49,835 nt of DNA from positions 1 through 49,835 of IMG/VR virus record IMGVR_UViG_3300045996_000554; one strand, written 5' to 3'. Positions 1 to 49,835 of this stretch are shown in pieces; positions within the stretch are counted from its first letter, which is position 1, and every line of letters starts with the position of its first letter. Source of the stretch: a virus. The notes beneath the pieces are model-generated. The model was given only the letters and a program-made list of their open reading frames with translations. It did not search any database and had not been told where the DNA came from. Position numbers and translations under genes: made by a program.

Positions 1-127
1 GGGGACAGAACTCAGGGAAGAAAAACCGCATCACAGCGTTTTTGTGAAACTGCTGCTTGATAAACGCAAACTGCTTCTCAATCGTCTCCTGAGAAGCGTG
101 CATCAGCAGCATGGTGATATCCGGGTA
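1..127. repeat. Left copy of the 127-bp terminal direct repeat
   Basis: Bases 1-127 are identical to 49709-49835. The repeat lies inside terL and the reading frame is continuous when the copies are merged. The length of 127 is a common assembler k-mer, so this is most likely the overlap of a circular assembly graph (circular or circularly permuted molecule) and not a biological terminal repeat. Confidence 0.95.
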
Positions 128-460
128 GTTCAAGATCCACTGGATGCTGTGGGCCATGACGTTAACCGACGACTTGTACCACGACCGTGGGGCCAGAATC
201 AGATTCTTCTTCCGATACGCCGACATCTCAATCGGGTCTTCATACTTGGGCGTGTAGACGAACCGGCCCAACGTCTCATCCCACCGGTCCCAGCCCTGGT
301 GCCCGTCAAACTGCTGCAACTTCCGCATGAATGTACCGTGGACTTCCTCGTTCACCCGTGTCATACCCAGGACGTTATGGCACAGCCACATGAGGTCCGT
401 ACGGGCTTTGTGCCGGCCCATTCTGATGTACTCGCGAAGTTGTTCCTGGTCTAATGTCAC
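1..460 (-). CDS. terL: Terminase large subunit, N-terminal part (continues at 49708)
   Basis: This is the first ~153 codons of the packaging ATPase. The rest lies at 48390-49708 because the circular map was opened inside the gene; 460 + 1319 nt gives exactly 593 codons. A Walker A-like segment, LAPRSWYKSS, sits near residues 87-96. It keeps the Lys and Ser but lacks the usual P-loop glycines. The chosen start is GTG at 460, directly after an in-frame TAG. It has no good ribosome site and lies only 8 nt after a TACCCT -10-like box, so it may be leaderless. An ATG at 421 is the alternative. TerL assembles on the portal, pumps DNA into the prohead and cuts the concatemer. Confidence 0.9.
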   Translation of the reverse strand, partial: MTLDQEQLREYIRMGRHKARTDLMWLCHNVLGMTRVNEEVHGTFMRKLQQFDGHQGWDRWDETLGRFVYTPKYEDPIEMSAYRKKNLILAPRSWYKSSVNVMAHSIQWILNYPDITMLLMHASQETIEKQFAFIKQQFHKNAVMRFFFPEFCP

Positions 461-477
461 CTACATCTAGGGTAACG
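456..477 (-). promoter_or_regulatory. Late-type promoter motif before terL
   Basis: On the minus strand the sequence reads CGTTACCCTAGATGTAGGTG, with a -10-like TACCCT at 469-474. It matches the motif before the 13769, 45303 and 48236 genes, including the trailing GTAGGTGAC. No recognisable -35 lies 15-19 bp upstream. A start near 462 would place the GTG of terL at or within a few bases of the mRNA 5' end. Confidence 0.5.
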
Positions 478-553
478 TATCGGACACAAAAAACTGTTTA
501 CTCTGGGGAGAAAAAGGCGTAAACTGTACCTGGTTCCTGGTACGGAACCCGCA

Positions 554-587
554 GCTACGCTGCCTCCGGGCAAGGAAACAGCGTAGC
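554..587 (+). promoter_or_regulatory. 9-bp stem-loop ahead of the plus-strand cassette
   Basis: GCTACGCTG (554-562) and CAGCGTAGC (579-587) form a perfect 9-bp stem with a 16-nt loop, 20 nt before the ribosome site of the 620 gene. No T-run follows. It may be a 5' leader structure of the cassette mRNA or an operator. The interval 461-619 holds no other gene I can support. Confidence 0.5.
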
Positions 588-619
588 CTGACCACAACAA
601 CCGCGTGGAGGCGGCTGCA

Positions 620-838
620 ATGGCTTCATACACATTACCATTCATATCTTCATATCGCCAGAGCGCGTCTCGGAGGTTCGCGTTGTGGCCACAGTGGCGG
701 GTGGCATACATCCTGCTGCCCGCCATGCTGTCTGTAGGGTGCTACGCCACCGGGAGTCCACACGCGCTATTATTCGGGGCTACATCGGTGTGCTGGCTGT
801 GTTATGCTGCATTCTGCGCTTGCCGCAGAAACAAATAA
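620..838 (+). CDS. Small membrane protein of the inserted cassette, 72 aa
   Basis: Start ATG at 620 follows GGAGG (607-611) at ideal spacing; an upstream in-frame GTG at 605 has no such site. Two hydrophobic stretches are visible, around residues 32-49 (AYILLPAMLSVGCYATG) and 53-68 (ALLFGATSVCWLCYAAFC), ending in a basic RRNK tail. I do not recognise the family. It is the first gene of a two-gene plus-strand unit placed against the late direction, 33 nt before the PEP-CTERM gene. A partner role for the sorted protein is possible but unproven. Confidence 0.6.
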   Translation: MASYTLPFISSYRQSASRRFALWPQWRVAYILLPAMLSVGCYATGSPHALLFGATSVCWLCYAAFCACRRNK

Positions 839-871
839 GGTGCGGTCGTAGTCCACCGCACGGAGGATCGG

Positions 872-1444
872 ATGAAGCTGTTATTGCTGCCGTTACTGTC
901 CGTTGGGCTACAGGCCACAACATACATGTGGACCGTGGATGCCTGGAATCTCGGGACGCAGGTGGAGCGCCGTTACGGGCAAATCGCTGTGCCGACCCGG
1001 CACTCGATATGGTTGGAGGGGTCCGGTGCCACGACTGTTTGGCTGGAGTCTCTCGACGGGATGCACTCCTCTGCCCCCATCCAGATGCGGGAAGCAATCG
1101 CTCAGGTGCACCGGGCCGGGACCACGACCGAGCTCCCCGTGCTGATCGCGTTCTTCGACATCACGCCCGCGCAGAGCGCCTTGCTGTATTCGAACCTGAC
1201 CACGCGACTCGTGGCCGACACGGTAGGCGAGATCACGGACGTTCGCACATTCGCGGTTCGCCATCAGTTCGCCGCGGATAGCTGGCTCGGCGTGTCTGCT
1301 GCCAGTGTGACGGCGTATTCTCCGCCACTCCAGCAACAAAGTGTGTCGCTGTTCACGATTGATACGCCAGAGCCATCGAGTTTGTGGCTGATCGCCCCGG
1401 CGTTGTTGTGGTTATCGTACCGCCAGAGACCGCACCGGGCCTGA
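872..1444 (+). CDS. Secreted protein with C-terminal PEP-CTERM sorting signal, 190 aa
   Basis: Start ATG at 872 follows GGAGG. Residues 1-16 (MKLLLLPLLSVGLQA) form a Sec signal peptide. The middle is a cysteine-free, polar, beta-rich domain with no family I recognise. The C-terminus has the full PEP-CTERM layout: PEPSS at 166-170, a hydrophobic span LWLIAPALLWLSY (171-183) and a basic tail RQRPHR. Such tails are recognised by exosortases in exopolysaccharide-making Gram-negative bacteria. No exosortase is visible in the window, so the host would have to supply it. Its 3' end overlaps the convergent 1412 gene by 33 bp. The orientation, opposite to the late genes, suggests a moron expressed on its own, perhaps in lysogeny. 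Confidence 0.8.
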   Translation: MKLLLLPLLSVGLQATTYMWTVDAWNLGTQVERRYGQIAVPTRHSIWLEGSGATTVWLESLDGMHSSAPIQMREAIAQVHRAGTTTELPVLIAFFDITPAQSALLYSNLTTRLVADTVGEITDVRTFAVRHQFAADSWLGVSAASVTAYSPPLQQQSVSLFTIDTPEPSSLWLIAPALLWLSYRQRPHRA

Positions 1445-4400
1445 GCCGTACCTGTAGTACACGACATCTCCCTTGTTGGCCGTGAACGACGCCACGCCAC
1501 CGGAGGATGCTTCCGTATCCCCGCCCGAGATCGTGTCCGCGGCGCGGCTGTACGAGGTTCCCCATGTCACATCTTCCGCCGTGGTGCGGCTGATCGTCTG
1601 CGTGCCGGTCTGCGCTGCCAGCGTCGTGAACGAGCCGGTCTGTTGGTCGCCCCCGCACGAGAGGCGGTAGTAGTGCAGCGTCTCTGGATCGAGCGGCTCA
1701 GACTGGCCAACGATGATCGTGCGTTGGGCTCCCCTTCGCACGTAGCCGTCGTAGGCATCGGACTCGTGGCCGTAGTAGGTCGAGATATCCGACCCTTCGC
1801 CCACATACCCAAGCGTGTAACTGCCGTCCGTCGGGTCTTCCGTCGCAGTCTCGTCCCTGAAGTCTGGTCGTTCACTCACCTCCAACACGCACGGGATGTG
1901 CGCGATCGGCTGAGTCAGGGCGTAGCTGAAATGCACGAGCGTGTCTGTTGGCGTTACCTTCAAGGCAAGGATGCGGGGGATCTGTGACATATCGGCCCCG
2001 TAGTCGGCCCCGTCAGTGCCGGTGCGCTTGAACGCCGAGGTATTGTGGACGGCGTACTTCCCGCTGGCGTAGTCACGGAACAGAGCGTTGTAATGCGAAG
2101 CATCTGGGGTGAACGCGGCATTACTTGACCCCAGATTGTACACGCCCGTTGCTCGTGTCTGAGCGGCGTTCTCGTCGTCGTTGGGATAACTGCTGATTGC
2201 TGCCCCTGCGAAGATGTTCTTCCCCCACTGAGCCGACGGACATTCCGTCGCGCCCTGCGATCCACCACAGTAGTCTCTCAACACGCCAGCGTAATGCGTC
2301 GTTTGGTAGCCCCTCGCAGACCCAGAAGATGTCTTGGTGATGAAATTATTCCTGAACACAACGTCGCCAAGGTTCGTTTTTTCATTCGATGTCGAAGTGG
2401 ATACATTACTTGCACCCAGATCAATGAATGGCCCCCACAGCGTATTTGCCACAATGGCCGTATTGTGCTCGATGATGGTATCAGGCGGCGGACCAATCAT
2501 CCAGAACGGCGTACTGGAGCTTGTATTCTGCGTACCTACTGAACTCGCCCACGCCGCCTGATCCTGCTGGATGAAATTATGGTAGAACTTGAGATCGCCG
2601 ACGAATCGCGTGTTGCTCTGATCTGACCCAATCTGAATGCCCAGCGCAGAGTTCACATTCCTGATCCAGTTCCGCGAGAAGTCCAGGCGGAATGTTCGCC
2701 CTGATCGGCACAGGCGCGTCACCGGGTCAGCACCGTACATGAACGGAAGCGTCACCGGAGAACCGCCAGTGGGGACTGCCGATTCGAGTGTGAGTTGCGT
2801 GGCTGAGTCGAACAGAGCAATCTGGTAGAATACGCCGTCAATCCTGATGACTTCACTGGTGGTATCCTGCCAGTACATTGTCGTCCCAGTACCTTCACTG
2901 GTGATATCAATCAACCCTGTATCGTCAGGTGTGGTCGATACCAGCAACGTCGTCAGGCTGTCGCTGATTTTCGTCACAGTCCTCGCGTAGTACAGCGTTG
3001 ATGTATCCAGCCCGCCTGGCAGACTCGATCCAAAGAATCCGACCCTCATACCTGCTTTCGGAGAGCCATAGCCACTATTAATCGAGATCAGGTTAGTTGA
3101 CGTATTCACCGCCGTGACCGTTCGTACCGGCTTCACTGCCCACATACGACCAGGGAAATCTCCCGTGTTCGCGGTGACCGTCAGTCCGTCGGCAGATACG
3201 TCCGCAGTTCCCTCCATCGACTCCACGCAGCCGTTTGAGTAGTTTGGATAGATGCTATCCGGCGCGGCCTTGATATTGATCGACTGAGCTTGAGTCTGGT
3301 TCCAGTGGTGCTCGAAGACGTTATGCCTGATGGTGACATCCTCCGCGCCCTTCAACTCGAGCAGGTTCGCAATATTAACACTATCCTGGTCCCAGTACTT
3401 CCACCGCACGGGGCGTGGATTCGTGGTCCCGTTGAGGTCGCCCTCGTCAACGGTACAGCCGACCACGGTACAGGACGAGAAGTCAGGCTCCGTGTCGCCA
3501 AGCAACCCGGCTCGAATCGCAACATACTGATCTGACCCTTCGGCGCTTGTGGCAAGCACGGCTCGTCCCTTGAAGATCATTACATCGGCGTCGGTCTTCA
3601 TGAGATCCCATCGTCGCGTGCGGCCCCACAGGGGGTAGTGTGATACGTAGTTGTACCTCACGAAAATGTCCGACGGGAAGTCTGGTGTGTGCTGTGCAAC
3701 CCCGCCCCAGAACAGGTTTTCCGCCACGGGGGCCATCAACGAATTGTTCTCGATGTAGGTGCCGCTACCTCCCGCCGCTGCCAGTATCTGCTGCCCCTGC
3801 TGTCCTGACATGTACCCCTGCTGGAGCCATGAGTTCTTCACGGTCTGCTCGTTGCCATTCAGCCCAATCTCACGCACGATGCGACTCCAGCCGTTGTTCA
3901 GCGAGATGATCTGATTAATCGTGATGTCTGAAGCAAGCTGTGTTGCATCTGCCGGGTAGGAGAAATACATCGTCGGCTCGGTGTAGGTACCGTCGCCCAA
4001 CGCAGTGCTAAACGTAAACGTGGTATTAGTCGCTCCCGTGAGAGTCTGGACGCCGTTCAGAGCCGTGGTCGTGCGGAATCCTCTGAGGTTGATCTTGTCG
4101 TCGGTCTTAAAATCGACTCCTGAGATTGCCGAGTGCGTGACCGTTGCTACTCCGCCAGATACCACGATGGATGTGAATTGTTCAGTAGATTGACCAATCG
4201 TAAGTGCCGCCTGGGAAAAGGAATCCCCGCTGTATCCGACGGAGATATACCCGACTGCCGGCGCTGTGTCGCTCCCACCAGCGATGTTTGCCACCGAGAG
4301 GTTCTGGATAAAACCTAATCCGCGAATCTCCCAGTTTGACGCGGGTAATCCACCGGGGCTACTTGACCGACCATACGGAACATTGGCGAAATGGAACATC

Positions 4401-4795
4401 GGCCCCGTTCCGCCCGTCAACGTGAACTTCGGCACAAGTGGCCAGTACATCGGGGTGATGCGTGTTCCATCGGGGGGCAGTTTCGCGTGCTCCGTCGTGG
4501 TGATGATATTCTTATTGGTCCCTGCCGGGAAGTCAATCATGAATCCCGGCGTGGCCTCTGAGTGAGACGCGGCGTACTCGCACGAGGGATGGATCGCGAT
4601 GGTGTTGCCGCCTGCCGCCTGTCCCCGCGTGGCGTCGATAGCTGCCTGTAACTCAGCCTGGACAAGCCCTGCGGAACAAGTCACCGTGATCGTTGCAGGG
4701 TAGGACGGACAAGCGGAACCAGTCCATGAGCCGGTCGAGCACGACACCCCGCCGTAGACGACACTGCAAGACAAGAGAGCAATAAGCCAGCGCAC
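1412..4795 (-). CDS. Large secreted-type beta-helix protein with C-terminal FN3-like region, 1127 aa
   Basis: GTG at 4795 is preferred: it overlaps the previous stop (TAGTG), has GGGGG 7 nt upstream, and puts a signal peptide (MRWLIALLSCSVVYGG) at the N-terminus. A GTG at 4816 would bury it. The body has repeated turns such as IRHNVFEHHW, LKFYHNFIQQ and VVFRNNFITK, typical of right-handed parallel beta-helices. Near residues 960-1085 there is an FN3-like segment (PRILALKVTPTDTLVHFSY to YYRLSCGG). Such folds serve as tail spikes or polysaccharide-binding/degrading enzymes. The signal peptide is unexpected for a virion part assembled in the cytoplasm. Confidence 0.8.
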   Translation of the reverse strand: MRWLIALLSCSVVYGGVSCSTGSWTGSACPSYPATITVTCSAGLVQAELQAAIDATRGQAAGGNTIAIHPSCEYAASHSEATPGFMIDFPAGTNKNIITTTEHAKLPPDGTRITPMYWPLVPKFTLTGGTGPMFHFANVPYGRSSSPGGLPASNWEIRGLGFIQNLSVANIAGGSDTAPAVGYISVGYSGDSFSQAALTIGQSTEQFTSIVVSGGVATVTHSAISGVDFKTDDKINLRGFRTTTALNGVQTLTGATNTTFTFSTALGDGTYTEPTMYFSYPADATQLASDITINQIISLNNGWSRIVREIGLNGNEQTVKNSWLQQGYMSGQQGQQILAAAGGSGTYIENNSLMAPVAENLFWGGVAQHTPDFPSDIFVRYNYVSHYPLWGRTRRWDLMKTDADVMIFKGRAVLATSAEGSDQYVAIRAGLLGDTEPDFSSCTVVGCTVDEGDLNGTTNPRPVRWKYWDQDSVNIANLLELKGAEDVTIRHNVFEHHWNQTQAQSINIKAAPDSIYPNYSNGCVESMEGTADVSADGLTVTANTGDFPGRMWAVKPVRTVTAVNTSTNLISINSGYGSPKAGMRVGFFGSSLPGGLDTSTLYYARTVTKISDSLTTLLVSTTPDDTGLIDITSEGTGTTMYWQDTTSEVIRIDGVFYQIALFDSATQLTLESAVPTGGSPVTLPFMYGADPVTRLCRSGRTFRLDFSRNWIRNVNSALGIQIGSDQSNTRFVGDLKFYHNFIQQDQAAWASSVGTQNTSSSTPFWMIGPPPDTIIEHNTAIVANTLWGPFIDLGASNVSTSTSNEKTNLGDVVFRNNFITKTSSGSARGYQTTHYAGVLRDYCGGSQGATECPSAQWGKNIFAGAAISSYPNDDENAAQTRATGVYNLGSSNAAFTPDASHYNALFRDYASGKYAVHNTSAFKRTGTDGADYGADMSQIPRILALKVTPTDTLVHFSYALTQPIAHIPCVLEVSERPDFRDETATEDPTDGSYTLGYVGEGSDISTYYGHESDAYDGYVRRGAQRTIIVGQSEPLDPETLHYYRLSCGGDQQTGSFTTLAAQTGTQTISRTTAEDVTWGTSYSRAADTISGGDTEASSGGVASFTANKGDVVYYRYGSGPVRSLAVR

Positions 4796-5937
4796 TAGAG
4801 CACCCCCTGCGTCCACAGGCTCGTGGCGCTATCCCAGATCAGTGTCATGAATCGCCCCGCCGGAACCGCGACGGTAGCTGAGGAGAGCTTCAGATTCTCG
4901 GATGCGCCGGACGTCAGCGTGATATCGTTCGCGCCAACATTTTGCAAAATGCACATCTGCCCATCAGACGCCGAGTCCGCTATCGTCGGTGTTGTCGTCA
5001 CGGTCACCGGAGACGCTGCCGTAATCGCGATGCGAGTTGCGTTGCAGACGATAGTATCGCTTGCCGTCAGGGTCTGAGACGCGGTGGCCGGGAACGAGTT
5101 GATCCCCGACAACGCATTGTCGCCCGCCTGAATGGCCACAATATCCTCGTCCACCGATATCTCGTTGTCATCGCCCACCGTCGCGATGATGATTGCGGTC
5201 CCTTCCGATAGCGTGATGGTCGATCCTGTGCCGCACGGCCCACTCGTGCCATCCACGAGCACGCAGTCGGTCGCTGTACCCGAAACCTTCGCTACGTCCC
5301 CGGACGAGTTTACCGCTATGGCTCCAGCCGCCCCGTTCGCTACCAGCGGCATAGTGATCAGGCCGCTTTGATTGACCAGAAGCAAGTTTGTGAACGATCC
5401 AGCGGCCTCTCGCCGCACTCGCAGCACGGAATTGGCGTTGTCCAAAATATCGAGATCGATCGCCCCCGGCTTGGTCGCGTGAGTCGAGCCGTACCCCCGG
5501 AACGTGCCGCCGTTAGCGGATGACTGACCGCCGTACACAGCGACGCTTTGAGACGTTAGCGTGTGATAGATGCCACCCTCCCCGGACTGCGTGAAGCCAA
5601 AGTAGCCTGTGTCGTACAGAATATTGGTGGTCGTCAGCACCTTACCTGTTGTGTCGTCGTAGATAACCACGGTATCTGCCGTAGCCGAAGCGGGGCCGGT
5701 TACATCACCACCACCGCCACTAAGCAGCGTCCACGTATCCGTTGCTGTGCAGCCGTATGCGTTCTGGCCCGCCGTGGCATCGGTGACGAAAAACAACTCA
5801 CCGACTCGGCATGTTGCGGGCAGTTCAGCCAGTTCGCCTGTGGGCAACCCCACCGAGCCCGTAGGTCCAGCCTTCACGGACGGGCCGGCAGCGTACAGCC
5901 CCGCCGCAAGGACGAGGGACAGGATTAGTTTGTGCAT
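4795..5937 (-). CDS. Signal-peptide-bearing fibre-like protein, 380 aa
   Basis: ATG at 5937 follows AAGGAG at good spacing and opens with MHKLILSLVLAAGLYA, a signal peptide; a longer frame to 6033 is probably not translated. The mature part is Gly/Ser/Thr-rich with GGGGDVTGPASA, a segment common in phage fibre and collar proteins, and a beta-rich C-terminal region (DITLTSGASENLKL then RFMTLIWDSATSLW). This resembles C-terminal fibre domains, but I cannot name a function. It lies 20 nt after the stop of the 9407 gene and its stop overlaps the start of the 4795 gene. Confidence 0.75.
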   Translation of the reverse strand: MHKLILSLVLAAGLYAAGPSVKAGPTGSVGLPTGELAELPATCRVGELFFVTDATAGQNAYGCTATDTWTLLSGGGGDVTGPASATADTVVIYDDTTGKVLTTTNILYDTGYFGFTQSGEGGIYHTLTSQSVAVYGGQSSANGGTFRGYGSTHATKPGAIDLDILDNANSVLRVRREAAGSFTNLLLVNQSGLITMPLVANGAAGAIAVNSSGDVAKVSGTATDCVLVDGTSGPCGTGSTITLSEGTAIIIATVGDDNEISVDEDIVAIQAGDNALSGINSFPATASQTLTASDTIVCNATRIAITAASPVTVTTTPTIADSASDGQMCILQNVGANDITLTSGASENLKLSSATVAVPAGRFMTLIWDSATSLWTQGVL

Positions 5938-5957
5938 TGGTAATCTCCTTGTATGTT

Positions 5958-8900
5958 TCATTGCCTGCCGCCTGTGATGCGGCCTCCGGTGTGGCGGTGT
6001 GAGTGCGCCTGTGGTGCCGCAGACCCTGCGCACGAATAAGCGCCGATGTCCACTCCGCCCTCTCCAGCGCCACAGAGCGGTGAACCGGCCTGCGGTATTA
6101 GCCCGTCGTCAGCGGTGAACGGTAACCCGTCTGCTCCAAGCACGTCGCTGATGTTCGCGAACCGGGGATCACCACCATTGACGCCATGCGCCTCATCCCC
6201 GGCAAAACCCGCCTTGGCTGCGAATCCATCCGCGCCAGACGCGGCAACGAAGTTGTAGTCCGGGGTTGCGTACAGCGGGTTGACGTTGTACCAGCCATAT
6301 TCCGGTATATCCCCGACGCCGACGAAAGCGTTGTTCTTTACAGTGCTCTCCTCTGGAGCGCCGTGCAGAGAGTCGTCCATGATGAAAGCATCTGCCGACT
6401 CCACTGCCGTGTTGACGAACGTGTTGTTGAGGACATGCGTCTGCGGGTAGTGGAGAGCGCCGTGTCCTTCTACGCCGACGAACACGTTACGGCGGAATGT
6501 CATCCCGATGCCGTAGGGAGTCTCGCCAAGCCACTCCACTTGCGCCATCGAGTTATCTATGTCTTTGATTATGTTGTACTCAAACAGATTGTCATTGACC
6601 GCGATCACCGAGGTTGCGGTGCTGTAAACGAACTGTGCATACATATCCCATGTGCCAGTTCCGGGTGCGTGCGGAATCTCTGGATCGGGTGGGGAAAAGC
6701 CCTCCCATCGCGGCGAGTCGCGAAATACGTTGTACTGGAATGTGTTGTTGCTGCCAGACAGCGTGATAAGCCGCCATCCGTGCATGTCGATCAACTCATT
6801 CCGTTCGATCAGCGTGTTGGACCCGGCGATAGTCAGGATTCCCAGCCCTGCCAGATTACTCATCCTGTTGTTCGCGACCGTGCATCCACTCGGTCCGACT
6901 CCACCAGACATACTGAAGTGAACACCCGTCACGCCACCCTTGTCTGATCGCGTGACATAGAGTGTGGACTCAACCGGGCCTTCGGTCACCATCTCCCAGT
7001 TCGCCACTCCGGTGTCTGTGTCAGTGACAGTCAGAACAGTGTCGGTTACCGCAGTCACATCTTTTATCGTGTCGTGGTTGAGGTGCTGCGCGTTGAAGTC
7101 GCTGGTGACGTAAATCTTGACTCCCGGCACAAAGCCTGCCGCTATGAAGCCGCCCGCTGCATTCGTGATCGTGTGGGTGGTCGCGTCGAAGTAGTAGCTG
7201 GACGAGTAGAGCCAAATGCCGTCCCTGATCACATTGCCTACCACCTTGCAATTGCTGCCAGTCGCCTCGACAGAGACATGGCCCATACTCAGGCCAACAT
7301 CGTATTTCGTGATGTCGAAGCCATCGACCGTGACGTTCTGCCTGCGGATACGGAATCCCTTGGCGGTTGATCTTTCGGCCTCCTGCGTAGCTGAACTGTT
7401 CGCCTTATAGACCGCAGCAATGGTCAGCAGTCCGGTCCCTGTGGTCGGTGTCGCGACGAACTCCGGGTAATTACCGGGGTACACCCAACAGGTATCACCA
7501 GCCTGTGCTGCCGTCACGCAGGCCTGAATAGTCGTATAGTCCCCGGTTCCATCCGTCTTGACCGTGCGGACAGTACCACCCGCCGCGGCGCCGAACGTCG
7601 CAAACTGGTTCGCGCCGCTGATCGTCACGTCGATAGACGCAGGACTGAACGTAACGCCAGCCTTGGTAGGAGTGACCGTATATGTGCCGTCTGCCAGACC
7701 GGAGATGCTGAAATCACCCGAGCCATCCGCCGTAGTTGCAGCCGAGGCAGTTCCGGTGATCGCTACATCCGCACCACTTCCGGTCACCGTCAGCCTGCCC
7801 GATACGGTCCACGTCACCACCGGAGTAGCGCCGCAGTCGTAAGCCCCGATGTACGTGCCGCTCTCGCCGCCCGTACAGAGTGGAGAGTCGGCCAGCGGCC
7901 TGAATCCGTCATCCGCAGTAAAAGGCAGGCCATCGGCCCCAAGCGGATTACTGATATTCGCCAGCAACGGATCGCCGCCGTTGATCCCGCCGAGACTACA
8001 CGACGCCTCGCAGAAGTTACTGGGGGTAGATGTAGCCCCGCAATTACACCCACTGGACTTCTTGGTCGGGAAGCCAGCCGACGAAGCACCGCCGACATAG
8101 TTGTGATGCGCGGAGAATGTCGTCTTTAGCAGCGTTTCCAGCGCGACGGTCTGCGCTACCACGTCGTAAACCGCGCTCTTGTACGCAGCATACGCGGCGT
8201 CCAGCGTCATGTCGTCCGCGCTCGTCAATGCTCTGGCAGCGGCCGTGATGTACGTATTCAGCAGGTATCCATTGTTCTTCAGATCGGTCGCAATGCCCGT
8301 AGCGATTGGACAGGTCGTGATGCTGCAACTAGCGAATGGAGTCTCTCCCGTCACCAGCATCGCGAAGGCTTCGGCCAGGATTCTGCCGTCGCTCACGCTG
8401 TAGAAGCCCCGCGTGTCGTTCGTGGTGTTAGGCGTCGTTCCCCCGGCGAGAAACACGTTGTTGCGGAACGTCATGTTGTTGCCGACGCCGCGAGTCAGAG
8501 ATGCTCCTATGGCATGGCCCGTGCCGTTGTACCCGAGCCGGTAGAAGGTATTATTCTCGAACGTCATGAACGGCACGGACACGTTACAGTTATCCGGGAC
8601 ATTCATAATCACGTTTCGGCGGAACGTGATGTTTTTCATGTTGGAAACGAGCGCCCCGACGCCGTTGACAGAACTATTCATCTGGCACATCTGGCTCGGG
8701 AGTTCACTGATGAAGTTCTCCTCGATCAGCAGATCCTCCACTGGCTCATTGCCAACGCTGTATGCCTGCACAAAGTCAGGGTGGTTTCCAGACAGCGGTG
8801 TGCCGGGGTTTCCCATCACGTTTCGGCGTATCACATGGTTCGTGCCGAACGGCAGGAACAAATCCCACTGTCGGGATTCCGTCAACGTGTTGTTCTCCAC

Positions 8901-9407
8901 CAGATGCCCATCGCCGTGCAGGATGATGTACTCGTAGTTGAGACGCATCAGACTGTTGCCGCGAATGATGCAACTCGCCGCCCCAACGCCGCCCGAGTAG
9001 TTGAAGTCAACCCCCGCCACATGCCCGACCCCGTTATGTTCACGGATGGTGTTGTTCAGGATCTCGGTGTAGTTTGCGGTAGTCCCAATGGCGACATACG
9101 CTGAGTAATCGGTATAATAGTCGGCCATGTCGAACCCATCAACAGTGATGTAAGGGTGCCGGATGTCGAAACCCTTCATCGTGACCGTGCCTTGTGCCAG
9201 AAACGTGAGGCGCAGGTTCGCCGCTGATCCGCCTCTCGTGGTGACGATGCGCTCGTTGTACGTACCGGCAGTCACCAGACAGGTGTCTCCCGGCTGTGCT
9301 GCATCTGCGCAAGCCTGAATGGTCGTGTAATCGCCTCCTGACGGGGCAACCGTGTAGGTCGCAGCATGAATCACCGAGATAGAAAGCAGACATATCAAGA
9401 TTCGCAT
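5958..9407 (-). CDS. Double beta-helix secreted-type protein, 1149 aa
   Basis: Residues 1-15 (MRILICLLSISVIHA) form a signal peptide. Two homologous modules follow. Each opens with a GDYTTIQAC..AAQ.GDTC segment and closes with GADGLPFTADDG..P...SPLC and IGAY.C. Between are beta-helix turns such as ITFRRNVIMNV and MTFRRNVFVGV. The modules are joined near residues 530-605 by a carboxypeptidase-regulatory/Ig-like domain (VSGRLTVTGSGADVAI to TPTKAGVTFSPASIDVTISG), common in bacterial surface proteins. The His/Arg-rich tail HSHRHTGGRITGGRQ is odd. Tail spike or secreted glycan-active protein are both possible. Confidence 0.82.
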   Translation of the reverse strand: MRILICLLSISVIHAATYTVAPSGGDYTTIQACADAAQPGDTCLVTAGTYNERIVTTRGGSAANLRLTFLAQGTVTMKGFDIRHPYITVDGFDMADYYTDYSAYVAIGTTANYTEILNNTIREHNGVGHVAGVDFNYSGGVGAASCIIRGNSLMRLNYEYIILHGDGHLVENNTLTESRQWDLFLPFGTNHVIRRNVMGNPGTPLSGNHPDFVQAYSVGNEPVEDLLIEENFISELPSQMCQMNSSVNGVGALVSNMKNITFRRNVIMNVPDNCNVSVPFMTFENNTFYRLGYNGTGHAIGASLTRGVGNNMTFRNNVFLAGGTTPNTTNDTRGFYSVSDGRILAEAFAMLVTGETPFASCSITTCPIATGIATDLKNNGYLLNTYITAAARALTSADDMTLDAAYAAYKSAVYDVVAQTVALETLLKTTFSAHHNYVGGASSAGFPTKKSSGCNCGATSTPSNFCEASCSLGGINGGDPLLANISNPLGADGLPFTADDGFRPLADSPLCTGGESGTYIGAYDCGATPVVTWTVSGRLTVTGSGADVAITGTASAATTADGSGDFSISGLADGTYTVTPTKAGVTFSPASIDVTISGANQFATFGAAAGGTVRTVKTDGTGDYTTIQACVTAAQAGDTCWVYPGNYPEFVATPTTGTGLLTIAAVYKANSSATQEAERSTAKGFRIRRQNVTVDGFDITKYDVGLSMGHVSVEATGSNCKVVGNVIRDGIWLYSSSYYFDATTHTITNAAGGFIAAGFVPGVKIYVTSDFNAQHLNHDTIKDVTAVTDTVLTVTDTDTGVANWEMVTEGPVESTLYVTRSDKGGVTGVHFSMSGGVGPSGCTVANNRMSNLAGLGILTIAGSNTLIERNELIDMHGWRLITLSGSNNTFQYNVFRDSPRWEGFSPPDPEIPHAPGTGTWDMYAQFVYSTATSVIAVNDNLFEYNIIKDIDNSMAQVEWLGETPYGIGMTFRRNVFVGVEGHGALHYPQTHVLNNTFVNTAVESADAFIMDDSLHGAPEESTVKNNAFVGVGDIPEYGWYNVNPLYATPDYNFVAASGADGFAAKAGFAGDEAHGVNGGDPRFANISDVLGADGLPFTADDGLIPQAGSPLCGAGEGGVDIGAYSCAGSAAPQAHSHRHTGGRITGGRQ

Positions 9408-9417
9408 TCCGTGTTCC

Positions 9418-11895
9418 TCACTGGACGATCACTACACGCTTGCGTGATGCAGACACAGCATACTCGTACGCACCTGCCGCTCCGGTGCCGTCGTTGCGTC
9501 GTGCTACGCCGTCAAGGTCGTACGGCAGGACAGCAGACCCAGACGGTACGAGATTGAGCGCGGGGCTCGATCCGGTCAGGTGGTAGTCGCCGTTGCCGGC
9601 GCCGGTTGAGACACCATCGAATGCAGTTCGGTTCGTGAACGCCAGCCACGTCACTGCATGGCCCGGCGATACCGATGTTGGCTGCGTGGTCGATTGCTCA
9701 TCCAGCGTGGCAGCTATAGGCATCATGTTGCTGTATAAGCCAGTCCACTCGCCCGCGAACGTGAGCGACCCGCCAACGGCTTGCCCTCCTGTTGCCTCTG
9801 CTGCGTCCACGTTCCCGCTAAACCCGACTCCATACTGTGCGGACCAGTTGCCTACGCGACCGGCATTGTACGGCGAGAATACGTCAGATTTGACCGCGAA
9901 TCTCGAGAACACGCTATTTCGTATAGTCCAGGTTGAGCGATACATCGGCGTTGATCCTGTGTCGTTGTATGCATACAGATACCGCTGACCGATGACGGTA
10001 TTATTGAAACTCATCTGGTTGACGATAGACGACACGGTGTTACCACCTGCCGAAACTCCCACCGTGGCAGCGTTGGACGAGTTAAGTTCCAGCAGGTTGC
10101 CCGCGAGGACGCCACCTATTTGTGTCGCCAGTGCTGCCGTGGTGACGAGGAACGAAGTCCCCGTCTGAACATTCATCAGCTTGTTGTAGGCGAAGATATA
10201 GCTCTGATCGACGGTCGAGGAATCATCCGAACTGAGAAACGACAGCCCCGTCGCCCCCGCCGCGCTTGTATGGCTGTTGCCGAGTACGCAGAAGAACCGG
10301 ACGAGATTCGCGAGGTTATCTAGGTTGTTACCCCTGATCAGTGCCGCGTGTGAGCTATTCGAGAACGACGAAAAGCCGCCGTGAAGACAACTCTCCGTCA
10401 CGCCAGCGTTGCACGTCGCATTGGTTGCCACCGTGTTGTGTGTCCAGTACGCGACTCCTCCCGCTGTCCCCGTCAGCGTTGCTGCTGCTGTCGATGTGTT
10501 GAGGAGGGAGTTATTGTGCAGCCAGAACTGCACCCCGCTGGAGAAAAACTCGTTTGTGCCCGTTAACGCCAACGTGACGCCGCTGATCTTCTGTTTGACC
10601 GTGGATGCTCCAGCGCGGTTGCCCGATGACGTGATGCTGCCCAATATCACATTGGAGCGGTCCACGCCGGGGTACGGTGTGATCGTGACCCACTCCGCAT
10701 CCGCCACCGTGCCTGACGATGCAGTGACGGATGTCGTCAGCCCTGTGTAGGCATGAGTTCCGGCCTTCAGATACACAGTTCCGTTCACATCAGAGTGGAC
10801 AGCGGCGTTCGTCGCCACATTGAGCGCCCTTATGTCAATTACCGCGCCCTTGATTGTCAGACAAGGCGAGATGGTCGCCGGATCGGTTCCGTTGGCAGCG
10901 GCGCAGTTGTTCGTATCGCTTCCTGTGGACGCATCGACTACCGCGATAGGAGAGCCATACGTCCCGAGCCGGTCGCACACGTAATGCTGCGGCGCGTAGT
11001 TCGGAGACGGCTGCGTGTTCACGCCGTCTGACGTATCCATCACGGCAGTAGCATCTCCCACCCACGGGTAGGCCGCGAAGTTGACCGTGACGATCTTCCC
11101 CTGAGAGCACGCGCTCACGTCGAGCGTGCCGACATACTCCTGCACTTTGACCGCATCTGCCATGCCCGAGTCGATGGTCATGTCGGTGACCGTGGTGGAT
11201 ACGTTCAGCCCATCAGGGTCAGTCGCCGTGAACTTCATCGCCGCGAGCGGCTTGGCGTCTTTGGCGTGGCGCGAAAAACCAACAGCGCGAACGGTTAGCG
11301 TGCTGCCCGTGATCCTGCTGTAACCGGGCCACGACCACGCAGCGACAGCACGGGCCTTGTCGTACGTGAGTGTCGAGTTGTTCGTGACGCTAACGCCCGT
11401 CGCCGTATTCGTTGGCGTTCCGCCCTGCGTGTAGATCCCGGCACCGACATCACAGGTCAAGGTGTCGCCCTGATACACAAAATCCGAGAGCGCAACCCGC
11501 AACGTCAGCGTCGTGCTCACCAGCGTCTCATCGTTTGGGTAAGGTGGCGTGTAGGCCACGTTGTACACGTTCCGCAGTTGATGCGTGCCGTAGACGGTGC
11601 GATTCGTAGTCCCGAGCGTTCCAGTCGCATCGTATCCGCTGGACGTAACCGTGCAGGTGATCTTCGCCGCTGCCGGGGAGTTGAGCGCCCCGATGCCGAG
11701 CGCATACGTGCCGCCTGTGGACAGATTGTCCACGTCGATCTCTGCGACCCACCCGGTACAGGCCGATGCCGTATTACAGGCGGATTCCGCGTCCGCTACT
11801 CCGGTCGTGGAGCCGACAACGCGAACGGCGAGAATATCCCCAGTCGCGCCGAACGACGCCACAGCCAACAGCAATGCAATCAGGAGTCTGGTCAT
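9418..11895 (-). CDS. Secreted-type beta-helix protein, 825 aa
   Basis: Starts with MTRLLIALLLAVASFGA, a clear signal peptide. The N-terminal third is a beta-sandwich-like region with paired cysteines. From about residue 315 (SPIAVVDASTGSDTNNC) it becomes a parallel beta-helix with Asn-rich turns. It closes with LTGSSPALNLVPSG then DLDGVARRNDGTGAAGAYEY, the standard C-cap of secreted right-handed beta-helix proteins. The ribosome site is weak (GAG before ATAACGATATG). It sits in the same minus-strand run as its neighbours, with gaps of 4-10 nt. Role as spike or secreted enzyme is unresolved. Confidence 0.8.
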   Translation of the reverse strand: MTRLLIALLLAVASFGATGDILAVRVVGSTTGVADAESACNTASACTGWVAEIDVDNLSTGGTYALGIGALNSPAAAKITCTVTSSGYDATGTLGTTNRTVYGTHQLRNVYNVAYTPPYPNDETLVSTTLTLRVALSDFVYQGDTLTCDVGAGIYTQGGTPTNTATGVSVTNNSTLTYDKARAVAAWSWPGYSRITGSTLTVRAVGFSRHAKDAKPLAAMKFTATDPDGLNVSTTVTDMTIDSGMADAVKVQEYVGTLDVSACSQGKIVTVNFAAYPWVGDATAVMDTSDGVNTQPSPNYAPQHYVCDRLGTYGSPIAVVDASTGSDTNNCAAANGTDPATISPCLTIKGAVIDIRALNVATNAAVHSDVNGTVYLKAGTHAYTGLTTSVTASSGTVADAEWVTITPYPGVDRSNVILGSITSSGNRAGASTVKQKISGVTLALTGTNEFFSSGVQFWLHNNSLLNTSTAAATLTGTAGGVAYWTHNTVATNATCNAGVTESCLHGGFSSFSNSSHAALIRGNNLDNLANLVRFFCVLGNSHTSAAGATGLSFLSSDDSSTVDQSYIFAYNKLMNVQTGTSFLVTTAALATQIGGVLAGNLLELNSSNAATVGVSAGGNTVSSIVNQMSFNNTVIGQRYLYAYNDTGSTPMYRSTWTIRNSVFSRFAVKSDVFSPYNAGRVGNWSAQYGVGFSGNVDAAEATGGQAVGGSLTFAGEWTGLYSNMMPIAATLDEQSTTQPTSVSPGHAVTWLAFTNRTAFDGVSTGAGNGDYHLTGSSPALNLVPSGSAVLPYDLDGVARRNDGTGAAGAYEYAVSASRKRVVIVQ

Positions 11896-11899
11896 ATCG

Positions 11900-13117
11900 T
11901 TATCTCGTCAGCGTGAGCACAAGCCGGATGTTCGTTGCTACCCCACCTGCCGCCGTAACGTTGGCGTCTATGGTTCCAGTGCTCGATAGCGTCGGTGTGC
12001 CGTTTAACGTGCCTGATGCAAACGATCCGGTGCCGCATGTCAAGGCACCCGTGAGGATCGAATCAGCCGCTCCGCCAGTTACTATCGGCGTCACGGTGGG
12101 GCTCCCTGCGTTGGCGTAGCACCGCACCGCCGTGATCGTCTCCGTCACACCAAATCCGTTGAAGCACGAGACCGCCTCATCGTCGGTGTCTTGCAGGACG
12201 CTGGACGCGCCCGTACCCCAAATGTGGAGCTCACACATCCGAGTCCGCGCTGTTCCTACTGCGGTCCCAACATAAGACTCCAGAGCGATATTGCCGTCGG
12301 CATCAGGCAGCGCATAACTCCGCGCCGCAGTCGGTCCCGTGAAGGTGACCCACTTGCCAAGCGCGGGATGCTTTACCGTACCGCCGTTCAGGATGTAGGA
12401 CCACAGCCCCGTTGTGCGATCCACATAAGCCGTGAACTCATTCGCGCTACCCGGAGCACTCGGCGCTGCGTCGTCGGTCAGACCCGTGAGATTCCACGGC
12501 GCGGTCCCATCTCCGAGCGTCAACACACCCGTAGCATCCACGGTCATCAGCACCGCATCTGCGTCCGTCTTGATCTGATACCCGCCTGAGCCGTCGTCGC
12601 AGACCTTCGGCCCGTTGGCGTCTTCGTTGATCTGGAAGCAGGTCGCGTCGGTGTGGGTGTCGGTGTTCTGCGTGTGACCGCCACCAACTACCAGCGCCTC
12701 GATCTTGTCCCTCACCGCATCCTTCGTCGGCGCGTTCGTATCCCCGTTCCAGTCCGTGGCGTCATACGCCCCAGCCACGGCAGCACCGCCTCCGGTATTC
12801 ACACCACACTTCACGCCGCCTGTCGGCGCGACCGCAGGAAGGATCGACAGCGTGGCCCCCGTCGTACTCCATGCATCAATAGAGAACGAGTACGTAAGCC
12901 CGCTCGTGTCCTTACATGGCCCAAACACAACGGAATCTTTGTCCGCCACAGGAGTCGTGTAGACCAGCGGGCCTGTGGACTCAGTTGCCAGAATCGTCAG
13001 CACCTGATTGGGCGAACTACCACCCGTTACCGTCGTCCCCCCACCACCCCCCGGATACTGCTGAGTCTGCGCCCCGACCCACGCCACCATCACCAGCAAC
13101 AACAATAATGTCTTCAT
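11900..13117 (-). CDS. Signal-peptide-bearing tail/collar-like protein, 405 aa
   Basis: ATG at 13117 follows GGGGGG and gives MKTLLLLLVMVAWVGA, a signal peptide ending in a VGA-Q site; the frame extends to 13180 without supporting signals. A short Pro/Gly linker (QYPGGGGGTTVTGG) follows. Next comes a beta-rich body with GVLTLGDGTAPWNLTGL and FTAYVDRTTGLWSYILNGG, phrases typical of phage fibre or base proteins. The C-terminal ~90 residues (TITAVRCYANAGSPTVTPIV onward) look like a small beta-sandwich. It leads the five signal-bearing genes. Confidence 0.75.
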   Translation of the reverse strand: MKTLLLLLVMVAWVGAQTQQYPGGGGGTTVTGGSSPNQVLTILATESTGPLVYTTPVADKDSVVFGPCKDTSGLTYSFSIDAWSTTGATLSILPAVAPTGGVKCGVNTGGGAAVAGAYDATDWNGDTNAPTKDAVRDKIEALVVGGGHTQNTDTHTDATCFQINEDANGPKVCDDGSGGYQIKTDADAVLMTVDATGVLTLGDGTAPWNLTGLTDDAAPSAPGSANEFTAYVDRTTGLWSYILNGGTVKHPALGKWVTFTGPTAARSYALPDADGNIALESYVGTAVGTARTRMCELHIWGTGASSVLQDTDDEAVSCFNGFGVTETITAVRCYANAGSPTVTPIVTGGAADSILTGALTCGTGSFASGTLNGTPTLSSTGTIDANVTAAGGVATNIRLVLTLTR

Positions 13118-13176
13118 AGTCCCCCCAAGGAATATGGTCCTGAGTCGGGCTACGCCCTCCCGAGGACCATACGTCG

Positions 13177-13488
13177 TCACCCTGCTACGTATCCGGCCAC
13201 GACTTCGGCCTCCAGAGAGTCAGCCGCCGACGCCACCCAGTTCAAGCCGGCTGTACACTTGATCCCCAGTGGCCAGGACATGATCGTGACTGAGTTGGCC
13301 GGCAGTGAGATGACGGGAACGACGTTACGGGGCGTGGCCGCCTGGTCGATCACTGTCAGTGTTACAGCCCCACCGGTCTTATTCGCCACAGACAACTGGT
13401 ACAACCACGTATCCGTGGTCGTCAGATCAGCCGCTGACGCGGGGACCAAACGTACCCCGCGTGTCAGATACTTCAGTCCCTTCAGCAT
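13177..13488 (-). CDS. Small beta-rich virion-type protein, 103 aa
   Basis: ATG at 13488 follows GAGGT at good spacing. No signal peptide and no membrane span. Sequence such as TWLYQLSVANKTGGAVTLTV suggests a compact beta-sandwich, as in decoration or tail-attachment proteins. It lies 2 nt after the 13769 gene and before the signal-bearing cluster. Family not recognised. Confidence 0.65.
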   Translation of the reverse strand: MLKGLKYLTRGVRLVPASAADLTTTDTWLYQLSVANKTGGAVTLTVIDQAATPRNVVPVISLPANSVTIMSWPLGIKCTAGLNWVASAADSLEAEVVAGYVAG

Positions 13489-13490
13489 GA

Positions 13491-13769
13491 CTACCTCTGC
13501 ACCACACGGAAGGTCAGGGCGTCCGGGTTGATGCCGCCACCGGTCGGGTTGATCAGACGGAACTTCAGGGTGTTCAGAGCGGAACAGTGGGCGTTACAGA
13601 TGCCCAGGTCAGCGGTAAGGGACTCTGCCCAGACGTGGACAGGGAAGTCGGGCTGTAACCCGGCGACCGTAGCTGTAACGTCGAGACAGGCGGCTGTCGC
13701 CACTTCCGCTGCGTTGATGGACACGTCAACGGCTTTGATGACTGTACATACACTCTTGGGTCTTGCCAT
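13491..13769 (-). CDS. Small virion-type protein, first gene of the tail/spike operon, 92 aa
   Basis: ATG at 13769 (MARPKSVCTV) follows GGAGG. The sequence has alternating hydrophobic strands and four cysteines (CTV, CLD, CNAHC), and ends ALTFRVVQR. Family not recognised; a small beta-sandwich structural protein is the likeliest reading. It is the promoter-proximal gene after the late motif and 5' hairpin at 13805-13841. Confidence 0.65.
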   Translation of the reverse strand: MARPKSVCTVIKAVDVSINAAEVATAACLDVTATVAGLQPDFPVHVWAESLTADLGICNAHCSALNTLKFRLINPTGGGINPDALTFRVVQR

Positions 13770-13804
13770 AGGAACCTCCACCACAGTTGGTATAAGTCGG
13801 CCAC

Positions 13805-13841
13805 GTAGGTGACCTCTCCTGTGTCACCTACTATTGTAGCG
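13805..13841 (-). promoter_or_regulatory. Late promoter with 5'-terminal hairpin for the tail/spike operon
   Basis: Minus strand: CGCTACAATAGTAGGTGACA, -10 TACAAT at 13833-13838, no recognisable -35. The predicted transcript starts within a perfect 9-bp inverted repeat, GTCACCTAC/GTAGGTGAC in plus-strand terms (13805-13813 and 13823-13831), with a 9-nt loop. The 13769 gene starts ~36 nt further on with its own GGAGG. Confidence 0.6.
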
Positions 13842-14025
13842 AAGGTGGAGGGGTAGAGGGTCTACGGCTTTAGGGTCCCCACAACGTTCAAAGTTTCTAC
13901 AAAAATAAAAAAGGGCGAGTCCGTGTAGGTTGCCTTCGGCCACCTAGGGGCCGGCGGTCAGCGGCTCGATCCGTCGTCAAGGGTATCCCGCCCCCGGTCA
14001 AGCCAAAGGAACCTTCTTTTGATCT

Positions 14026-14057
14026 GTATGGACGTATGGACAGCCGTACAGCCGTAC
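14026..14057. repeat. Four 8-bp half-sites, two per orientation
   Basis: GTATGGAC occurs twice in tandem, immediately followed by AGCCGTAC twice in tandem. The reverse complement of the second unit, GTACGGCT, matches the first at 5 of 8 positions with transition-like differences at most others. The block is therefore an inverted pair of direct repeats, as expected for a multimeric DNA-binding protein. Confidence 0.6.
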
Positions 14058-14441
14058 ATCTGGGCATCTATCATGGCTACAGCATCCACCGCTGGACATG
14101 ACCACATGCCACTAGCCTATAGTGTGACCGTTGAGTGTGTATGATAGGGTGCATCTCTGCTGTACGAGCAGAGGGTCATGTGGTTAAGTGGAGGGTAGGT
14201 AATGGGTTACGTTGGGGGCAGTCAGATACCAGTCACGACCGTGGCAGAATGTGGTCATCTCGGCCGGCTGTTGCCACCGTTGTCACGTGTGTACACCTGG
14301 TGATGGTGTCATCTAGATTGTCTAGGGGAGTAACCTGGAGGGGGCGGATTCGTCCGATGGATCGGCCTATCGTGGCCACTGTGGTCATGTTAACTATGGT
14401 TAACAGTGGGGTATACACTAGTGTTAGCCGTGGTCAAGGGA

Positions 14442-14470
14442 CAACAAAAGCCGCCCTGTTACAGGCGGCT
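14442..14470 (-). terminator. Intrinsic terminator after the accessory operon
   Basis: Minus strand: AGCCGCCTG, loop TAA, CAGGGCGGCT (one bulged base), then TTTTGTTG. It lies 24 nt after the stop of the 14661 gene and closes the minus-strand accessory operon. Confidence 0.75.
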
Positions 14471-14493
14471 GTGGTTTGACGGACTGGTTGAAG

Positions 14494-14661
14494 TTACTTC
14501 AGGCGCGCGCAAGCTTCGCAGATGCCTCTGTGCGCACCATGTGATACCGGACCGAGTGCCGGTACCCATTCAGGCGGATTATCGGCGTGTTTGAGGCAAA
14601 GTGTCGTCTCGCCGCTAATGTAAGCGTGCTGATACGTGATTACCGTCGTAGTGGTGGTCAT
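14494..14661 (-). CDS. Small Cys/His protein, 55 aa
   Basis: ATG at 14661 follows AGAGG with 8-nt spacing; ATG at 14685 and a frame to 14724 are alternatives with poorer sites. The protein has CLKH and HRGICEACARLK, a possible single zinc-binding knuckle. Last gene before the terminator. Function unknown. Confidence 0.55.
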   Translation of the reverse strand: MTTTTTVITYQHAYISGETTLCLKHADNPPEWVPALGPVSHGAHRGICEACARLK

Positions 14662-14710
14662 GGTGTTAGCCTCTGTTGTGGTCATTGTATCAACGGTTTG
14701 TGGTGATCGG

Positions 14711-14800
14711 CTATAGTGCGACAATCACCACGATCAGACAGAACACGAAGGCCAGTAACAGGCCCAGGCGGGCGATGTCGCAGAGTACCGGGTCTGGCAT
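14711..14800 (-). CDS. Single-span membrane micro-protein, 29 aa
   Basis: ATG at 14800 overlaps the stop of the preceding gene as TGATG and has AAGGAG 8 nt upstream inside that gene. The C-terminal two thirds is one hydrophobic span (LGLLLAFVFCLIVVIVAL). Coupled translation and the clean ribosome site argue it is real. Function unknown. Confidence 0.55.
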   Translation of the reverse strand: MPDPVLCDIARLGLLLAFVFCLIVVIVAL

Positions 14801-15369
14801 CAATCCCACTCCTTGATATGGAGCGTGATTTGCAGATTCGCGATTAACTCAGGTGTCAGACGTTCCAGGTAATCGCCGTTCAGGTCTTTAGCGTAGATAC
14901 CGTGGTTACGGGTATCGCGGTCATTCGGTCCATTCGGACGGAAGCCGAATCCCTCACAGAACAGCTCGTTTTCGGTCCATGCGTCAGGGTCAGGAGTCTC
15001 GACTGTCTCCCAACGGATGAACTCCGGCCGGAGTTTACCGTCGGGGTAATCGTCAGGGTACTGCTCGAATCGTTCACCCGCCGCGGTATGCTCGCCGGCG
15101 ACTAGCACGGATGCGTCGCGAACTACTTTCTTGTGCTCACGACGGAAGCCGTATTCTTTGATCAGTTCGTCCACCGCCTCATCGGCTTCGGGAAAGAATT
15201 CATCCTCACAGATGCTATACGCATCCTCCCAGGTCTGTGCTCTGACGATACCCGATATACCTATAGAGCATCGGTGAATCCACAGCGGACCAAAGCCGTC
15301 ATCATATACAGGGATATCGTATCCTTCCGACGTGGTTGCGCCTGTCAGTAGCTGATTGTCTGTTATCAC
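14800..15369 (-). CDS. Acidic protein of unknown function, 189 aa
   Basis: GTG at 15369 overlaps the previous stop (GTGA) and has GGAGGGTAC upstream. It is an acidic, soluble protein with many aromatic residues (DGFGPLWIHRCSIG, WEDAYSICEDEFFPEADEAV). No recognised motif and no membrane span. It is the largest gene of the accessory operon. Confidence 0.7.
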   Translation of the reverse strand: MITDNQLLTGATTSEGYDIPVYDDGFGPLWIHRCSIGISGIVRAQTWEDAYSICEDEFFPEADEAVDELIKEYGFRREHKKVVRDASVLVAGEHTAAGERFEQYPDDYPDGKLRPEFIRWETVETPDPDAWTENELFCEGFGFRPNGPNDRDTRNHGIYAKDLNGDYLERLTPELIANLQITLHIKEWD

Positions 15370-15506
15370 CGTACCCTCCGTTCAGGCCACACCATAATCA
15401 CCAGGGCCAGCACTATGGTGACCACGGCAACGGTGATCAGGATGGTGATGTCAGGGTCGATGGCTGGCTCAGTGAAGAGCATCGTAATGGCTGTATCGCG
15501 GGTCAT
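15366..15506 (-). CDS. Single-span membrane protein, 46 aa
   Basis: ATG at 15506 overlaps the upstream stop (ATGA) and follows GGGAGAAACATC. After an acidic N-terminus comes a ~20-residue span (ITILITVAVVTIVLALVIMV) and a basic tail WPERRVR, giving a likely N-out/C-in orientation. Function unknown. Confidence 0.6.
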   Translation of the reverse strand: MTRDTAITMLFTEPAIDPDITILITVAVVTIVLALVIMVWPERRVR

Positions 15507-15787
15507 GATGTTTCTCCCAGGAGTGTTACCGTGTATCCACTCTCACCGATGCCGATACCACAAATTTCACAATCGGACCAAGAGAAACCTTGCATACAGT
15601 CACCGACTACAAGGTACCCACCTGGTACGCTCGATTGGATTTCATGGATGGAAGCTCGGATATCGCGTTCCATGCGTTCAGCTTTGGCCGAGTCGTAGTA
15701 ATAGTCCAGACTCGTAGCGTCATCATTGGCAATGATGGACGTACAGATGCCACAACAGAGCAGGGTATCGTCTATTACGGCGTTCAT
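15503..15787 (-). CDS. Cys-rich small protein, 94 aa
   Basis: Starts at ATG 15787, overlapping the next gene's stop (ATGA). CCGIC near the N-terminus and FSWSDCEICGIGIGESGY near the C-terminus resemble a family of small phage proteins ending in a 'fSw.pCe.Cg..l' segment, of unknown function. A zinc-binding role is possible from the cysteine pairs. Confidence 0.65.
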   Translation of the reverse strand: MNAVIDDTLLCCGICTSIIANDDATSLDYYYDSAKAERMERDIRASIHEIQSSVPGGYLVVGDCMQGFSWSDCEICGIGIGESGYTVTLLGETS

Positions 15788-16086
15788 CGTGTCCCCCCGG
15801 TCGCTTTGGTGATGGCGGTCTCCATGCGTCGGGTCAATGGACCGTTGCCGTATTCCTCGCGGTGGAACTCAAACACGGCTACCAGCGTGGCGAGTAAATC
15901 GGGCGCCGCGGCGATGAGACGGGCGTTACAGAATCTCGTATCGGTACCTCCACCCTTAACCATTGGAAGTGGTACTGGCCAGGGTCCGGCGATAATAACT
16001 GATTCGGTCAAACTGTCTGTCACTTCGTACAGCATGTCGTTGTTGACGTTGGTCTGAATAATCCACGGTCCCGGTGTGTGTTTCAT
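15784..16086 (-). CDS. Phage 'HTPGPW' family protein, 100 aa
   Basis: ATG at 16086 follows GGAGGCGAAGTC; the frame upstream to 16191 lacks a site. It begins MKHTPGPW and contains CNARLIAAAPDLLATL, the two hallmarks of a small protein seen widely in phage and prophage accessory regions, function not established. Overlaps its neighbours by 4 nt on each side. Confidence 0.75.
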   Translation of the reverse strand: MKHTPGPWIIQTNVNNDMLYEVTDSLTESVIIAGPWPVPLPMVKGGGTDTRFCNARLIAAAPDLLATLVAVFEFHREEYGNGPLTRRMETAITKATGGTR

Positions 16087-16232
16087 GACTTCGCCTCCCA
16101 CAGATACGGTCGATTGAGGTACCACAAAGCGCCGTTGAGCACCTTCAGTGCCTCCATCGCCGCGGTATCGTCCATAGTCAGGTCGTGGCAAACCTGGTGG
16201 ATGGCGGTACGGAGGATGGTGATGGGGTTCAC
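16083..16232 (-). CDS. Small soluble protein, 49 aa
   Basis: GTG at 16232 follows GAGGT with 6-nt spacing; its stop overlaps the ATG of the HTPGPW gene (TCATGA). Predicted helical (TAAMEALKVLNGALWYL). Not recognised. Coupling at both ends supports translation. Confidence 0.55.
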   Translation of the reverse strand: MNPITILRTAIHQVCHDLTMDDTAAMEALKVLNGALWYLNRPYLWEAKS

Positions 16233-16288
16233 GACGTTACCTCGGCTACGATCCACGATATGGCGATGAGAAACAGGATGGTGAGCAT
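16229..16288 (-). CDS. Candidate 19-aa membrane micro-peptide
   Basis: ATG at 16288 directly follows the upstream stop (TAAATG), with AAGGAG 11 nt upstream. The stop overlaps the GTG of the next gene. The peptide (MLTILFLIAISWIVAEVTS) is almost entirely one hydrophobic helix. Very short, so it could simply be a coupling leader for the 49-aa gene. Confidence 0.4.
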   Translation of the reverse strand: MLTILFLIAISWIVAEVTS

Positions 16289-16471
16289 TTACGTGGTCTC
16301 CTTGTATTGATTGATGGCTCGGAACACAACAGCAGCTAATGTCAGTACGGCAGCTTCAGACAGGCCGTAATACGCCGGCGTCTGCAACGCATACAGAATG
16401 TCATCTGCTCCGTGCGCGCGCACGAAGTTCTGGGCGTCGAAATCGTTATCGTCAGTGTGAGAGAGTATCAT
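16289..16471 (-). CDS. Small protein, first gene of the accessory operon, 60 aa
   Basis: ATG at 16471 (MILSHTDDNDFDAQ) is taken as start; a GTG at 16498 is the alternative. The C-terminal half is hydrophobic (EAAVLTLAAVVFRAI) and may be a membrane or amphipathic helix. Function unknown. Confidence 0.5.
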   Translation of the reverse strand: MILSHTDDNDFDAQNFVRAHGADDILYALQTPAYYGLSEAAVLTLAAVVFRAINQYKETT

Positions 16472-16600
16472 CGTGCTACAAGGATGCCATAGGTCCACCT
16501 ATAGGTCAATAGAAAACTGACCCATGAGATATACGTCACGGTTAGTTGTGATTATCCTGCTATCCTGCTGATTCCACGTCGCTTACGCCCCGCCTAAGTC

Positions 16601-16668
16601 CTCGTAAACCACCTTTATAAACCCCAATTTATAAACCCTTTTACCAAAAACGACCTTATAAACCCCTT
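16601..16668. repeat. TTATAAACCC iterons, candidate replication origin
   Basis: Copies: TTTATAAACCCC at 16614, TTTATAAACCC at 16628 and CTTATAAACCCC at 16655, with degenerate copies CTCGTAAACC at 16601 and TTTTACCAAA near 16639. Starts are spaced about 13-14 bp, or a double step. Iterons of this type bind replication initiators in phages and plasmids; no initiator other than the RepA-type helicase gene is evident. Confidence 0.5.
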
Positions 16669-16729
16669 CAGGTGACCTCTAGATGTCCTCGTTTGGTCAC
16701 AGACTATCACCCTGACCCGAGGGACGCAA

Positions 16730-16741
16730 GTCTCCGGAGAC
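16730..16741. promoter_or_regulatory. Perfect 12-bp palindrome
   Basis: GTCTCCGGAGAC is a perfect palindrome in the early control region, just before TTGTTATAGTACT. It may be an operator. Confidence 0.35.
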
Positions 16742-17126
16742 GATTGTTATAGTACTCCCCACAAAAGATCCCGTCCCACCTACCATGACTGTATCCCCGC
16801 TTACACCCCTGCGCCATCCGACCTAATCCCCACCTATTACCCCACCATCAATAGGGCCATTGGACCCACCCTCCGTCCTCCCTTGGCGAAGCCAAAGGGA
16901 CAATACCACTGCCTCACCTGAATACTGACTGTGTATCGTGACTAGGGTCACTACGTTGATTCACTATAGGCATCCTATATAGGGGGTCCCCGTGACAACT
17001 TTCTTCATCGCCATGACATAAAGGTGAAACCCGTGTACGTGTAACTAACGTCCATCGGTCCAGAGAGCACGGTAGACGCGCTCACCACAGTCAAAACAAT
17101 CTACGTAGTACAAGGGAGACCGATCT

Positions 17127-17429
17127 ATGGACTTCATGATCGAGCAGTGTCTTTACCACCAGGGGAAAGACGAAGGGACGGACTACTGGTCCTTTTGGGT
17201 CCGTGTGTATGACGCCACGACGGGTATACATATGACCGCCGGTGGGTTCCGATACTGGCCGGTAAAGAACACGCTGTCGGAGCCGTCGAAGCTCAAGGAC
17301 GCAGCCAAGGCACGCTGGACCACCACGGTGAAGGTGGACACACGGCTGTACCAGGCGATCAGGCAGGAGTGTATGTTCAAGTTCAACAAGCCGGCGTACG
17401 AGGCGTGGAAGAACGGGGAGGCAGCCTGA
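17127..17429 (+). CDS. First early gene, unknown function, 100 aa
   Basis: ATG at 17127 follows GGGAGA. A soluble protein rich in aromatic residues (DYWSFWVRVYDATTGIHM), no recognised motif. It opens the plus-strand early operon, one base before the AAA+ ATPase gene, so the two are probably co-expressed. Confidence 0.7.
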   Translation: MDFMIEQCLYHQGKDEGTDYWSFWVRVYDATTGIHMTAGGFRYWPVKNTLSEPSKLKDAAKARWTTTVKVDTRLYQAIRQECMFKFNKPAYEAWKNGEAA

Positions 17430-17430
17430 C

Positions 17431-18381
17431 GTGTCTAACACTCTCTCCTCCATGTCCCACAAGGTTCTGGGACAGACAGACGCGGTAAAAGCCATCGTGC
17501 CTTATGTACGCATGTACGAAGCCGGGTTGAATCCGGAGAACCGTCCGGCTGGTGTGTTTATGTTACTCGGCCCCACGGGTACCGGTAAGACCCATACGGT
17601 GGAGGCACTGGCTGAGACCTTACACGGGTCCTGTAAACACGTCCTCCGTATCGACTGTGGCGAGTTCCAGATGGAGCACGAGGTGGCCAAGCTGATCGGT
17701 GCTCCTCCGGGGTACTTAGGTCATCGTGAGACCCACCCGATCCTGACACAGGCCCGACTGGCAGCGATTACGTCCCAGAACTGTAGTCTGTCCATCATCC
17801 TGTTCGATGAGATCGAGAAGGCCGCTGACAGCATGGTGCGGATACTGCTGGGTGTGTTGGATAAGGGGATTCTGCGACTGGGTGACAACAACATTGTTAG
17901 CTTCCAGAGGTCGTTGATTTTCTTTACCAGTAATACGGGAGCCACGGGCATACAGGCGGCGTTACGTGGCGGGATAGGGCTGACGAAGCCACAGTCGGCC
18001 AACGTGGACAGCGTGGTCATGTCTGCCGTACGGAAGCGGTACTCACCGGAGTTTCTCAACAGGGTGGACGCTGTGATCACTTATAAACCCCTGTCCGAAG
18101 ACACACTGAAACTGATCCTGGAACAGCAGTTGGACGAGCTACAGGAACATCTGGATCAGCGGCTGGGGGCCAGGTCGTTCAAGCTGCTGGTTACACCGAC
18201 GGGGAAGGAGTTTTTACTCCACAGCGGGACCAGTCAGGCGTACGGGGCCAGAGAACTGAAACGTGTCATCCACCGGTACGTGACCCAGCCGTTATCCGAG
18301 GCGTTGCTGGAGGGGAGGATCAGGGCCGGCGGGACGGTCAAGGTGGCGGCTGAAGGAAAGGTCATGGTGGCGGGACGATGA
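17431..18381 (+). CDS. ClpA/ClpB-type AAA+ ATPase (single module), 316 aa
   Basis: GTG at 17431 follows GGGGAGG; ATG at 17452 (MSHKVLGQTDAV) is possible. The protein matches the second AAA+ module of Clp/Hsp100 ATPases. Visible parts are a VLGQTDAV entry, Walker A GPTGTGKT (~44-51), Walker B ILFDEIEK (~122-129), sensor 1 FFTSNTGA, an arginine-finger region RYSPEFLNRVD and sensor 2 GARELKRVI. There is no N-domain and no second module, and no partner protease nearby. It may remodel replication or host proteins early in infection; the substrate is unknown. Confidence 0.88.
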   Translation: MSNTLSSMSHKVLGQTDAVKAIVPYVRMYEAGLNPENRPAGVFMLLGPTGTGKTHTVEALAETLHGSCKHVLRIDCGEFQMEHEVAKLIGAPPGYLGHRETHPILTQARLAAITSQNCSLSIILFDEIEKAADSMVRILLGVLDKGILRLGDNNIVSFQRSLIFFTSNTGATGIQAALRGGIGLTKPQSANVDSVVMSAVRKRYSPEFLNRVDAVITYKPLSEDTLKLILEQQLDELQEHLDQRLGARSFKLLVTPTGKEFLLHSGTSQAYGARELKRVIHRYVTQPLSEALLEGRIRAGGTVKVAAEGKVMVAGR

Positions 18382-18608
18382 CTACACGTAAGAAGTCCGA
18401 CCGTGACCGTATCTGGGGCCAAGGCTACACACACGACAAAGACCTGTGTGCTGTATGTGGCGCGGTACATCGGGTACATGACGGTATGTGTCCGCGGTGT
18501 TGGGTAGAGGAGCCACAGGTACGTTTGGTGGTGGTCAGGAGGCCCGTGGCGGCGTCGGATGGGGAAAAAGGTACTGAGAGGTCAGGGGAGGTGGAGCGAT
18601 GCGCCTGA
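18378..18608 (+). CDS. Small zinc-ribbon protein, 76 aa
   Basis: ATGA overlap with the ATPase gene. CAVCG and CPRC, 14 residues apart, form a likely zinc ribbon in a basic context; the C-terminal third is low-complexity. Possible nucleic-acid-binding or adaptor role; not recognised. Confidence 0.65.
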   Translation: MTTRKKSDRDRIWGQGYTHDKDLCAVCGAVHRVHDGMCPRCWVEEPQVRLVVVRRPVAASDGEKGTERSGEVERCA

Positions 18609-18715
18609 CAGCGTTTCTACAGGGTATGTGTGTCGGGGCTGTTATGGCCGTGGTGGTGCACCTGTGGGTGTGTCATAGGCCGGTGGTGAAGGTCGTTGGG
18701 GGGTTGTGGGTATGA
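18599..18715 (+). CDS. Single-span membrane micro-protein, 38 aa
   Basis: ATG at 18599 follows GGGGAGG with 8-nt spacing inside the end of the zinc-ribbon gene. A hydrophobic span (GMCVGAVMAVVVHLWVC) is followed by a basic segment. The stop overlaps the next ATG (ATGA). Function unknown. Confidence 0.5.
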   Translation: MRLTAFLQGMCVGAVMAVVVHLWVCHRPVVKVVGGLWV

Positions 18716-19077
18716 TCTCCTTCAGCGTCGGAGACTTCTCCGTCATCGACCCGAAGCCACACAACAAAGTCCAGCACCCTATCGTACGTTTCGCTGTCAC
18801 GATCTCGATGGATGGGGTCCCGTGGTGGACCTCTAAAGGGTGGCGGATATTCAATGACCGGACGGTTAGGCCGCCGTCTAATGGTCGGTTCGGCAAGATC
18901 GTCAGCTTCCACGAATGTCATCCGGAGTTTCTGGCTCTGGTCAAGTCACTAGTGCTGAAGATCTCAGGCGTGGAACGAGAGCTTGGGCCACCAGAGGGGA
19001 CGGTGGTGGATACAACGAAGAACCGGCTGATTGAAGGTTCGGCTGCGATGTCAGAGGACGAATATGGCAAAGCGTAG
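18712..19077 (+). CDS. Unknown early protein, 121 aa
   Basis: ATG at 18712 follows GGGGGG; GTG at 18706 is less likely. Soluble, mixed alpha/beta by eye (MISFSVGDFSVIDP), no known motif. Its end overlaps the start of the TerS candidate by 14 nt. Confidence 0.65.
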   Translation: MISFSVGDFSVIDPKPHNKVQHPIVRFAVTISMDGVPWWTSKGWRIFNDRTVRPPSNGRFGKIVSFHECHPEFLALVKSLVLKISGVERELGPPEGTVVDTTKNRLIEGSAAMSEDEYGKA

Positions 19078-19507
19078 ACAAAGGCTGACCGGTGGAGAAA
19101 CAGTATACGAAGCCCAAGCTAAGCAACTGGTCACGCTGATCGACTCAGGAGTTCCACAAGCCGAAGCAGAACAACAGGTGGGGGTGACGCTCAACTACTT
19201 ACGTGGTCGTGGTGTCCTGCCTAAGGCTGTCAGAGGCTTGTTGGAACGCATGGAAGAGGCCCAGATGGTGGACAGGGCGAATCAGGAGGCGTTGGGGAGG
19301 GCCAGACTCGTTGAGTTGGCCGTACAGGACGAGGATTTGAAGGTGTCCCTGGGGGCGGCGAAGGAGCTGGCCGGTACCGCCGGCCCGAAGGTACAGAACA
19401 ACACCCAGGTCAACATCGGCCAGTTGACCCCGGAGGTGATGAAGGCCCTGATGAGTCTGGGGCTGGCCAAGACAGAGGTAAAGGAGATCACGGATGGAAA
19501 AGACTAA
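19064..19507 (+). CDS. HTH-type DNA-binding protein, terminase small subunit candidate, 147 aa
   Basis: ATG at 19064 follows AGAGGA. The N-terminal half has a helix-turn-helix-like segment (LVTLIDSGVPQAEAEQQVGV). A long helical middle follows, and the tail reads AAKELAGTAGPKVQNNTQ then NIGQLTPEVMKALMSLG, a pattern I associate with TerS and related phage DNA-binding proteins. TerS would select packaging DNA for TerL. Its position in the early operon, far from terL, is unusual. A phage transcription regulator is the alternative. Confidence 0.5.
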   Translation: MAKRRQRLTGGETVYEAQAKQLVTLIDSGVPQAEAEQQVGVTLNYLRGRGVLPKAVRGLLERMEEAQMVDRANQEALGRARLVELAVQDEDLKVSLGAAKELAGTAGPKVQNNTQVNIGQLTPEVMKALMSLGLAKTEVKEITDGKD

Positions 19508-19715
19508 AGATGTACAGGACGCCAACCCGGTCGAAGTAGACATGCTGTTCGTCATCATCGGGTGTCTGGTCAAACGGCTGGGCGGAACGGTCCACATCGG
19601 CATTGACGAGATCGAGAAACTGAACGGCGGCTTCGTCACCGACGCCAACGAACTGGGTGTGTTTATCACGATGGTGGACGAGATGCCGGAAGGGGCCAAG
19701 GTCCTGGTCCAATGA
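19494..19715 (+). CDS. Unknown small protein, 73 aa
   Basis: ATG at 19494 follows AAAGGAG within the previous gene. Acidic; alternating hydrophobics (VDMLFVIIGCLVKRLGGTVH) suggest a small alpha/beta fold. It overlaps both neighbours. Function unknown. Confidence 0.6.
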   Translation: MEKTKDVQDANPVEVDMLFVIIGCLVKRLGGTVHIGIDEIEKLNGGFVTDANELGVFITMVDEMPEGAKVLVQ

Positions 19716-20497
19716 TCAACTGGGAAACCATCGCGGGGATGTTGGTCTCGTCCAACCTCACCGAATGGGACCGGGAGGCCGTGGCGACATCCATCGAGAA
19801 AGCCGTGACTACGTGGGTAGAGCCGGACATGGAGACCTACACGGTGGTGGCGGTAGAGCTTGATGCCACGGAATGGTTCCCGGCCAAGATCGACCTGGTG
19901 CTGAAGGATAAACGCCTTCGTGCTGTGGACTGGAAGACCAAAAAGGCCGGGTCACTGGACGAGGTCTGGCAGATGAGGGAGACACGTTCGCCGCAAAGGA
20001 AGCTGTACGCGGCGGCTTTGGCTACCAAGTACGGCCCTGACATCTTTCCTGTGGCCTATGAGGTACGTGGGATACGGCTGGACGAACATAAGCCGGCGAC
20101 GAAAACGCTGGTGTCGGATATTCCAGCCGACGAGGCGGAAGAAGCTGTCCGTCACATCAAAGACAAGTCAGCGTTAAGAGATCTTCTCATCGAACGCGGA
20201 GCCTATCCGTGGATTCGTGTTGAGGATTCCTGCCGACGATACGGCCCGCAGTATCCCTGTCCTGGAGAAAGGTTCTGCTGGGGCGGGCAGACGGTACCGC
20301 CAACGGATCTGGCGGCAGTGTCAGACACGTTGTCCCATTCATCGGCCAAAGACTTCATGCATTGCCCGGAGTACTACCGGCTGCGTAAGTCGGTACCTAA
20401 CCTCAATGACCGGGACGACGACCAGGCGGGGCCGGGTAAAGTATTCCATGAAGTAATGGAACGCATTTACCTCGATATTCAGGGAATAAACACGTAA
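19712..20497 (+). CDS. PD-(D/E)XK nuclease of the RecB/Cas4 type, with an odd C-terminal half-domain, 261 aa
   Basis: The catalytic core is near residues 58-100: AKIDLVL for the Asp, RAVDWKTKK for the D-x-K motif, then QRKLYAAAL. Three cysteines follow (DSCRRYGPQYPCPGERFCW), as in the Fe-S cluster of Cas4/AddB-type nucleases. The last ~50 residues (SHSSAKDFMHCPEYYRLRK, then GKVFHEVMERIYL) look like the N-terminal part of another copy of the family, so the order is permuted or a second domain is cut short. Likely a DNA-end-processing exonuclease acting with the Sak4-like protein. Confidence 0.75.
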   Translation: MINWETIAGMLVSSNLTEWDREAVATSIEKAVTTWVEPDMETYTVVAVELDATEWFPAKIDLVLKDKRLRAVDWKTKKAGSLDEVWQMRETRSPQRKLYAAALATKYGPDIFPVAYEVRGIRLDEHKPATKTLVSDIPADEAEEAVRHIKDKSALRDLLIERGAYPWIRVEDSCRRYGPQYPCPGERFCWGGQTVPPTDLAAVSDTLSHSSAKDFMHCPEYYRLRKSVPNLNDRDDDQAGPGKVFHEVMERIYLDIQGINT

Positions 20498-20501
20498 AGG
20501 T

Positions 20502-20527
20502 CGTACCTATAACCACTGTTAGGTACG
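20502..20527. other. 8-bp stem-loop in the 20498-20555 gap
   Basis: CGTACCTA and TAGGTACG form a perfect stem with a 10-nt loop. No T-run follows, so it is probably not a terminator; mRNA processing or an operator are possible. Confidence 0.35.
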
Positions 20528-20555
20528 TCTGTAAGAGTAAGAAGAAAGGAGACTT

Positions 20556-20837
20556 ATGACAGATACACAAACGACACTGGTGCTGGCAGACGCGGCAACG
20601 TTGGTATTGCCGACCAAAGAAGACTTTGAGGACACAATTGGTCATGTGTTCCTGGGCCGACTTGCATTTGATGATGACGACGTTTTGTTCCTCACCACGT
20701 TACCGGAAACTGATGTCCAGTTCGTGGTCCTGCATCCGGTGAGTTGTTCTGGTATGTGTTTTGAGTACCAGGACCTGGACACGACCCACTACCGCCCCAT
20801 CAGCGACATCGTCTACAACGTCACGGTGGCCGGCTGA
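20556..20837 (+). CDS. Unknown protein, 93 aa
   Basis: ATG at 20556 follows AAGGAG. Acidic, beta-rich by eye (AFDDDDVLFLTTLP). Its stop overlaps the start of the Sak4-like gene (TGATG), so the two are coupled. Not recognised. Confidence 0.65.
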   Translation: MTDTQTTLVLADAATLVLPTKEDFEDTIGHVFLGRLAFDDDDVLFLTTLPETDVQFVVLHPVSCSGMCFEYQDLDTTHYRPISDIVYNVTVAG

Positions 20838-21712
20838 TGGCGTTAAAAGACATGGTGGCTAAGAAGAAAGCCACGGTGGAGAGGGCCAAGCCTCAGCCGT
20901 ACTCACTGGCTGACGAGACAGCTTCCCCGCCCAAAGCTGCCCTGTACTCCCACACCGGACAGGGTAAGACGTTCATGATCAACGGTATGGTACAGAACGG
21001 GGAGCGGGTCTGTGTCATGTCGTCGGACTTCGGCACCAACGGTCTGGCGTCGGTGAAGAACGAGTTAAAGCGGATAGGAAAAACGGATCTTCTGGGTAAT
21101 ATCCGCGGCATCGACCTCAACGACTACGAGGATATCGAGACGTTCTGGCTCAACCCGCTGGAGTTCATGCCGGATTTGGTGGACTTTCGTCCGACGGTGA
21201 TGTGCTGGGACGGCTTCAGCAGCTTTAACGTGGACATCGTGGACGAGTATGTGCTGAAACATGCGCCGGGGGCTGAGAACGCTGGGGAGCTACGGTACAG
21301 CGGGTTGACGCATACGCAGCAGGACTGGGCCGGGACCAAGCGGGGTACGGTACGGACGCTGCGTAAATTCCTAGGCTGTCAGATCCCAGGTGTCCCTCCG
21401 ATGGCCAAATACCTGACCTGTCTCGAAGCGGCCAAGGCTGATCTGGACCAGCTTACAGGTAAGCCGCAGAAGCATCCGCTGATTCAGGGGTCGGCACGGG
21501 GACTGTTCGGGCCGGCGTTTGACATCATCCTCCAGGCGTACTCGGAGGAGAAAGACGGTGGAGTAAGTTACTTCTACCGTTGCAGTGGTGACGAGAAGTA
21601 CCTGGTCAAATCCCGTGGCTATCCTCTGAAGCCCGTCGAGGCCGCCGATCCTGTCAGGATCTGGAAGATCATCCGTGAAACCGGTGGTGGTTTCGCTGAG
21701 CCTTTGAAGTAA
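20837..21712 (+). CDS. Sak4-like recombinase ATPase (RecA-fold), 291 aa
   Basis: Walker A SHTGQGKT lies near residues 39-46 and a Walker B-like VMCWDGF near 121-127, in a RecA-type core of the length usual for phage AAA_24/Sak4 proteins. These act as single-strand annealing recombinases and work with an ssDNA-binding protein. The next gene is a good candidate partner, and the PD-(D/E)XK nuclease is just upstream, so the three form a plausible recombination module. Confidence 0.75.
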   Translation: MALKDMVAKKKATVERAKPQPYSLADETASPPKAALYSHTGQGKTFMINGMVQNGERVCVMSSDFGTNGLASVKNELKRIGKTDLLGNIRGIDLNDYEDIETFWLNPLEFMPDLVDFRPTVMCWDGFSSFNVDIVDEYVLKHAPGAENAGELRYSGLTHTQQDWAGTKRGTVRTLRKFLGCQIPGVPPMAKYLTCLEAAKADLDQLTGKPQKHPLIQGSARGLFGPAFDIILQAYSEEKDGGVSYFYRCSGDEKYLVKSRGYPLKPVEAADPVRIWKIIRETGGGFAEPLK

Positions 21713-21730
21713 CCCGTTACCCAAGACATC

Positions 21731-21764
21731 CACACGTACGACCTTACGGCCCGACGTGTGTTTT
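21731..21764 (+). terminator. Candidate terminator or attenuator after the Sak4-like gene
   Basis: CACACGT and ACGTGTG form a perfect 7-bp stem (16-nt loop), followed by TTTT. The T-run is short and the loop long, so termination may be partial. Confidence 0.45.
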
Positions 21765-21795
21765 AACAACCAACAACAAAAAGGAGACCAACAAT

Positions 21796-22425
21796 ATGGC
21801 ACTACCAACAGCGAAAATCCAGGAAATGCCCGACCTGATCTGTGTCGGGGCGATCAGTGAAGTGGCCGCAGTGAAGGAGCCGGCAGAGGGCAAGGAGTAT
21901 CACACGATCACGATTGATATCGAGGCGGGGGCCGGCGGACGTGACAGCAAGTACGTCCTGTGTTTTCAGCCGAAGTGGTTCGATGCGTCGTTCGATGACG
22001 CGGCGTTGCAGGAGATGGCGGAGACGGACGCAGCAGCCAACCGTCAGTACGGCCCGAACTGGATGTACGGTCGGACGGTCAGTCACCAGTCCGGTCGGGC
22101 GACGTTACAGGTTCTGGCTGGTTGTACCGAAGTCAACGCCAAGGAAGAAGACGCCAACGGGTTCGCCAAGCTGTCGGCGGCGTTTGCAGCTGTCGACGGA
22201 ACGATGGACGGACAGACTGTCCAGGAGATCCTGCGGGACTTCTTGTTGGGCAAAGAGGTCGGCTACGTCCTGAAGCAGCGCAAGGACAAGACCGAGGACG
22301 GTACCAAGGTCCTGACCGATCAGTACCAGGTCAGCAGCTTCTTCATCCCGACGGTGAAGGGCATGGAGTACTGGACGAGAACCAAGGGCCGTACGCCCCG
22401 CATCGTCACCTGGAACGAGGAGTAG
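21796..22425 (+). CDS. Probable ssDNA-binding-type protein, 209 aa
   Basis: ATG at 21796 follows AAGGAG. The sequence has beta-strand blocks around residues 12-55 and 95-110 and an acidic C-terminus ending NEE, compatible with an OB-fold SSB-like protein. I cannot assign a family by motif. The inference rests on its place after the Sak4-like ATPase, its own strong ribosome site and a strong terminator behind it, as for an abundant binding protein. Confidence 0.5.
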   Translation: MALPTAKIQEMPDLICVGAISEVAAVKEPAEGKEYHTITIDIEAGAGGRDSKYVLCFQPKWFDASFDDAALQEMAETDAAANRQYGPNWMYGRTVSHQSGRATLQVLAGCTEVNAKEEDANGFAKLSAAFAAVDGTMDGQTVQEILRDFLLGKEVGYVLKQRKDKTEDGTKVLTDQYQVSSFFIPTVKGMEYWTRTKGRTPRIVTWNEE

Positions 22426-22433
22426 GACCAACC

Positions 22434-22461
22434 GGGGAGGTGTAACAGCCTCCCCCTTTTT
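22434..22461 (+). terminator. Strong intrinsic terminator
   Basis: GGGGAGG, loop TGTAACAG, CCTCCCC, then C and TTTTT. Perfect 7-bp GC stem, 9 nt after the stop of the 21796 gene. Confidence 0.9.
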
Positions 22462-22473
22462 AAGGAGACTGCA

Positions 22474-22644
22474 ATGGCAACCTACAAACTACTCGTGATG
22501 ATCAAGAAAGAACTGGAAGTGACCGTTGATGACGCGGCTACTTACCGTGAAGCGGAACAGACGGCCCTGGTCGAATGCCTGACCCACGGGGAGATCGTGG
22601 ATTTCTCGATTGAGGACGTGACGGATGTACCGGAGGCCGCTTGA
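22474..22644 (+). CDS. Small acidic protein, 56 aa
   Basis: ATG at 22474 follows AAGGAG. MATYKLLVMIKKELEVTVDD suggests a small alpha/beta fold; acidic C-terminus. Function unknown. Lies directly after a terminator, so it needs readthrough or a promoter I do not see. Confidence 0.6.
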   Translation: MATYKLLVMIKKELEVTVDDAATYREAEQTALVECLTHGEIVDFSIEDVTDVPEAA

Positions 22645-22787
22645 CACAGCAACAAAAGGATCAAATCGTCAACGATGCTTCTGCTGTCTATTGTGATATG
22701 AACGGCGACTTACAAGACAGATTTAAAAAACTCGCTGACATCGTATGGTCGCTGGCATTGTCGTTACCCGTGGAGGACAACCAGTGA
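22641..22787 (+). CDS. Small protein with TTG start, 48 aa
   Basis: TTG at 22641 overlaps the preceding stop (TTGA) and has GGAGG just upstream; its stop overlaps the next GTG (GTGA). Predicted helical (RFKKLADIVWSLALSLPV). The double coupling is the main support. Confidence 0.45.
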   Translation: MTQQQKDQIVNDASAVYCDMNGDLQDRFKKLADIVWSLALSLPVEDNQ

Positions 22788-23338
22788 CCCGCCCCGACCA
22801 CTGTCGTACCTGTCCACTCAAGTCCACCGGCCACGTTCCGGACGCCAACCCACCCAACGCCGTGGCAGCGTTTGTGTTCCGGCATGTCCATCGGGACGAT
22901 CTGATCTACGGTGAGCCGATGACCTCCAAGGGGGGACGGTACTGGGAACGGACGTTCCTTCACCCTCTGGGGATGACGAGACAGAACGTGATCCTGTCCT
23001 CAGTGCTGAGATGTTTCCCTCCCGGCGGGGAGACACCTACGGGTCCAACCTATGACGCAGCTTGTCGCCACTGCCGGCACTACGACGGGGCGATAGAGGC
23101 GTTCCAGCCGACCGTGTGGGGGATCACGATTAACCCGGCGGTGTTGCTGAAGACACCGAATCAGGAGACGTTTATACAACGGGAGATGGAGAGGGTGGCT
23201 CAGTTCGTACAGGAGGGGGAACGCCCTGTCCTGTTGTGTGGCGAAGAAGCCCGACGCAAGTACGCCCCGTGGATTGACGGTAGCCAAAAGCGTTATCGCG
23301 GTTACTGGTGGTGGGACGACACAAGGAAGGTAGCATGA
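22784..23338 (+). CDS. Uracil-DNA-glycosylase-superfamily-like protein, 184 aa
   Basis: GTG at 22784 follows GGAGG and overlaps the previous stop; ATG at 22745 is less likely. The order of motifs resembles family 4/5 UDGs: CRTCPL near the start, GEPMTSKGGRYWERTFLHPLG, SSVLRCFPPGGETP, C..C in YDAACRHCRHY, TINPAV and RPVLLCGEEARRKY. The first motif lacks the usual GEAPG active-site form, so activity is doubtful. It might repair uracil in phage DNA or have been recruited for another nucleic-acid role. Confidence 0.55.
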   Translation: MTRPDHCRTCPLKSTGHVPDANPPNAVAAFVFRHVHRDDLIYGEPMTSKGGRYWERTFLHPLGMTRQNVILSSVLRCFPPGGETPTGPTYDAACRHCRHYDGAIEAFQPTVWGITINPAVLLKTPNQETFIQREMERVAQFVQEGERPVLLCGEEARRKYAPWIDGSQKRYRGYWWWDDTRKVA

Positions 23339-23538
23339 CCCACACCCATAACACCTACCCAGGGCCGTGTTGTAACCGTCATGGTAACGGTGGTGACATG
23401 GAAGCCACCGAGCCGCGGCGTAAAGGCGACTGTCTGGTCAAGGAACCGCAACTGGTGGACGGGACGCTGGTCATCGTCCCGAGGATCTATTGCCGGGAGT
23501 GCTGCCCGGTGTGTAAAGGAGCTACCCATGCCACGTAA
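23335..23538 (+). CDS. Cys-rich small protein, 67 aa
   Basis: ATGA overlap with the UDG-like gene. CC near residue 12 and CRECCPVC near the C-terminus suggest zinc binding. Function unknown. Confidence 0.55.
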   Translation: MTHTHNTYPGPCCNRHGNGGDMEATEPRRKGDCLVKEPQLVDGTLVIVPRIYCRECCPVCKGATHAT

Positions 23539-23728
23539 CACGAACGACTACTGGGACCTCCAGTGGCACAGGATGATTATGGACGGTCGTGTCGGGACAC
23601 CGGAGCCGTACAGACGTTCCTCGTCGGCCATAGCCCACCTGGACGAAGCCGAGAAGGGCAAGAACCGGATGACGCTGACGGGGAAGCCGGGGACGAACGG
23701 TGGACATACCAAGGTGGTGGTGAGGTGA
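23528..23728 (+). CDS. Small basic protein, 66 aa
   Basis: ATG at 23528 follows AAAGGAG inside the previous gene. Basic, Gly/Thr-rich C-terminus (MTLTGKPGTNGGHTKVVV). Not recognised. Confidence 0.5.
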   Translation: MPRNTNDYWDLQWHRMIMDGRVGTPEPYRRSSSAIAHLDEAEKGKNRMTLTGKPGTNGGHTKVVVR

Positions 23729-23865
23729 CGGACTTCATGACCATCTTCAAGGCACTGCTGGAGTACCATCAGATGACCCGCCGGATACCAGCCTGTAGAC
23801 CCTTGGGTGACGAGGTAGAGGACTTATTGGTCGAATGGGACCGGACCTATGACAAAAAGGCTTGA
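23725..23865 (+). CDS. Small protein before the integrase, 46 aa
   Basis: GTG at 23725 overlaps the previous stop (GTGA); helical, charged (EVEDLLVEWDRTYDKKA). Its stop overlaps the -35 box of the integrase promoter. Size and place allow a directionality factor, but no such motif is visible. Confidence 0.45.
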   Translation: MTDFMTIFKALLEYHQMTRRIPACRPLGDEVEDLLVEWDRTYDKKA

Positions 23866-23890
23866 CCTACGGGGACCCTCTTGATATACT
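23862..23890 (+). promoter_or_regulatory. Sigma70-type promoter of the integrase
   Basis: TTGACC (23862-23867), 17-bp spacer, TATACT (23885-23890). The expected start near 23897 lies at the AGGAGGTGA ribosome site (23898-23906), so the leader is extremely short. The integrase can thus be expressed apart from the early operon. Confidence 0.8.
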
Positions 23891-23907
23891 CTTACCCAGG
23901 AGGTGAC

Positions 23908-25128
23908 ATGCCCCGTAAGCGGGTACAGAACCCAAAGGTACGCCGGGACGGATCGTTCTGGCGCATACGGTACACAGAGGATGTACGGGAAGCGGACGGT
24001 ACCCTCAAAACCGTCCGTAGATCCCAGGCGGTAGGTATAGCCGACGGGCCGGGAGCCATCAAGGTGACTGAGGCCAAGCGACTGGCCGGCGAATTCATGG
24101 CGAAGATCAACGCCGCGGCACAGGTGCCACACTCGGTCATGACCCTGAGGCAGTTTGTCGTCCAGAAGTTCCAGCCGGAAGTCGTATGGCCGATGAAGCA
24201 TTCTGGTAAGAAGCATTACGATTACTGCTTCGGCTTCATCCTGGAAGAACTGGGTGAAGTGGCGTTGAAGGACCTGACGGTCGATGTTATCGGTGGCTTC
24301 ATTCGTAAGCAGAGACAGGATGATGGGTCGGAGTATAGTACCCAGACCTTATCCCATCTGAAAAACGCCGTCTCAGCCATCATCGAACACGCCAAACGGC
24401 TGGGGTATTTCGTCGGGGACAACCCGGCGCGGATGATCCGGCTCCCAGCGATGGAGCGACGGAAGAAGCCGGCACTCAGCTTTGAGCAGTCCCAGACAGT
24501 CCTGGCCCACCTGTCCGACCCGTACCAGACAATGGCCCTGATGTCCATAACCACGTCCTTGAACGTGGCTGAGTTATGTGGGCTGCGGTGGAAAAGAGTC
24601 AACCTCACCGACCAACAGGTCCTGGCCGAAGGCTACGGCGACGAGACCATAGTCATACCCCCGAGGTCGTTTGCTGTAGTAGAGAACTACTATGACGGTC
24701 ACTATGGTGCGGTAAAAACATCAGCCCGTAACCGCATCCAGCCGTTACCCGGCCCGGTCTACGACGGTCTGGTCAGGATCTATAACAGTACAGCCTTTAA
24801 GGGTCCGGACGATCCTGTGTTCTCCTCGTCCACCGGGCGGCCCGTTGATGCCCACAACGCTAACAACAGGATACTGAAGTCGGCTGGTAAAGCCGCCGGC
24901 ATACAGGCGTTGTCGTGGCACTCCTTTAGACGTACCACGGCCACCTTAACCGGTATCCTGGGTATGGCCAAGGCTGACCGGGTAGCACTCATGGGCCACT
25001 CAGACGGAGCCATGACTGACTATTACTCCGATTCTGATATCGAACGTCGGCGTACATATGTGGATGAGTTAGCTGACAAAGTCCGTCCACGTAAGGCTGA
25101 TGTCATCCCGTTCCCCAAAGTGAGCTAA
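23908..25128 (+). CDS. int: Tyrosine integrase, 406 aa
   Basis: ATG at 23908 follows AGGAGGTGA. An N-terminal arm-binding/SAM-like region (~75-190) precedes the catalytic domain. Visible are Lys in KTSARNRI, HxxR in SWHSFRRT, GH in LMGHSDG and the Tyr in TDYYSDSD. The first-arginine block reads TTSLNVAELCGLRW, with Asn where TG.R..EL normally has the catalytic Arg. It would join attP, found 0.6 kb downstream, to a tRNA-Arg gene. Either this is a subfamily using another residue or the enzyme is weakened. Confidence 0.9.
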   Translation: MPRKRVQNPKVRRDGSFWRIRYTEDVREADGTLKTVRRSQAVGIADGPGAIKVTEAKRLAGEFMAKINAAAQVPHSVMTLRQFVVQKFQPEVVWPMKHSGKKHYDYCFGFILEELGEVALKDLTVDVIGGFIRKQRQDDGSEYSTQTLSHLKNAVSAIIEHAKRLGYFVGDNPARMIRLPAMERRKKPALSFEQSQTVLAHLSDPYQTMALMSITTSLNVAELCGLRWKRVNLTDQQVLAEGYGDETIVIPPRSFAVVENYYDGHYGAVKTSARNRIQPLPGPVYDGLVRIYNSTAFKGPDDPVFSSSTGRPVDAHNANNRILKSAGKAAGIQALSWHSFRRTTATLTGILGMAKADRVALMGHSDGAMTDYYSDSDIERRRTYVDELADKVRPRKADVIPFPKVS

Positions 25129-25137
25129 CGGACTAAC

Positions 25138-25515
25138 ATGAAGAAACGAGTGACAAAAAAGAAAGAAGAGAGTACCATATGTCCCATGACAGACGAAGTG
25201 CGGAAGATATTGATCGAGACATTGGACGCCAAGATCAGGGAGTTGGTCGAGGCGAGGGAGTCACTGATGCTGACCGGCACCGTAGGCTCGATCGAATCAC
25301 CTGGGACCTCAACAGCTACATCAACGCTTTACACAGCATCTTTAGCGCCCCCTACCAAAAAGGGTCACGTCTCGGAAGCAGCCAAGACCCGGCTGAGCCA
25401 GCGGATGAAGCTGGTCTGGGCGGTGAGGAACGCGACGCAACGGAGGAACCGGGCCGAGATCAAGGCGGCCAAGGAAGCGTTGGAACAGTGGGACAGGGAG
25501 AATCCGAAGAAGTGA
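25138..25515 (+). CDS. Lys/Glu-rich helical protein, 125 aa
   Basis: ATG at 25138, 9 nt after int; ribosome site weak. A basic N-terminus is followed by a helix, a Ser/Thr linker and a second charged helix (RRNRAEIKAAKEALEQW). Possible DNA-binding or coiled-coil protein. A start at 25186 (MTDEVRKI) is possible. Confidence 0.55.
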   Translation: MKKRVTKKKEESTICPMTDEVRKILIETLDAKIRELVEARESLMLTGTVGSIESPGTSTATSTLYTASLAPPTKKGHVSEAAKTRLSQRMKLVWAVRNATQRRNRAEIKAAKEALEQWDRENPKK

Positions 25516-25694
25516 TGATCTGTGCCGAATGCAATTTGCCGATCACGGCGGAGAACGAATACCGCATCGCGCCGTATACGGGGCTGAAGTACCACAAAAC
25601 CTGCTACAGCTTCGACAAGCACAATCCAAAGTATGGACTAAAAAAGAGGGATGAAGATGACCGTAACTCGTCCTCAGAGTCCACAAGTTGTTGA
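25515..25694 (+). CDS. Small zinc-finger-like protein, 59 aa
   Basis: ATG at 25515 overlaps the previous stop (TGATG). MICAECNLPI and KYHKTCYSFD give a C..C/H..C set resembling one half of a LIM-type finger. It ends 9 nt before the attP inverted repeat. It could regulate integration, but that is guesswork. Confidence 0.5.
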   Translation: MICAECNLPITAENEYRIAPYTGLKYHKTCYSFDKHNPKYGLKKRDEDDRNSSSESTSC

Positions 25695-25761
25695 CAACAA
25701 AGGGCGACCCCACTGCCTTCTAAGCAGAGGGTCGCAGGTTCGAGTCCTGCCGCGCCTACCA
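25688..25761 (+). other. attP: attP: 3' portion of a tRNA-Arg(UCU) with flanking inverted repeats
   Basis: 25713-25761 carries an anticodon stem-loop (CTGC-CTTCTAA-GCAG, anticodon TCT), variable loop, T-arm (GCAGG-TTCGAGT-CCTGC), acceptor 3' strand CGCGCCT, discriminator A and CCA. The D-arm and 5' acceptor are absent, so it is not a complete tRNA. Integration would restore the host tRNA gene. GCGACCC (25704-25710) and GGGTCGC (25729-25735) form a perfect inverted repeat around the anticodon loop, like core integrase sites. TTGTTG-A-CAACAA (25688-25700) may be an arm site. Confidence 0.85.
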
Positions 25762-25769
25762 CTAAAGCG

Positions 25770-25798
25770 TTGACAGGTAAGGCTGATTCGATGATACT
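25770..25798 (+). promoter_or_regulatory. Sigma70-type promoter after attP
   Basis: TTGACA (25770-25775), 17-bp spacer, GATACT (25793-25798). It would drive the 25883 gene and perhaps the polymerase operon. After integration it would end up next to the host tRNA gene. Confidence 0.7.
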
Positions 25799-25882
25799 GG
25801 AAGTAGGGAGGAAGGGTGGTAGCGGGTCCCCGCCCACATCTTTTCCCACAATGTTGACCGGTAAGTGACTGTGGAGGGAACG

Positions 25883-26077
25883 ATGCGACAGTACTCCTGG
25901 TGTTGCGAGGTGGGACACGAAGGCGGATTCACTTTGGGCGGCTGGCATACAGAAAAGGACGCATGTTCACAGGCAGACAGCCAGCACCAAAAGGAATTTC
26001 CTGATTGTGAATACGCGCTTCAAGTGCGACTGCTTCAGATACTGGAACGTGACCACCACGGCACACGTCCACTGTAA
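25883..26077 (+). CDS. Small Cys/His protein, 64 aa
   Basis: ATG at 25883 follows GGAGGG. WCCEVGHEGGF and later DCEYALQVRLLQIL; no known family. It stands alone between its own promoter and a terminator, the pattern of a separately controlled gene. Confidence 0.6.
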   Translation: MRQYSWCCEVGHEGGFTLGGWHTEKDACSQADSQHQKEFPDCEYALQVRLLQILERDHHGTRPL

Positions 26078-26115
26078 CGAGAGACACTGACACCACAGTG
26101 GCTCGGATGTACTAA

Positions 26116-26143
26116 AGGGCTGGTTTCGGCCAGCCCTCCTTTT
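26116..26143 (+). terminator. Intrinsic terminator
   Basis: AGGGCTGG, loop TTTCGG, CCAGCCCT, then CCTTTT. Perfect 8-bp stem after the 25883 gene. Confidence 0.85.
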
Positions 26144-26224
26144 AACCCCTTAACCAACTAACCCTTCCAACCTTTCCCACCTAACTAACCACACAAACCT
26201 AAATCCTCCACAAGGAAGGTGCGT

Positions 26225-26425
26225 ATGGCAAAACCACGTAAGCTGTCTCCACAGCAGAGACAGAAACTACACGCCAAGGCCGACGAGTTGTGTCTCGATC
26301 TGGGCCGTATGGCCGCTGCCTACTTCGGCGGTGAGCCGGCGTCATTAGAGTTGTCAATGGGCCAGTTGACCGACCTGGTGTATGAGATCAATCGGATCTG
26401 GCGCCGGCTGCGGGAGTCGGAGTGA
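26225..26425 (+). CDS. Small helical protein, 66 aa
   Basis: ATG at 26225 follows AAGGAAGG. Basic N-terminus (MAKPRKLSPQQRQKLHAKAD), two helices, ends RRLRESE. Not recognised; overlaps the next gene (GTGA). Confidence 0.55.
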   Translation: MAKPRKLSPQQRQKLHAKADELCLDLGRMAAAYFGGEPASLELSMGQLTDLVYEINRIWRRLRESE

Positions 26426-26610
26426 TTACCGACAAAGACCTTACAGATCTCGTCAAGGTCTGGCATCACCAACGCAAAGGGTATCAGGACAAGGCGTACC
26501 AGCTTCGAAAGAAGCACAAAGAGGCTGAGTTTTACGAAGGCATTTCCCAGGGCTTGGCAGATGCCATAGATACTTTGGAAGGCCTGATCCAGCGTCGAGG
26601 TGGGAAGTGA
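26422..26610 (+). CDS. Small helical protein, 62 aa
   Basis: GTG at 26422; predicted all-alpha (KKHKEAEFYEGISQGLADAI). Coupled to the polymerase gene by a 4-nt overlap. Function unknown. Confidence 0.55.
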   Translation: MITDKDLTDLVKVWHHQRKGYQDKAYQLRKKHKEAEFYEGISQGLADAIDTLEGLIQRRGGK

Positions 26611-28550
26611 TCACTCCCTATCCCGATACCCACGGGGAACCCGGTGGGTTCGTCCGTCGTAACCCCTGGGTCTCGGTTGATTTTGAGTTCAATCCGACGC
26701 ATCCGATCCCGCCTACCGTCATCGGACTATGTTCCGGCGACCGGCCCATGTCGTCTATCTACAACTACAAGGGCAAAGCGGTACTGGAGCAACTGGAACG
26801 AGAGAAGGTCGTCTGGGTCGGCCATAACTCCGTCACGGTCGAAAAGCCGATCATCGAGGCGGAACTGGGTGTCACCATCCCTCTGTCCCGTGTCGATGAC
26901 ACCATGATCTGGCACTACCTGGCCAACTCCCACCTGTGCAAAGGCACGACCAAGGACGAGGACGGGGAGGATCAGGGTAAGGGTCAGGGATTTATGGATC
27001 TCTGGTCCATGTCGTCTCTCTACACCGACCTGCCGGTATGGAAATCGTGCCGTGGTGTACGTTGTGCCGGCCCATGTCACGAACATGACCCCTTGGGCTA
27101 CAACGGCATGGACACCTATGCGGTCGATTTGGCCGTCCCCAACCTCAAAGCCGACATGAAGCGTAAAGGCATCACCGAGGACCTGGTCACCCATGTCAAG
27201 GAGATGATGGTCGTCTGTCATGAGATGTCGGTACGTGGCATCAAGGTGGACCGGGACGAGGTGTACCGGCTGGAACGTGAGATGTTCGAGAGGAAGGATA
27301 AGTTGTTCCCGTCACGGGTACAGAACAAGGTGGGGAAAAAGGGACAGACGCTCAAGTCTGTAGAGACCGTATGGGACGCTCCGTTCAACCCCCACAGTAG
27401 CGACCAGATCATAGCTTACTTCTCAGACCACGGCTATCCCCTTGAGAAAACTGATAAAGAGTCTATCAGTACCCTGCTGGATCACATGACCGCCCGTACT
27501 GACCGAGACGTTTTCAAATGGGCAGAAAACTTGTACGACTACAAGCACGAAGGTAAAGGTTTAGGTCCTTGGTTTGCAGAGCGGTACTTCAGTGCTGACG
27601 GTCTGATGCATCCACGCTTCAACCCAACGGGTACGTCGTTTGGCCGGCTAAGTAGTTCCGATCCCAACTTTCAGAACATCCCAGGTAAAGGATTTGGGAA
27701 GAACGTAAAGAGGGTGGTGGTTCCAAGGGACCCCAGCCTGTGCCTCGCCAAGGCTGACAAGTCTCAACTTGAGCTTCGTATCGTCCTCTGGTATGCCGGC
27801 GTTTTTGAAAAGCTACCGTACTTTGAAGATGCCTTTCACTGGCTGGTGTCGGCCTCAAACGGACTCTTTGAATCCGTCGCCAGCGACAACCCAGACAAAG
27901 GCTGGGACGCTCGTGATTGGTCTAAGTCTGTCTCACACGGGGCTGACTACCTAGAAGGTATCACAATCCTCTATGGCAAGGACTTGGACTCGGCTTACAC
28001 CAGGACAATGATCGACAAAGGGGCCTTAGTCGTTTATCGTGACTGGGAAGCGTTCGGCGGTGTGGTAGGGTTCACAGGAAGTAATCTGGCTAAACGTCTG
28101 TTCGGTGATAAGACGCATGAGAACCGCCGCAAAGCACTGGCGATACAGGAAGCGTATTTTAACCGCTTTCCTGAGATCCGAACGTGGCACAAGTCGATTA
28201 CGCGATTAGCGGAGCAGGGGTATCTTAAGTCTGCCTCCGGTCGTTACCTCCAACTGTTCGGGTCACCTGAAGACAAGCTGAAGCAAACCGCCGCGTTCTT
28301 CGGCCAGGGTGGCGGGGCTGACGATGTAGGCGAAGGTATGAGACGGTTTGGGGATCTCGGGCAGATACCTCTTATCCAGGTGCATGACGAGCTTGTATTT
28401 GAACTACCCGTCTCATGGTCCGACGAGAAGATCATGGAACACTTCCAGCCGTTCGTGGTGGAAAGTAAGTTTATGTCCGGGTTCAAAGGACCCGTCAAGG
28501 TCAGCCGCGGGCCGAACTGGCTGGACCAACGGGTACTGGGGAAGATATGA
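26607..28550 (+). CDS. Family A DNA polymerase with 3'-5' exonuclease, 647 aa
   Basis: The replicative polymerase. The exonuclease domain shows VDFEF (Exo I, ~24-28), GHNSVTVEK (Exo II, ~73) and YNGMDTYAV (Exo III, ~164). The palm shows motif A KADKSQLELRI (~381-391, Lys in place of the common Tyr), motif B DWSKSVSHGADY (~436-447) and motif C QVHDELVFE (~590-598). There is no 5'-nuclease domain; the compact size matches phage family A enzymes. GTG start at 26607 overlaps the previous stop. It probably works with the RepA-type helicase and SSB-like protein; no primase motif was found. Confidence 0.92.
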   Translation: MITPYPDTHGEPGGFVRRNPWVSVDFEFNPTHPIPPTVIGLCSGDRPMSSIYNYKGKAVLEQLEREKVVWVGHNSVTVEKPIIEAELGVTIPLSRVDDTMIWHYLANSHLCKGTTKDEDGEDQGKGQGFMDLWSMSSLYTDLPVWKSCRGVRCAGPCHEHDPLGYNGMDTYAVDLAVPNLKADMKRKGITEDLVTHVKEMMVVCHEMSVRGIKVDRDEVYRLEREMFERKDKLFPSRVQNKVGKKGQTLKSVETVWDAPFNPHSSDQIIAYFSDHGYPLEKTDKESISTLLDHMTARTDRDVFKWAENLYDYKHEGKGLGPWFAERYFSADGLMHPRFNPTGTSFGRLSSSDPNFQNIPGKGFGKNVKRVVVPRDPSLCLAKADKSQLELRIVLWYAGVFEKLPYFEDAFHWLVSASNGLFESVASDNPDKGWDARDWSKSVSHGADYLEGITILYGKDLDSAYTRTMIDKGALVVYRDWEAFGGVVGFTGSNLAKRLFGDKTHENRRKALAIQEAYFNRFPEIRTWHKSITRLAEQGYLKSASGRYLQLFGSPEDKLKQTAAFFGQGGGADDVGEGMRRFGDLGQIPLIQVHDELVFELPVSWSDEKIMEHFQPFVVESKFMSGFKGPVKVSRGPNWLDQRVLGKI

Positions 28551-28789
28551 CCCGCCGTACAGCCATACCGGTGGTCCTGCTGATCCCCCGCGCTCTGGGT
28601 GGCTCACCACACAAAGACATGGCCGAGGCCGGGAACGACTTCATCCACCAGTGGAAACAATGGGCCGATGAGGTAAACAACACGCCGTTGGGAGGGATAT
28701 CGGCGTCAGCTATGTTGTACGCCCAGGAGATGGACAAACGCTATCGTAAGTTCCAAAAGTTACGCCGTAAATGGGAGGTAGGTGAATGA
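28547..28789 (+). CDS. Unknown small protein after the polymerase, 80 aa
   Basis: ATGA overlap with the polymerase gene. Helical C-terminal half rich in Lys/Arg (MDKRYRKFQKLRRKWEVGE). Possible replication accessory protein; not recognised. Confidence 0.6.
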   Translation: MTRRTAIPVVLLIPRALGGSPHKDMAEAGNDFIHQWKQWADEVNNTPLGGISASAMLYAQEMDKRYRKFQKLRRKWEVGE

Positions 28790-29043
28790 GAGACCCAACC
28801 AAGCTGTCTCGTAGAGACATAACCGGCTTCCTTCACAACGCCCAGTTGGCCGCTGTGGAAGACGTGGATGACAAACGTATCCCGGCTGTGTATGAGTACC
28901 ACAAACACCTTTACCAACTCTTAACCACCGAAACCCAATTCACCCCAACTGAACTAATCGCAGTACTGACTTCGACGGCATATGCGTTACACACAGGAGG
29001 TGTGGATGGTAAGAAAGCAGAAAAGATTTCTCGCGTTCGGTGA
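28786..29043 (+). CDS. Unknown helical protein, 85 aa
   Basis: ATGA overlap. MRDPTKLSRRDITGFLHNAQ followed by helices; ends basic (KKAEKISRVR). Its last 38 nt are shared with the phosphoesterase gene. Not recognised. Confidence 0.55.
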   Translation: MRDPTKLSRRDITGFLHNAQLAAVEDVDDKRIPAVYEYHKHLYQLLTTETQFTPTELIAVLTSTAYALHTGGVDGKKAEKISRVR

Positions 29044-29803
29044 CCTCCACTTCGGCTGGACTAAACGAATCTCCCCTAGGGGAACGCAACGTAAGACCCC
29101 CATCCATGTGGAAGCCGCGTTTAACTCCATGATGGCGTTTGCCCATGACTACAAGCCCGATATCGTCCTGCTCATGGGCGATCTGTTCGACATGACACCG
29201 GTCTGTAGGCACGAGATCGACACGCCGGGTAAGATGGAAGGCCAACGGCTTATCGAAGTATACGAAAAAGGCCGGGAGTTTTTCATCAACCCGATACTCG
29301 AACTGGGAGCCGAGACACATTGGTTCGATGGTAACCACGAAGCCTGGGCGTACCAGTTGACCAACAAGTTCCCCGGTATCTCCGGAATGCTGGACCCGTA
29401 TCACTGGCTACGGCTGGACAACGACGATATCATCTTCCATCCACAAGGAGATATCTACCACCCAGCTAAAGGGAAGTTGGCTGTCACTCACGGGGACGGG
29501 TTGGTACGGAGCGGTAAGTATGCTGCATCCCGCGCCGTCGAGCGATACGGCTCATCCATCCGTCTCTGGCACTTCCACACCTGGCAGGTGTTTATTAAAG
29601 AGACGATGAAGAACAATGCGTATCAGTCCGGTGTCGTGGTTCCTTGTATGTGTACCAGGACTCCGTCATACCGGCCAACGGATCTGAATTCATCCGTCCA
29701 CGGCTTTGACTTCGGTGTAATTGAAGCTAACGGGTCCTTCGATGACGCGGTGGCTATCATCTGGAACGGGCAGACGACTATCAACGGAAAGGTCTACGGA
29801 TGA
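29006..29803 (+). CDS. Calcineurin-like metallophosphoesterase, 265 aa
   Basis: ATG at 29006 follows GGAGG. The five metal-binding blocks are in order: FGDLH (~11-15), LMGDLFD (~56-62), DGNHE (~113-117), VTHGD and HFHTW. Family members hydrolyse phosphodiesters; within a replication operon a nuclease (Mre11/SbcD-like) or phosphatase on DNA ends is plausible. No capping domain or SbcC partner is visible, so the substrate is open. Confidence 0.85.
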   Translation: MVRKQKRFLAFGDLHFGWTKRISPRGTQRKTPIHVEAAFNSMMAFAHDYKPDIVLLMGDLFDMTPVCRHEIDTPGKMEGQRLIEVYEKGREFFINPILELGAETHWFDGNHEAWAYQLTNKFPGISGMLDPYHWLRLDNDDIIFHPQGDIYHPAKGKLAVTHGDGLVRSGKYAASRAVERYGSSIRLWHFHTWQVFIKETMKNNAYQSGVVVPCMCTRTPSYRPTDLNSSVHGFDFGVIEANGSFDDAVAIIWNGQTTINGKVYG

Positions 29804-30108
29804 AAGACAAACGATACAACCCGCCGATACCTGTTGAGGTGGTCTGGAAGGACGCTATCGGGGTACAGGGTGAAGTGGACCTGACCGCCCCCAAAGGTAT
29901 CGTCCTCCACTACATCGGCTACCTGGCTGAAGTCCGGGACGGCTTCGTAACCCTGGTGTCTGAGTACGCCGCCGAGTGTCCGGAATCCATGAGAGACCAG
30001 GGGGACATACCACTGGTCAACGTGCTGACGGTAACGAAATTGAATCGAGGGAGGACGAAACTTTATGACAAGAGCCGAGTGGCCCGACGTAATGCGAAAA
30101 ATCGCTGA
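29800..30108 (+). CDS. Unknown protein, 102 aa
   Basis: ATGA overlap with the phosphoesterase gene. Beta-rich N-terminal part (VEVVWKDAIGVQGEVDLTAP), basic tail. Its last 44 nt overlap the next gene. Not recognised. Confidence 0.55.
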   Translation: MKDKRYNPPIPVEVVWKDAIGVQGEVDLTAPKGIVLHYIGYLAEVRDGFVTLVSEYAAECPESMRDQGDIPLVNVLTVTKLNRGRTKLYDKSRVARRNAKNR

Positions 30109-30454
30109 AGAGAAATTGGAACTTAGTTGTAGGAAAAACGCCAACTACGCCGGGGACGAAGACGCCTGGGCGAACTTTAACCTGGTCGAGATCGTGACAC
30201 ATGGCAAGATCACCAGGGAACAGGGGATCTTTGTCAGGATGGTGGATAAGATGTCACGGCTGGGGTCATTGCTCTTTGATGGTACTGACCAGGTAGGCGA
30301 ACCGACCAAGGACACCATCCGGGACCTAGGCATCTACGCCGACATCCTGTATGCGTCGTTGGAGGAGAGGGAACAGATGGAGCCTAACGAAGTACCAGAG
30401 AAAGCCATAACCCTCGATGCCCTACGTAACTTCTTCGCTACACGGCAGAGCTAG
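30065..30454 (+). CDS. Nmad1/DUF1599-like (MazG-fold) protein, 129 aa
   Basis: The pattern CRKNANYAGDEDAWANFN, IFVRMVDKMSRL, VGEPTKDTIRDLGIYADIL matches the nucleotide-modification-associated domain 1 family, all-alpha relatives of MazG-type NTP pyrophosphohydrolases. It may act on nucleotide pools. No base-modification enzymes were seen elsewhere, so a modified-DNA pathway is not supported. ATG at 30065 has a weak site (GGGAGG 12 nt upstream). Confidence 0.65.
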   Translation: MTRAEWPDVMRKIAEEKLELSCRKNANYAGDEDAWANFNLVEIVTHGKITREQGIFVRMVDKMSRLGSLLFDGTDQVGEPTKDTIRDLGIYADILYASLEEREQMEPNEVPEKAITLDALRNFFATRQS

Positions 30455-31312
30455 ATGGCCGACCGTTTCTATGATCTCTTTACGACACCTCTTCCCGACG
30501 CTCCCGCGTGGATCACTGGAGGAGTCCTGATCAAAGGAGCGGTAATGCTGGCCTGTGGTCCGGCCAAGATCGGCAAGAGTCAGTTGATCGTTGATATCGC
30601 TGACTCGTTGACCAGGGGTGGTTGTCTCTGGGGCGTGGAAGGGTTTGAGATACCGGAGCCGGTGGCGACGTTGTACCTGGACGGGGAGCTTGGCAAGTAC
30701 GGGTTACACCAAAGAGTCCGGTACCGGTACGAGGCCCTGGGTTACCCGCCGGCTCCCAACCTCTTCTACCTGTCGAAGCCCAAAGGCTTCATGCTGGACA
30801 CGATGGCGGGGGCGGAACTGCTGGCCCGTGAGGTGGCCGCCACCAAAGCCAAGGTCGTCATCGTGGACCCCATAAGCAAGTTCCTCCATGGGGACGAGAA
30901 CAGTAACACGGATGTGAACAGGTTGTTCCAGAACCTGAACGGGCTGGTGGCTGATACCAATGACCTGTCCTTCGTCCTGGTCCACCATTACGGTAAACCA
31001 CCAAAGCCCGGTACCGACGGAGCGGCTGAATACGACCCGCTGGACGCTTATAACGCCCGTGGGGCTGCCAAGTGGTTCGACTCGGTCGATACGTTAGTCA
31101 CCATACAGATGCAGAAAGCGGTGTTACCGGGGGAGGACAGGAGGTTCAAGACGGGATGGAAACCGAGACATGCCCCTGAACCGGCCCCGATCACACTGGC
31201 GTTACATCCAGGTGGGCTGGTCAGTCAGGTGGTGGAACCACGGGGGTTACCGGTTGGACGTGGCCCGCTGTACCCTACAACAAGGAAATCAGCGCAAAGC
31301 CACCGACGATAA
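30455..31312 (+). CDS. RepA/DnaB-type replicative helicase (AAA_25), 285 aa
   Basis: Directly follows the previous stop. RecA-fold core with Walker A GPAKIGKS (~35-42), LYLDGELG (the catalytic-Glu block of the RepA family), Walker B VVIVDPISKF (~133-142) and FVLVHHYGKP (~172-181). This matches hexameric RepA-type helicases of plasmids and phages, which load near iterons. The iterons at 16.6 kb would fit. It ends the early operon, tail-to-tail with the late genes. Confidence 0.82.
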   Translation: MADRFYDLFTTPLPDAPAWITGGVLIKGAVMLACGPAKIGKSQLIVDIADSLTRGGCLWGVEGFEIPEPVATLYLDGELGKYGLHQRVRYRYEALGYPPAPNLFYLSKPKGFMLDTMAGAELLAREVAATKAKVVIVDPISKFLHGDENSNTDVNRLFQNLNGLVADTNDLSFVLVHHYGKPPKPGTDGAAEYDPLDAYNARGAAKWFDSVDTLVTIQMQKAVLPGEDRRFKTGWKPRHAPEPAPITLALHPGGLVSQVVEPRGLPVGRGPLYPTTRKSAQSHRR

Positions 31313-31364
31313 TCCCAACCGGGATCAACAGTGACAGGAGATCACGAACAACGCACTTGGGCAT
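31275..31364 (-). CDS. Candidate membrane micro-peptide at the end of the late operon, 29 aa
   Basis: ATG at 31364, 7 nt after the previous stop, with a weak AGGG site. One hydrophobic span (LLSLLIPVGIIVGGFALISL). It overlaps the end of the helicase gene in antisense by 38 bp. The position suggests coupled translation; a lysis-related role is speculative. Confidence 0.35.
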   Translation of the reverse strand: MPKCVVRDLLSLLIPVGIIVGGFALISLL

Positions 31365-31371
31365 AACGACC

Positions 31372-32979
31372 CTATTGTACACCGAAAATCGGTAGCCGGG
31401 AAGCGGGGGAAGACGTCTTTTCTTCGCTCCCGGTTTCTTTTGCGTCTGGTGACATCAGGACACGTAGTACTTTGTTGGCCGCCGTCTGGTCACCCATCGA
31501 CGCCGCCTTCATCCCTTTGGCAATCCACGGGTTGGATAATGTACGGGAAAGTACAGTGTGTAGCGCCACAGCCGCTGTCATACCTACGCCCATGCCGAGA
31601 CCAGTACCGAGTACGTTATTGGCCCCGATCTGAGAGCCAGCCATAGCCCCACCACTGGAAGACGACAGATAGAACATGGCTTTGTTCATTGCGTACGATA
31701 GTGTTTCGGACATCTTGTCGTATCCGGAACCGAGGACCTTCTTGGCCGGGTCTGTGTCTCGCATTAGTTCGGATAGGGTTTTCAGGGCTTCGGTTTGTTC
31801 TTTACCCAGAGCCAGTGTCAACTTGGCCTCCCCGAAGTCTTTGAAGAGAGCTTTGTGGAAACGGTCTCCGGATAGTACCAGACCTTCGGATGTCTCGATA
31901 AAAGCGTTCTTCTTGGCCAGGACACGGAAGACTACAGCTTTACCCAAGTCAGCCTGTTCCTTCGGCGGGAGCATCTTGGACGCGGCACGAAGGCCGAACA
32001 GTCCTTTGAGGGACGACTCATTACCGATAAACGCATCCACAAACTGTTCTGGGTCCGTACGGGCCGCCTTGAACATGGCCGACTTTTCCTCTGCGGACAG
32101 TCCAAAGTCCATTGCCATCTTGTCCCAGTCGTACTTACCGGCGTCGTTGACCGTGTTACCAGCTTTCCAGTCGGTAATGGCTTGTTTAAGACCACGTTTA
32201 GCCGACAAACCACCTTCAACCGTTTCCGTTACATTCCTCCAAGCCTGTCCCATGATTTTCTCAAACGCCTTCTCCGCATACGCCGACTGCTGTCTACCCA
32301 GTTCCTCCGACGCTTTGGAACCACGAGTAAGGAACGAGGACAAACCAGCCCGACTGGGATTAGCTTCACCGAACGCCAGAGGATAGCCCATTTCGAACAT
32401 TTCACCACCAGCCTGGGTTGCCTTGTGCGTTACCCCGGTCAGTTCACGGATCTTTTCAGACTTGTCCACAAGCTGGCCGGCGGCCCGTTTAGTCATCATG
32501 GCTGACAACCCCAGACCTGCCGCTGACATACCCGAGTACAGTGCCACCTGTCCGAAAGGCGTCTCCTGCACCAGGTTGGCTTTCTTGTCACCTACGGCCC
32601 CGACGCCCCCGCCGACCGCCGTACCAGCAGCATTAGCCGCCATCTTGGCGAAGATACCAGCAGCCGGCTTGAACCGGCCCATAGCGGCTGTAGCTCCAAC
32701 CTCACCGAACAACGCCCCGAGGTCTGTCATCGGAGCCTGTGCCGGGTCCATAGCAGCACCGGCCAGCGCACCGGGGACACCACCGACCATACCCATACCA
32801 ACAGCGTTGGGGATACGTCGAGCGCCGTCTTCCACAGCTTTGGGGTCCGTGGTACCGCGGAACTGTTCCCCGACCTTAGACAGCCATTCGGGTGATCCCT
32901 GCGGAGCTTCAGGCTCTGGTACCGCCACACCTTCCTCCGGCTTCAGCGTCTCCCAGCCGTACTTCGATTCATTCGGCAT
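31372..32979 (-). CDS. Internal virion/ejection-type protein, 535 aa
   Basis: Starts at ATG 32979, 2 nt from the preceding stop. Long Gly/Ala-rich hydrophobic stretches (GGVPGALAGAAMDPAQAP, NAAGTAVGGGVGAVG, GLGMGVGMTAAVALHTVL) alternate with charged helical parts. This composition and the place as the last of three large proteins after the tail nozzle gene fit podovirus ejection proteins that cross the membrane with the DNA. No enzyme motif visible. Confidence 0.65.
   Translation of the reverse strand: MPNESKYGWETLKPEEGVAVPEPEAPQGSPEWLSKVGEQFRGTTDPKAVEDGARRIPNAVGMGMVGGVPGALAGAAMDPAQAPMTDLGALFGEVGATAAMGRFKPAAGIFAKMAANAAGTAVGGGVGAVGDKKANLVQETPFGQVALYSGMSAAGLGLSAMMTKRAAGQLVDKSEKIRELTGVTHKATQAGGEMFEMGYPLAFGEANPSRAGLSSFLTRGSKASEELGRQQSAYAEKAFEKIMGQAWRNVTETVEGGLSAKRGLKQAITDWKAGNTVNDAGKYDWDKMAMDFGLSAEEKSAMFKAARTDPEQFVDAFIGNESSLKGLFGLRAASKMLPPKEQADLGKAVVFRVLAKKNAFIETSEGLVLSGDRFHKALFKDFGEAKLTLALGKEQTEALKTLSELMRDTDPAKKVLGSGYDKMSETLSYAMNKAMFYLSSSSGGAMAGSQIGANNVLGTGLGMGVGMTAAVALHTVLSRTLSNPWIAKGMKAASMGDQTAANKVLRVLMSPDAKETGSEEKTSSPASRLPIFGVQ
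31396..31441 (+). terminator. Terminator of the early operon, inside the convergent gene
   Basis: Plus strand: CCGGGAAGCG and CGCTCCCGG form a stem with one bulge, followed by TTTCTTTT. Inside the loop AAGACGTCTT is a further palindrome. It lies in the last codons of the 31372 gene, 84 nt after the helicase stop. Confidence 0.6.
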
Positions 32980-32981
32980 AG

Positions 32982-34508
32982 TTACCTCTTGATCCCCCGG
33001 ATACGGCCTTTGTTGTCATAGATCAGTTCTTTCTTCTTCTTCCCCGCAGCCATCTCCATCATCTTCTGTCCTGACGGGATGACGGGCTTACGTCCGTCCT
33101 TCATTTCCTTTTGCGCCCATGTCAGGTAGTCGTCCAGGACATCGGCCATGTCCAGGTCGTTGGAGTCGATGCCGGCTCTGGACCGGGCTAACATCGCTTC
33201 CTGTGCCGACGCGAACGTCATAGCGCCGACAAAGAAGTTCTCGGGTTTGTCCCAGAACGGGGCCAGACCTTTACGTAGCCGTTCTTCTTCATGGCCGCTG
33301 ATAGCCACACCAGATTCACCGAGGAAGTACTTGGAGATACCCATGTTGAACAACTGGACCAGGGACCGGTCGCTGGGTTTGATGTCCCGAAGGTAGCCCT
33401 GTACCGACAACGGTAACATCTGCTTCAGCCCGGTGGCCGTAGGGTTCTTGGCCAAGGTGTGAAGGGACATACGGACGGTATCAACGGCCTGTTGGGTCTT
33501 CATCATCTGACCCTGTTCGGCCACGGAAATATCCCGTATTCCCTGCTCCGACCACCAGTCGGGTTTGTTGAGCCACGGGTTGCCGGTTTTAATAGCCTGG
33601 ATCGGGGACTGGTAGCCAAACTCCTGCTCACCCCAGCCGTTGGTGATGGTGACTTTGGTAGGCATCAGGTCTTTAACGGCTTTGATGTCCGGTGGTGTAC
33701 CAGGTGCTTTAGCAGGACGATTATCAGCCTTAACACCTTCACGATAAGCGAACTCGCCGTGGGAGTAGTCTACAGCCGCGGACAACAAGGCGTCCTCGTA
33801 ACGGGGATCATCAGGGTCCTTACCGGCAGCTTTAAACTCTGCTTCGGCTTTCATCAGACCCTGTTTCAGATACGGGTCTGCCGTAGCCATCCGGTCACGC
33901 TTTTGCTTATATTCCCACTGAGCGTCGAGACGGGACTGGGTACGTTCATCCACCTTGTATTTCTGCATGAACTTCAACCGTTCCATCTCCATCTTCATGG
34001 CGTTGGTTTCCCGAGACTGCATGTCTTGCAGTGCCGCAAACTCCTGCTTCATCGCCACGTCCCGGCGACCCTCGATCTCACGCTGAAGGACACCGGCCAT
34101 CTGCTGGGCGTACTGCTGCTTAACCTGCTGCTCCCGTTGCTTCTCCTCAACTACCGTCCGTTCCTGTACAAACGCCTTTTCCTTAACAGACCGGAACTGT
34201 CTACCCGCCATAGAGTCAGCAAAGCCTGTGAAGAAGTTGGCTAAAAACTCTCTCGCCGGGGAGTTGTTCTTCCTCCACCGTTCATCGAACGTATTGGCAT
34301 CCGGCATCTCGCCACGCTGTGACGCCTGGGTCATGAACCCTTTGAAGGCCATACCTAAGGCATCGTCTTCTTCTTTCACGTCCTGACGTTGGCGTATCTG
34401 TCCACCTTCGGCCACAGAACCGTTAAGGAAATCCGTCAACCGGTTCGTCTCCTGTTCCTCGTACTCAGGATTCCTCTGACCGCCCATGAAGTCTAATAGG
34501 TTCAACAT
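32982..34508 (-). CDS. Coiled-coil internal virion protein, 508 aa
   Basis: ATG at 34508 overlaps the previous stop. Residues ~110-215 are a long charged helical region rich in Gln/Glu/Arg/Met (EKQREQQVKQQYAQQMAGVL), likely coiled coil. The C-terminal half is globular and ends in a Lys-rich stretch. Middle member of the three large virion proteins; probably part of the internal core or ejectosome. Confidence 0.62.
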   Translation of the reverse strand: MLNLLDFMGGQRNPEYEEQETNRLTDFLNGSVAEGGQIRQRQDVKEEDDALGMAFKGFMTQASQRGEMPDANTFDERWRKNNSPAREFLANFFTGFADSMAGRQFRSVKEKAFVQERTVVEEKQREQQVKQQYAQQMAGVLQREIEGRRDVAMKQEFAALQDMQSRETNAMKMEMERLKFMQKYKVDERTQSRLDAQWEYKQKRDRMATADPYLKQGLMKAEAEFKAAGKDPDDPRYEDALLSAAVDYSHGEFAYREGVKADNRPAKAPGTPPDIKAVKDLMPTKVTITNGWGEQEFGYQSPIQAIKTGNPWLNKPDWWSEQGIRDISVAEQGQMMKTQQAVDTVRMSLHTLAKNPTATGLKQMLPLSVQGYLRDIKPSDRSLVQLFNMGISKYFLGESGVAISGHEEERLRKGLAPFWDKPENFFVGAMTFASAQEAMLARSRAGIDSNDLDMADVLDDYLTWAQKEMKDGRKPVIPSGQKMMEMAAGKKKKELIYDNKGRIRGIKR

Positions 34509-36376
34509 TATCCCGGTCCTCCAGGTACATCATAAGCAGGATTCCCACTAACTCTGCCACCACCCAAACCACGCACCCCGCGGGGAATGAGATTACCCAG
34601 ACCACCGGTCAGACCTCCAATAGTGGAAGTTATCGCAGAGTTCGCCAGGTTCTGCCAGAACGACGGCTGGGACGCCGAACGGGTCAGGTCGCTGCTGAGA
34701 CCAGCGCGTCCACCCAAAGCGGTATTCGCCAACCCGGTGTACTGACTACCAATCCTGTTCAAACCTTCGGCCCCAGAGATCAACTGGTGAGACAGAGCCG
34801 TAGCCACATCCGCCGAGATACCCAGCGACGTAAGGATGTTACGGAACTGTTCGGACAACCGGTTAGTATCAGCGTTCTGCTGGTTGATCCCGGCGGTAAG
34901 ACCGGTCCCCGAGGCGTTGTTGATCGTACCCAGGGCGTTGTTCACGTTGTCCGACTGGATGCCGAACATACGAGCCAGTTCGGATCCGGCCCCAAGCTGG
35001 AGGTTACCGGATTTGATCAGGGCGTCCAGGGCGGTTTGTACCTGGGCATTAGCGTCGGTGTTCAGCCGGGTGGATGTATCCATCCCCAGACCGAGACGCC
35101 TAAAGGCCGAATCGTTGGCCGTACCGACCATGTTAACGCCAGAATTCATACGCTGTAGTTCCTGATCCAGCGTGGAGTTAAAGCCTGTGGTACCAGTCTT
35201 GAGCCTGTCCGCGGCGATCTGCCCCGCCGAAGACATCATCCCGGCTCCGGTGGCCATATTGGACGCCGCTGAACGGAACACGTCAGCGCCGGCTCCGGAC
35301 AGCTGGCCCAACAGTGCCGACGCATCCCCGGTCACGTCCCCGGCTACCCCCATAGAAGCCAGCAACTGCTTCATCTTCTGTTCCTGCCGTACGGCGATGG
35401 CGTCACGGATGGAGGCGGATTCGGCCTGTGCCGCCTGATCACTGAACGACGCCAGGGCTTGGCCCGCTGTCCCGGCCCCCAGAGCGTCACCCGTTCTCGC
35501 TGCCATCTCCCTACGGGCTGCGTTGGCTCTCTGGAGCATGGCCGTGTTGCTGGCCTCCCGTGCCATCGTGATCATCTGGTCCTGGGGTAGGAGCGCCCCG
35601 CCTTCGCCGCCGGCATCAACGATCCCCATAGCCGAGTTGAAGATCCGTCTGGCCTCCGGGGTCATCCCGTTGTCCTGCATCTTACCGGTAATGTCAGCCA
35701 TAAAGGACGACATCTCCGGGGTCATCCCACCGCGGCCAACGATCCCCTGACCCTGACCAAACAGACTACGTGTCTGTTCGTCCTGCCCACCATCCCTGAT
35801 GATATTGAGGAACTGGTTGATAGCTTCTCTGGATTCCTTGGTCTGACCCTGTGACCCTACCAGGTCCATGCCGACCTTCTGTAGGTCCATCAGAGGGGCG
35901 GTAAAGCCACCGTGGGCAATCAACCCCTGTGCCTGTTCGTTCAGCCCTGCCGACTGGGGGTTCCATCCGCCACGGGACAAAATACCTCTGGACGCCTGGT
36001 CTACCTCCGGGGTCCCGTAGGTTAGAATCTCCGACAGCCGATCCCACACATCGTCACTGCGTTCGGTTCTACCACCCCGGTTGACGATGTCCTGTGCCGA
36101 CGAGATGTTACCGTTCAGGGAGTCAATGAACGGTCGCATCGCATCGGGGAACTGGAAGTTCCTCAGGTCACCAAACGACCCCATGATGTTACCGTTGACA
36201 CCGGACAGTTGTTCCAGGATCGACCGTAGGTCCCCGCCAGCCTGACCATTGATCAACGACATGAAGGCAGCGGCTGCGGGGTTGTTGTACAGGTCCCCCA
36301 TGCCGAACATGCGTTCAAACAATTCCTGTAACTGCTGTGTCTGAGTACGACCTTCTTTGACCCCACCTGACGGCAT
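34508..36376 (-). CDS. Large repeat-containing virion protein, 622 aa
   Basis: ATG at 36376 follows AGGGGG, shortly after a late-type -10 motif. Residues ~95-260 contain degenerate units of about 20-40 residues built on a 'G(I/L)..RGG.(T/N)P' core (GILSRGGWNPQS, GLIAHGGFTAPL, GIVGRGGMTPEM, DNGMTPEARR). The rest is Asn/Gln/Ala-rich helix. It ends ROUGHLY as VSGNPAYDVPGGPG. An internal or tail-associated structural protein; family not named. Confidence 0.62.
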   Translation of the reverse strand: MPSGGVKEGRTQTQQLQELFERMFGMGDLYNNPAAAAFMSLINGQAGGDLRSILEQLSGVNGNIMGSFGDLRNFQFPDAMRPFIDSLNGNISSAQDIVNRGGRTERSDDVWDRLSEILTYGTPEVDQASRGILSRGGWNPQSAGLNEQAQGLIAHGGFTAPLMDLQKVGMDLVGSQGQTKESREAINQFLNIIRDGGQDEQTRSLFGQGQGIVGRGGMTPEMSSFMADITGKMQDNGMTPEARRIFNSAMGIVDAGGEGGALLPQDQMITMAREASNTAMLQRANAARREMAARTGDALGAGTAGQALASFSDQAAQAESASIRDAIAVRQEQKMKQLLASMGVAGDVTGDASALLGQLSGAGADVFRSAASNMATGAGMMSSAGQIAADRLKTGTTGFNSTLDQELQRMNSGVNMVGTANDSAFRRLGLGMDTSTRLNTDANAQVQTALDALIKSGNLQLGAGSELARMFGIQSDNVNNALGTINNASGTGLTAGINQQNADTNRLSEQFRNILTSLGISADVATALSHQLISGAEGLNRIGSQYTGLANTALGGRAGLSSDLTRSASQPSFWQNLANSAITSTIGGLTGGLGNLIPRGVRGLGGGRVSGNPAYDVPGGPG

Positions 36377-36392
36377 ACACCACCCCCTGTAA

Positions 36393-36403
36393 CTATTTTA
36401 GCG
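36393..36403 (-). promoter_or_regulatory. Late-type promoter motif before the 622-aa virion gene
   Basis: Minus strand CGCTAAAATAGT, -10 TAAAAT at 36395-36400. The predicted mRNA start lies ~10 nt before the AGGGGG ribosome site of the 36376 gene. The remainder of the 36377-36429 gap holds nothing else. Confidence 0.5.
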
Positions 36404-36429
36404 TGTTAGCCGTCCAACCTACCGCCAAA

Positions 36430-36819
36430 TCAGGCAGTTAAGGTAACGGTGGCTGTAGGACACAGTTCCAGGTCGAGCTTGACCCCATTCCTCATGACCG
36501 TCATGACCCGGAAAGCGGCGGCCCCTGTGGTACCGGTAACGATGGAAATGTCGGCGGGGGACCGGGAGGCTGTACCCACCCTGGTAGAAGCCATCCCTGT
36601 CCGCTCCATCCAGATTTCATACTCCAGTACTTCCGGGTCGATGGAGTCGGTCCAGGATACCGCCACTTCGTTACGGCCCCCGACGGTCCAGGTAACCATC
36701 GCTTTTATCCCTCCCGCGATTGGAACACGGGACATACGCGGGGCGGATGAGAGATACCTGGTGGGAGAGACGATACCAGGAGACTCCAGGCGGCGTAGGC
36801 GACTCTGGTCGTCTATCAT
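36430..36819 (-). CDS. FN3-like structural protein, 129 aa
   Basis: ATG at 36819 follows GGAGGCTGGGGC. Residues ~40-125 read as a fibronectin type III-like sandwich (EVAVSWTDSIDPEVLEYEIW, then AAAFRVMTVMRNG). Such domains decorate phage tails and heads. Overlaps the nozzle gene by 4 nt. Confidence 0.6.
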   Translation of the reverse strand: MIDDQSRLRRLESPGIVSPTRYLSSAPRMSRVPIAGGIKAMVTWTVGGRNEVAVSWTDSIDPEVLEYEIWMERTGMASTRVGTASRSPADISIVTGTTGAAAFRVMTVMRNGVKLDLELCPTATVTLTA

Positions 36820-38843
36820 GCCCCAGCCTCCGGGGTGAAGATCAGACCTAACGTCTGGACTTCAAATGCCTGGTTTACAGCGCCGACCAGGGCTTTGACC
36901 TGGACCCGCTGGCAGACGACTTGTACGGGAAACCAATGGATCTTGTAGGACGACCGTTGGGCGATGAATGGTGGATCGTAGGACGTGGCTGTAGTCAGGT
37001 CCCCGCTGAACTCGTCCAGACGATACGACACGGTGGGGTCGTTATCGGAGGTGAACTTGGTCCGTTCCAGTTTCACATAAGACAACATCGGGTGATGACC
37101 GGGTTGTCTTAACAAGTTGACATGGTTCCCCGCTGGGAGGTCCAGCAGGTTGGTCGTGAAATAAGCCTGATACGGCCCAGCCGTACCATCAATATTGGCC
37201 GTGAAGTCTAACACAGCAATCTTCCACGTTCCCCCTACGTCCTGTACAGCGCCGATCAGATACTCTCTCGGATCGTCCAGACTAAGCCGGCCCACAGTAA
37301 CTGCAGTCAGATCAGTCCCAATCGACCAGGGTGGGAACCAGAAGCCTCGTCCTATGTCGTACACCATCTGGTAGCCGTCACCAAAGTTGACGACCAGCCA
37401 TGTGTAACCAACCTGGGACCACACGACCAACTGAATGTTATTATCCGTCGCAGCTTCCATCCGAGTACGTAAAGTCGTCCCCACGGCGTCGGATATCGCC
37501 ACCGGGGCGTTGTTACCAACAATAGCGTACACCTGGGCGTCTTTGGATAGCACAAACGTCGTGTCACGATATGACGTAGAAGCCAGCTTCATCTCTGGTT
37601 TCATACCAACACCACGAGCGAAGTTCAACAACCGGATATTCGTCCTGTCCTCACCGATGACAACGTATACATCATCTGTGGTGAAGATGAACAAACGGTC
37701 CTGAGCGGAACTGAGAGATACGATATCGTGAGGAAGAATGTACCAGTTACCGCGAATACCGTCAGGGTCGGGGAAGCATTCTTCCGGGACGCCGGTATAG
37801 ATTTCTTCCTGGCCGCTGAAGTACAACCTGTTCTCAATCCCGTACCAGATACGTCGGGCGAAGTAGGCGATGTTGGAGTGGTGTCCCGCCGGGTCAGAAT
37901 AAACAGACGGATAGATCCTGGCCGGTGGACCACTATTGATCACCATATCCGGGGCGATACGGGTAAAGTCCAGATCAGCGTCGGCTACCGGGTCACCGGC
38001 TGTGCCGCCATTGTCGATCCAGGTGAACGGCGTACCGGTGCCGTCGTTGACCACACGGTCTACTTCAAGGAACAAACCACCACCGTCTGTCGTACGGTAG
38101 ATGATGATCTGGGGGTAGATGAGGTTGTCCGCATAAGGTGTGATCGTCACCTGTGGGACTTTGTCAATAAACGCCCCGGTATCTACCCATTCTGAACGGT
38201 TGCCGAAGTGACGGTCGGTGGCAAGAGCGCCAAGTTCGTTGCCATAACCATAAGCGTACTTCCAGCCGATCCGTACAGTAACGGTACCTGTAGACGCACC
38301 CCAGGAACCTATGGCCACCAGTGCCGGGGCCGTCGGGTCCTCCGGTAACCCCCAGGGACGATCACTAACAACCCCGGACCCGTTATCACGTAAAACACGG
38401 GCATTGTATAGTTCAGAGTAGGTACTAATACCTTCCAAACGAATAAACACCTGACCGTGGGCTATCAGGATCTCGTGTGGTTCCAGAGAGTTGTTTTCTA
38501 CTGTCAGAGGGTTCCATAACCCGGAACCTTCCGTGTGGTAATAAAACTTGTATGTCACGGGGGAGACGATAGACGTGTCTCGTACGGACGCCACGATGTG
38601 GAGATAGCCGTCACCTACGGTACGGTAGATGCCGATGCGTTCAGGACGGAGGTTAGAGGGCAGTGCTGGAATGTCATCATAGTACGACCACCCCGGACGA
38701 CGTGACAGCTTCCCACCCAGCGTGACGTACATGTTGGAGCCGTCTACGATACGAGGACGAGGGTCTAACTCCTTGGTCGTTACGTCGTAGGAGAGGGCCA
38801 GGTTTTCCAGTTCTCGTACGTCGTATTGAGTGGATTCAGGCAT
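36816..38843 (-). CDS. Tail tubular protein B-like (nozzle) protein, 675 aa
   Basis: The N-terminal block with DGSNMYVTLGGKLSRRPGW is the 'N..v...G.l.RRPG' signature of podovirus tail-tube-B/stabilisation proteins. The rest is beta-propeller-like, with repeated Tyr/Trp strands (DRLFIFTTDDVYVVIG, AQVYAIVGNNAPVAISD). It would form the distal tail tube below the tail-tube-A adaptors encoded just upstream. Size fits the family (650-800 aa). Confidence 0.75.
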   Translation of the reverse strand: MPESTQYDVRELENLALSYDVTTKELDPRPRIVDGSNMYVTLGGKLSRRPGWSYYDDIPALPSNLRPERIGIYRTVGDGYLHIVASVRDTSIVSPVTYKFYYHTEGSGLWNPLTVENNSLEPHEILIAHGQVFIRLEGISTYSELYNARVLRDNGSGVVSDRPWGLPEDPTAPALVAIGSWGASTGTVTVRIGWKYAYGYGNELGALATDRHFGNRSEWVDTGAFIDKVPQVTITPYADNLIYPQIIIYRTTDGGGLFLEVDRVVNDGTGTPFTWIDNGGTAGDPVADADLDFTRIAPDMVINSGPPARIYPSVYSDPAGHHSNIAYFARRIWYGIENRLYFSGQEEIYTGVPEECFPDPDGIRGNWYILPHDIVSLSSAQDRLFIFTTDDVYVVIGEDRTNIRLLNFARGVGMKPEMKLASTSYRDTTFVLSKDAQVYAIVGNNAPVAISDAVGTTLRTRMEAATDNNIQLVVWSQVGYTWLVVNFGDGYQMVYDIGRGFWFPPWSIGTDLTAVTVGRLSLDDPREYLIGAVQDVGGTWKIAVLDFTANIDGTAGPYQAYFTTNLLDLPAGNHVNLLRQPGHHPMLSYVKLERTKFTSDNDPTVSYRLDEFSGDLTTATSYDPPFIAQRSSYKIHWFPVQVVCQRVQVKALVGAVNQAFEVQTLGLIFTPEAGA

Positions 38844-39268
38844 TAGTTACCGTCCAGGAATGTCATAGGGCCTCGATTGGCATGACCGAGAGCTTTACGT
38901 GTCTTACCCATCTTAACCAAATCGTTGATCACGTCCCAGTTGGACCGGGACCCGGCGGCCTTAGTAGCCGGCTTGGACCAGTCCACGGCTTTGGCCGGGT
39001 TGATGGACCCGGAGGCCGTCTTGGCCATCTCGTCGCCGTAGGCCAGCATACGTTTAGGTATGTCTTCCACGGTGGATACGCGGGTCAGAAGTTTGGTACC
39101 GTTCTTTAGTTGACCGGAGAGTAGCTTGACCCGCCCGCCGAGGGACGGACCGGAGGCGTCTCCAGTCAGTACTTCAGGTTTCTTACCGGACTTCAGGTCT
39201 TTTACTGCCTTACCTACGGTCTTCGGCGTCACTCCGGACAACAGGTCCAACAACGCTTTAGGGTCCAT
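38843..39268 (-). CDS. Virion-region protein, 141 aa
   Basis: ATG at 39268 (MDPKALLDLLSG) follows GGAGGG and sits 1 nt after the previous stop; the longer frame to 39412 is not supported. Basic, soluble, Lys/Gly/Ser-rich. Function unknown; lies between adaptor and nozzle genes. Confidence 0.6.
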   Translation of the reverse strand: MDPKALLDLLSGVTPKTVGKAVKDLKSGKKPEVLTGDASGPSLGGRVKLLSGQLKNGTKLLTRVSTVEDIPKRMLAYGDEMAKTASGSINPAKAVDWSKPATKAAGSRSNWDVINDLVKMGKTRKALGHANRGPMTFLDGN

Positions 39269-39269
39269 C

Positions 39270-39932
39270 CTACCCTCCCAGTTCCAGTCCGAACTCCGGT
39301 ATGATGACCGTATCGCCTTCAGCCAGACCTTCGGACATGGCCATCTCGCTAAGAGCTGCGTAGAAGGACTGACGGGCCAATGGCCAATCCTTGTCACGTA
39401 AAATCTCCTCACGGAACTTCCACTCTAAGCCGGCGCGGAAGACATCGTAGTACGTATCGTCCCAGGGGAGGGTGTAGGAGGCCAAGGTCGCGTTGGTCAA
39501 CCGTGTAGGTGTCTTCTTGTACGTACCCGTCACCCACCAGTCCGGGGCGGATACAGACGGACGAGGTGATAACACAAACGCCCCACGGGCTTTGTCATAC
39601 CCGATCTTGTTGGGCATATCCGAAGCCATCGTCGGGGATACGTTCTTCTGCCACTTCAGAGGCCATTGATCATAGGACGATGAGACCAGCCACGCCTCAT
39701 GGATCGAGAAGAAGTCGGAGGGTACAGCGAGTAATGGTGGGCCGTAGAACGCTTCGTCCTGTGTCAGGTGAAACGGCGGCAACTCCTCTAAGGTCTCCCG
39801 CCACGGATACCGGTGCCACATCTTACCCAAGACCTCGTCACAGAAACGTACAGCAAAACCGTCGGGTAACGACCGACCGTACCGTAACTGTAAAAGACTG
39901 ATAGCCGTGTTAGGCGTCAGTGTTCTAGCCAT
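39270..39932 (-). CDS. Tail tubular protein A-like adaptor, copy 2, 220 aa
   Basis: MARTLTPNTAISLLQLRYGR, then VLGKMWHRYPWRETLEELPP and a C-terminal helical part (YYDVFRAGLEWKFREEILRD). The layout resembles T7 gp11-type tail adaptors: N-terminal helices, a W.W/P segment, beta-barrel, C-terminal helices. It overlaps the next adaptor-like gene by 8 nt. Confidence 0.6.
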   Translation of the reverse strand: MARTLTPNTAISLLQLRYGRSLPDGFAVRFCDEVLGKMWHRYPWRETLEELPPFHLTQDEAFYGPPLLAVPSDFFSIHEAWLVSSSYDQWPLKWQKNVSPTMASDMPNKIGYDKARGAFVLSPRPSVSAPDWWVTGTYKKTPTRLTNATLASYTLPWDDTYYDVFRAGLEWKFREEILRDKDWPLARQSFYAALSEMAMSEGLAEGDTVIIPEFGLELGG

Positions 39933-40605
39933 TACCCACCTCCCGGCCTAACGAGGTCAAGAATTTGTCTTCGGCCATCTTCATCGTGGCTATGGCTGAC
40001 TCCACCACACCGAACTGGCCGCTGTGCTGGGTCTGCCCCCCGTTGCTGACCACGGCACCGGTACGAGGCGAATGCGCAAACGCCAAGGCTCTCAGTAACA
40101 CCAGTTCCTCGAACACCCAGAACCACTCGGCGGGGCAACCACACAGGGTCGTATAGTCAGTGCCTTCGTTGCCTACGGCGATGGGTGTAACGTCTTTCTT
40201 GTACCAGCCGTACAGCTTAGGCATCGTGCTGTAACCTACAGGGACCGGCAGAACACGTAACGTATCGTCCGACGTCCATGCCACCTGGGAAGGCTTACCG
40301 GTGATATCCGTCGTGGTCTCCGGTAGGGCCGCGGTAACCTCCAGGTCGTGTTGTTCCTCGTCTACCCGTAGCGTCACCTTGACCAAGCCGAAACAATCCG
40401 TGATAGCCGGGGACGGTGTGTAGTCCTGTGTGCTGTTGGCCAACGTAACCACCGGAATGCTCTCAACCGACCAGGACCACGGGGCCGCCGACCACAGCCG
40501 GTTGTGGGCGTAGTTCAGGATGCGGTACTTCATGGTCGAGTCGTCCACGGGTAAGTTACCCGTAAACCTCTTGGCGTAGTTGAGAGCTTCCAGTGGGGTG
40601 GGCAT
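39925..40605 (-). CDS. Tail tubular protein A-like adaptor, copy 1, 226 aa
   Basis: RILNYAHNRLWSAAPWSWSV near residues 28-47 is close to the gp11-type N-terminal signature. A central beta region follows (LPVPVGYSTMPKLYGWYKK), then C-terminal helices (FEELVLLRALAFAHS). Likely joins portal to the tail nozzle. Two adaptor-like genes in a row is notable. Confidence 0.65.
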   Translation of the reverse strand: MPTPLEALNYAKRFTGNLPVDDSTMKYRILNYAHNRLWSAAPWSWSVESIPVVTLANSTQDYTPSPAITDCFGLVKVTLRVDEEQHDLEVTAALPETTTDITGKPSQVAWTSDDTLRVLPVPVGYSTMPKLYGWYKKDVTPIAVGNEGTDYTTLCGCPAEWFWVFEELVLLRALAFAHSPRTGAVVSNGGQTQHSGQFGVVESAIATMKMAEDKFLTSLGREVGNG

Positions 40606-40607
40606 GA

Positions 40608-41036
40608 CTATCCTCCGATCTCATCCCCCGGCGGGATCAGATGCTGTGGCGGTGCTTCCTGTCCCGGACCTGGCGGCGTGTGGTACTCCTTGTGGCACCA
40701 CTGACAGACGAGGACTAACTGACGTTTCCCCGCGATCCCGGTGGTCACCTGGCCGGCCAGCCGGGTAGATCGTCCGTCCTGCTTCAAATGACTGCATCCG
40801 TTCTGCCTTTGGGCCTTCTGGGCCTCCATCTCGGCAATCGTCTGTATCCTCTGCTGGTCCATCCGCTCCTGCATCTTCGCGGCCTTTTCGCGCCGTTCTT
40901 TGATGCCCAGAAGCGTCTCAGCGAGTAGTGCCTTAATCTCCGGATTGTCCAGCCCTCCACCAGATAAAGCCGCTACGGCCAGAGCCGGGGCCACCTTTTC
41001 CAGCGGTGATTCCTGTATATTCAAAGGTCTTGCCAT
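40608..41036 (-). CDS. Coiled-coil protein with zinc ribbon, 142 aa
   Basis: ATG at 41036 (MARPLNIQES) follows GGAAGG; the frame to 41096 is not needed. A charged helix (KERREKAAKMQERMDQQRIQ) is followed by CSHLK and LVCQWCHKEYH, a likely zinc ribbon, and a Pro-rich tail. Unknown structural or assembly role. Confidence 0.6.
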   Translation of the reverse strand: MARPLNIQESPLEKVAPALAVAALSGGGLDNPEIKALLAETLLGIKERREKAAKMQERMDQQRIQTIAEMEAQKAQRQNGCSHLKQDGRSTRLAGQVTTGIAGKRQLVLVCQWCHKEYHTPPGPGQEAPPQHLIPPGDEIGG

Positions 41037-41050
41037 ATTCCCGTCCTTCC

Positions 41051-41602
41051 TTAAACCAACGGTCTGTCTTTTTTCTTGCCTGACAGTACCGCCCACGAGT
41101 GCCGGTCACCGGCACCAAATTCACGTTCCACAGCAGATATGTCCAGGTGACGACCTTGAATCAACCGCAGTAAAACGTCCCGCCACCCACGTTGCTCAAC
41201 ACGACCAAGGGTCTGAACCGGAGCCCAGTACGTCCCCGGCTTATCCTCAATCGGGACCCTCTCCTCCCGTACACCCATCACGGTCCACTCAGGCATCATC
41301 CCGTCTTCACAGGCGATACCGGTATAGACTCGTTCCCCTCCAACGAGGGCATAGATGTTGGCGTAGCCGGGCTGGTGTGGATGTGCGATGAGTACGAGGT
41401 TGGGGTTGAGCTTGCGAACTCTAGCCATAAACACCGTTGCGTCCAGCCATCGACCGCGTTGTTTATCAACGTTGGTAACATCGCCTACGAACCCCTGGTG
41501 TCGTACCTTACCCTTGGCCGCCTGATAAGCCGTGTTATGAGTCGCTTCAATAACGCCAGCCTGATTGTGTCGTTCCTGTACTTCACTGTCTTTAACGAGC
41601 AT
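41051..41602 (-). CDS. Unknown protein next to the holin, 183 aa
   Basis: ATG at 41602 overlaps the holin end by 11 nt. Soluble alpha/beta protein with VRKLNPNLVLIAHPHQPGYA, WTVMGVREERVP and LRLIQGRHLDISAVEREFG. The position beside the holin would suit an endolysin, but I see no glycosidase, amidase or peptidase motif. Function unknown. Confidence 0.6.
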   Translation of the reverse strand: MLVKDSEVQERHNQAGVIEATHNTAYQAAKGKVRHQGFVGDVTNVDKQRGRWLDATVFMARVRKLNPNLVLIAHPHQPGYANIYALVGGERVYTGIACEDGMMPEWTVMGVREERVPIEDKPGTYWAPVQTLGRVEQRGWRDVLLRLIQGRHLDISAVEREFGAGDRHSWAVLSGKKKDRPLV

Positions 41603-41990
41603 CCTTCGCGTCCCCTTTGAGTGCTTGAAAGTATTTAGTCAGGCTGTCAGGCACACTCAACCCGGCCTGTTTGCAGTTCTCAACAATACTGATCAGTTCG
41701 CTACCACAGAAGAACCCGGCGACGATCTGGTCCAACGGCACCGGCACACCCAGCTTCTTATGCGCCACCCAGCCGGCGGCCACTAACACAAACGCCAAGC
41801 CTTTTCTCACCGCGCCCCGGTACCCCACCTGGGACGACAGCGATCGGTTGACAAACGCTTTGCCCATTCCGGACACATAATCCAACATCGTCAACACCAC
41901 CATCGCCTGTAACACCAACGGTATGTCCCCCCACCAGGCAGTTAACGCTACTCCTATCCCAGCCGTCATATCTGCCTTGTTAATCGTCAT
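41592..41990 (-). CDS. Holin of the phage_holin_4 (toxin-secretion/lysis) type, 132 aa
   Basis: Matches the phage_holin_4 layout: TM1 at ~18-38 (LQAMVVLTMLDYVSG with the typical Asp-Tyr-x-x-Gly), GKAFVNRSLSSQVGYRGAVRK, TM2 (LAFVLVAAGWVAHK) and the segment FFCGSELISIVENCKQAGLSVP, close to the family's 'E.lSi.EN...lG.pvP'. Makes holes in the inner membrane at lysis. GTG at 41993 is an alternative start. No adjacent endolysin was recognised. Confidence 0.85.
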   Translation of the reverse strand: MTINKADMTAGIGVALTAWWGDIPLVLQAMVVLTMLDYVSGMGKAFVNRSLSSQVGYRGAVRKGLAFVLVAAGWVAHKKLGVPVPLDQIVAGFFCGSELISIVENCKQAGLSVPDSLTKYFQALKGDAKDAR

Positions 41991-41999
41991 CACATCATC

Positions 42000-43115
42000 C
42001 TAAAAAGGACAAGCCCACGCGCCACTGGAACGAAACGCCCATGCTCCGCTGCCTCCTCCGGTGCATGGAGAAGCTACATTGCAGTCCGAGCAGTAAATGA
42101 ACGTCCCGTTGCCTGCCGCGCCGAGGCTTCCGAACGCGACGGAAGCGAGCCCTACACCAGACGCTGAGATCGTAAGTGACGGTGTTCCTGCTGAGTCTTG
42201 GATCTGCACTGTTCCGGTATCAGGTTTGAGTACCAGATTGCCGTCAGGGTCACTCACGATCATAACTTTGGTGTCGGAACCACCAGCATTTCTACCAGCC
42301 AGGTGAATCAGTTGTGAACCTTCGTTATCACCCGTGCCAGTTTTGCCAACATACACCGCAGTACCGGTGGTTGAAGCCGCGGCTGTAATATAGATTGGAT
42401 AGTTGACTGACCCAGGATTGAAGTACAGCCCTGTTTTCCACGGGATGTCGTCAGTAATGCCGAACTGGTCGATGTCGATGGCGTTCAGGATACCAAGGGG
42501 CTGGATTTGTGAGTCACCGATCAGGTTCAGCCCACGTACGTTGGCTGTAGGCGCGGATAGGTCAGGCAGTTTATGAAGATTAAAATCAATCTCCACACCC
42601 CATAGATTCGTTAAATCTTTGACAATCGAGTTATCACAATAATGAGTCGGACAGTTTGTGACCAGCGTATTCATGCCGTACAGGTTCGTACTTGCCGCAT
42701 CGGCATGTACTTCACTGAATACACCCACGGCCCCTGTGGCTGTGCTGGACGTGCTGGCATATCCGGAGACTCCAGAAGCCCATATACCAACGCTGGCAGA
42801 CGGGATCTTCACCGCGCCTACAATGGCTTCGGCAATGGGACCGTTACCATTAAAAAATTGCTGTCCGACCGGATAAGCGTTTAATGCTACCCGAAGCCCG
42901 TCATGTGGAGTAGTCCATGTTGCCCACGCAGGTCCTGGATCTTTAATCTCCAGCCGGGACGCAAAGGCGTCACCAAAAGATCCGGTCCATCCGATAAGGA
43001 AGCGTTTGTTAGTGTTGTCCCAGTAGATGTCCCGGCCCGTGGTCTGGGTATCAAGACTGATCTTTTGTCCCCACAAGGATACGCACAACAAGGCAACTAC
43101 CAAGGTCCTTACCAT
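42000..43115 (-). CDS. Signal-peptide-bearing tail fibre-like protein, 371 aa
   Basis: ATG at 43115 follows TGGAGG and begins MVRTLVVALLCVSLWGQ, a signal peptide; the frame continues to 43220 without support. A beta-rich body with GRDIYWDNTNKRFLIGWTG leads to a C-terminal TFIYCSDCNVASPC then GGGSGAWAFRSSGAW, a cap like those in fibre proteins of environmental phages. It resembles the 5937 and 13117 products in style, but is encoded in the head/tail operon. Overlaps the 43735 gene by 7 nt. Confidence 0.72.
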   Translation of the reverse strand: MVRTLVVALLCVSLWGQKISLDTQTTGRDIYWDNTNKRFLIGWTGSFGDAFASRLEIKDPGPAWATWTTPHDGLRVALNAYPVGQQFFNGNGPIAEAIVGAVKIPSASVGIWASGVSGYASTSSTATGAVGVFSEVHADAASTNLYGMNTLVTNCPTHYCDNSIVKDLTNLWGVEIDFNLHKLPDLSAPTANVRGLNLIGDSQIQPLGILNAIDIDQFGITDDIPWKTGLYFNPGSVNYPIYITAAASTTGTAVYVGKTGTGDNEGSQLIHLAGRNAGGSDTKVMIVSDPDGNLVLKPDTGTVQIQDSAGTPSLTISASGVGLASVAFGSLGAAGNGTFIYCSDCNVASPCTGGGSGAWAFRSSGAWACPF

Positions 43116-43735
43116 ATCAGTGCCTCCAGAGAGTCCCCAGACTCCGGGGCGTAGGTCATGGTGATGGCTGTACCGGATTTGGTATATCCAACACCTTCGT
43201 CCAGGACCATACCGTTCCACATGATCATCACCAGGGTCCCGGTACGGGTGATGGTAAAGGCTGTGTTGGAGCCGTTTTTGGTACCCTGTACGTCTTCACG
43301 GGTGGGGCCGATGGTTACGGTAACCGGGGCGGAAGGTACGGTCTCCGGAGTCACGGAGACTACAGCCGCTGTGGGGTCGGTCAGGGTCGGCGGGGTCAGG
43401 ACGTAGCTGTCAGCCGTGATCGTAAATAGATCCGGACCCACAGCGATAAACCTGTCCGTCGAGTCGTAGTAAAAAGACGAGTACCTTACTGACAGGGGCA
43501 GGATCGCGTCTGTACGCCAGACTTGCGTGGCAGGGTCGTAAACGCCCTGTCGTATAGGAACCATAACCCGTACGGGTACCCGTAGCCGCGGACGGCTATC
43601 CTTGAGACACACCTTGGACCACGTTGACCCATCAGCCGACGGTAGAGCCATGATCAGCAGGACGTAGCCGTCGAACAGGGTCCCGCCGGACCATTCCACA
43701 GTGTCGGTATAGGTAAGTTGTGCCTTATTCGCCAT
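43109..43735 (-). CDS. Tail/head-region structural protein, 208 aa
   Basis: Beta-rich N-terminal domain, then a C-terminal ~60-residue domain (GTKNGSNTAFTITRTGTLVM to YAPESGDSLEALIW) found at the end of many phage fibre-base proteins. The ATG at 43735 is only 9 nt after a TACAAT -10 box and has AAGG touching it, so translation may be nearly leaderless. Confidence 0.68.
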   Translation of the reverse strand: MANKAQLTYTDTVEWSGGTLFDGYVLLIMALPSADGSTWSKVCLKDSRPRLRVPVRVMVPIRQGVYDPATQVWRTDAILPLSVRYSSFYYDSTDRFIAVGPDLFTITADSYVLTPPTLTDPTAAVVSVTPETVPSAPVTVTIGPTREDVQGTKNGSNTAFTITRTGTLVMIMWNGMVLDEGVGYTKSGTAITMTYAPESGDSLEALIW

Positions 43736-43742
43736 CCTTATA

Positions 43743-43753
43743 CCATTGTAGCG
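43743..43753 (-). promoter_or_regulatory. Late-type promoter motif before the 43735 gene
   Basis: Minus strand CGCTACAATGGT, -10 TACAAT at 43745-43750. It sits just after the terminator of the capsid unit, so a new transcript starts here for the fibre, holin and adaptor genes. Confidence 0.6.
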
Positions 43754-43784
43754 AGTTTGGCTATGAGGACCTTTGTAGGTCGTA

Positions 43785-43817
43785 GAAAAAGAAAGGGTCA
43801 GAAGTTACCCTGACCCT
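43785..43817 (-). terminator. Intrinsic terminator of the capsid unit
   Basis: Minus strand: AGGGTCAG, loop GGTAACTT, CTGACCCT, then TTCTTTTT. Perfect 8-bp stem, 23 nt after the stop of the 44310 gene. Confidence 0.88.
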
Positions 43818-43839
43818 GTAGAGGACGGAAGGAAGGAGA

Positions 43840-44310
43840 CTACGTTGCGATGGTCGTGCCGGCGGTGGGGCGGATAACAAACGAGAACCCGACATTGGCG
43901 TACTCGGTTTCCGGTGTAGTGCGTGTGATGTCCTGGGTGACGGTGACGATATCACCAGGGACGATGGCGACTTTGGTCGAGTCCAGAACAGCGATGGTCA
44001 CACCGGTCGCCGTGGCGATACTGGTCTTGGCACCCGTACCCGCGGCCTTGGTAATCACCGGAGCCGTGGTGAAGATACTGACACCGTTGATCGCACAGGC
44101 CCAGGCCATCTGGGCGGCGTCCGTGCCGTCTTCGACGTTGGTGCCGATGGAGCCGATAAACGACTTGATCGTACCGTAGAAGCCAGCCGGGGCCACGAAA
44201 GCGACAAAGGTAGCATCGGCAGTCGGCGCAGCCGCGCCACCACAGATCACACGCTCGTCAAAAGCGTAGCCCTGGGGGGATTCGTTAGAAGGGATAATTC
44301 TCTCTGCCAT
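43840..44310 (-). CDS. Head decoration/stabilisation-type protein, 156 aa
   Basis: ATG at 44310 follows AAGGAGG. Ala/Thr/Val-rich beta-sandwich-like protein (VAFVAPAGFYGTIKSFIG, VTIAVLDSTKVAIVPGDI). It directly follows the major capsid gene and ends at a terminator, the usual place of a capsid-cementing protein. Family not confirmed. Confidence 0.6.
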   Translation of the reverse strand: MAERIIPSNESPQGYAFDERVICGGAAAPTADATFVAFVAPAGFYGTIKSFIGSIGTNVEDGTDAAQMAWACAINGVSIFTTAPVITKAAGTGAKTSIATATGVTIAVLDSTKVAIVPGDIVTVTQDITRTTPETEYANVGFSFVIRPTAGTTIAT

Positions 44311-44319
44311 GTGTCCTCC

Positions 44320-45303
44320 TTAGAGACCCAGCGACGTGGGAGCGTCGATCTTACGCAGCCGGTAGTTGACGGTGTCGAGGATCTTGGCCACAAAGACCAC
44401 GTTGTAGCTGCAAAACGCTCGAATCTTGCCTTCAGGATTCGCGATGGATTTGGCCGCGTTACGTTCAACGTGAACACGGAACTGGGTCTGATCCTGATCT
44501 TTGGTACGAGTCGGGCCGCGACCGGCGAGGTCGATAGCCGCCACACCCTCCTGACCGAAGAAGTAGCAACGGTAGAGGTTCGGCGTACCGGAAGTCACGG
44601 TCACGTCGGTGGCTTCATACACCTGACAGTTGTTGAAGGTCACCAGGGGGCCGTTCTCGGGCAACGACTGGAGCTTGCCGCTCTGCGGGCCGTTCTTGTT
44701 CACATCCATGAACCCGCCAACCTGCGGGTCATGAACCAGATCGTACGAGATGTACGGGTGGACGATGGTCGGGAACATGCCGTTATTGAAGCCTTTGATG
44801 TTCAGACCACGCATCCTGTGACGGATGTTCGCCAGATCCGCGCCCGTGAAGTAGTCTCCCAACAGGGACACGTCGATGGACGCGGCAACGGAGTCGATCT
44901 CGTTCTTGAGGATCGTGTTGAAGGTCAGGCCGGCGCGGTAGCCAAGCTGGTCAGAAGCGACTGCAACGATATCGCCGTCAATGGCCGTATCGACCAACAT
45001 GTCCGACAACGAGGTAAAGTCACTGTACTGAGCCACAGTGGCACTGACCGTGGTCGATGCCGCCATGTTGATCGGCGTACCGACCGTGCCTTCAGACGTG
45101 GTCGAGGTGTTAGCACCCAGGTTGCCGTAACGGTAGAACTGAACCGTCTTGCCGTTCTTCAGCGGCATCACCCGGTTGTCCACACCTACCCAGAAGAGAA
45201 ACTGCTGCCGAAGCGGTTTGAGCGCCGTCCGGTCATAATAGACTGATGCCAGGTGGGTAAACTGGCTAGACGTTGAAAGATTTGCTGCCGGAGCGTAGGC
45301 CAT
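44320..45303 (-). CDS. Major capsid protein, N4-gp56 family-like, 327 aa
   Basis: ATG at 45303 follows GGGAGGG. HK97-fold pattern of the N4-gp56 family: a variable N-terminus, KNGKTVQFYRYGNL, TTSEGTVGTP, VSATVAQYSDFTSLSDML, then FPTIVHPYISYDL and a C-terminal strand FCSYNVVFVAKIL. Preceded by the scaffold gene and followed by a probable decoration protein. It has its own promoter motif, fitting high expression. Confidence 0.85.
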   Translation of the reverse strand: MAYAPAANLSTSSQFTHLASVYYDRTALKPLRQQFLFWVGVDNRVMPLKNGKTVQFYRYGNLGANTSTTSEGTVGTPINMAASTTVSATVAQYSDFTSLSDMLVDTAIDGDIVAVASDQLGYRAGLTFNTILKNEIDSVAASIDVSLLGDYFTGADLANIRHRMRGLNIKGFNNGMFPTIVHPYISYDLVHDPQVGGFMDVNKNGPQSGKLQSLPENGPLVTFNNCQVYEATDVTVTSGTPNLYRCYFFGQEGVAAIDLAGRGPTRTKDQDQTQFRVHVERNAAKSIANPEGKIRAFCSYNVVFVAKILDTVNYRLRKIDAPTSLGL

Positions 45304-45338
45304 ATTTGACCCTCCCTACACAGTCTCGGGTGCCTAAA

Positions 45339-45362
45339 AGACACCTACAATTTAAGTGTAAC
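45339..45362 (-). promoter_or_regulatory. Late-type promoter motif before the capsid gene
   Basis: Minus strand GTTACACTTAAATTGTAGGTGTC; -10 TACACT at 45355-45360 and the same trailing GTAGGTG as other late units, though spaced wider. No clear -35. The 45304-45395 gap also holds TGACCT-TTCT-AGGTCA at 45389-45404. Confidence 0.45.
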
Positions 45363-45395
45363 ATACAGGCGTAGTCACACGTCTAAGTGACCTTT

Positions 45396-46061
45396 CTAGG
45401 TCAAGTGCGATTTGGTCACACCACCAGCCTTCATAAAGAGGGCTTCCAGCTTCTCGTCGGACAGGTCGTTGATCTGACCCATGAAGAAGGATTCGTCGGC
45501 CATACTGGTCTCTTTACCGCCACCGCGGGGGAGCCGGGGAGGGGCTGACGGTTGGGCCGGCGTCTGGGCTTGGATGATCCCTCGTACCTTGGCCAGGTCG
45601 TACGCATCCTGCCAGTCCAGACCTTTCTGTTGCTGGAACGCCGCCACCTTCTGGAACGACTCATCGTCCAACTGGTTCTGGGACCGGAACGACTGGGACT
45701 TTAGCTGTTCAACCTGCTGCTTCGTCTCGGCCAGAGCCGCGGCCATCAAAGGTACCACCTGAAGCGGGTTGTAGCCGTATTTGGACTGGAAAGCGTAGTC
45801 CAAACCGCTGTTGGGATCGACCAGGAACTGCTCCTGGAACTTCTTCATGTCGAAAGCGGGAAGGGGGGCCGGGGGTGGTTCCGGAGCCTGTGGCTGAGGC
45901 ATCCTGGACACCACAGCATCAGCAAACTTCTGCGGGTCCGGAGGCGGTTCTACCACTTTCTCCTCCTTCTGTTCCCCCATCACCTCTTTACGCAGCAACT
46001 CCAGGTCATCCGCCGACATATCCCCGAACAATTCCTTAATCATATCCTCATTAAGCGCCAT
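45396..46061 (-). CDS. Capsid scaffolding protein, 221 aa
   Basis: Acidic N-terminus, a Pro-rich central linker (VVEPPPDPQKFADAVV), a long Gln-rich helical region (LAETKQQVEQLKSQSFRSQN) and a small charged C-terminus, directly before the capsid gene. This is the composition and place of scaffolding proteins. No protease motif seen. The start overlaps the 46051 gene by 11 nt. Confidence 0.78.
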   Translation of the reverse strand: MALNEDMIKELFGDMSADDLELLRKEVMGEQKEEKVVEPPPDPQKFADAVVSRMPQPQAPEPPPAPLPAFDMKKFQEQFLVDPNSGLDYAFQSKYGYNPLQVVPLMAAALAETKQQVEQLKSQSFRSQNQLDDESFQKVAAFQQQKGLDWQDAYDLAKVRGIIQAQTPAQPSAPPRLPRGGGKETSMADESFFMGQINDLSDEKLEALFMKAGGVTKSHLT

Positions 46062-46305
46062 ATATCTGATCTCCTTCGTCCTTTAGTTCTTCCGCCAGCC
46101 GTAACGGCAGGTTGGATAGCTCGTTGTACATCAACTTCGCCCACTGAAACTCAATCGCGGCCCGGTACAGCTTGTCCTGGTCCGTTGTAGAGGTCAAACG
46201 GCTCTCGGCGTCCTTTATGGCCGGCTTCAGGACCAGATCCAGGACCTTTTGGTACCCTGGGACCGTGGCTAAAGCCGCTATACGCCGTCTTTCCTCCGTG
46301 TCCAT
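46051..46305 (-). CDS. Small helical protein between portal and scaffold, 84 aa
   Basis: MDTEERRRIAALATVPGYQK, predicted all-helical and charged. Its start overlaps the portal stop by one base. Small proteins at this place are common in podovirus head operons; function unknown. Confidence 0.65.
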   Translation of the reverse strand: MDTEERRRIAALATVPGYQKVLDLVLKPAIKDAESRLTSTTDQDKLYRAAIEFQWAKLMYNELSNLPLRLAEELKDEGDQIYGA

Positions 46306-48236
46306 TACTTCTTGGCCTTTTCCTTAGCCTCTGCGGTCTTTTTCTCGCCAATCTTGGTCAACAACGCCTTGACGATCTCCGTGGCAGAGCGTTCCGCCAC
46401 GTCTGTCTGTGCCGATTCCGTCTCCATCCGCTTCGTGGTCAGTTCTGTCTCAGACTTGACACCCATAATCTCCTTACGGGTCTGGGAATCCAGTTGTGCC
46501 TTCTGCCAATCCAGCATCTTGTTCGGATCAGGCTGCATGGACTGTTGCTTTTCTTCCATCGACATAGGCCGGAAGAACTGATACGCCTTGGTGGTACCTG
46601 TCGCGTCGTGCAGGAACCGGTTCCATTCCACGAAGTCCACCGTCATGTTCTGCTGGCCAGCCATCTTAGCTACAACGTCGTTGAACAGAAGCTGTGAGAC
46701 GGGGCCTAAGAACATGGCCAGCCGTTCACGGGCTATCATCCGTGACGCGGCTTCGATGGTGAACTTCACAGGGCCGTCAAAAGTGGCCTTCTGGACCTGC
46801 TGAACGCCTGTACCGTCGTTGATGACAAGCTGCTCCGGGGCAAACTTCTTGATCATGGCTCTCATCTTGTACAGCATCGGCACGATCATGAAGTCTTCGA
46901 CGTTCTTGACGGCAGAAGACAGCCTGTCCGCTACGTTCATACCCTGTTGGGACACGCCTGTGGCCGACCTGTTGGCGTTAGACGGGGTCGGCATACCACT
47001 CTGGGCCATTTCGTTGATACCGGTGCGCTTAGACGCCCCCTGGTGGATGATCATCTCCTCCCTGAGAGCGTCCCCGGTGACCATATCCACCTTGTACAGG
47101 TCAGATTCGTCTATCGAGGTGACGATCTCCTTCATCCCAGGCCGCCATACTTCGGGCCGACCACTCGTCATAGCCCCCTGTTTCTGCTTCCGCGGCGGGT
47201 TCAGGGCCAGGTTGACGTTATCCAAGCGAAGGTTCCGGATACCTTGGGCGTACTTTTGGTCACCTTCAAGGACGTCCGGGAGGCCAATACCGTACGGACG
47301 ACCTTCGACCAACGTAAACGGAGCCTTACAGTAGTTGATGAACCCGTATGGGTTGTCGCCGTTCAGGGCTACCCACTGCCGACCGAGGATCCAGATGAGC
47401 CGTTCCCGCGACGTATAGACCAAAACCTCCACGTCCTGATGAGACGGATCGGTCTCGATCAGGTTGACGTGGGATTCGGTACGTGTAGCCGCGGCTTGTA
47501 CCCGCCGGGACTGATCCCCCACCGTATCCGGGTTCAGCTTGGCCAGGTAGTTCAGGATCTCATCGGACGGGATGTTGATCCCCTCCTGCCCACGCATATC
47601 CGCCAGGTCTTCGACCCGTACCTTGGTCCGTTCTATGACCGCCGGGGACCAGTCTACGCATGGTCCGGGGGTCTTGGGGGACATATACAGGTCACGGATG
47701 TCTACCCATTCGAGGATGGGACGCTTTAGCTGGTGGTCCCAGGAGAGCTTCACAGCCCCGTCGCCGTACTTTTCGGCCTGTTTCACGGACATGCCCAGGT
47801 GGGCTACGGCGGTCAGTTGGGTTTCATCAAACGGGGACTTCAGATAGGCCGCCAAAACGTCCCGCTGTTGTACCGCCTCTGCCGGCGTCGTCCCGCCCTG
47901 AGCTTCGACCTCAAACCACGTCGGGGCGTAGTCGAACAACGCACGCATGATCTTGGGGTACGCGGCCTCGATCTGGTCGTAGACGATGGGTACGGCCAAA
48001 GACGCCCGTTCCGACTTCCTGGCCTCGTCCCAGTACCGTTTGTCCACCACACCGTGGTATAGCCTGTCCGCCGTCTGCCACCGTAGGTCGTGGGACCGTC
48101 TCCCAGCCTCATACTGCCCAAACGTCTGGGTGACCAAGGTCAGAGCTTCAGCGTCCTGTGGCGTCCGCGCGTACAGGTACGGCTGCGTCTCCATGTCTAA
48201 AAGTGGAAGCTGTTCCGGTACCTGTTGTTCGGGCAT
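46305..48236 (-). CDS. Portal (head-to-tail connector) protein, 643 aa
   Basis: Portal features: an N-terminal helical wing with RWQTADRLYHGVVDKRYWDE, a stem/wing core (KYGDGAVKLSWDHQLKRPIL, WVDIRDLYMSPKTPG), a crown-like helical C-terminus and a Lys/Ala-rich tail. Size suits podovirus portals. ATG at 48236 is chosen; GTG at 48257 lies within a 5' hairpin. Dodecameric ring through which TerL packages DNA; followed by the scaffold and capsid genes. Confidence 0.85.
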   Translation of the reverse strand: MPEQQVPEQLPLLDMETQPYLYARTPQDAEALTLVTQTFGQYEAGRRSHDLRWQTADRLYHGVVDKRYWDEARKSERASLAVPIVYDQIEAAYPKIMRALFDYAPTWFEVEAQGGTTPAEAVQQRDVLAAYLKSPFDETQLTAVAHLGMSVKQAEKYGDGAVKLSWDHQLKRPILEWVDIRDLYMSPKTPGPCVDWSPAVIERTKVRVEDLADMRGQEGINIPSDEILNYLAKLNPDTVGDQSRRVQAAATRTESHVNLIETDPSHQDVEVLVYTSRERLIWILGRQWVALNGDNPYGFINYCKAPFTLVEGRPYGIGLPDVLEGDQKYAQGIRNLRLDNVNLALNPPRKQKQGAMTSGRPEVWRPGMKEIVTSIDESDLYKVDMVTGDALREEMIIHQGASKRTGINEMAQSGMPTPSNANRSATGVSQQGMNVADRLSSAVKNVEDFMIVPMLYKMRAMIKKFAPEQLVINDGTGVQQVQKATFDGPVKFTIEAASRMIARERLAMFLGPVSQLLFNDVVAKMAGQQNMTVDFVEWNRFLHDATGTTKAYQFFRPMSMEEKQQSMQPDPNKMLDWQKAQLDSQTRKEIMGVKSETELTTKRMETESAQTDVAERSATEIVKALLTKIGEKKTAEAKEKAKK

Positions 48237-48238
48237 GT

Positions 48239-48271
48239 GTAGGTGGTGACCCTCCACCTACTAGTGTAGCG
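48239..48271 (-). promoter_or_regulatory. Late promoter with 5'-terminal hairpin for the portal operon
   Basis: Minus strand TTCGCTACACTAGTAGGTGG; -10 TACACT at 48263-48268, no clear -35. A perfect 8-bp inverted repeat (48239-48246 with 48254-48261, loop 7 nt) would form the very start of the mRNA, ending 2 nt before the portal ATG. Confidence 0.6.
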
Positions 48272-48290
48272 AAAATGGCTGGTATCAAAG

Positions 48291-48318
48291 AAAAACGGGG
48301 TAGGTTACAGCTACCCCG
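48291..48318 (-). terminator. Intrinsic terminator of terL
   Basis: Minus strand: CGGGGTAG, loop CTGTAAC, CTACCCCG, then TTTTTC. Perfect 8-bp stem between the terL stop and the portal promoter, so terL and the portal operon are separate transcripts. Confidence 0.9.
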
Positions 48319-48389
48319 CCAATTAGTCTGTTGTGAAACGATCTGTGTCGTCTTCCTACCCTACGGACGTGTCACACAGACGGTGGGTT

Positions 48390-49835
48390 TCATCCTAATC
48401 CCGCCCACGACCCGGTATCTTCCCCTGTCGGTGACCCAAAGATCTCCTGATAGTCAGCCGCTTTGGCCCACATGACCTGTTGGGCCTTTTGGAGTAACTG
48501 CGCCATCGTCGGTTCAGGCCGTACGGGGCCGGATACGTCCTCGTCGGTGTACAAGGCGGCCAAGCTGTCCAGTATGTCATCGTGGACGTACTTGGGGAAC
48601 CGGGTGAACTCGTGCTTGAAGGCTTCTTTGACGTCGTCCGTCAGACCTGTAGAGAGAAAGATCAGCCCGTCTTTGAACGGGGGCTGGAGAGCCGCGAGGA
48701 TCTTGCTCGTCTTCGATATCTGCGTAGACGCCGCCCGATAGACAAACGGGGGAAACACGCCGGTCATCTGGCTGCGCCGCTGGATAGAGTCCTTCAGCCC
48801 CCGTACAAACCCCGTCTCCTCCACCTTGACCTTCAACGGCTTGTACTTGTCATACACCTGGAAGATATGGCTGATAATCTCGTCGGGCTTAAACCGGCCC
48901 CTCCGTACGTCCACCACGTACTTCCTGTTCATCCGGTCCACCATAGCCGTGGTGATGACGGTGTAGTCACTCCGGTTGTTGGTCGTATCCGCCGTATCGA
49001 CGGTCGTGTAGTGGTACGCTGCCGGCACCCGCCTGATGTCCTCCGGGTCCTTCCATAACACCATCTTGATGTTGAACGCCGTATCGTCCGTGGCCGACGG
49101 ATTGTTCAGCTTCTGCGTGGCGAACATCATCTCACCTGACAGGGACGTCTTCCGTTCCTTCTCCAACGCCTCCGCGGGGAACTGAGACGGGAAACGGCTG
49201 ATCGGCAGGTCCCCTTTGTACTCTGGTTTCTTCAGTTCCTCCAGCGAGTGGATCTTCCGCCCCGACTTGAGGATAAACGGGGCCTCCTGTTCATCCGGCG
49301 TGTACTCCTCTACAGCCTTCCCGATCACGGTCAAATCCGTCTTGTAACACCCCATCACGAACACGTCAAACTCACACTCTTCTTCGTTCTTCTTGGCCTC
49401 AATCCACTGGTCGATGATACGACCGTAGACGTCAGAGAAGTTGTACCGGGTACCCTCCACGTCGATCCAGTACAGGGGGCTGATTAAGAGATTCTGCGCC
49501 ATATCGTACGAGTACGCCACCTTCTGGCACTGGTCCTTCGTAGCCGAGTTCTTCTCATCGACAATATCTGTGAACTTGATGACATGATAGTGCATACCCG
49601 TCCGGATCGACTCAATGCCGCTGATGTTCATCGTCGGGGCCGCGGTGAACCTGGTCCTGGCTGGACACTGAAAGTACGTCTGTGTGCCGAACTCCTTGGC
49701 CTCCATCGGGGGACAGAACTCAGGGAAGAAAAACCGCATCACAGCGTTTTTGTGAAACTGCTGCTTGATAAACGCAAACTGCTTCTCAATCGTCTCCTGA
49801 GAAGCGTGCATCAGCAGCATGGTGATATCCGGGTA
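48390..49835 (-). CDS. terL: Terminase large subunit, ATPase end and nuclease domain
   Basis: C-terminal part of TerL; bases 49709-49835 duplicate 1-127. A Walker B/coupling-like region reads KFTDIVDEKNS. The RNase H-fold nuclease begins with VDTADTTNNRSDYTVIT near residue 388 of the joined protein, giving the first acidic residue. It ends with HDDILDSLAALYT near residue 530, the usual HDD..D third motif. About 592 aa in total, a normal size for TerL. The gene ends at a strong intrinsic terminator (48291-48318) before the portal promoter. The small subunit is not adjacent; a candidate is at 19064. Confidence 0.92.
   Translation of the reverse strand, partial: YPDITMLLMHASQETIEKQFAFIKQQFHKNAVMRFFFPEFCPPMEAKEFGTQTYFQCPARTRFTAAPTMNISGIESIRTGMHYHVIKFTDIVDEKNSATKDQCQKVAYSYDMAQNLLISPLYWIDVEGTRYNFSDVYGRIIDQWIEAKKNEEECEFDVFVMGCYKTDLTVIGKAVEEYTPDEQEAPFILKSGRKIHSLEELKKPEYKGDLPISRFPSQFPAEALEKERKTSLSGEMMFATQKLNNPSATDDTAFNIKMVLWKDPEDIRRVPAAYHYTTVDTADTTNNRSDYTVITTAMVDRMNRKYVVDVRRGRFKPDEIISHIFQVYDKYKPLKVKVEETGFVRGLKDSIQRRSQMTGVFPPFVYRAASTQISKTSKILAALQPPFKDGLIFLSTGLTDDVKEAFKHEFTRFPKYVHDDILDSLAALYTDEDVSGPVRPEPTMAQLLQKAQQVMWAKAADYQEIFGSPTGEDTGSWAGLG
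49709..49835. repeat. Right copy of the 127-bp terminal direct repeat
   Basis: Exact copy of bases 1-127. Merging the two copies gives a 49,708-bp circle and an intact terL. Confidence 0.95.

Follow-up and report, generated by a model that had tools for sequence, protein, structure and literature searches.

The forward strand of positions 872 to 1,444 encodes a protein, P0001, with a signal-like start and, at its extreme C-terminus, a tail resembling a PEP-CTERM sorting signal. The gene lies in a viral contig of 49,835 nucleotides (IMG/VR record IMGVR_UViG_3300045996_000554), the whole of which was analysed and is called the window here; its features are collected in Table 1. GC content by codon position in the open reading frame is 0.58/0.50/0.76, which is the coding pattern of the adjoining phage genes, and the antisense reading frames of the region give its mirror image. 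Because of this third-position GC content and the Shine-Dalgarno-like sequence ahead of the start codon, the reading frame is a real gene. No sigma-70-like promoter was seen on the + strand in a scan of the upstream sequence, and a single minus-strand hairpin is found at 840–861, 5' of the gene. The small hydrophobic protein encoded upstream gave no family match and is likely to be the cassette partner of P0001.

Table 1 Features of the window discussed in the text.
Feature	Position	Strand	Basis or remark
Large terminase, N-terminal part	2..460	-	Continues at 48390-49820 over the circle joint; 54% identical to sister phage
Small hydrophobic protein, 72 aa	620..838	+	Own GGAGG at 607-611; 33 nt upstream of the P0001 gene
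Shine-Dalgarno-like GGAGG	862..866	+	Sequence reading; 5 nt 5' of the P0001 ATG
PEP-CTERM-type secreted protein P0001, 190 aa	872..1444	+	ORF; GC3 0.76; TIGR02595 13 bits whole, 18 bits tail
Sec-type signal sequence MKLLLLPLLSVGLQA of P0001 (predicted)	872..916	+	Script: hydrophobicity and -3/-1 rule
PEP-CTERM-like tail of P0001: PEPSS, 13-residue hydrophobic span, basic RQRPHRA	1367..1441	+	
Variable tail / host-contact module	1412..13488	-	Without homologues in sister phage; meets the PEP-CTERM gene tail to tail
Tyrosine integrase (phrog_1)	23881..25128	+	
Holin (PF05105)	41592-41993		
Major head protein (phrog_1357)	44320..45303	-	
Portal / head-tail adaptor (phrog_332)	46305..48257	-	
Large terminase, main part (phrog_38)	48390..49820	-	

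The N-terminus of P0001, MKLLLLPLLSVGLQA followed directly by TT, was recognised as a predicted Sec signal by a simple script for n-, h- and c-regions, which is not a trained predictor. Residues 166–190 at the C-terminus read PEPSS-LWLIAPALLWLSY-RQRPHRA, in which LWLIAPALLWLSY is a run of 13 hydrophobic residues, a short span with one proline inside. These observations bear out an earlier note on this DNA, which had described a 190-residue protein with a Sec-type start and a C-terminal PEPSS, hydrophobic span and basic tail. Between signal and tail there is a further hydrophobic stretch at residues 87–106, with a Kyte-Doolittle peak of 1.39 and a charged residue. The mature region comprises 12.1% Thr, 8.7% Ser and 1.3% Asn, with no Lys, and Cys is absent from the whole protein. 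An AlphaFold2 model of P0001 alone was uninformative (pLDDT 34), and no credible homologue was found in IMG/VR viral contigs, GTDB species genomes, GenBank phages, plasmids or the PDB.

The earlier reading of the tail as a PEP-CTERM signal was compared with the TIGR02595 profile, with a divided outcome: the isolated 29-residue tail scores 18 bits, over the cut-off of 16, but the whole protein reaches only 13 bits, and by this curated whole-protein cut-off P0001 falls outside TIGR02595. Pfam PF07589 gives 13 bits for the whole protein and 16.1 bits for the tail alone, both under its cut-off of 20.7. The TIGR02595 alignment places residues 165–186 on profile positions 1–22 of 24 and leaves four residues to the C-terminus, so that the layout of PEP motif, span and basic cluster sits at the extreme end of the protein (model end within 10 residues of the terminus). 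The same tail definition was matched by one of 4,789 reading frames taken from all frames of the window and its relatives, that one being P0001, and by three of 957,800 shuffled C-termini, or some 2e-4 for a genome of 75 genes. Haft et al. 2006 (PMC1569441) reported that PEP-CTERM proteins are raised in Thr and Ser and depleted in Cys and basic residues, and that they typically lack detectable homologues. The predicted composition of mature P0001 fits this description, with the exception of its low Asn (1.3%). Judged from its sequence, then, P0001 is a formally sub-threshold, orphan case that is built like a PEP-CTERM substrate.

The window is the probably circularly closed genome of an integrase-bearing, podovirus-like phage from an uncultured lineage, and the claim that the gene is phage-encoded holds, as large terminase, portal, head protein and integrase all lie in the same contig. 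Genes for DNA polymerase, primase/helicase and exonuclease are also present. The tyrosine integrase indicates that the phage is probably temperate. The ends of the window share a 127-base terminal repeat; since 127 is a common assembly k-mer length, it probably reflects the closure of a circular contig and not genuine repeats at the ends of the phage genome. The product of 17431–18381 (+) matches phrog_4871, a family of phage ATP-dependent proteases, over the C-terminal half of that family (E 1.3e-80).

A search with a terminase profile found a sister phage, L003 (IMGVR_UViG_3300045996_001341; 46,488 bases, 127-base terminal repeat), whose large terminase is approximately 53% identical to that of the window. 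Packaging, head, most tail, replication and integrase genes of the two phages pair one to one at approximately 27–66% identity. The block from the start of the terminase to 13488 has no match in L003 and is, by this comparison, a variable, host-contact module. No PEP-CTERM match was found in L003, where the terminase directly adjoins a tail gene; at the matching site the window holds an insert of approximately 950 bp on the opposite strand, comprising two genes, that of the hydrophobic protein (620–838) and the PEP-CTERM gene. Because L003 has the same core but no PEP-CTERM gene and a terminase that adjoins the tail module, the PEP-CTERM gene is, on the evidence of gene content, a moron, lying outside the core on a strand of its own, with the terminase on one side and the tail-fibre module on the other. 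It thus combines absence from a close relative, opposite orientation and a position between conserved operons. The earlier note had proposed looking for the same cassette in related phages, and here the answer is mixed: the nearest sister lacks it, but unrelated phages do have PEP-CTERM genes, as described below.

Several other proteins of these modules are worth recording. In the window, Sec-like starts are found on a row of five large proteins from the tail/host-contact module (1412–13180, -) and on the product of 42000–43220 (-), and those in the module include one with the phage depolymerase C-terminal domain PF25692 and one with a beta-helix domain (PF13229). Core head and tail proteins of the window in general lack such starts. 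The sister phage likewise has Sec-like starts, on unrelated proteins. Within the same variable module, L003 encodes at 3495–4121 a secreted protein of approximately 200 residues whose C-terminus is a type I dockerin domain (PF00404, E 9.8e-11). Where the window phage has a PEP-CTERM tail, the sister's module has this other attachment-type C-terminus. A comparison of this dockerin protein with P0001 revealed no homology.

IMG/VR was scanned with three narrow DNA patterns for canonical PEP-CTERM cores, and 123 loci were checked. At 112 of these there is a reading frame whose C-terminus combines PEP, a hydrophobic span and a basic end, in many cases with a signal-like start, and all 43 sampled proteins, P0001 included, matched TIGR02595 at E ≤ 0.2 (best E 5.9e-07). 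Neighbouring genes include terminases, portals and integrases. When three terminase families were searched and only records with a PEP-CTERM reading frame were retained, at least 43 records were seen to hold a terminase as well; some of the 112 loci for which no terminase was detected may be host DNA within the virus collection. The exosortase family PF09721 was found in none of 100 records searched (99 from the IMG/VR scans), an absence that can be relied on for the longer records and less so for fragments. In L087, L088 and L123 the PEP-CTERM gene lies approximately 3 kb or less from the terminase. Overall, nine of 26 PEP-CTERM genes lie within 4 kb of a terminase, where about six would be expected, and no enrichment is claimed. 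Two further loci that at first seemed to share the arrangement, L095 and L096, lack signal sequences and were set aside.

The phage PEP-CTERM proteins include one family of 45 members and another of 28. Members of the larger (for example L113:3416–4051) are secreted proteins of approximately 210 residues with a canonical tail, VPEPASLALLGVGLLGLGLV-RQRRA, and some are encoded near a terminase. A structure model of this family (pLDDT 76) is all-beta with a C-terminal helix, and gave no confident match to a known fold. In its alignment (A5; L113, L132, L160, L088 and others) a near-identical signal region, MKHALL..AGAMFFHAPAYA, is joined to different bodies, which suggests modular swapping. The body of P0001 is not homologous to either large family, and P0001 was rejected as a member of both; it has a weak match to L129 (30% over 89 columns, tail included). 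Two single records also stand out. L123 carries at 1–519 a PEP-CTERM gene divergent beside terminase genes in a prophage-like record from IMG dataset 2784746777, a number that points to an isolate genome and not a metagenome, and so to a possible culturable model. L098 encodes two different PEP-CTERM proteins on opposite strands (1898–2476 and 4122–4832). Among 50,697 GenBank phages, searched with two family members and the tail from the window, there was no convincing match, and a full-text search of open-licence papers found no report of phage-encoded PEP-CTERM proteins. The strong evidence that phages encode such proteins comes from these other contigs, and extends to P0001 by architecture and not by homology.

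No exosortase was found in the window with the TIGR02602 profile, and the earlier statement that this genome has none therefore stands. The nearest annotated relative of the terminase and portal, at only 24–26% identity, is Tunturiibacter phage Tunturi_3, the closest cultured relative, which infects an acidobacterium and has been described as a podovirus (PMC11924767). This kinship only hints at Acidobacteriota as the host group. A terminase-profile scan of GTDB contigs found no prophage of the window's clade; its sole match was a distant one, L083 (PSRA01000113.1), in the bin of a Bacteroidetes MAG. The large terminase of L083 is 25% and its head protein 28% identical to those of the window phage, and the contig may be a stray viral one. 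As a single distant relative at 25% identity, L083 was not used as a host link to Bacteroidetes. The window holds no tRNA or Rfam match, and so offers no tRNA attachment-site clue to the host.

What might a phage gain from such a protein? Because the parts of a substrate are present, the phage has no exosortase of its own, and the same design is seen at approximately 110 IMG/VR loci with none of 100 records holding an exosortase, the use of a host exosortase is the natural reading and the best explanation of the locus, if an unproven one. We consider it rather probable that P0001 is a moron product handled in this way. The protein would be exported through the inner membrane by its Sec signal, and its hydrophobic tail and basic end would halt transfer; the host exosortase would then recognise the PEP motif and cut there, and the cut protein would be passed to the outer surface or the exopolysaccharide, as with the host's own PEP-CTERM proteins. 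In this scheme the phage would contribute the substrate alone. Haft et al. 2006 (PMC1569441) found that PEP-CTERM sets and EpsH co-occur across genomes. Cleavage by a host exosortase and a surface location of P0001 are what we infer from its architecture. The most likely use would be to alter the cell surface during infection or lysogeny, by receptor masking or a change in the matrix; a role in blocking superinfection is less likely.

The main rival is that P0001 is exported by Sec, retained in the inner membrane by nothing more than a C-terminal anchor, and active on the periplasmic side, for example by blocking the entry of a second phage's DNA, with the PEP motif incidental or vestigial and no exosortase involved. 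An anchored periplasmic protein is a known superinfection-exclusion layout, and the sub-threshold whole-protein scores against TIGR02595 and PF07589 also favour this reading. However, PEPSS with span and basic residues right at the C-terminus is rare by chance (3 of 957,800 shuffles), the composition is mostly that of PEP-CTERM proteins, and other phages have the same layout with stronger TIGR02595 matches, so that we judge plain anchoring unlikely.

Next to be considered is that the gene is host cargo, a PEP-CTERM gene acquired by illegitimate recombination, of no gain to the phage and on its way to loss. The lack of relatives for the body of P0001 and the absence of the gene from L003 both agree with this, as does the abundance and fast evolution of PEP-CTERM proteins in hosts that have them (PMC1569441). 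The open reading frame, coding GC pattern and Shine-Dalgarno sequence speak against it, and the presence of PEP-CTERM proteins in over 100 virus contigs, with a 45-member family kept across contigs, argues for retention; we find the cargo reading improbable. Still harder to credit is a lysis or virion part, either spanin-like or tail-associated, with hydrophobic ends that merely resemble sorting signals. Its appeal is that the gene adjoins that of a small hydrophobic protein and that the adjoining tail proteins also have signal-like starts, but the structural genes are on the other strand from P0001. A protein with no cysteine has no lipobox and is not a unimolecular spanin, which ruled out a spanin, and a holin was rejected as an ordinary one is encoded elsewhere in the window. 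Such a part is very improbable.

Many environmental bacteria that form biofilms sort proteins by exosortase, but little is known of what this sorting is for. If phages time and again bring just the substrate half, they would have put it to use on the outside of the cell, and the purpose becomes testable with small, defined proteins. A surface-remodelling route is also suggested for phages of groups from which hardly any phage has been cultured, and the class would escape isolate-based work, since the GenBank phages searched gave no clear example. We tentatively raise the broader possibility that substrate-only PEP-CTERM genes are common in the phages of exosortase-bearing bacteria and serve to load the host exosortase with phage-made surface proteins that recoat the infected cell. 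This would be a route of envelope takeover not described before and used by unrelated phages, with P0001 a highly diverged example.

Prophage morons that remodel the host surface include superinfection-exclusion lipoproteins and O-antigen modifiers. Like them, the P0001 gene is an extra one, outside the core, on the opposite strand between structural genes, and its predicted action is on the envelope. The known examples differ in that they proceed by lipoprotein, inner-membrane or glycosyltransferase routes; we found no described surface-remodelling prophage moron that uses exosortase sorting. The 45-member phage family shares with P0001 its predicted secretion, PEP-CTERM tail, occurrence in virus contigs and lack of an exosortase in the records searched, and differs in its canonical tail and non-homologous body. 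Compared to the bacterial PEP-CTERM/EpsH substrates (TIGR02595, PF07589; PMC1569441), P0001 comes from a phage genome without an exosortase, scores under the cut-off as a whole protein and is not raised in Asn. It resembles them in its signal-like start, in a PEP motif, span and basic end placed within 25 residues of the C-terminus, and in a Thr/Ser-rich body that has no Cys and no homologues.
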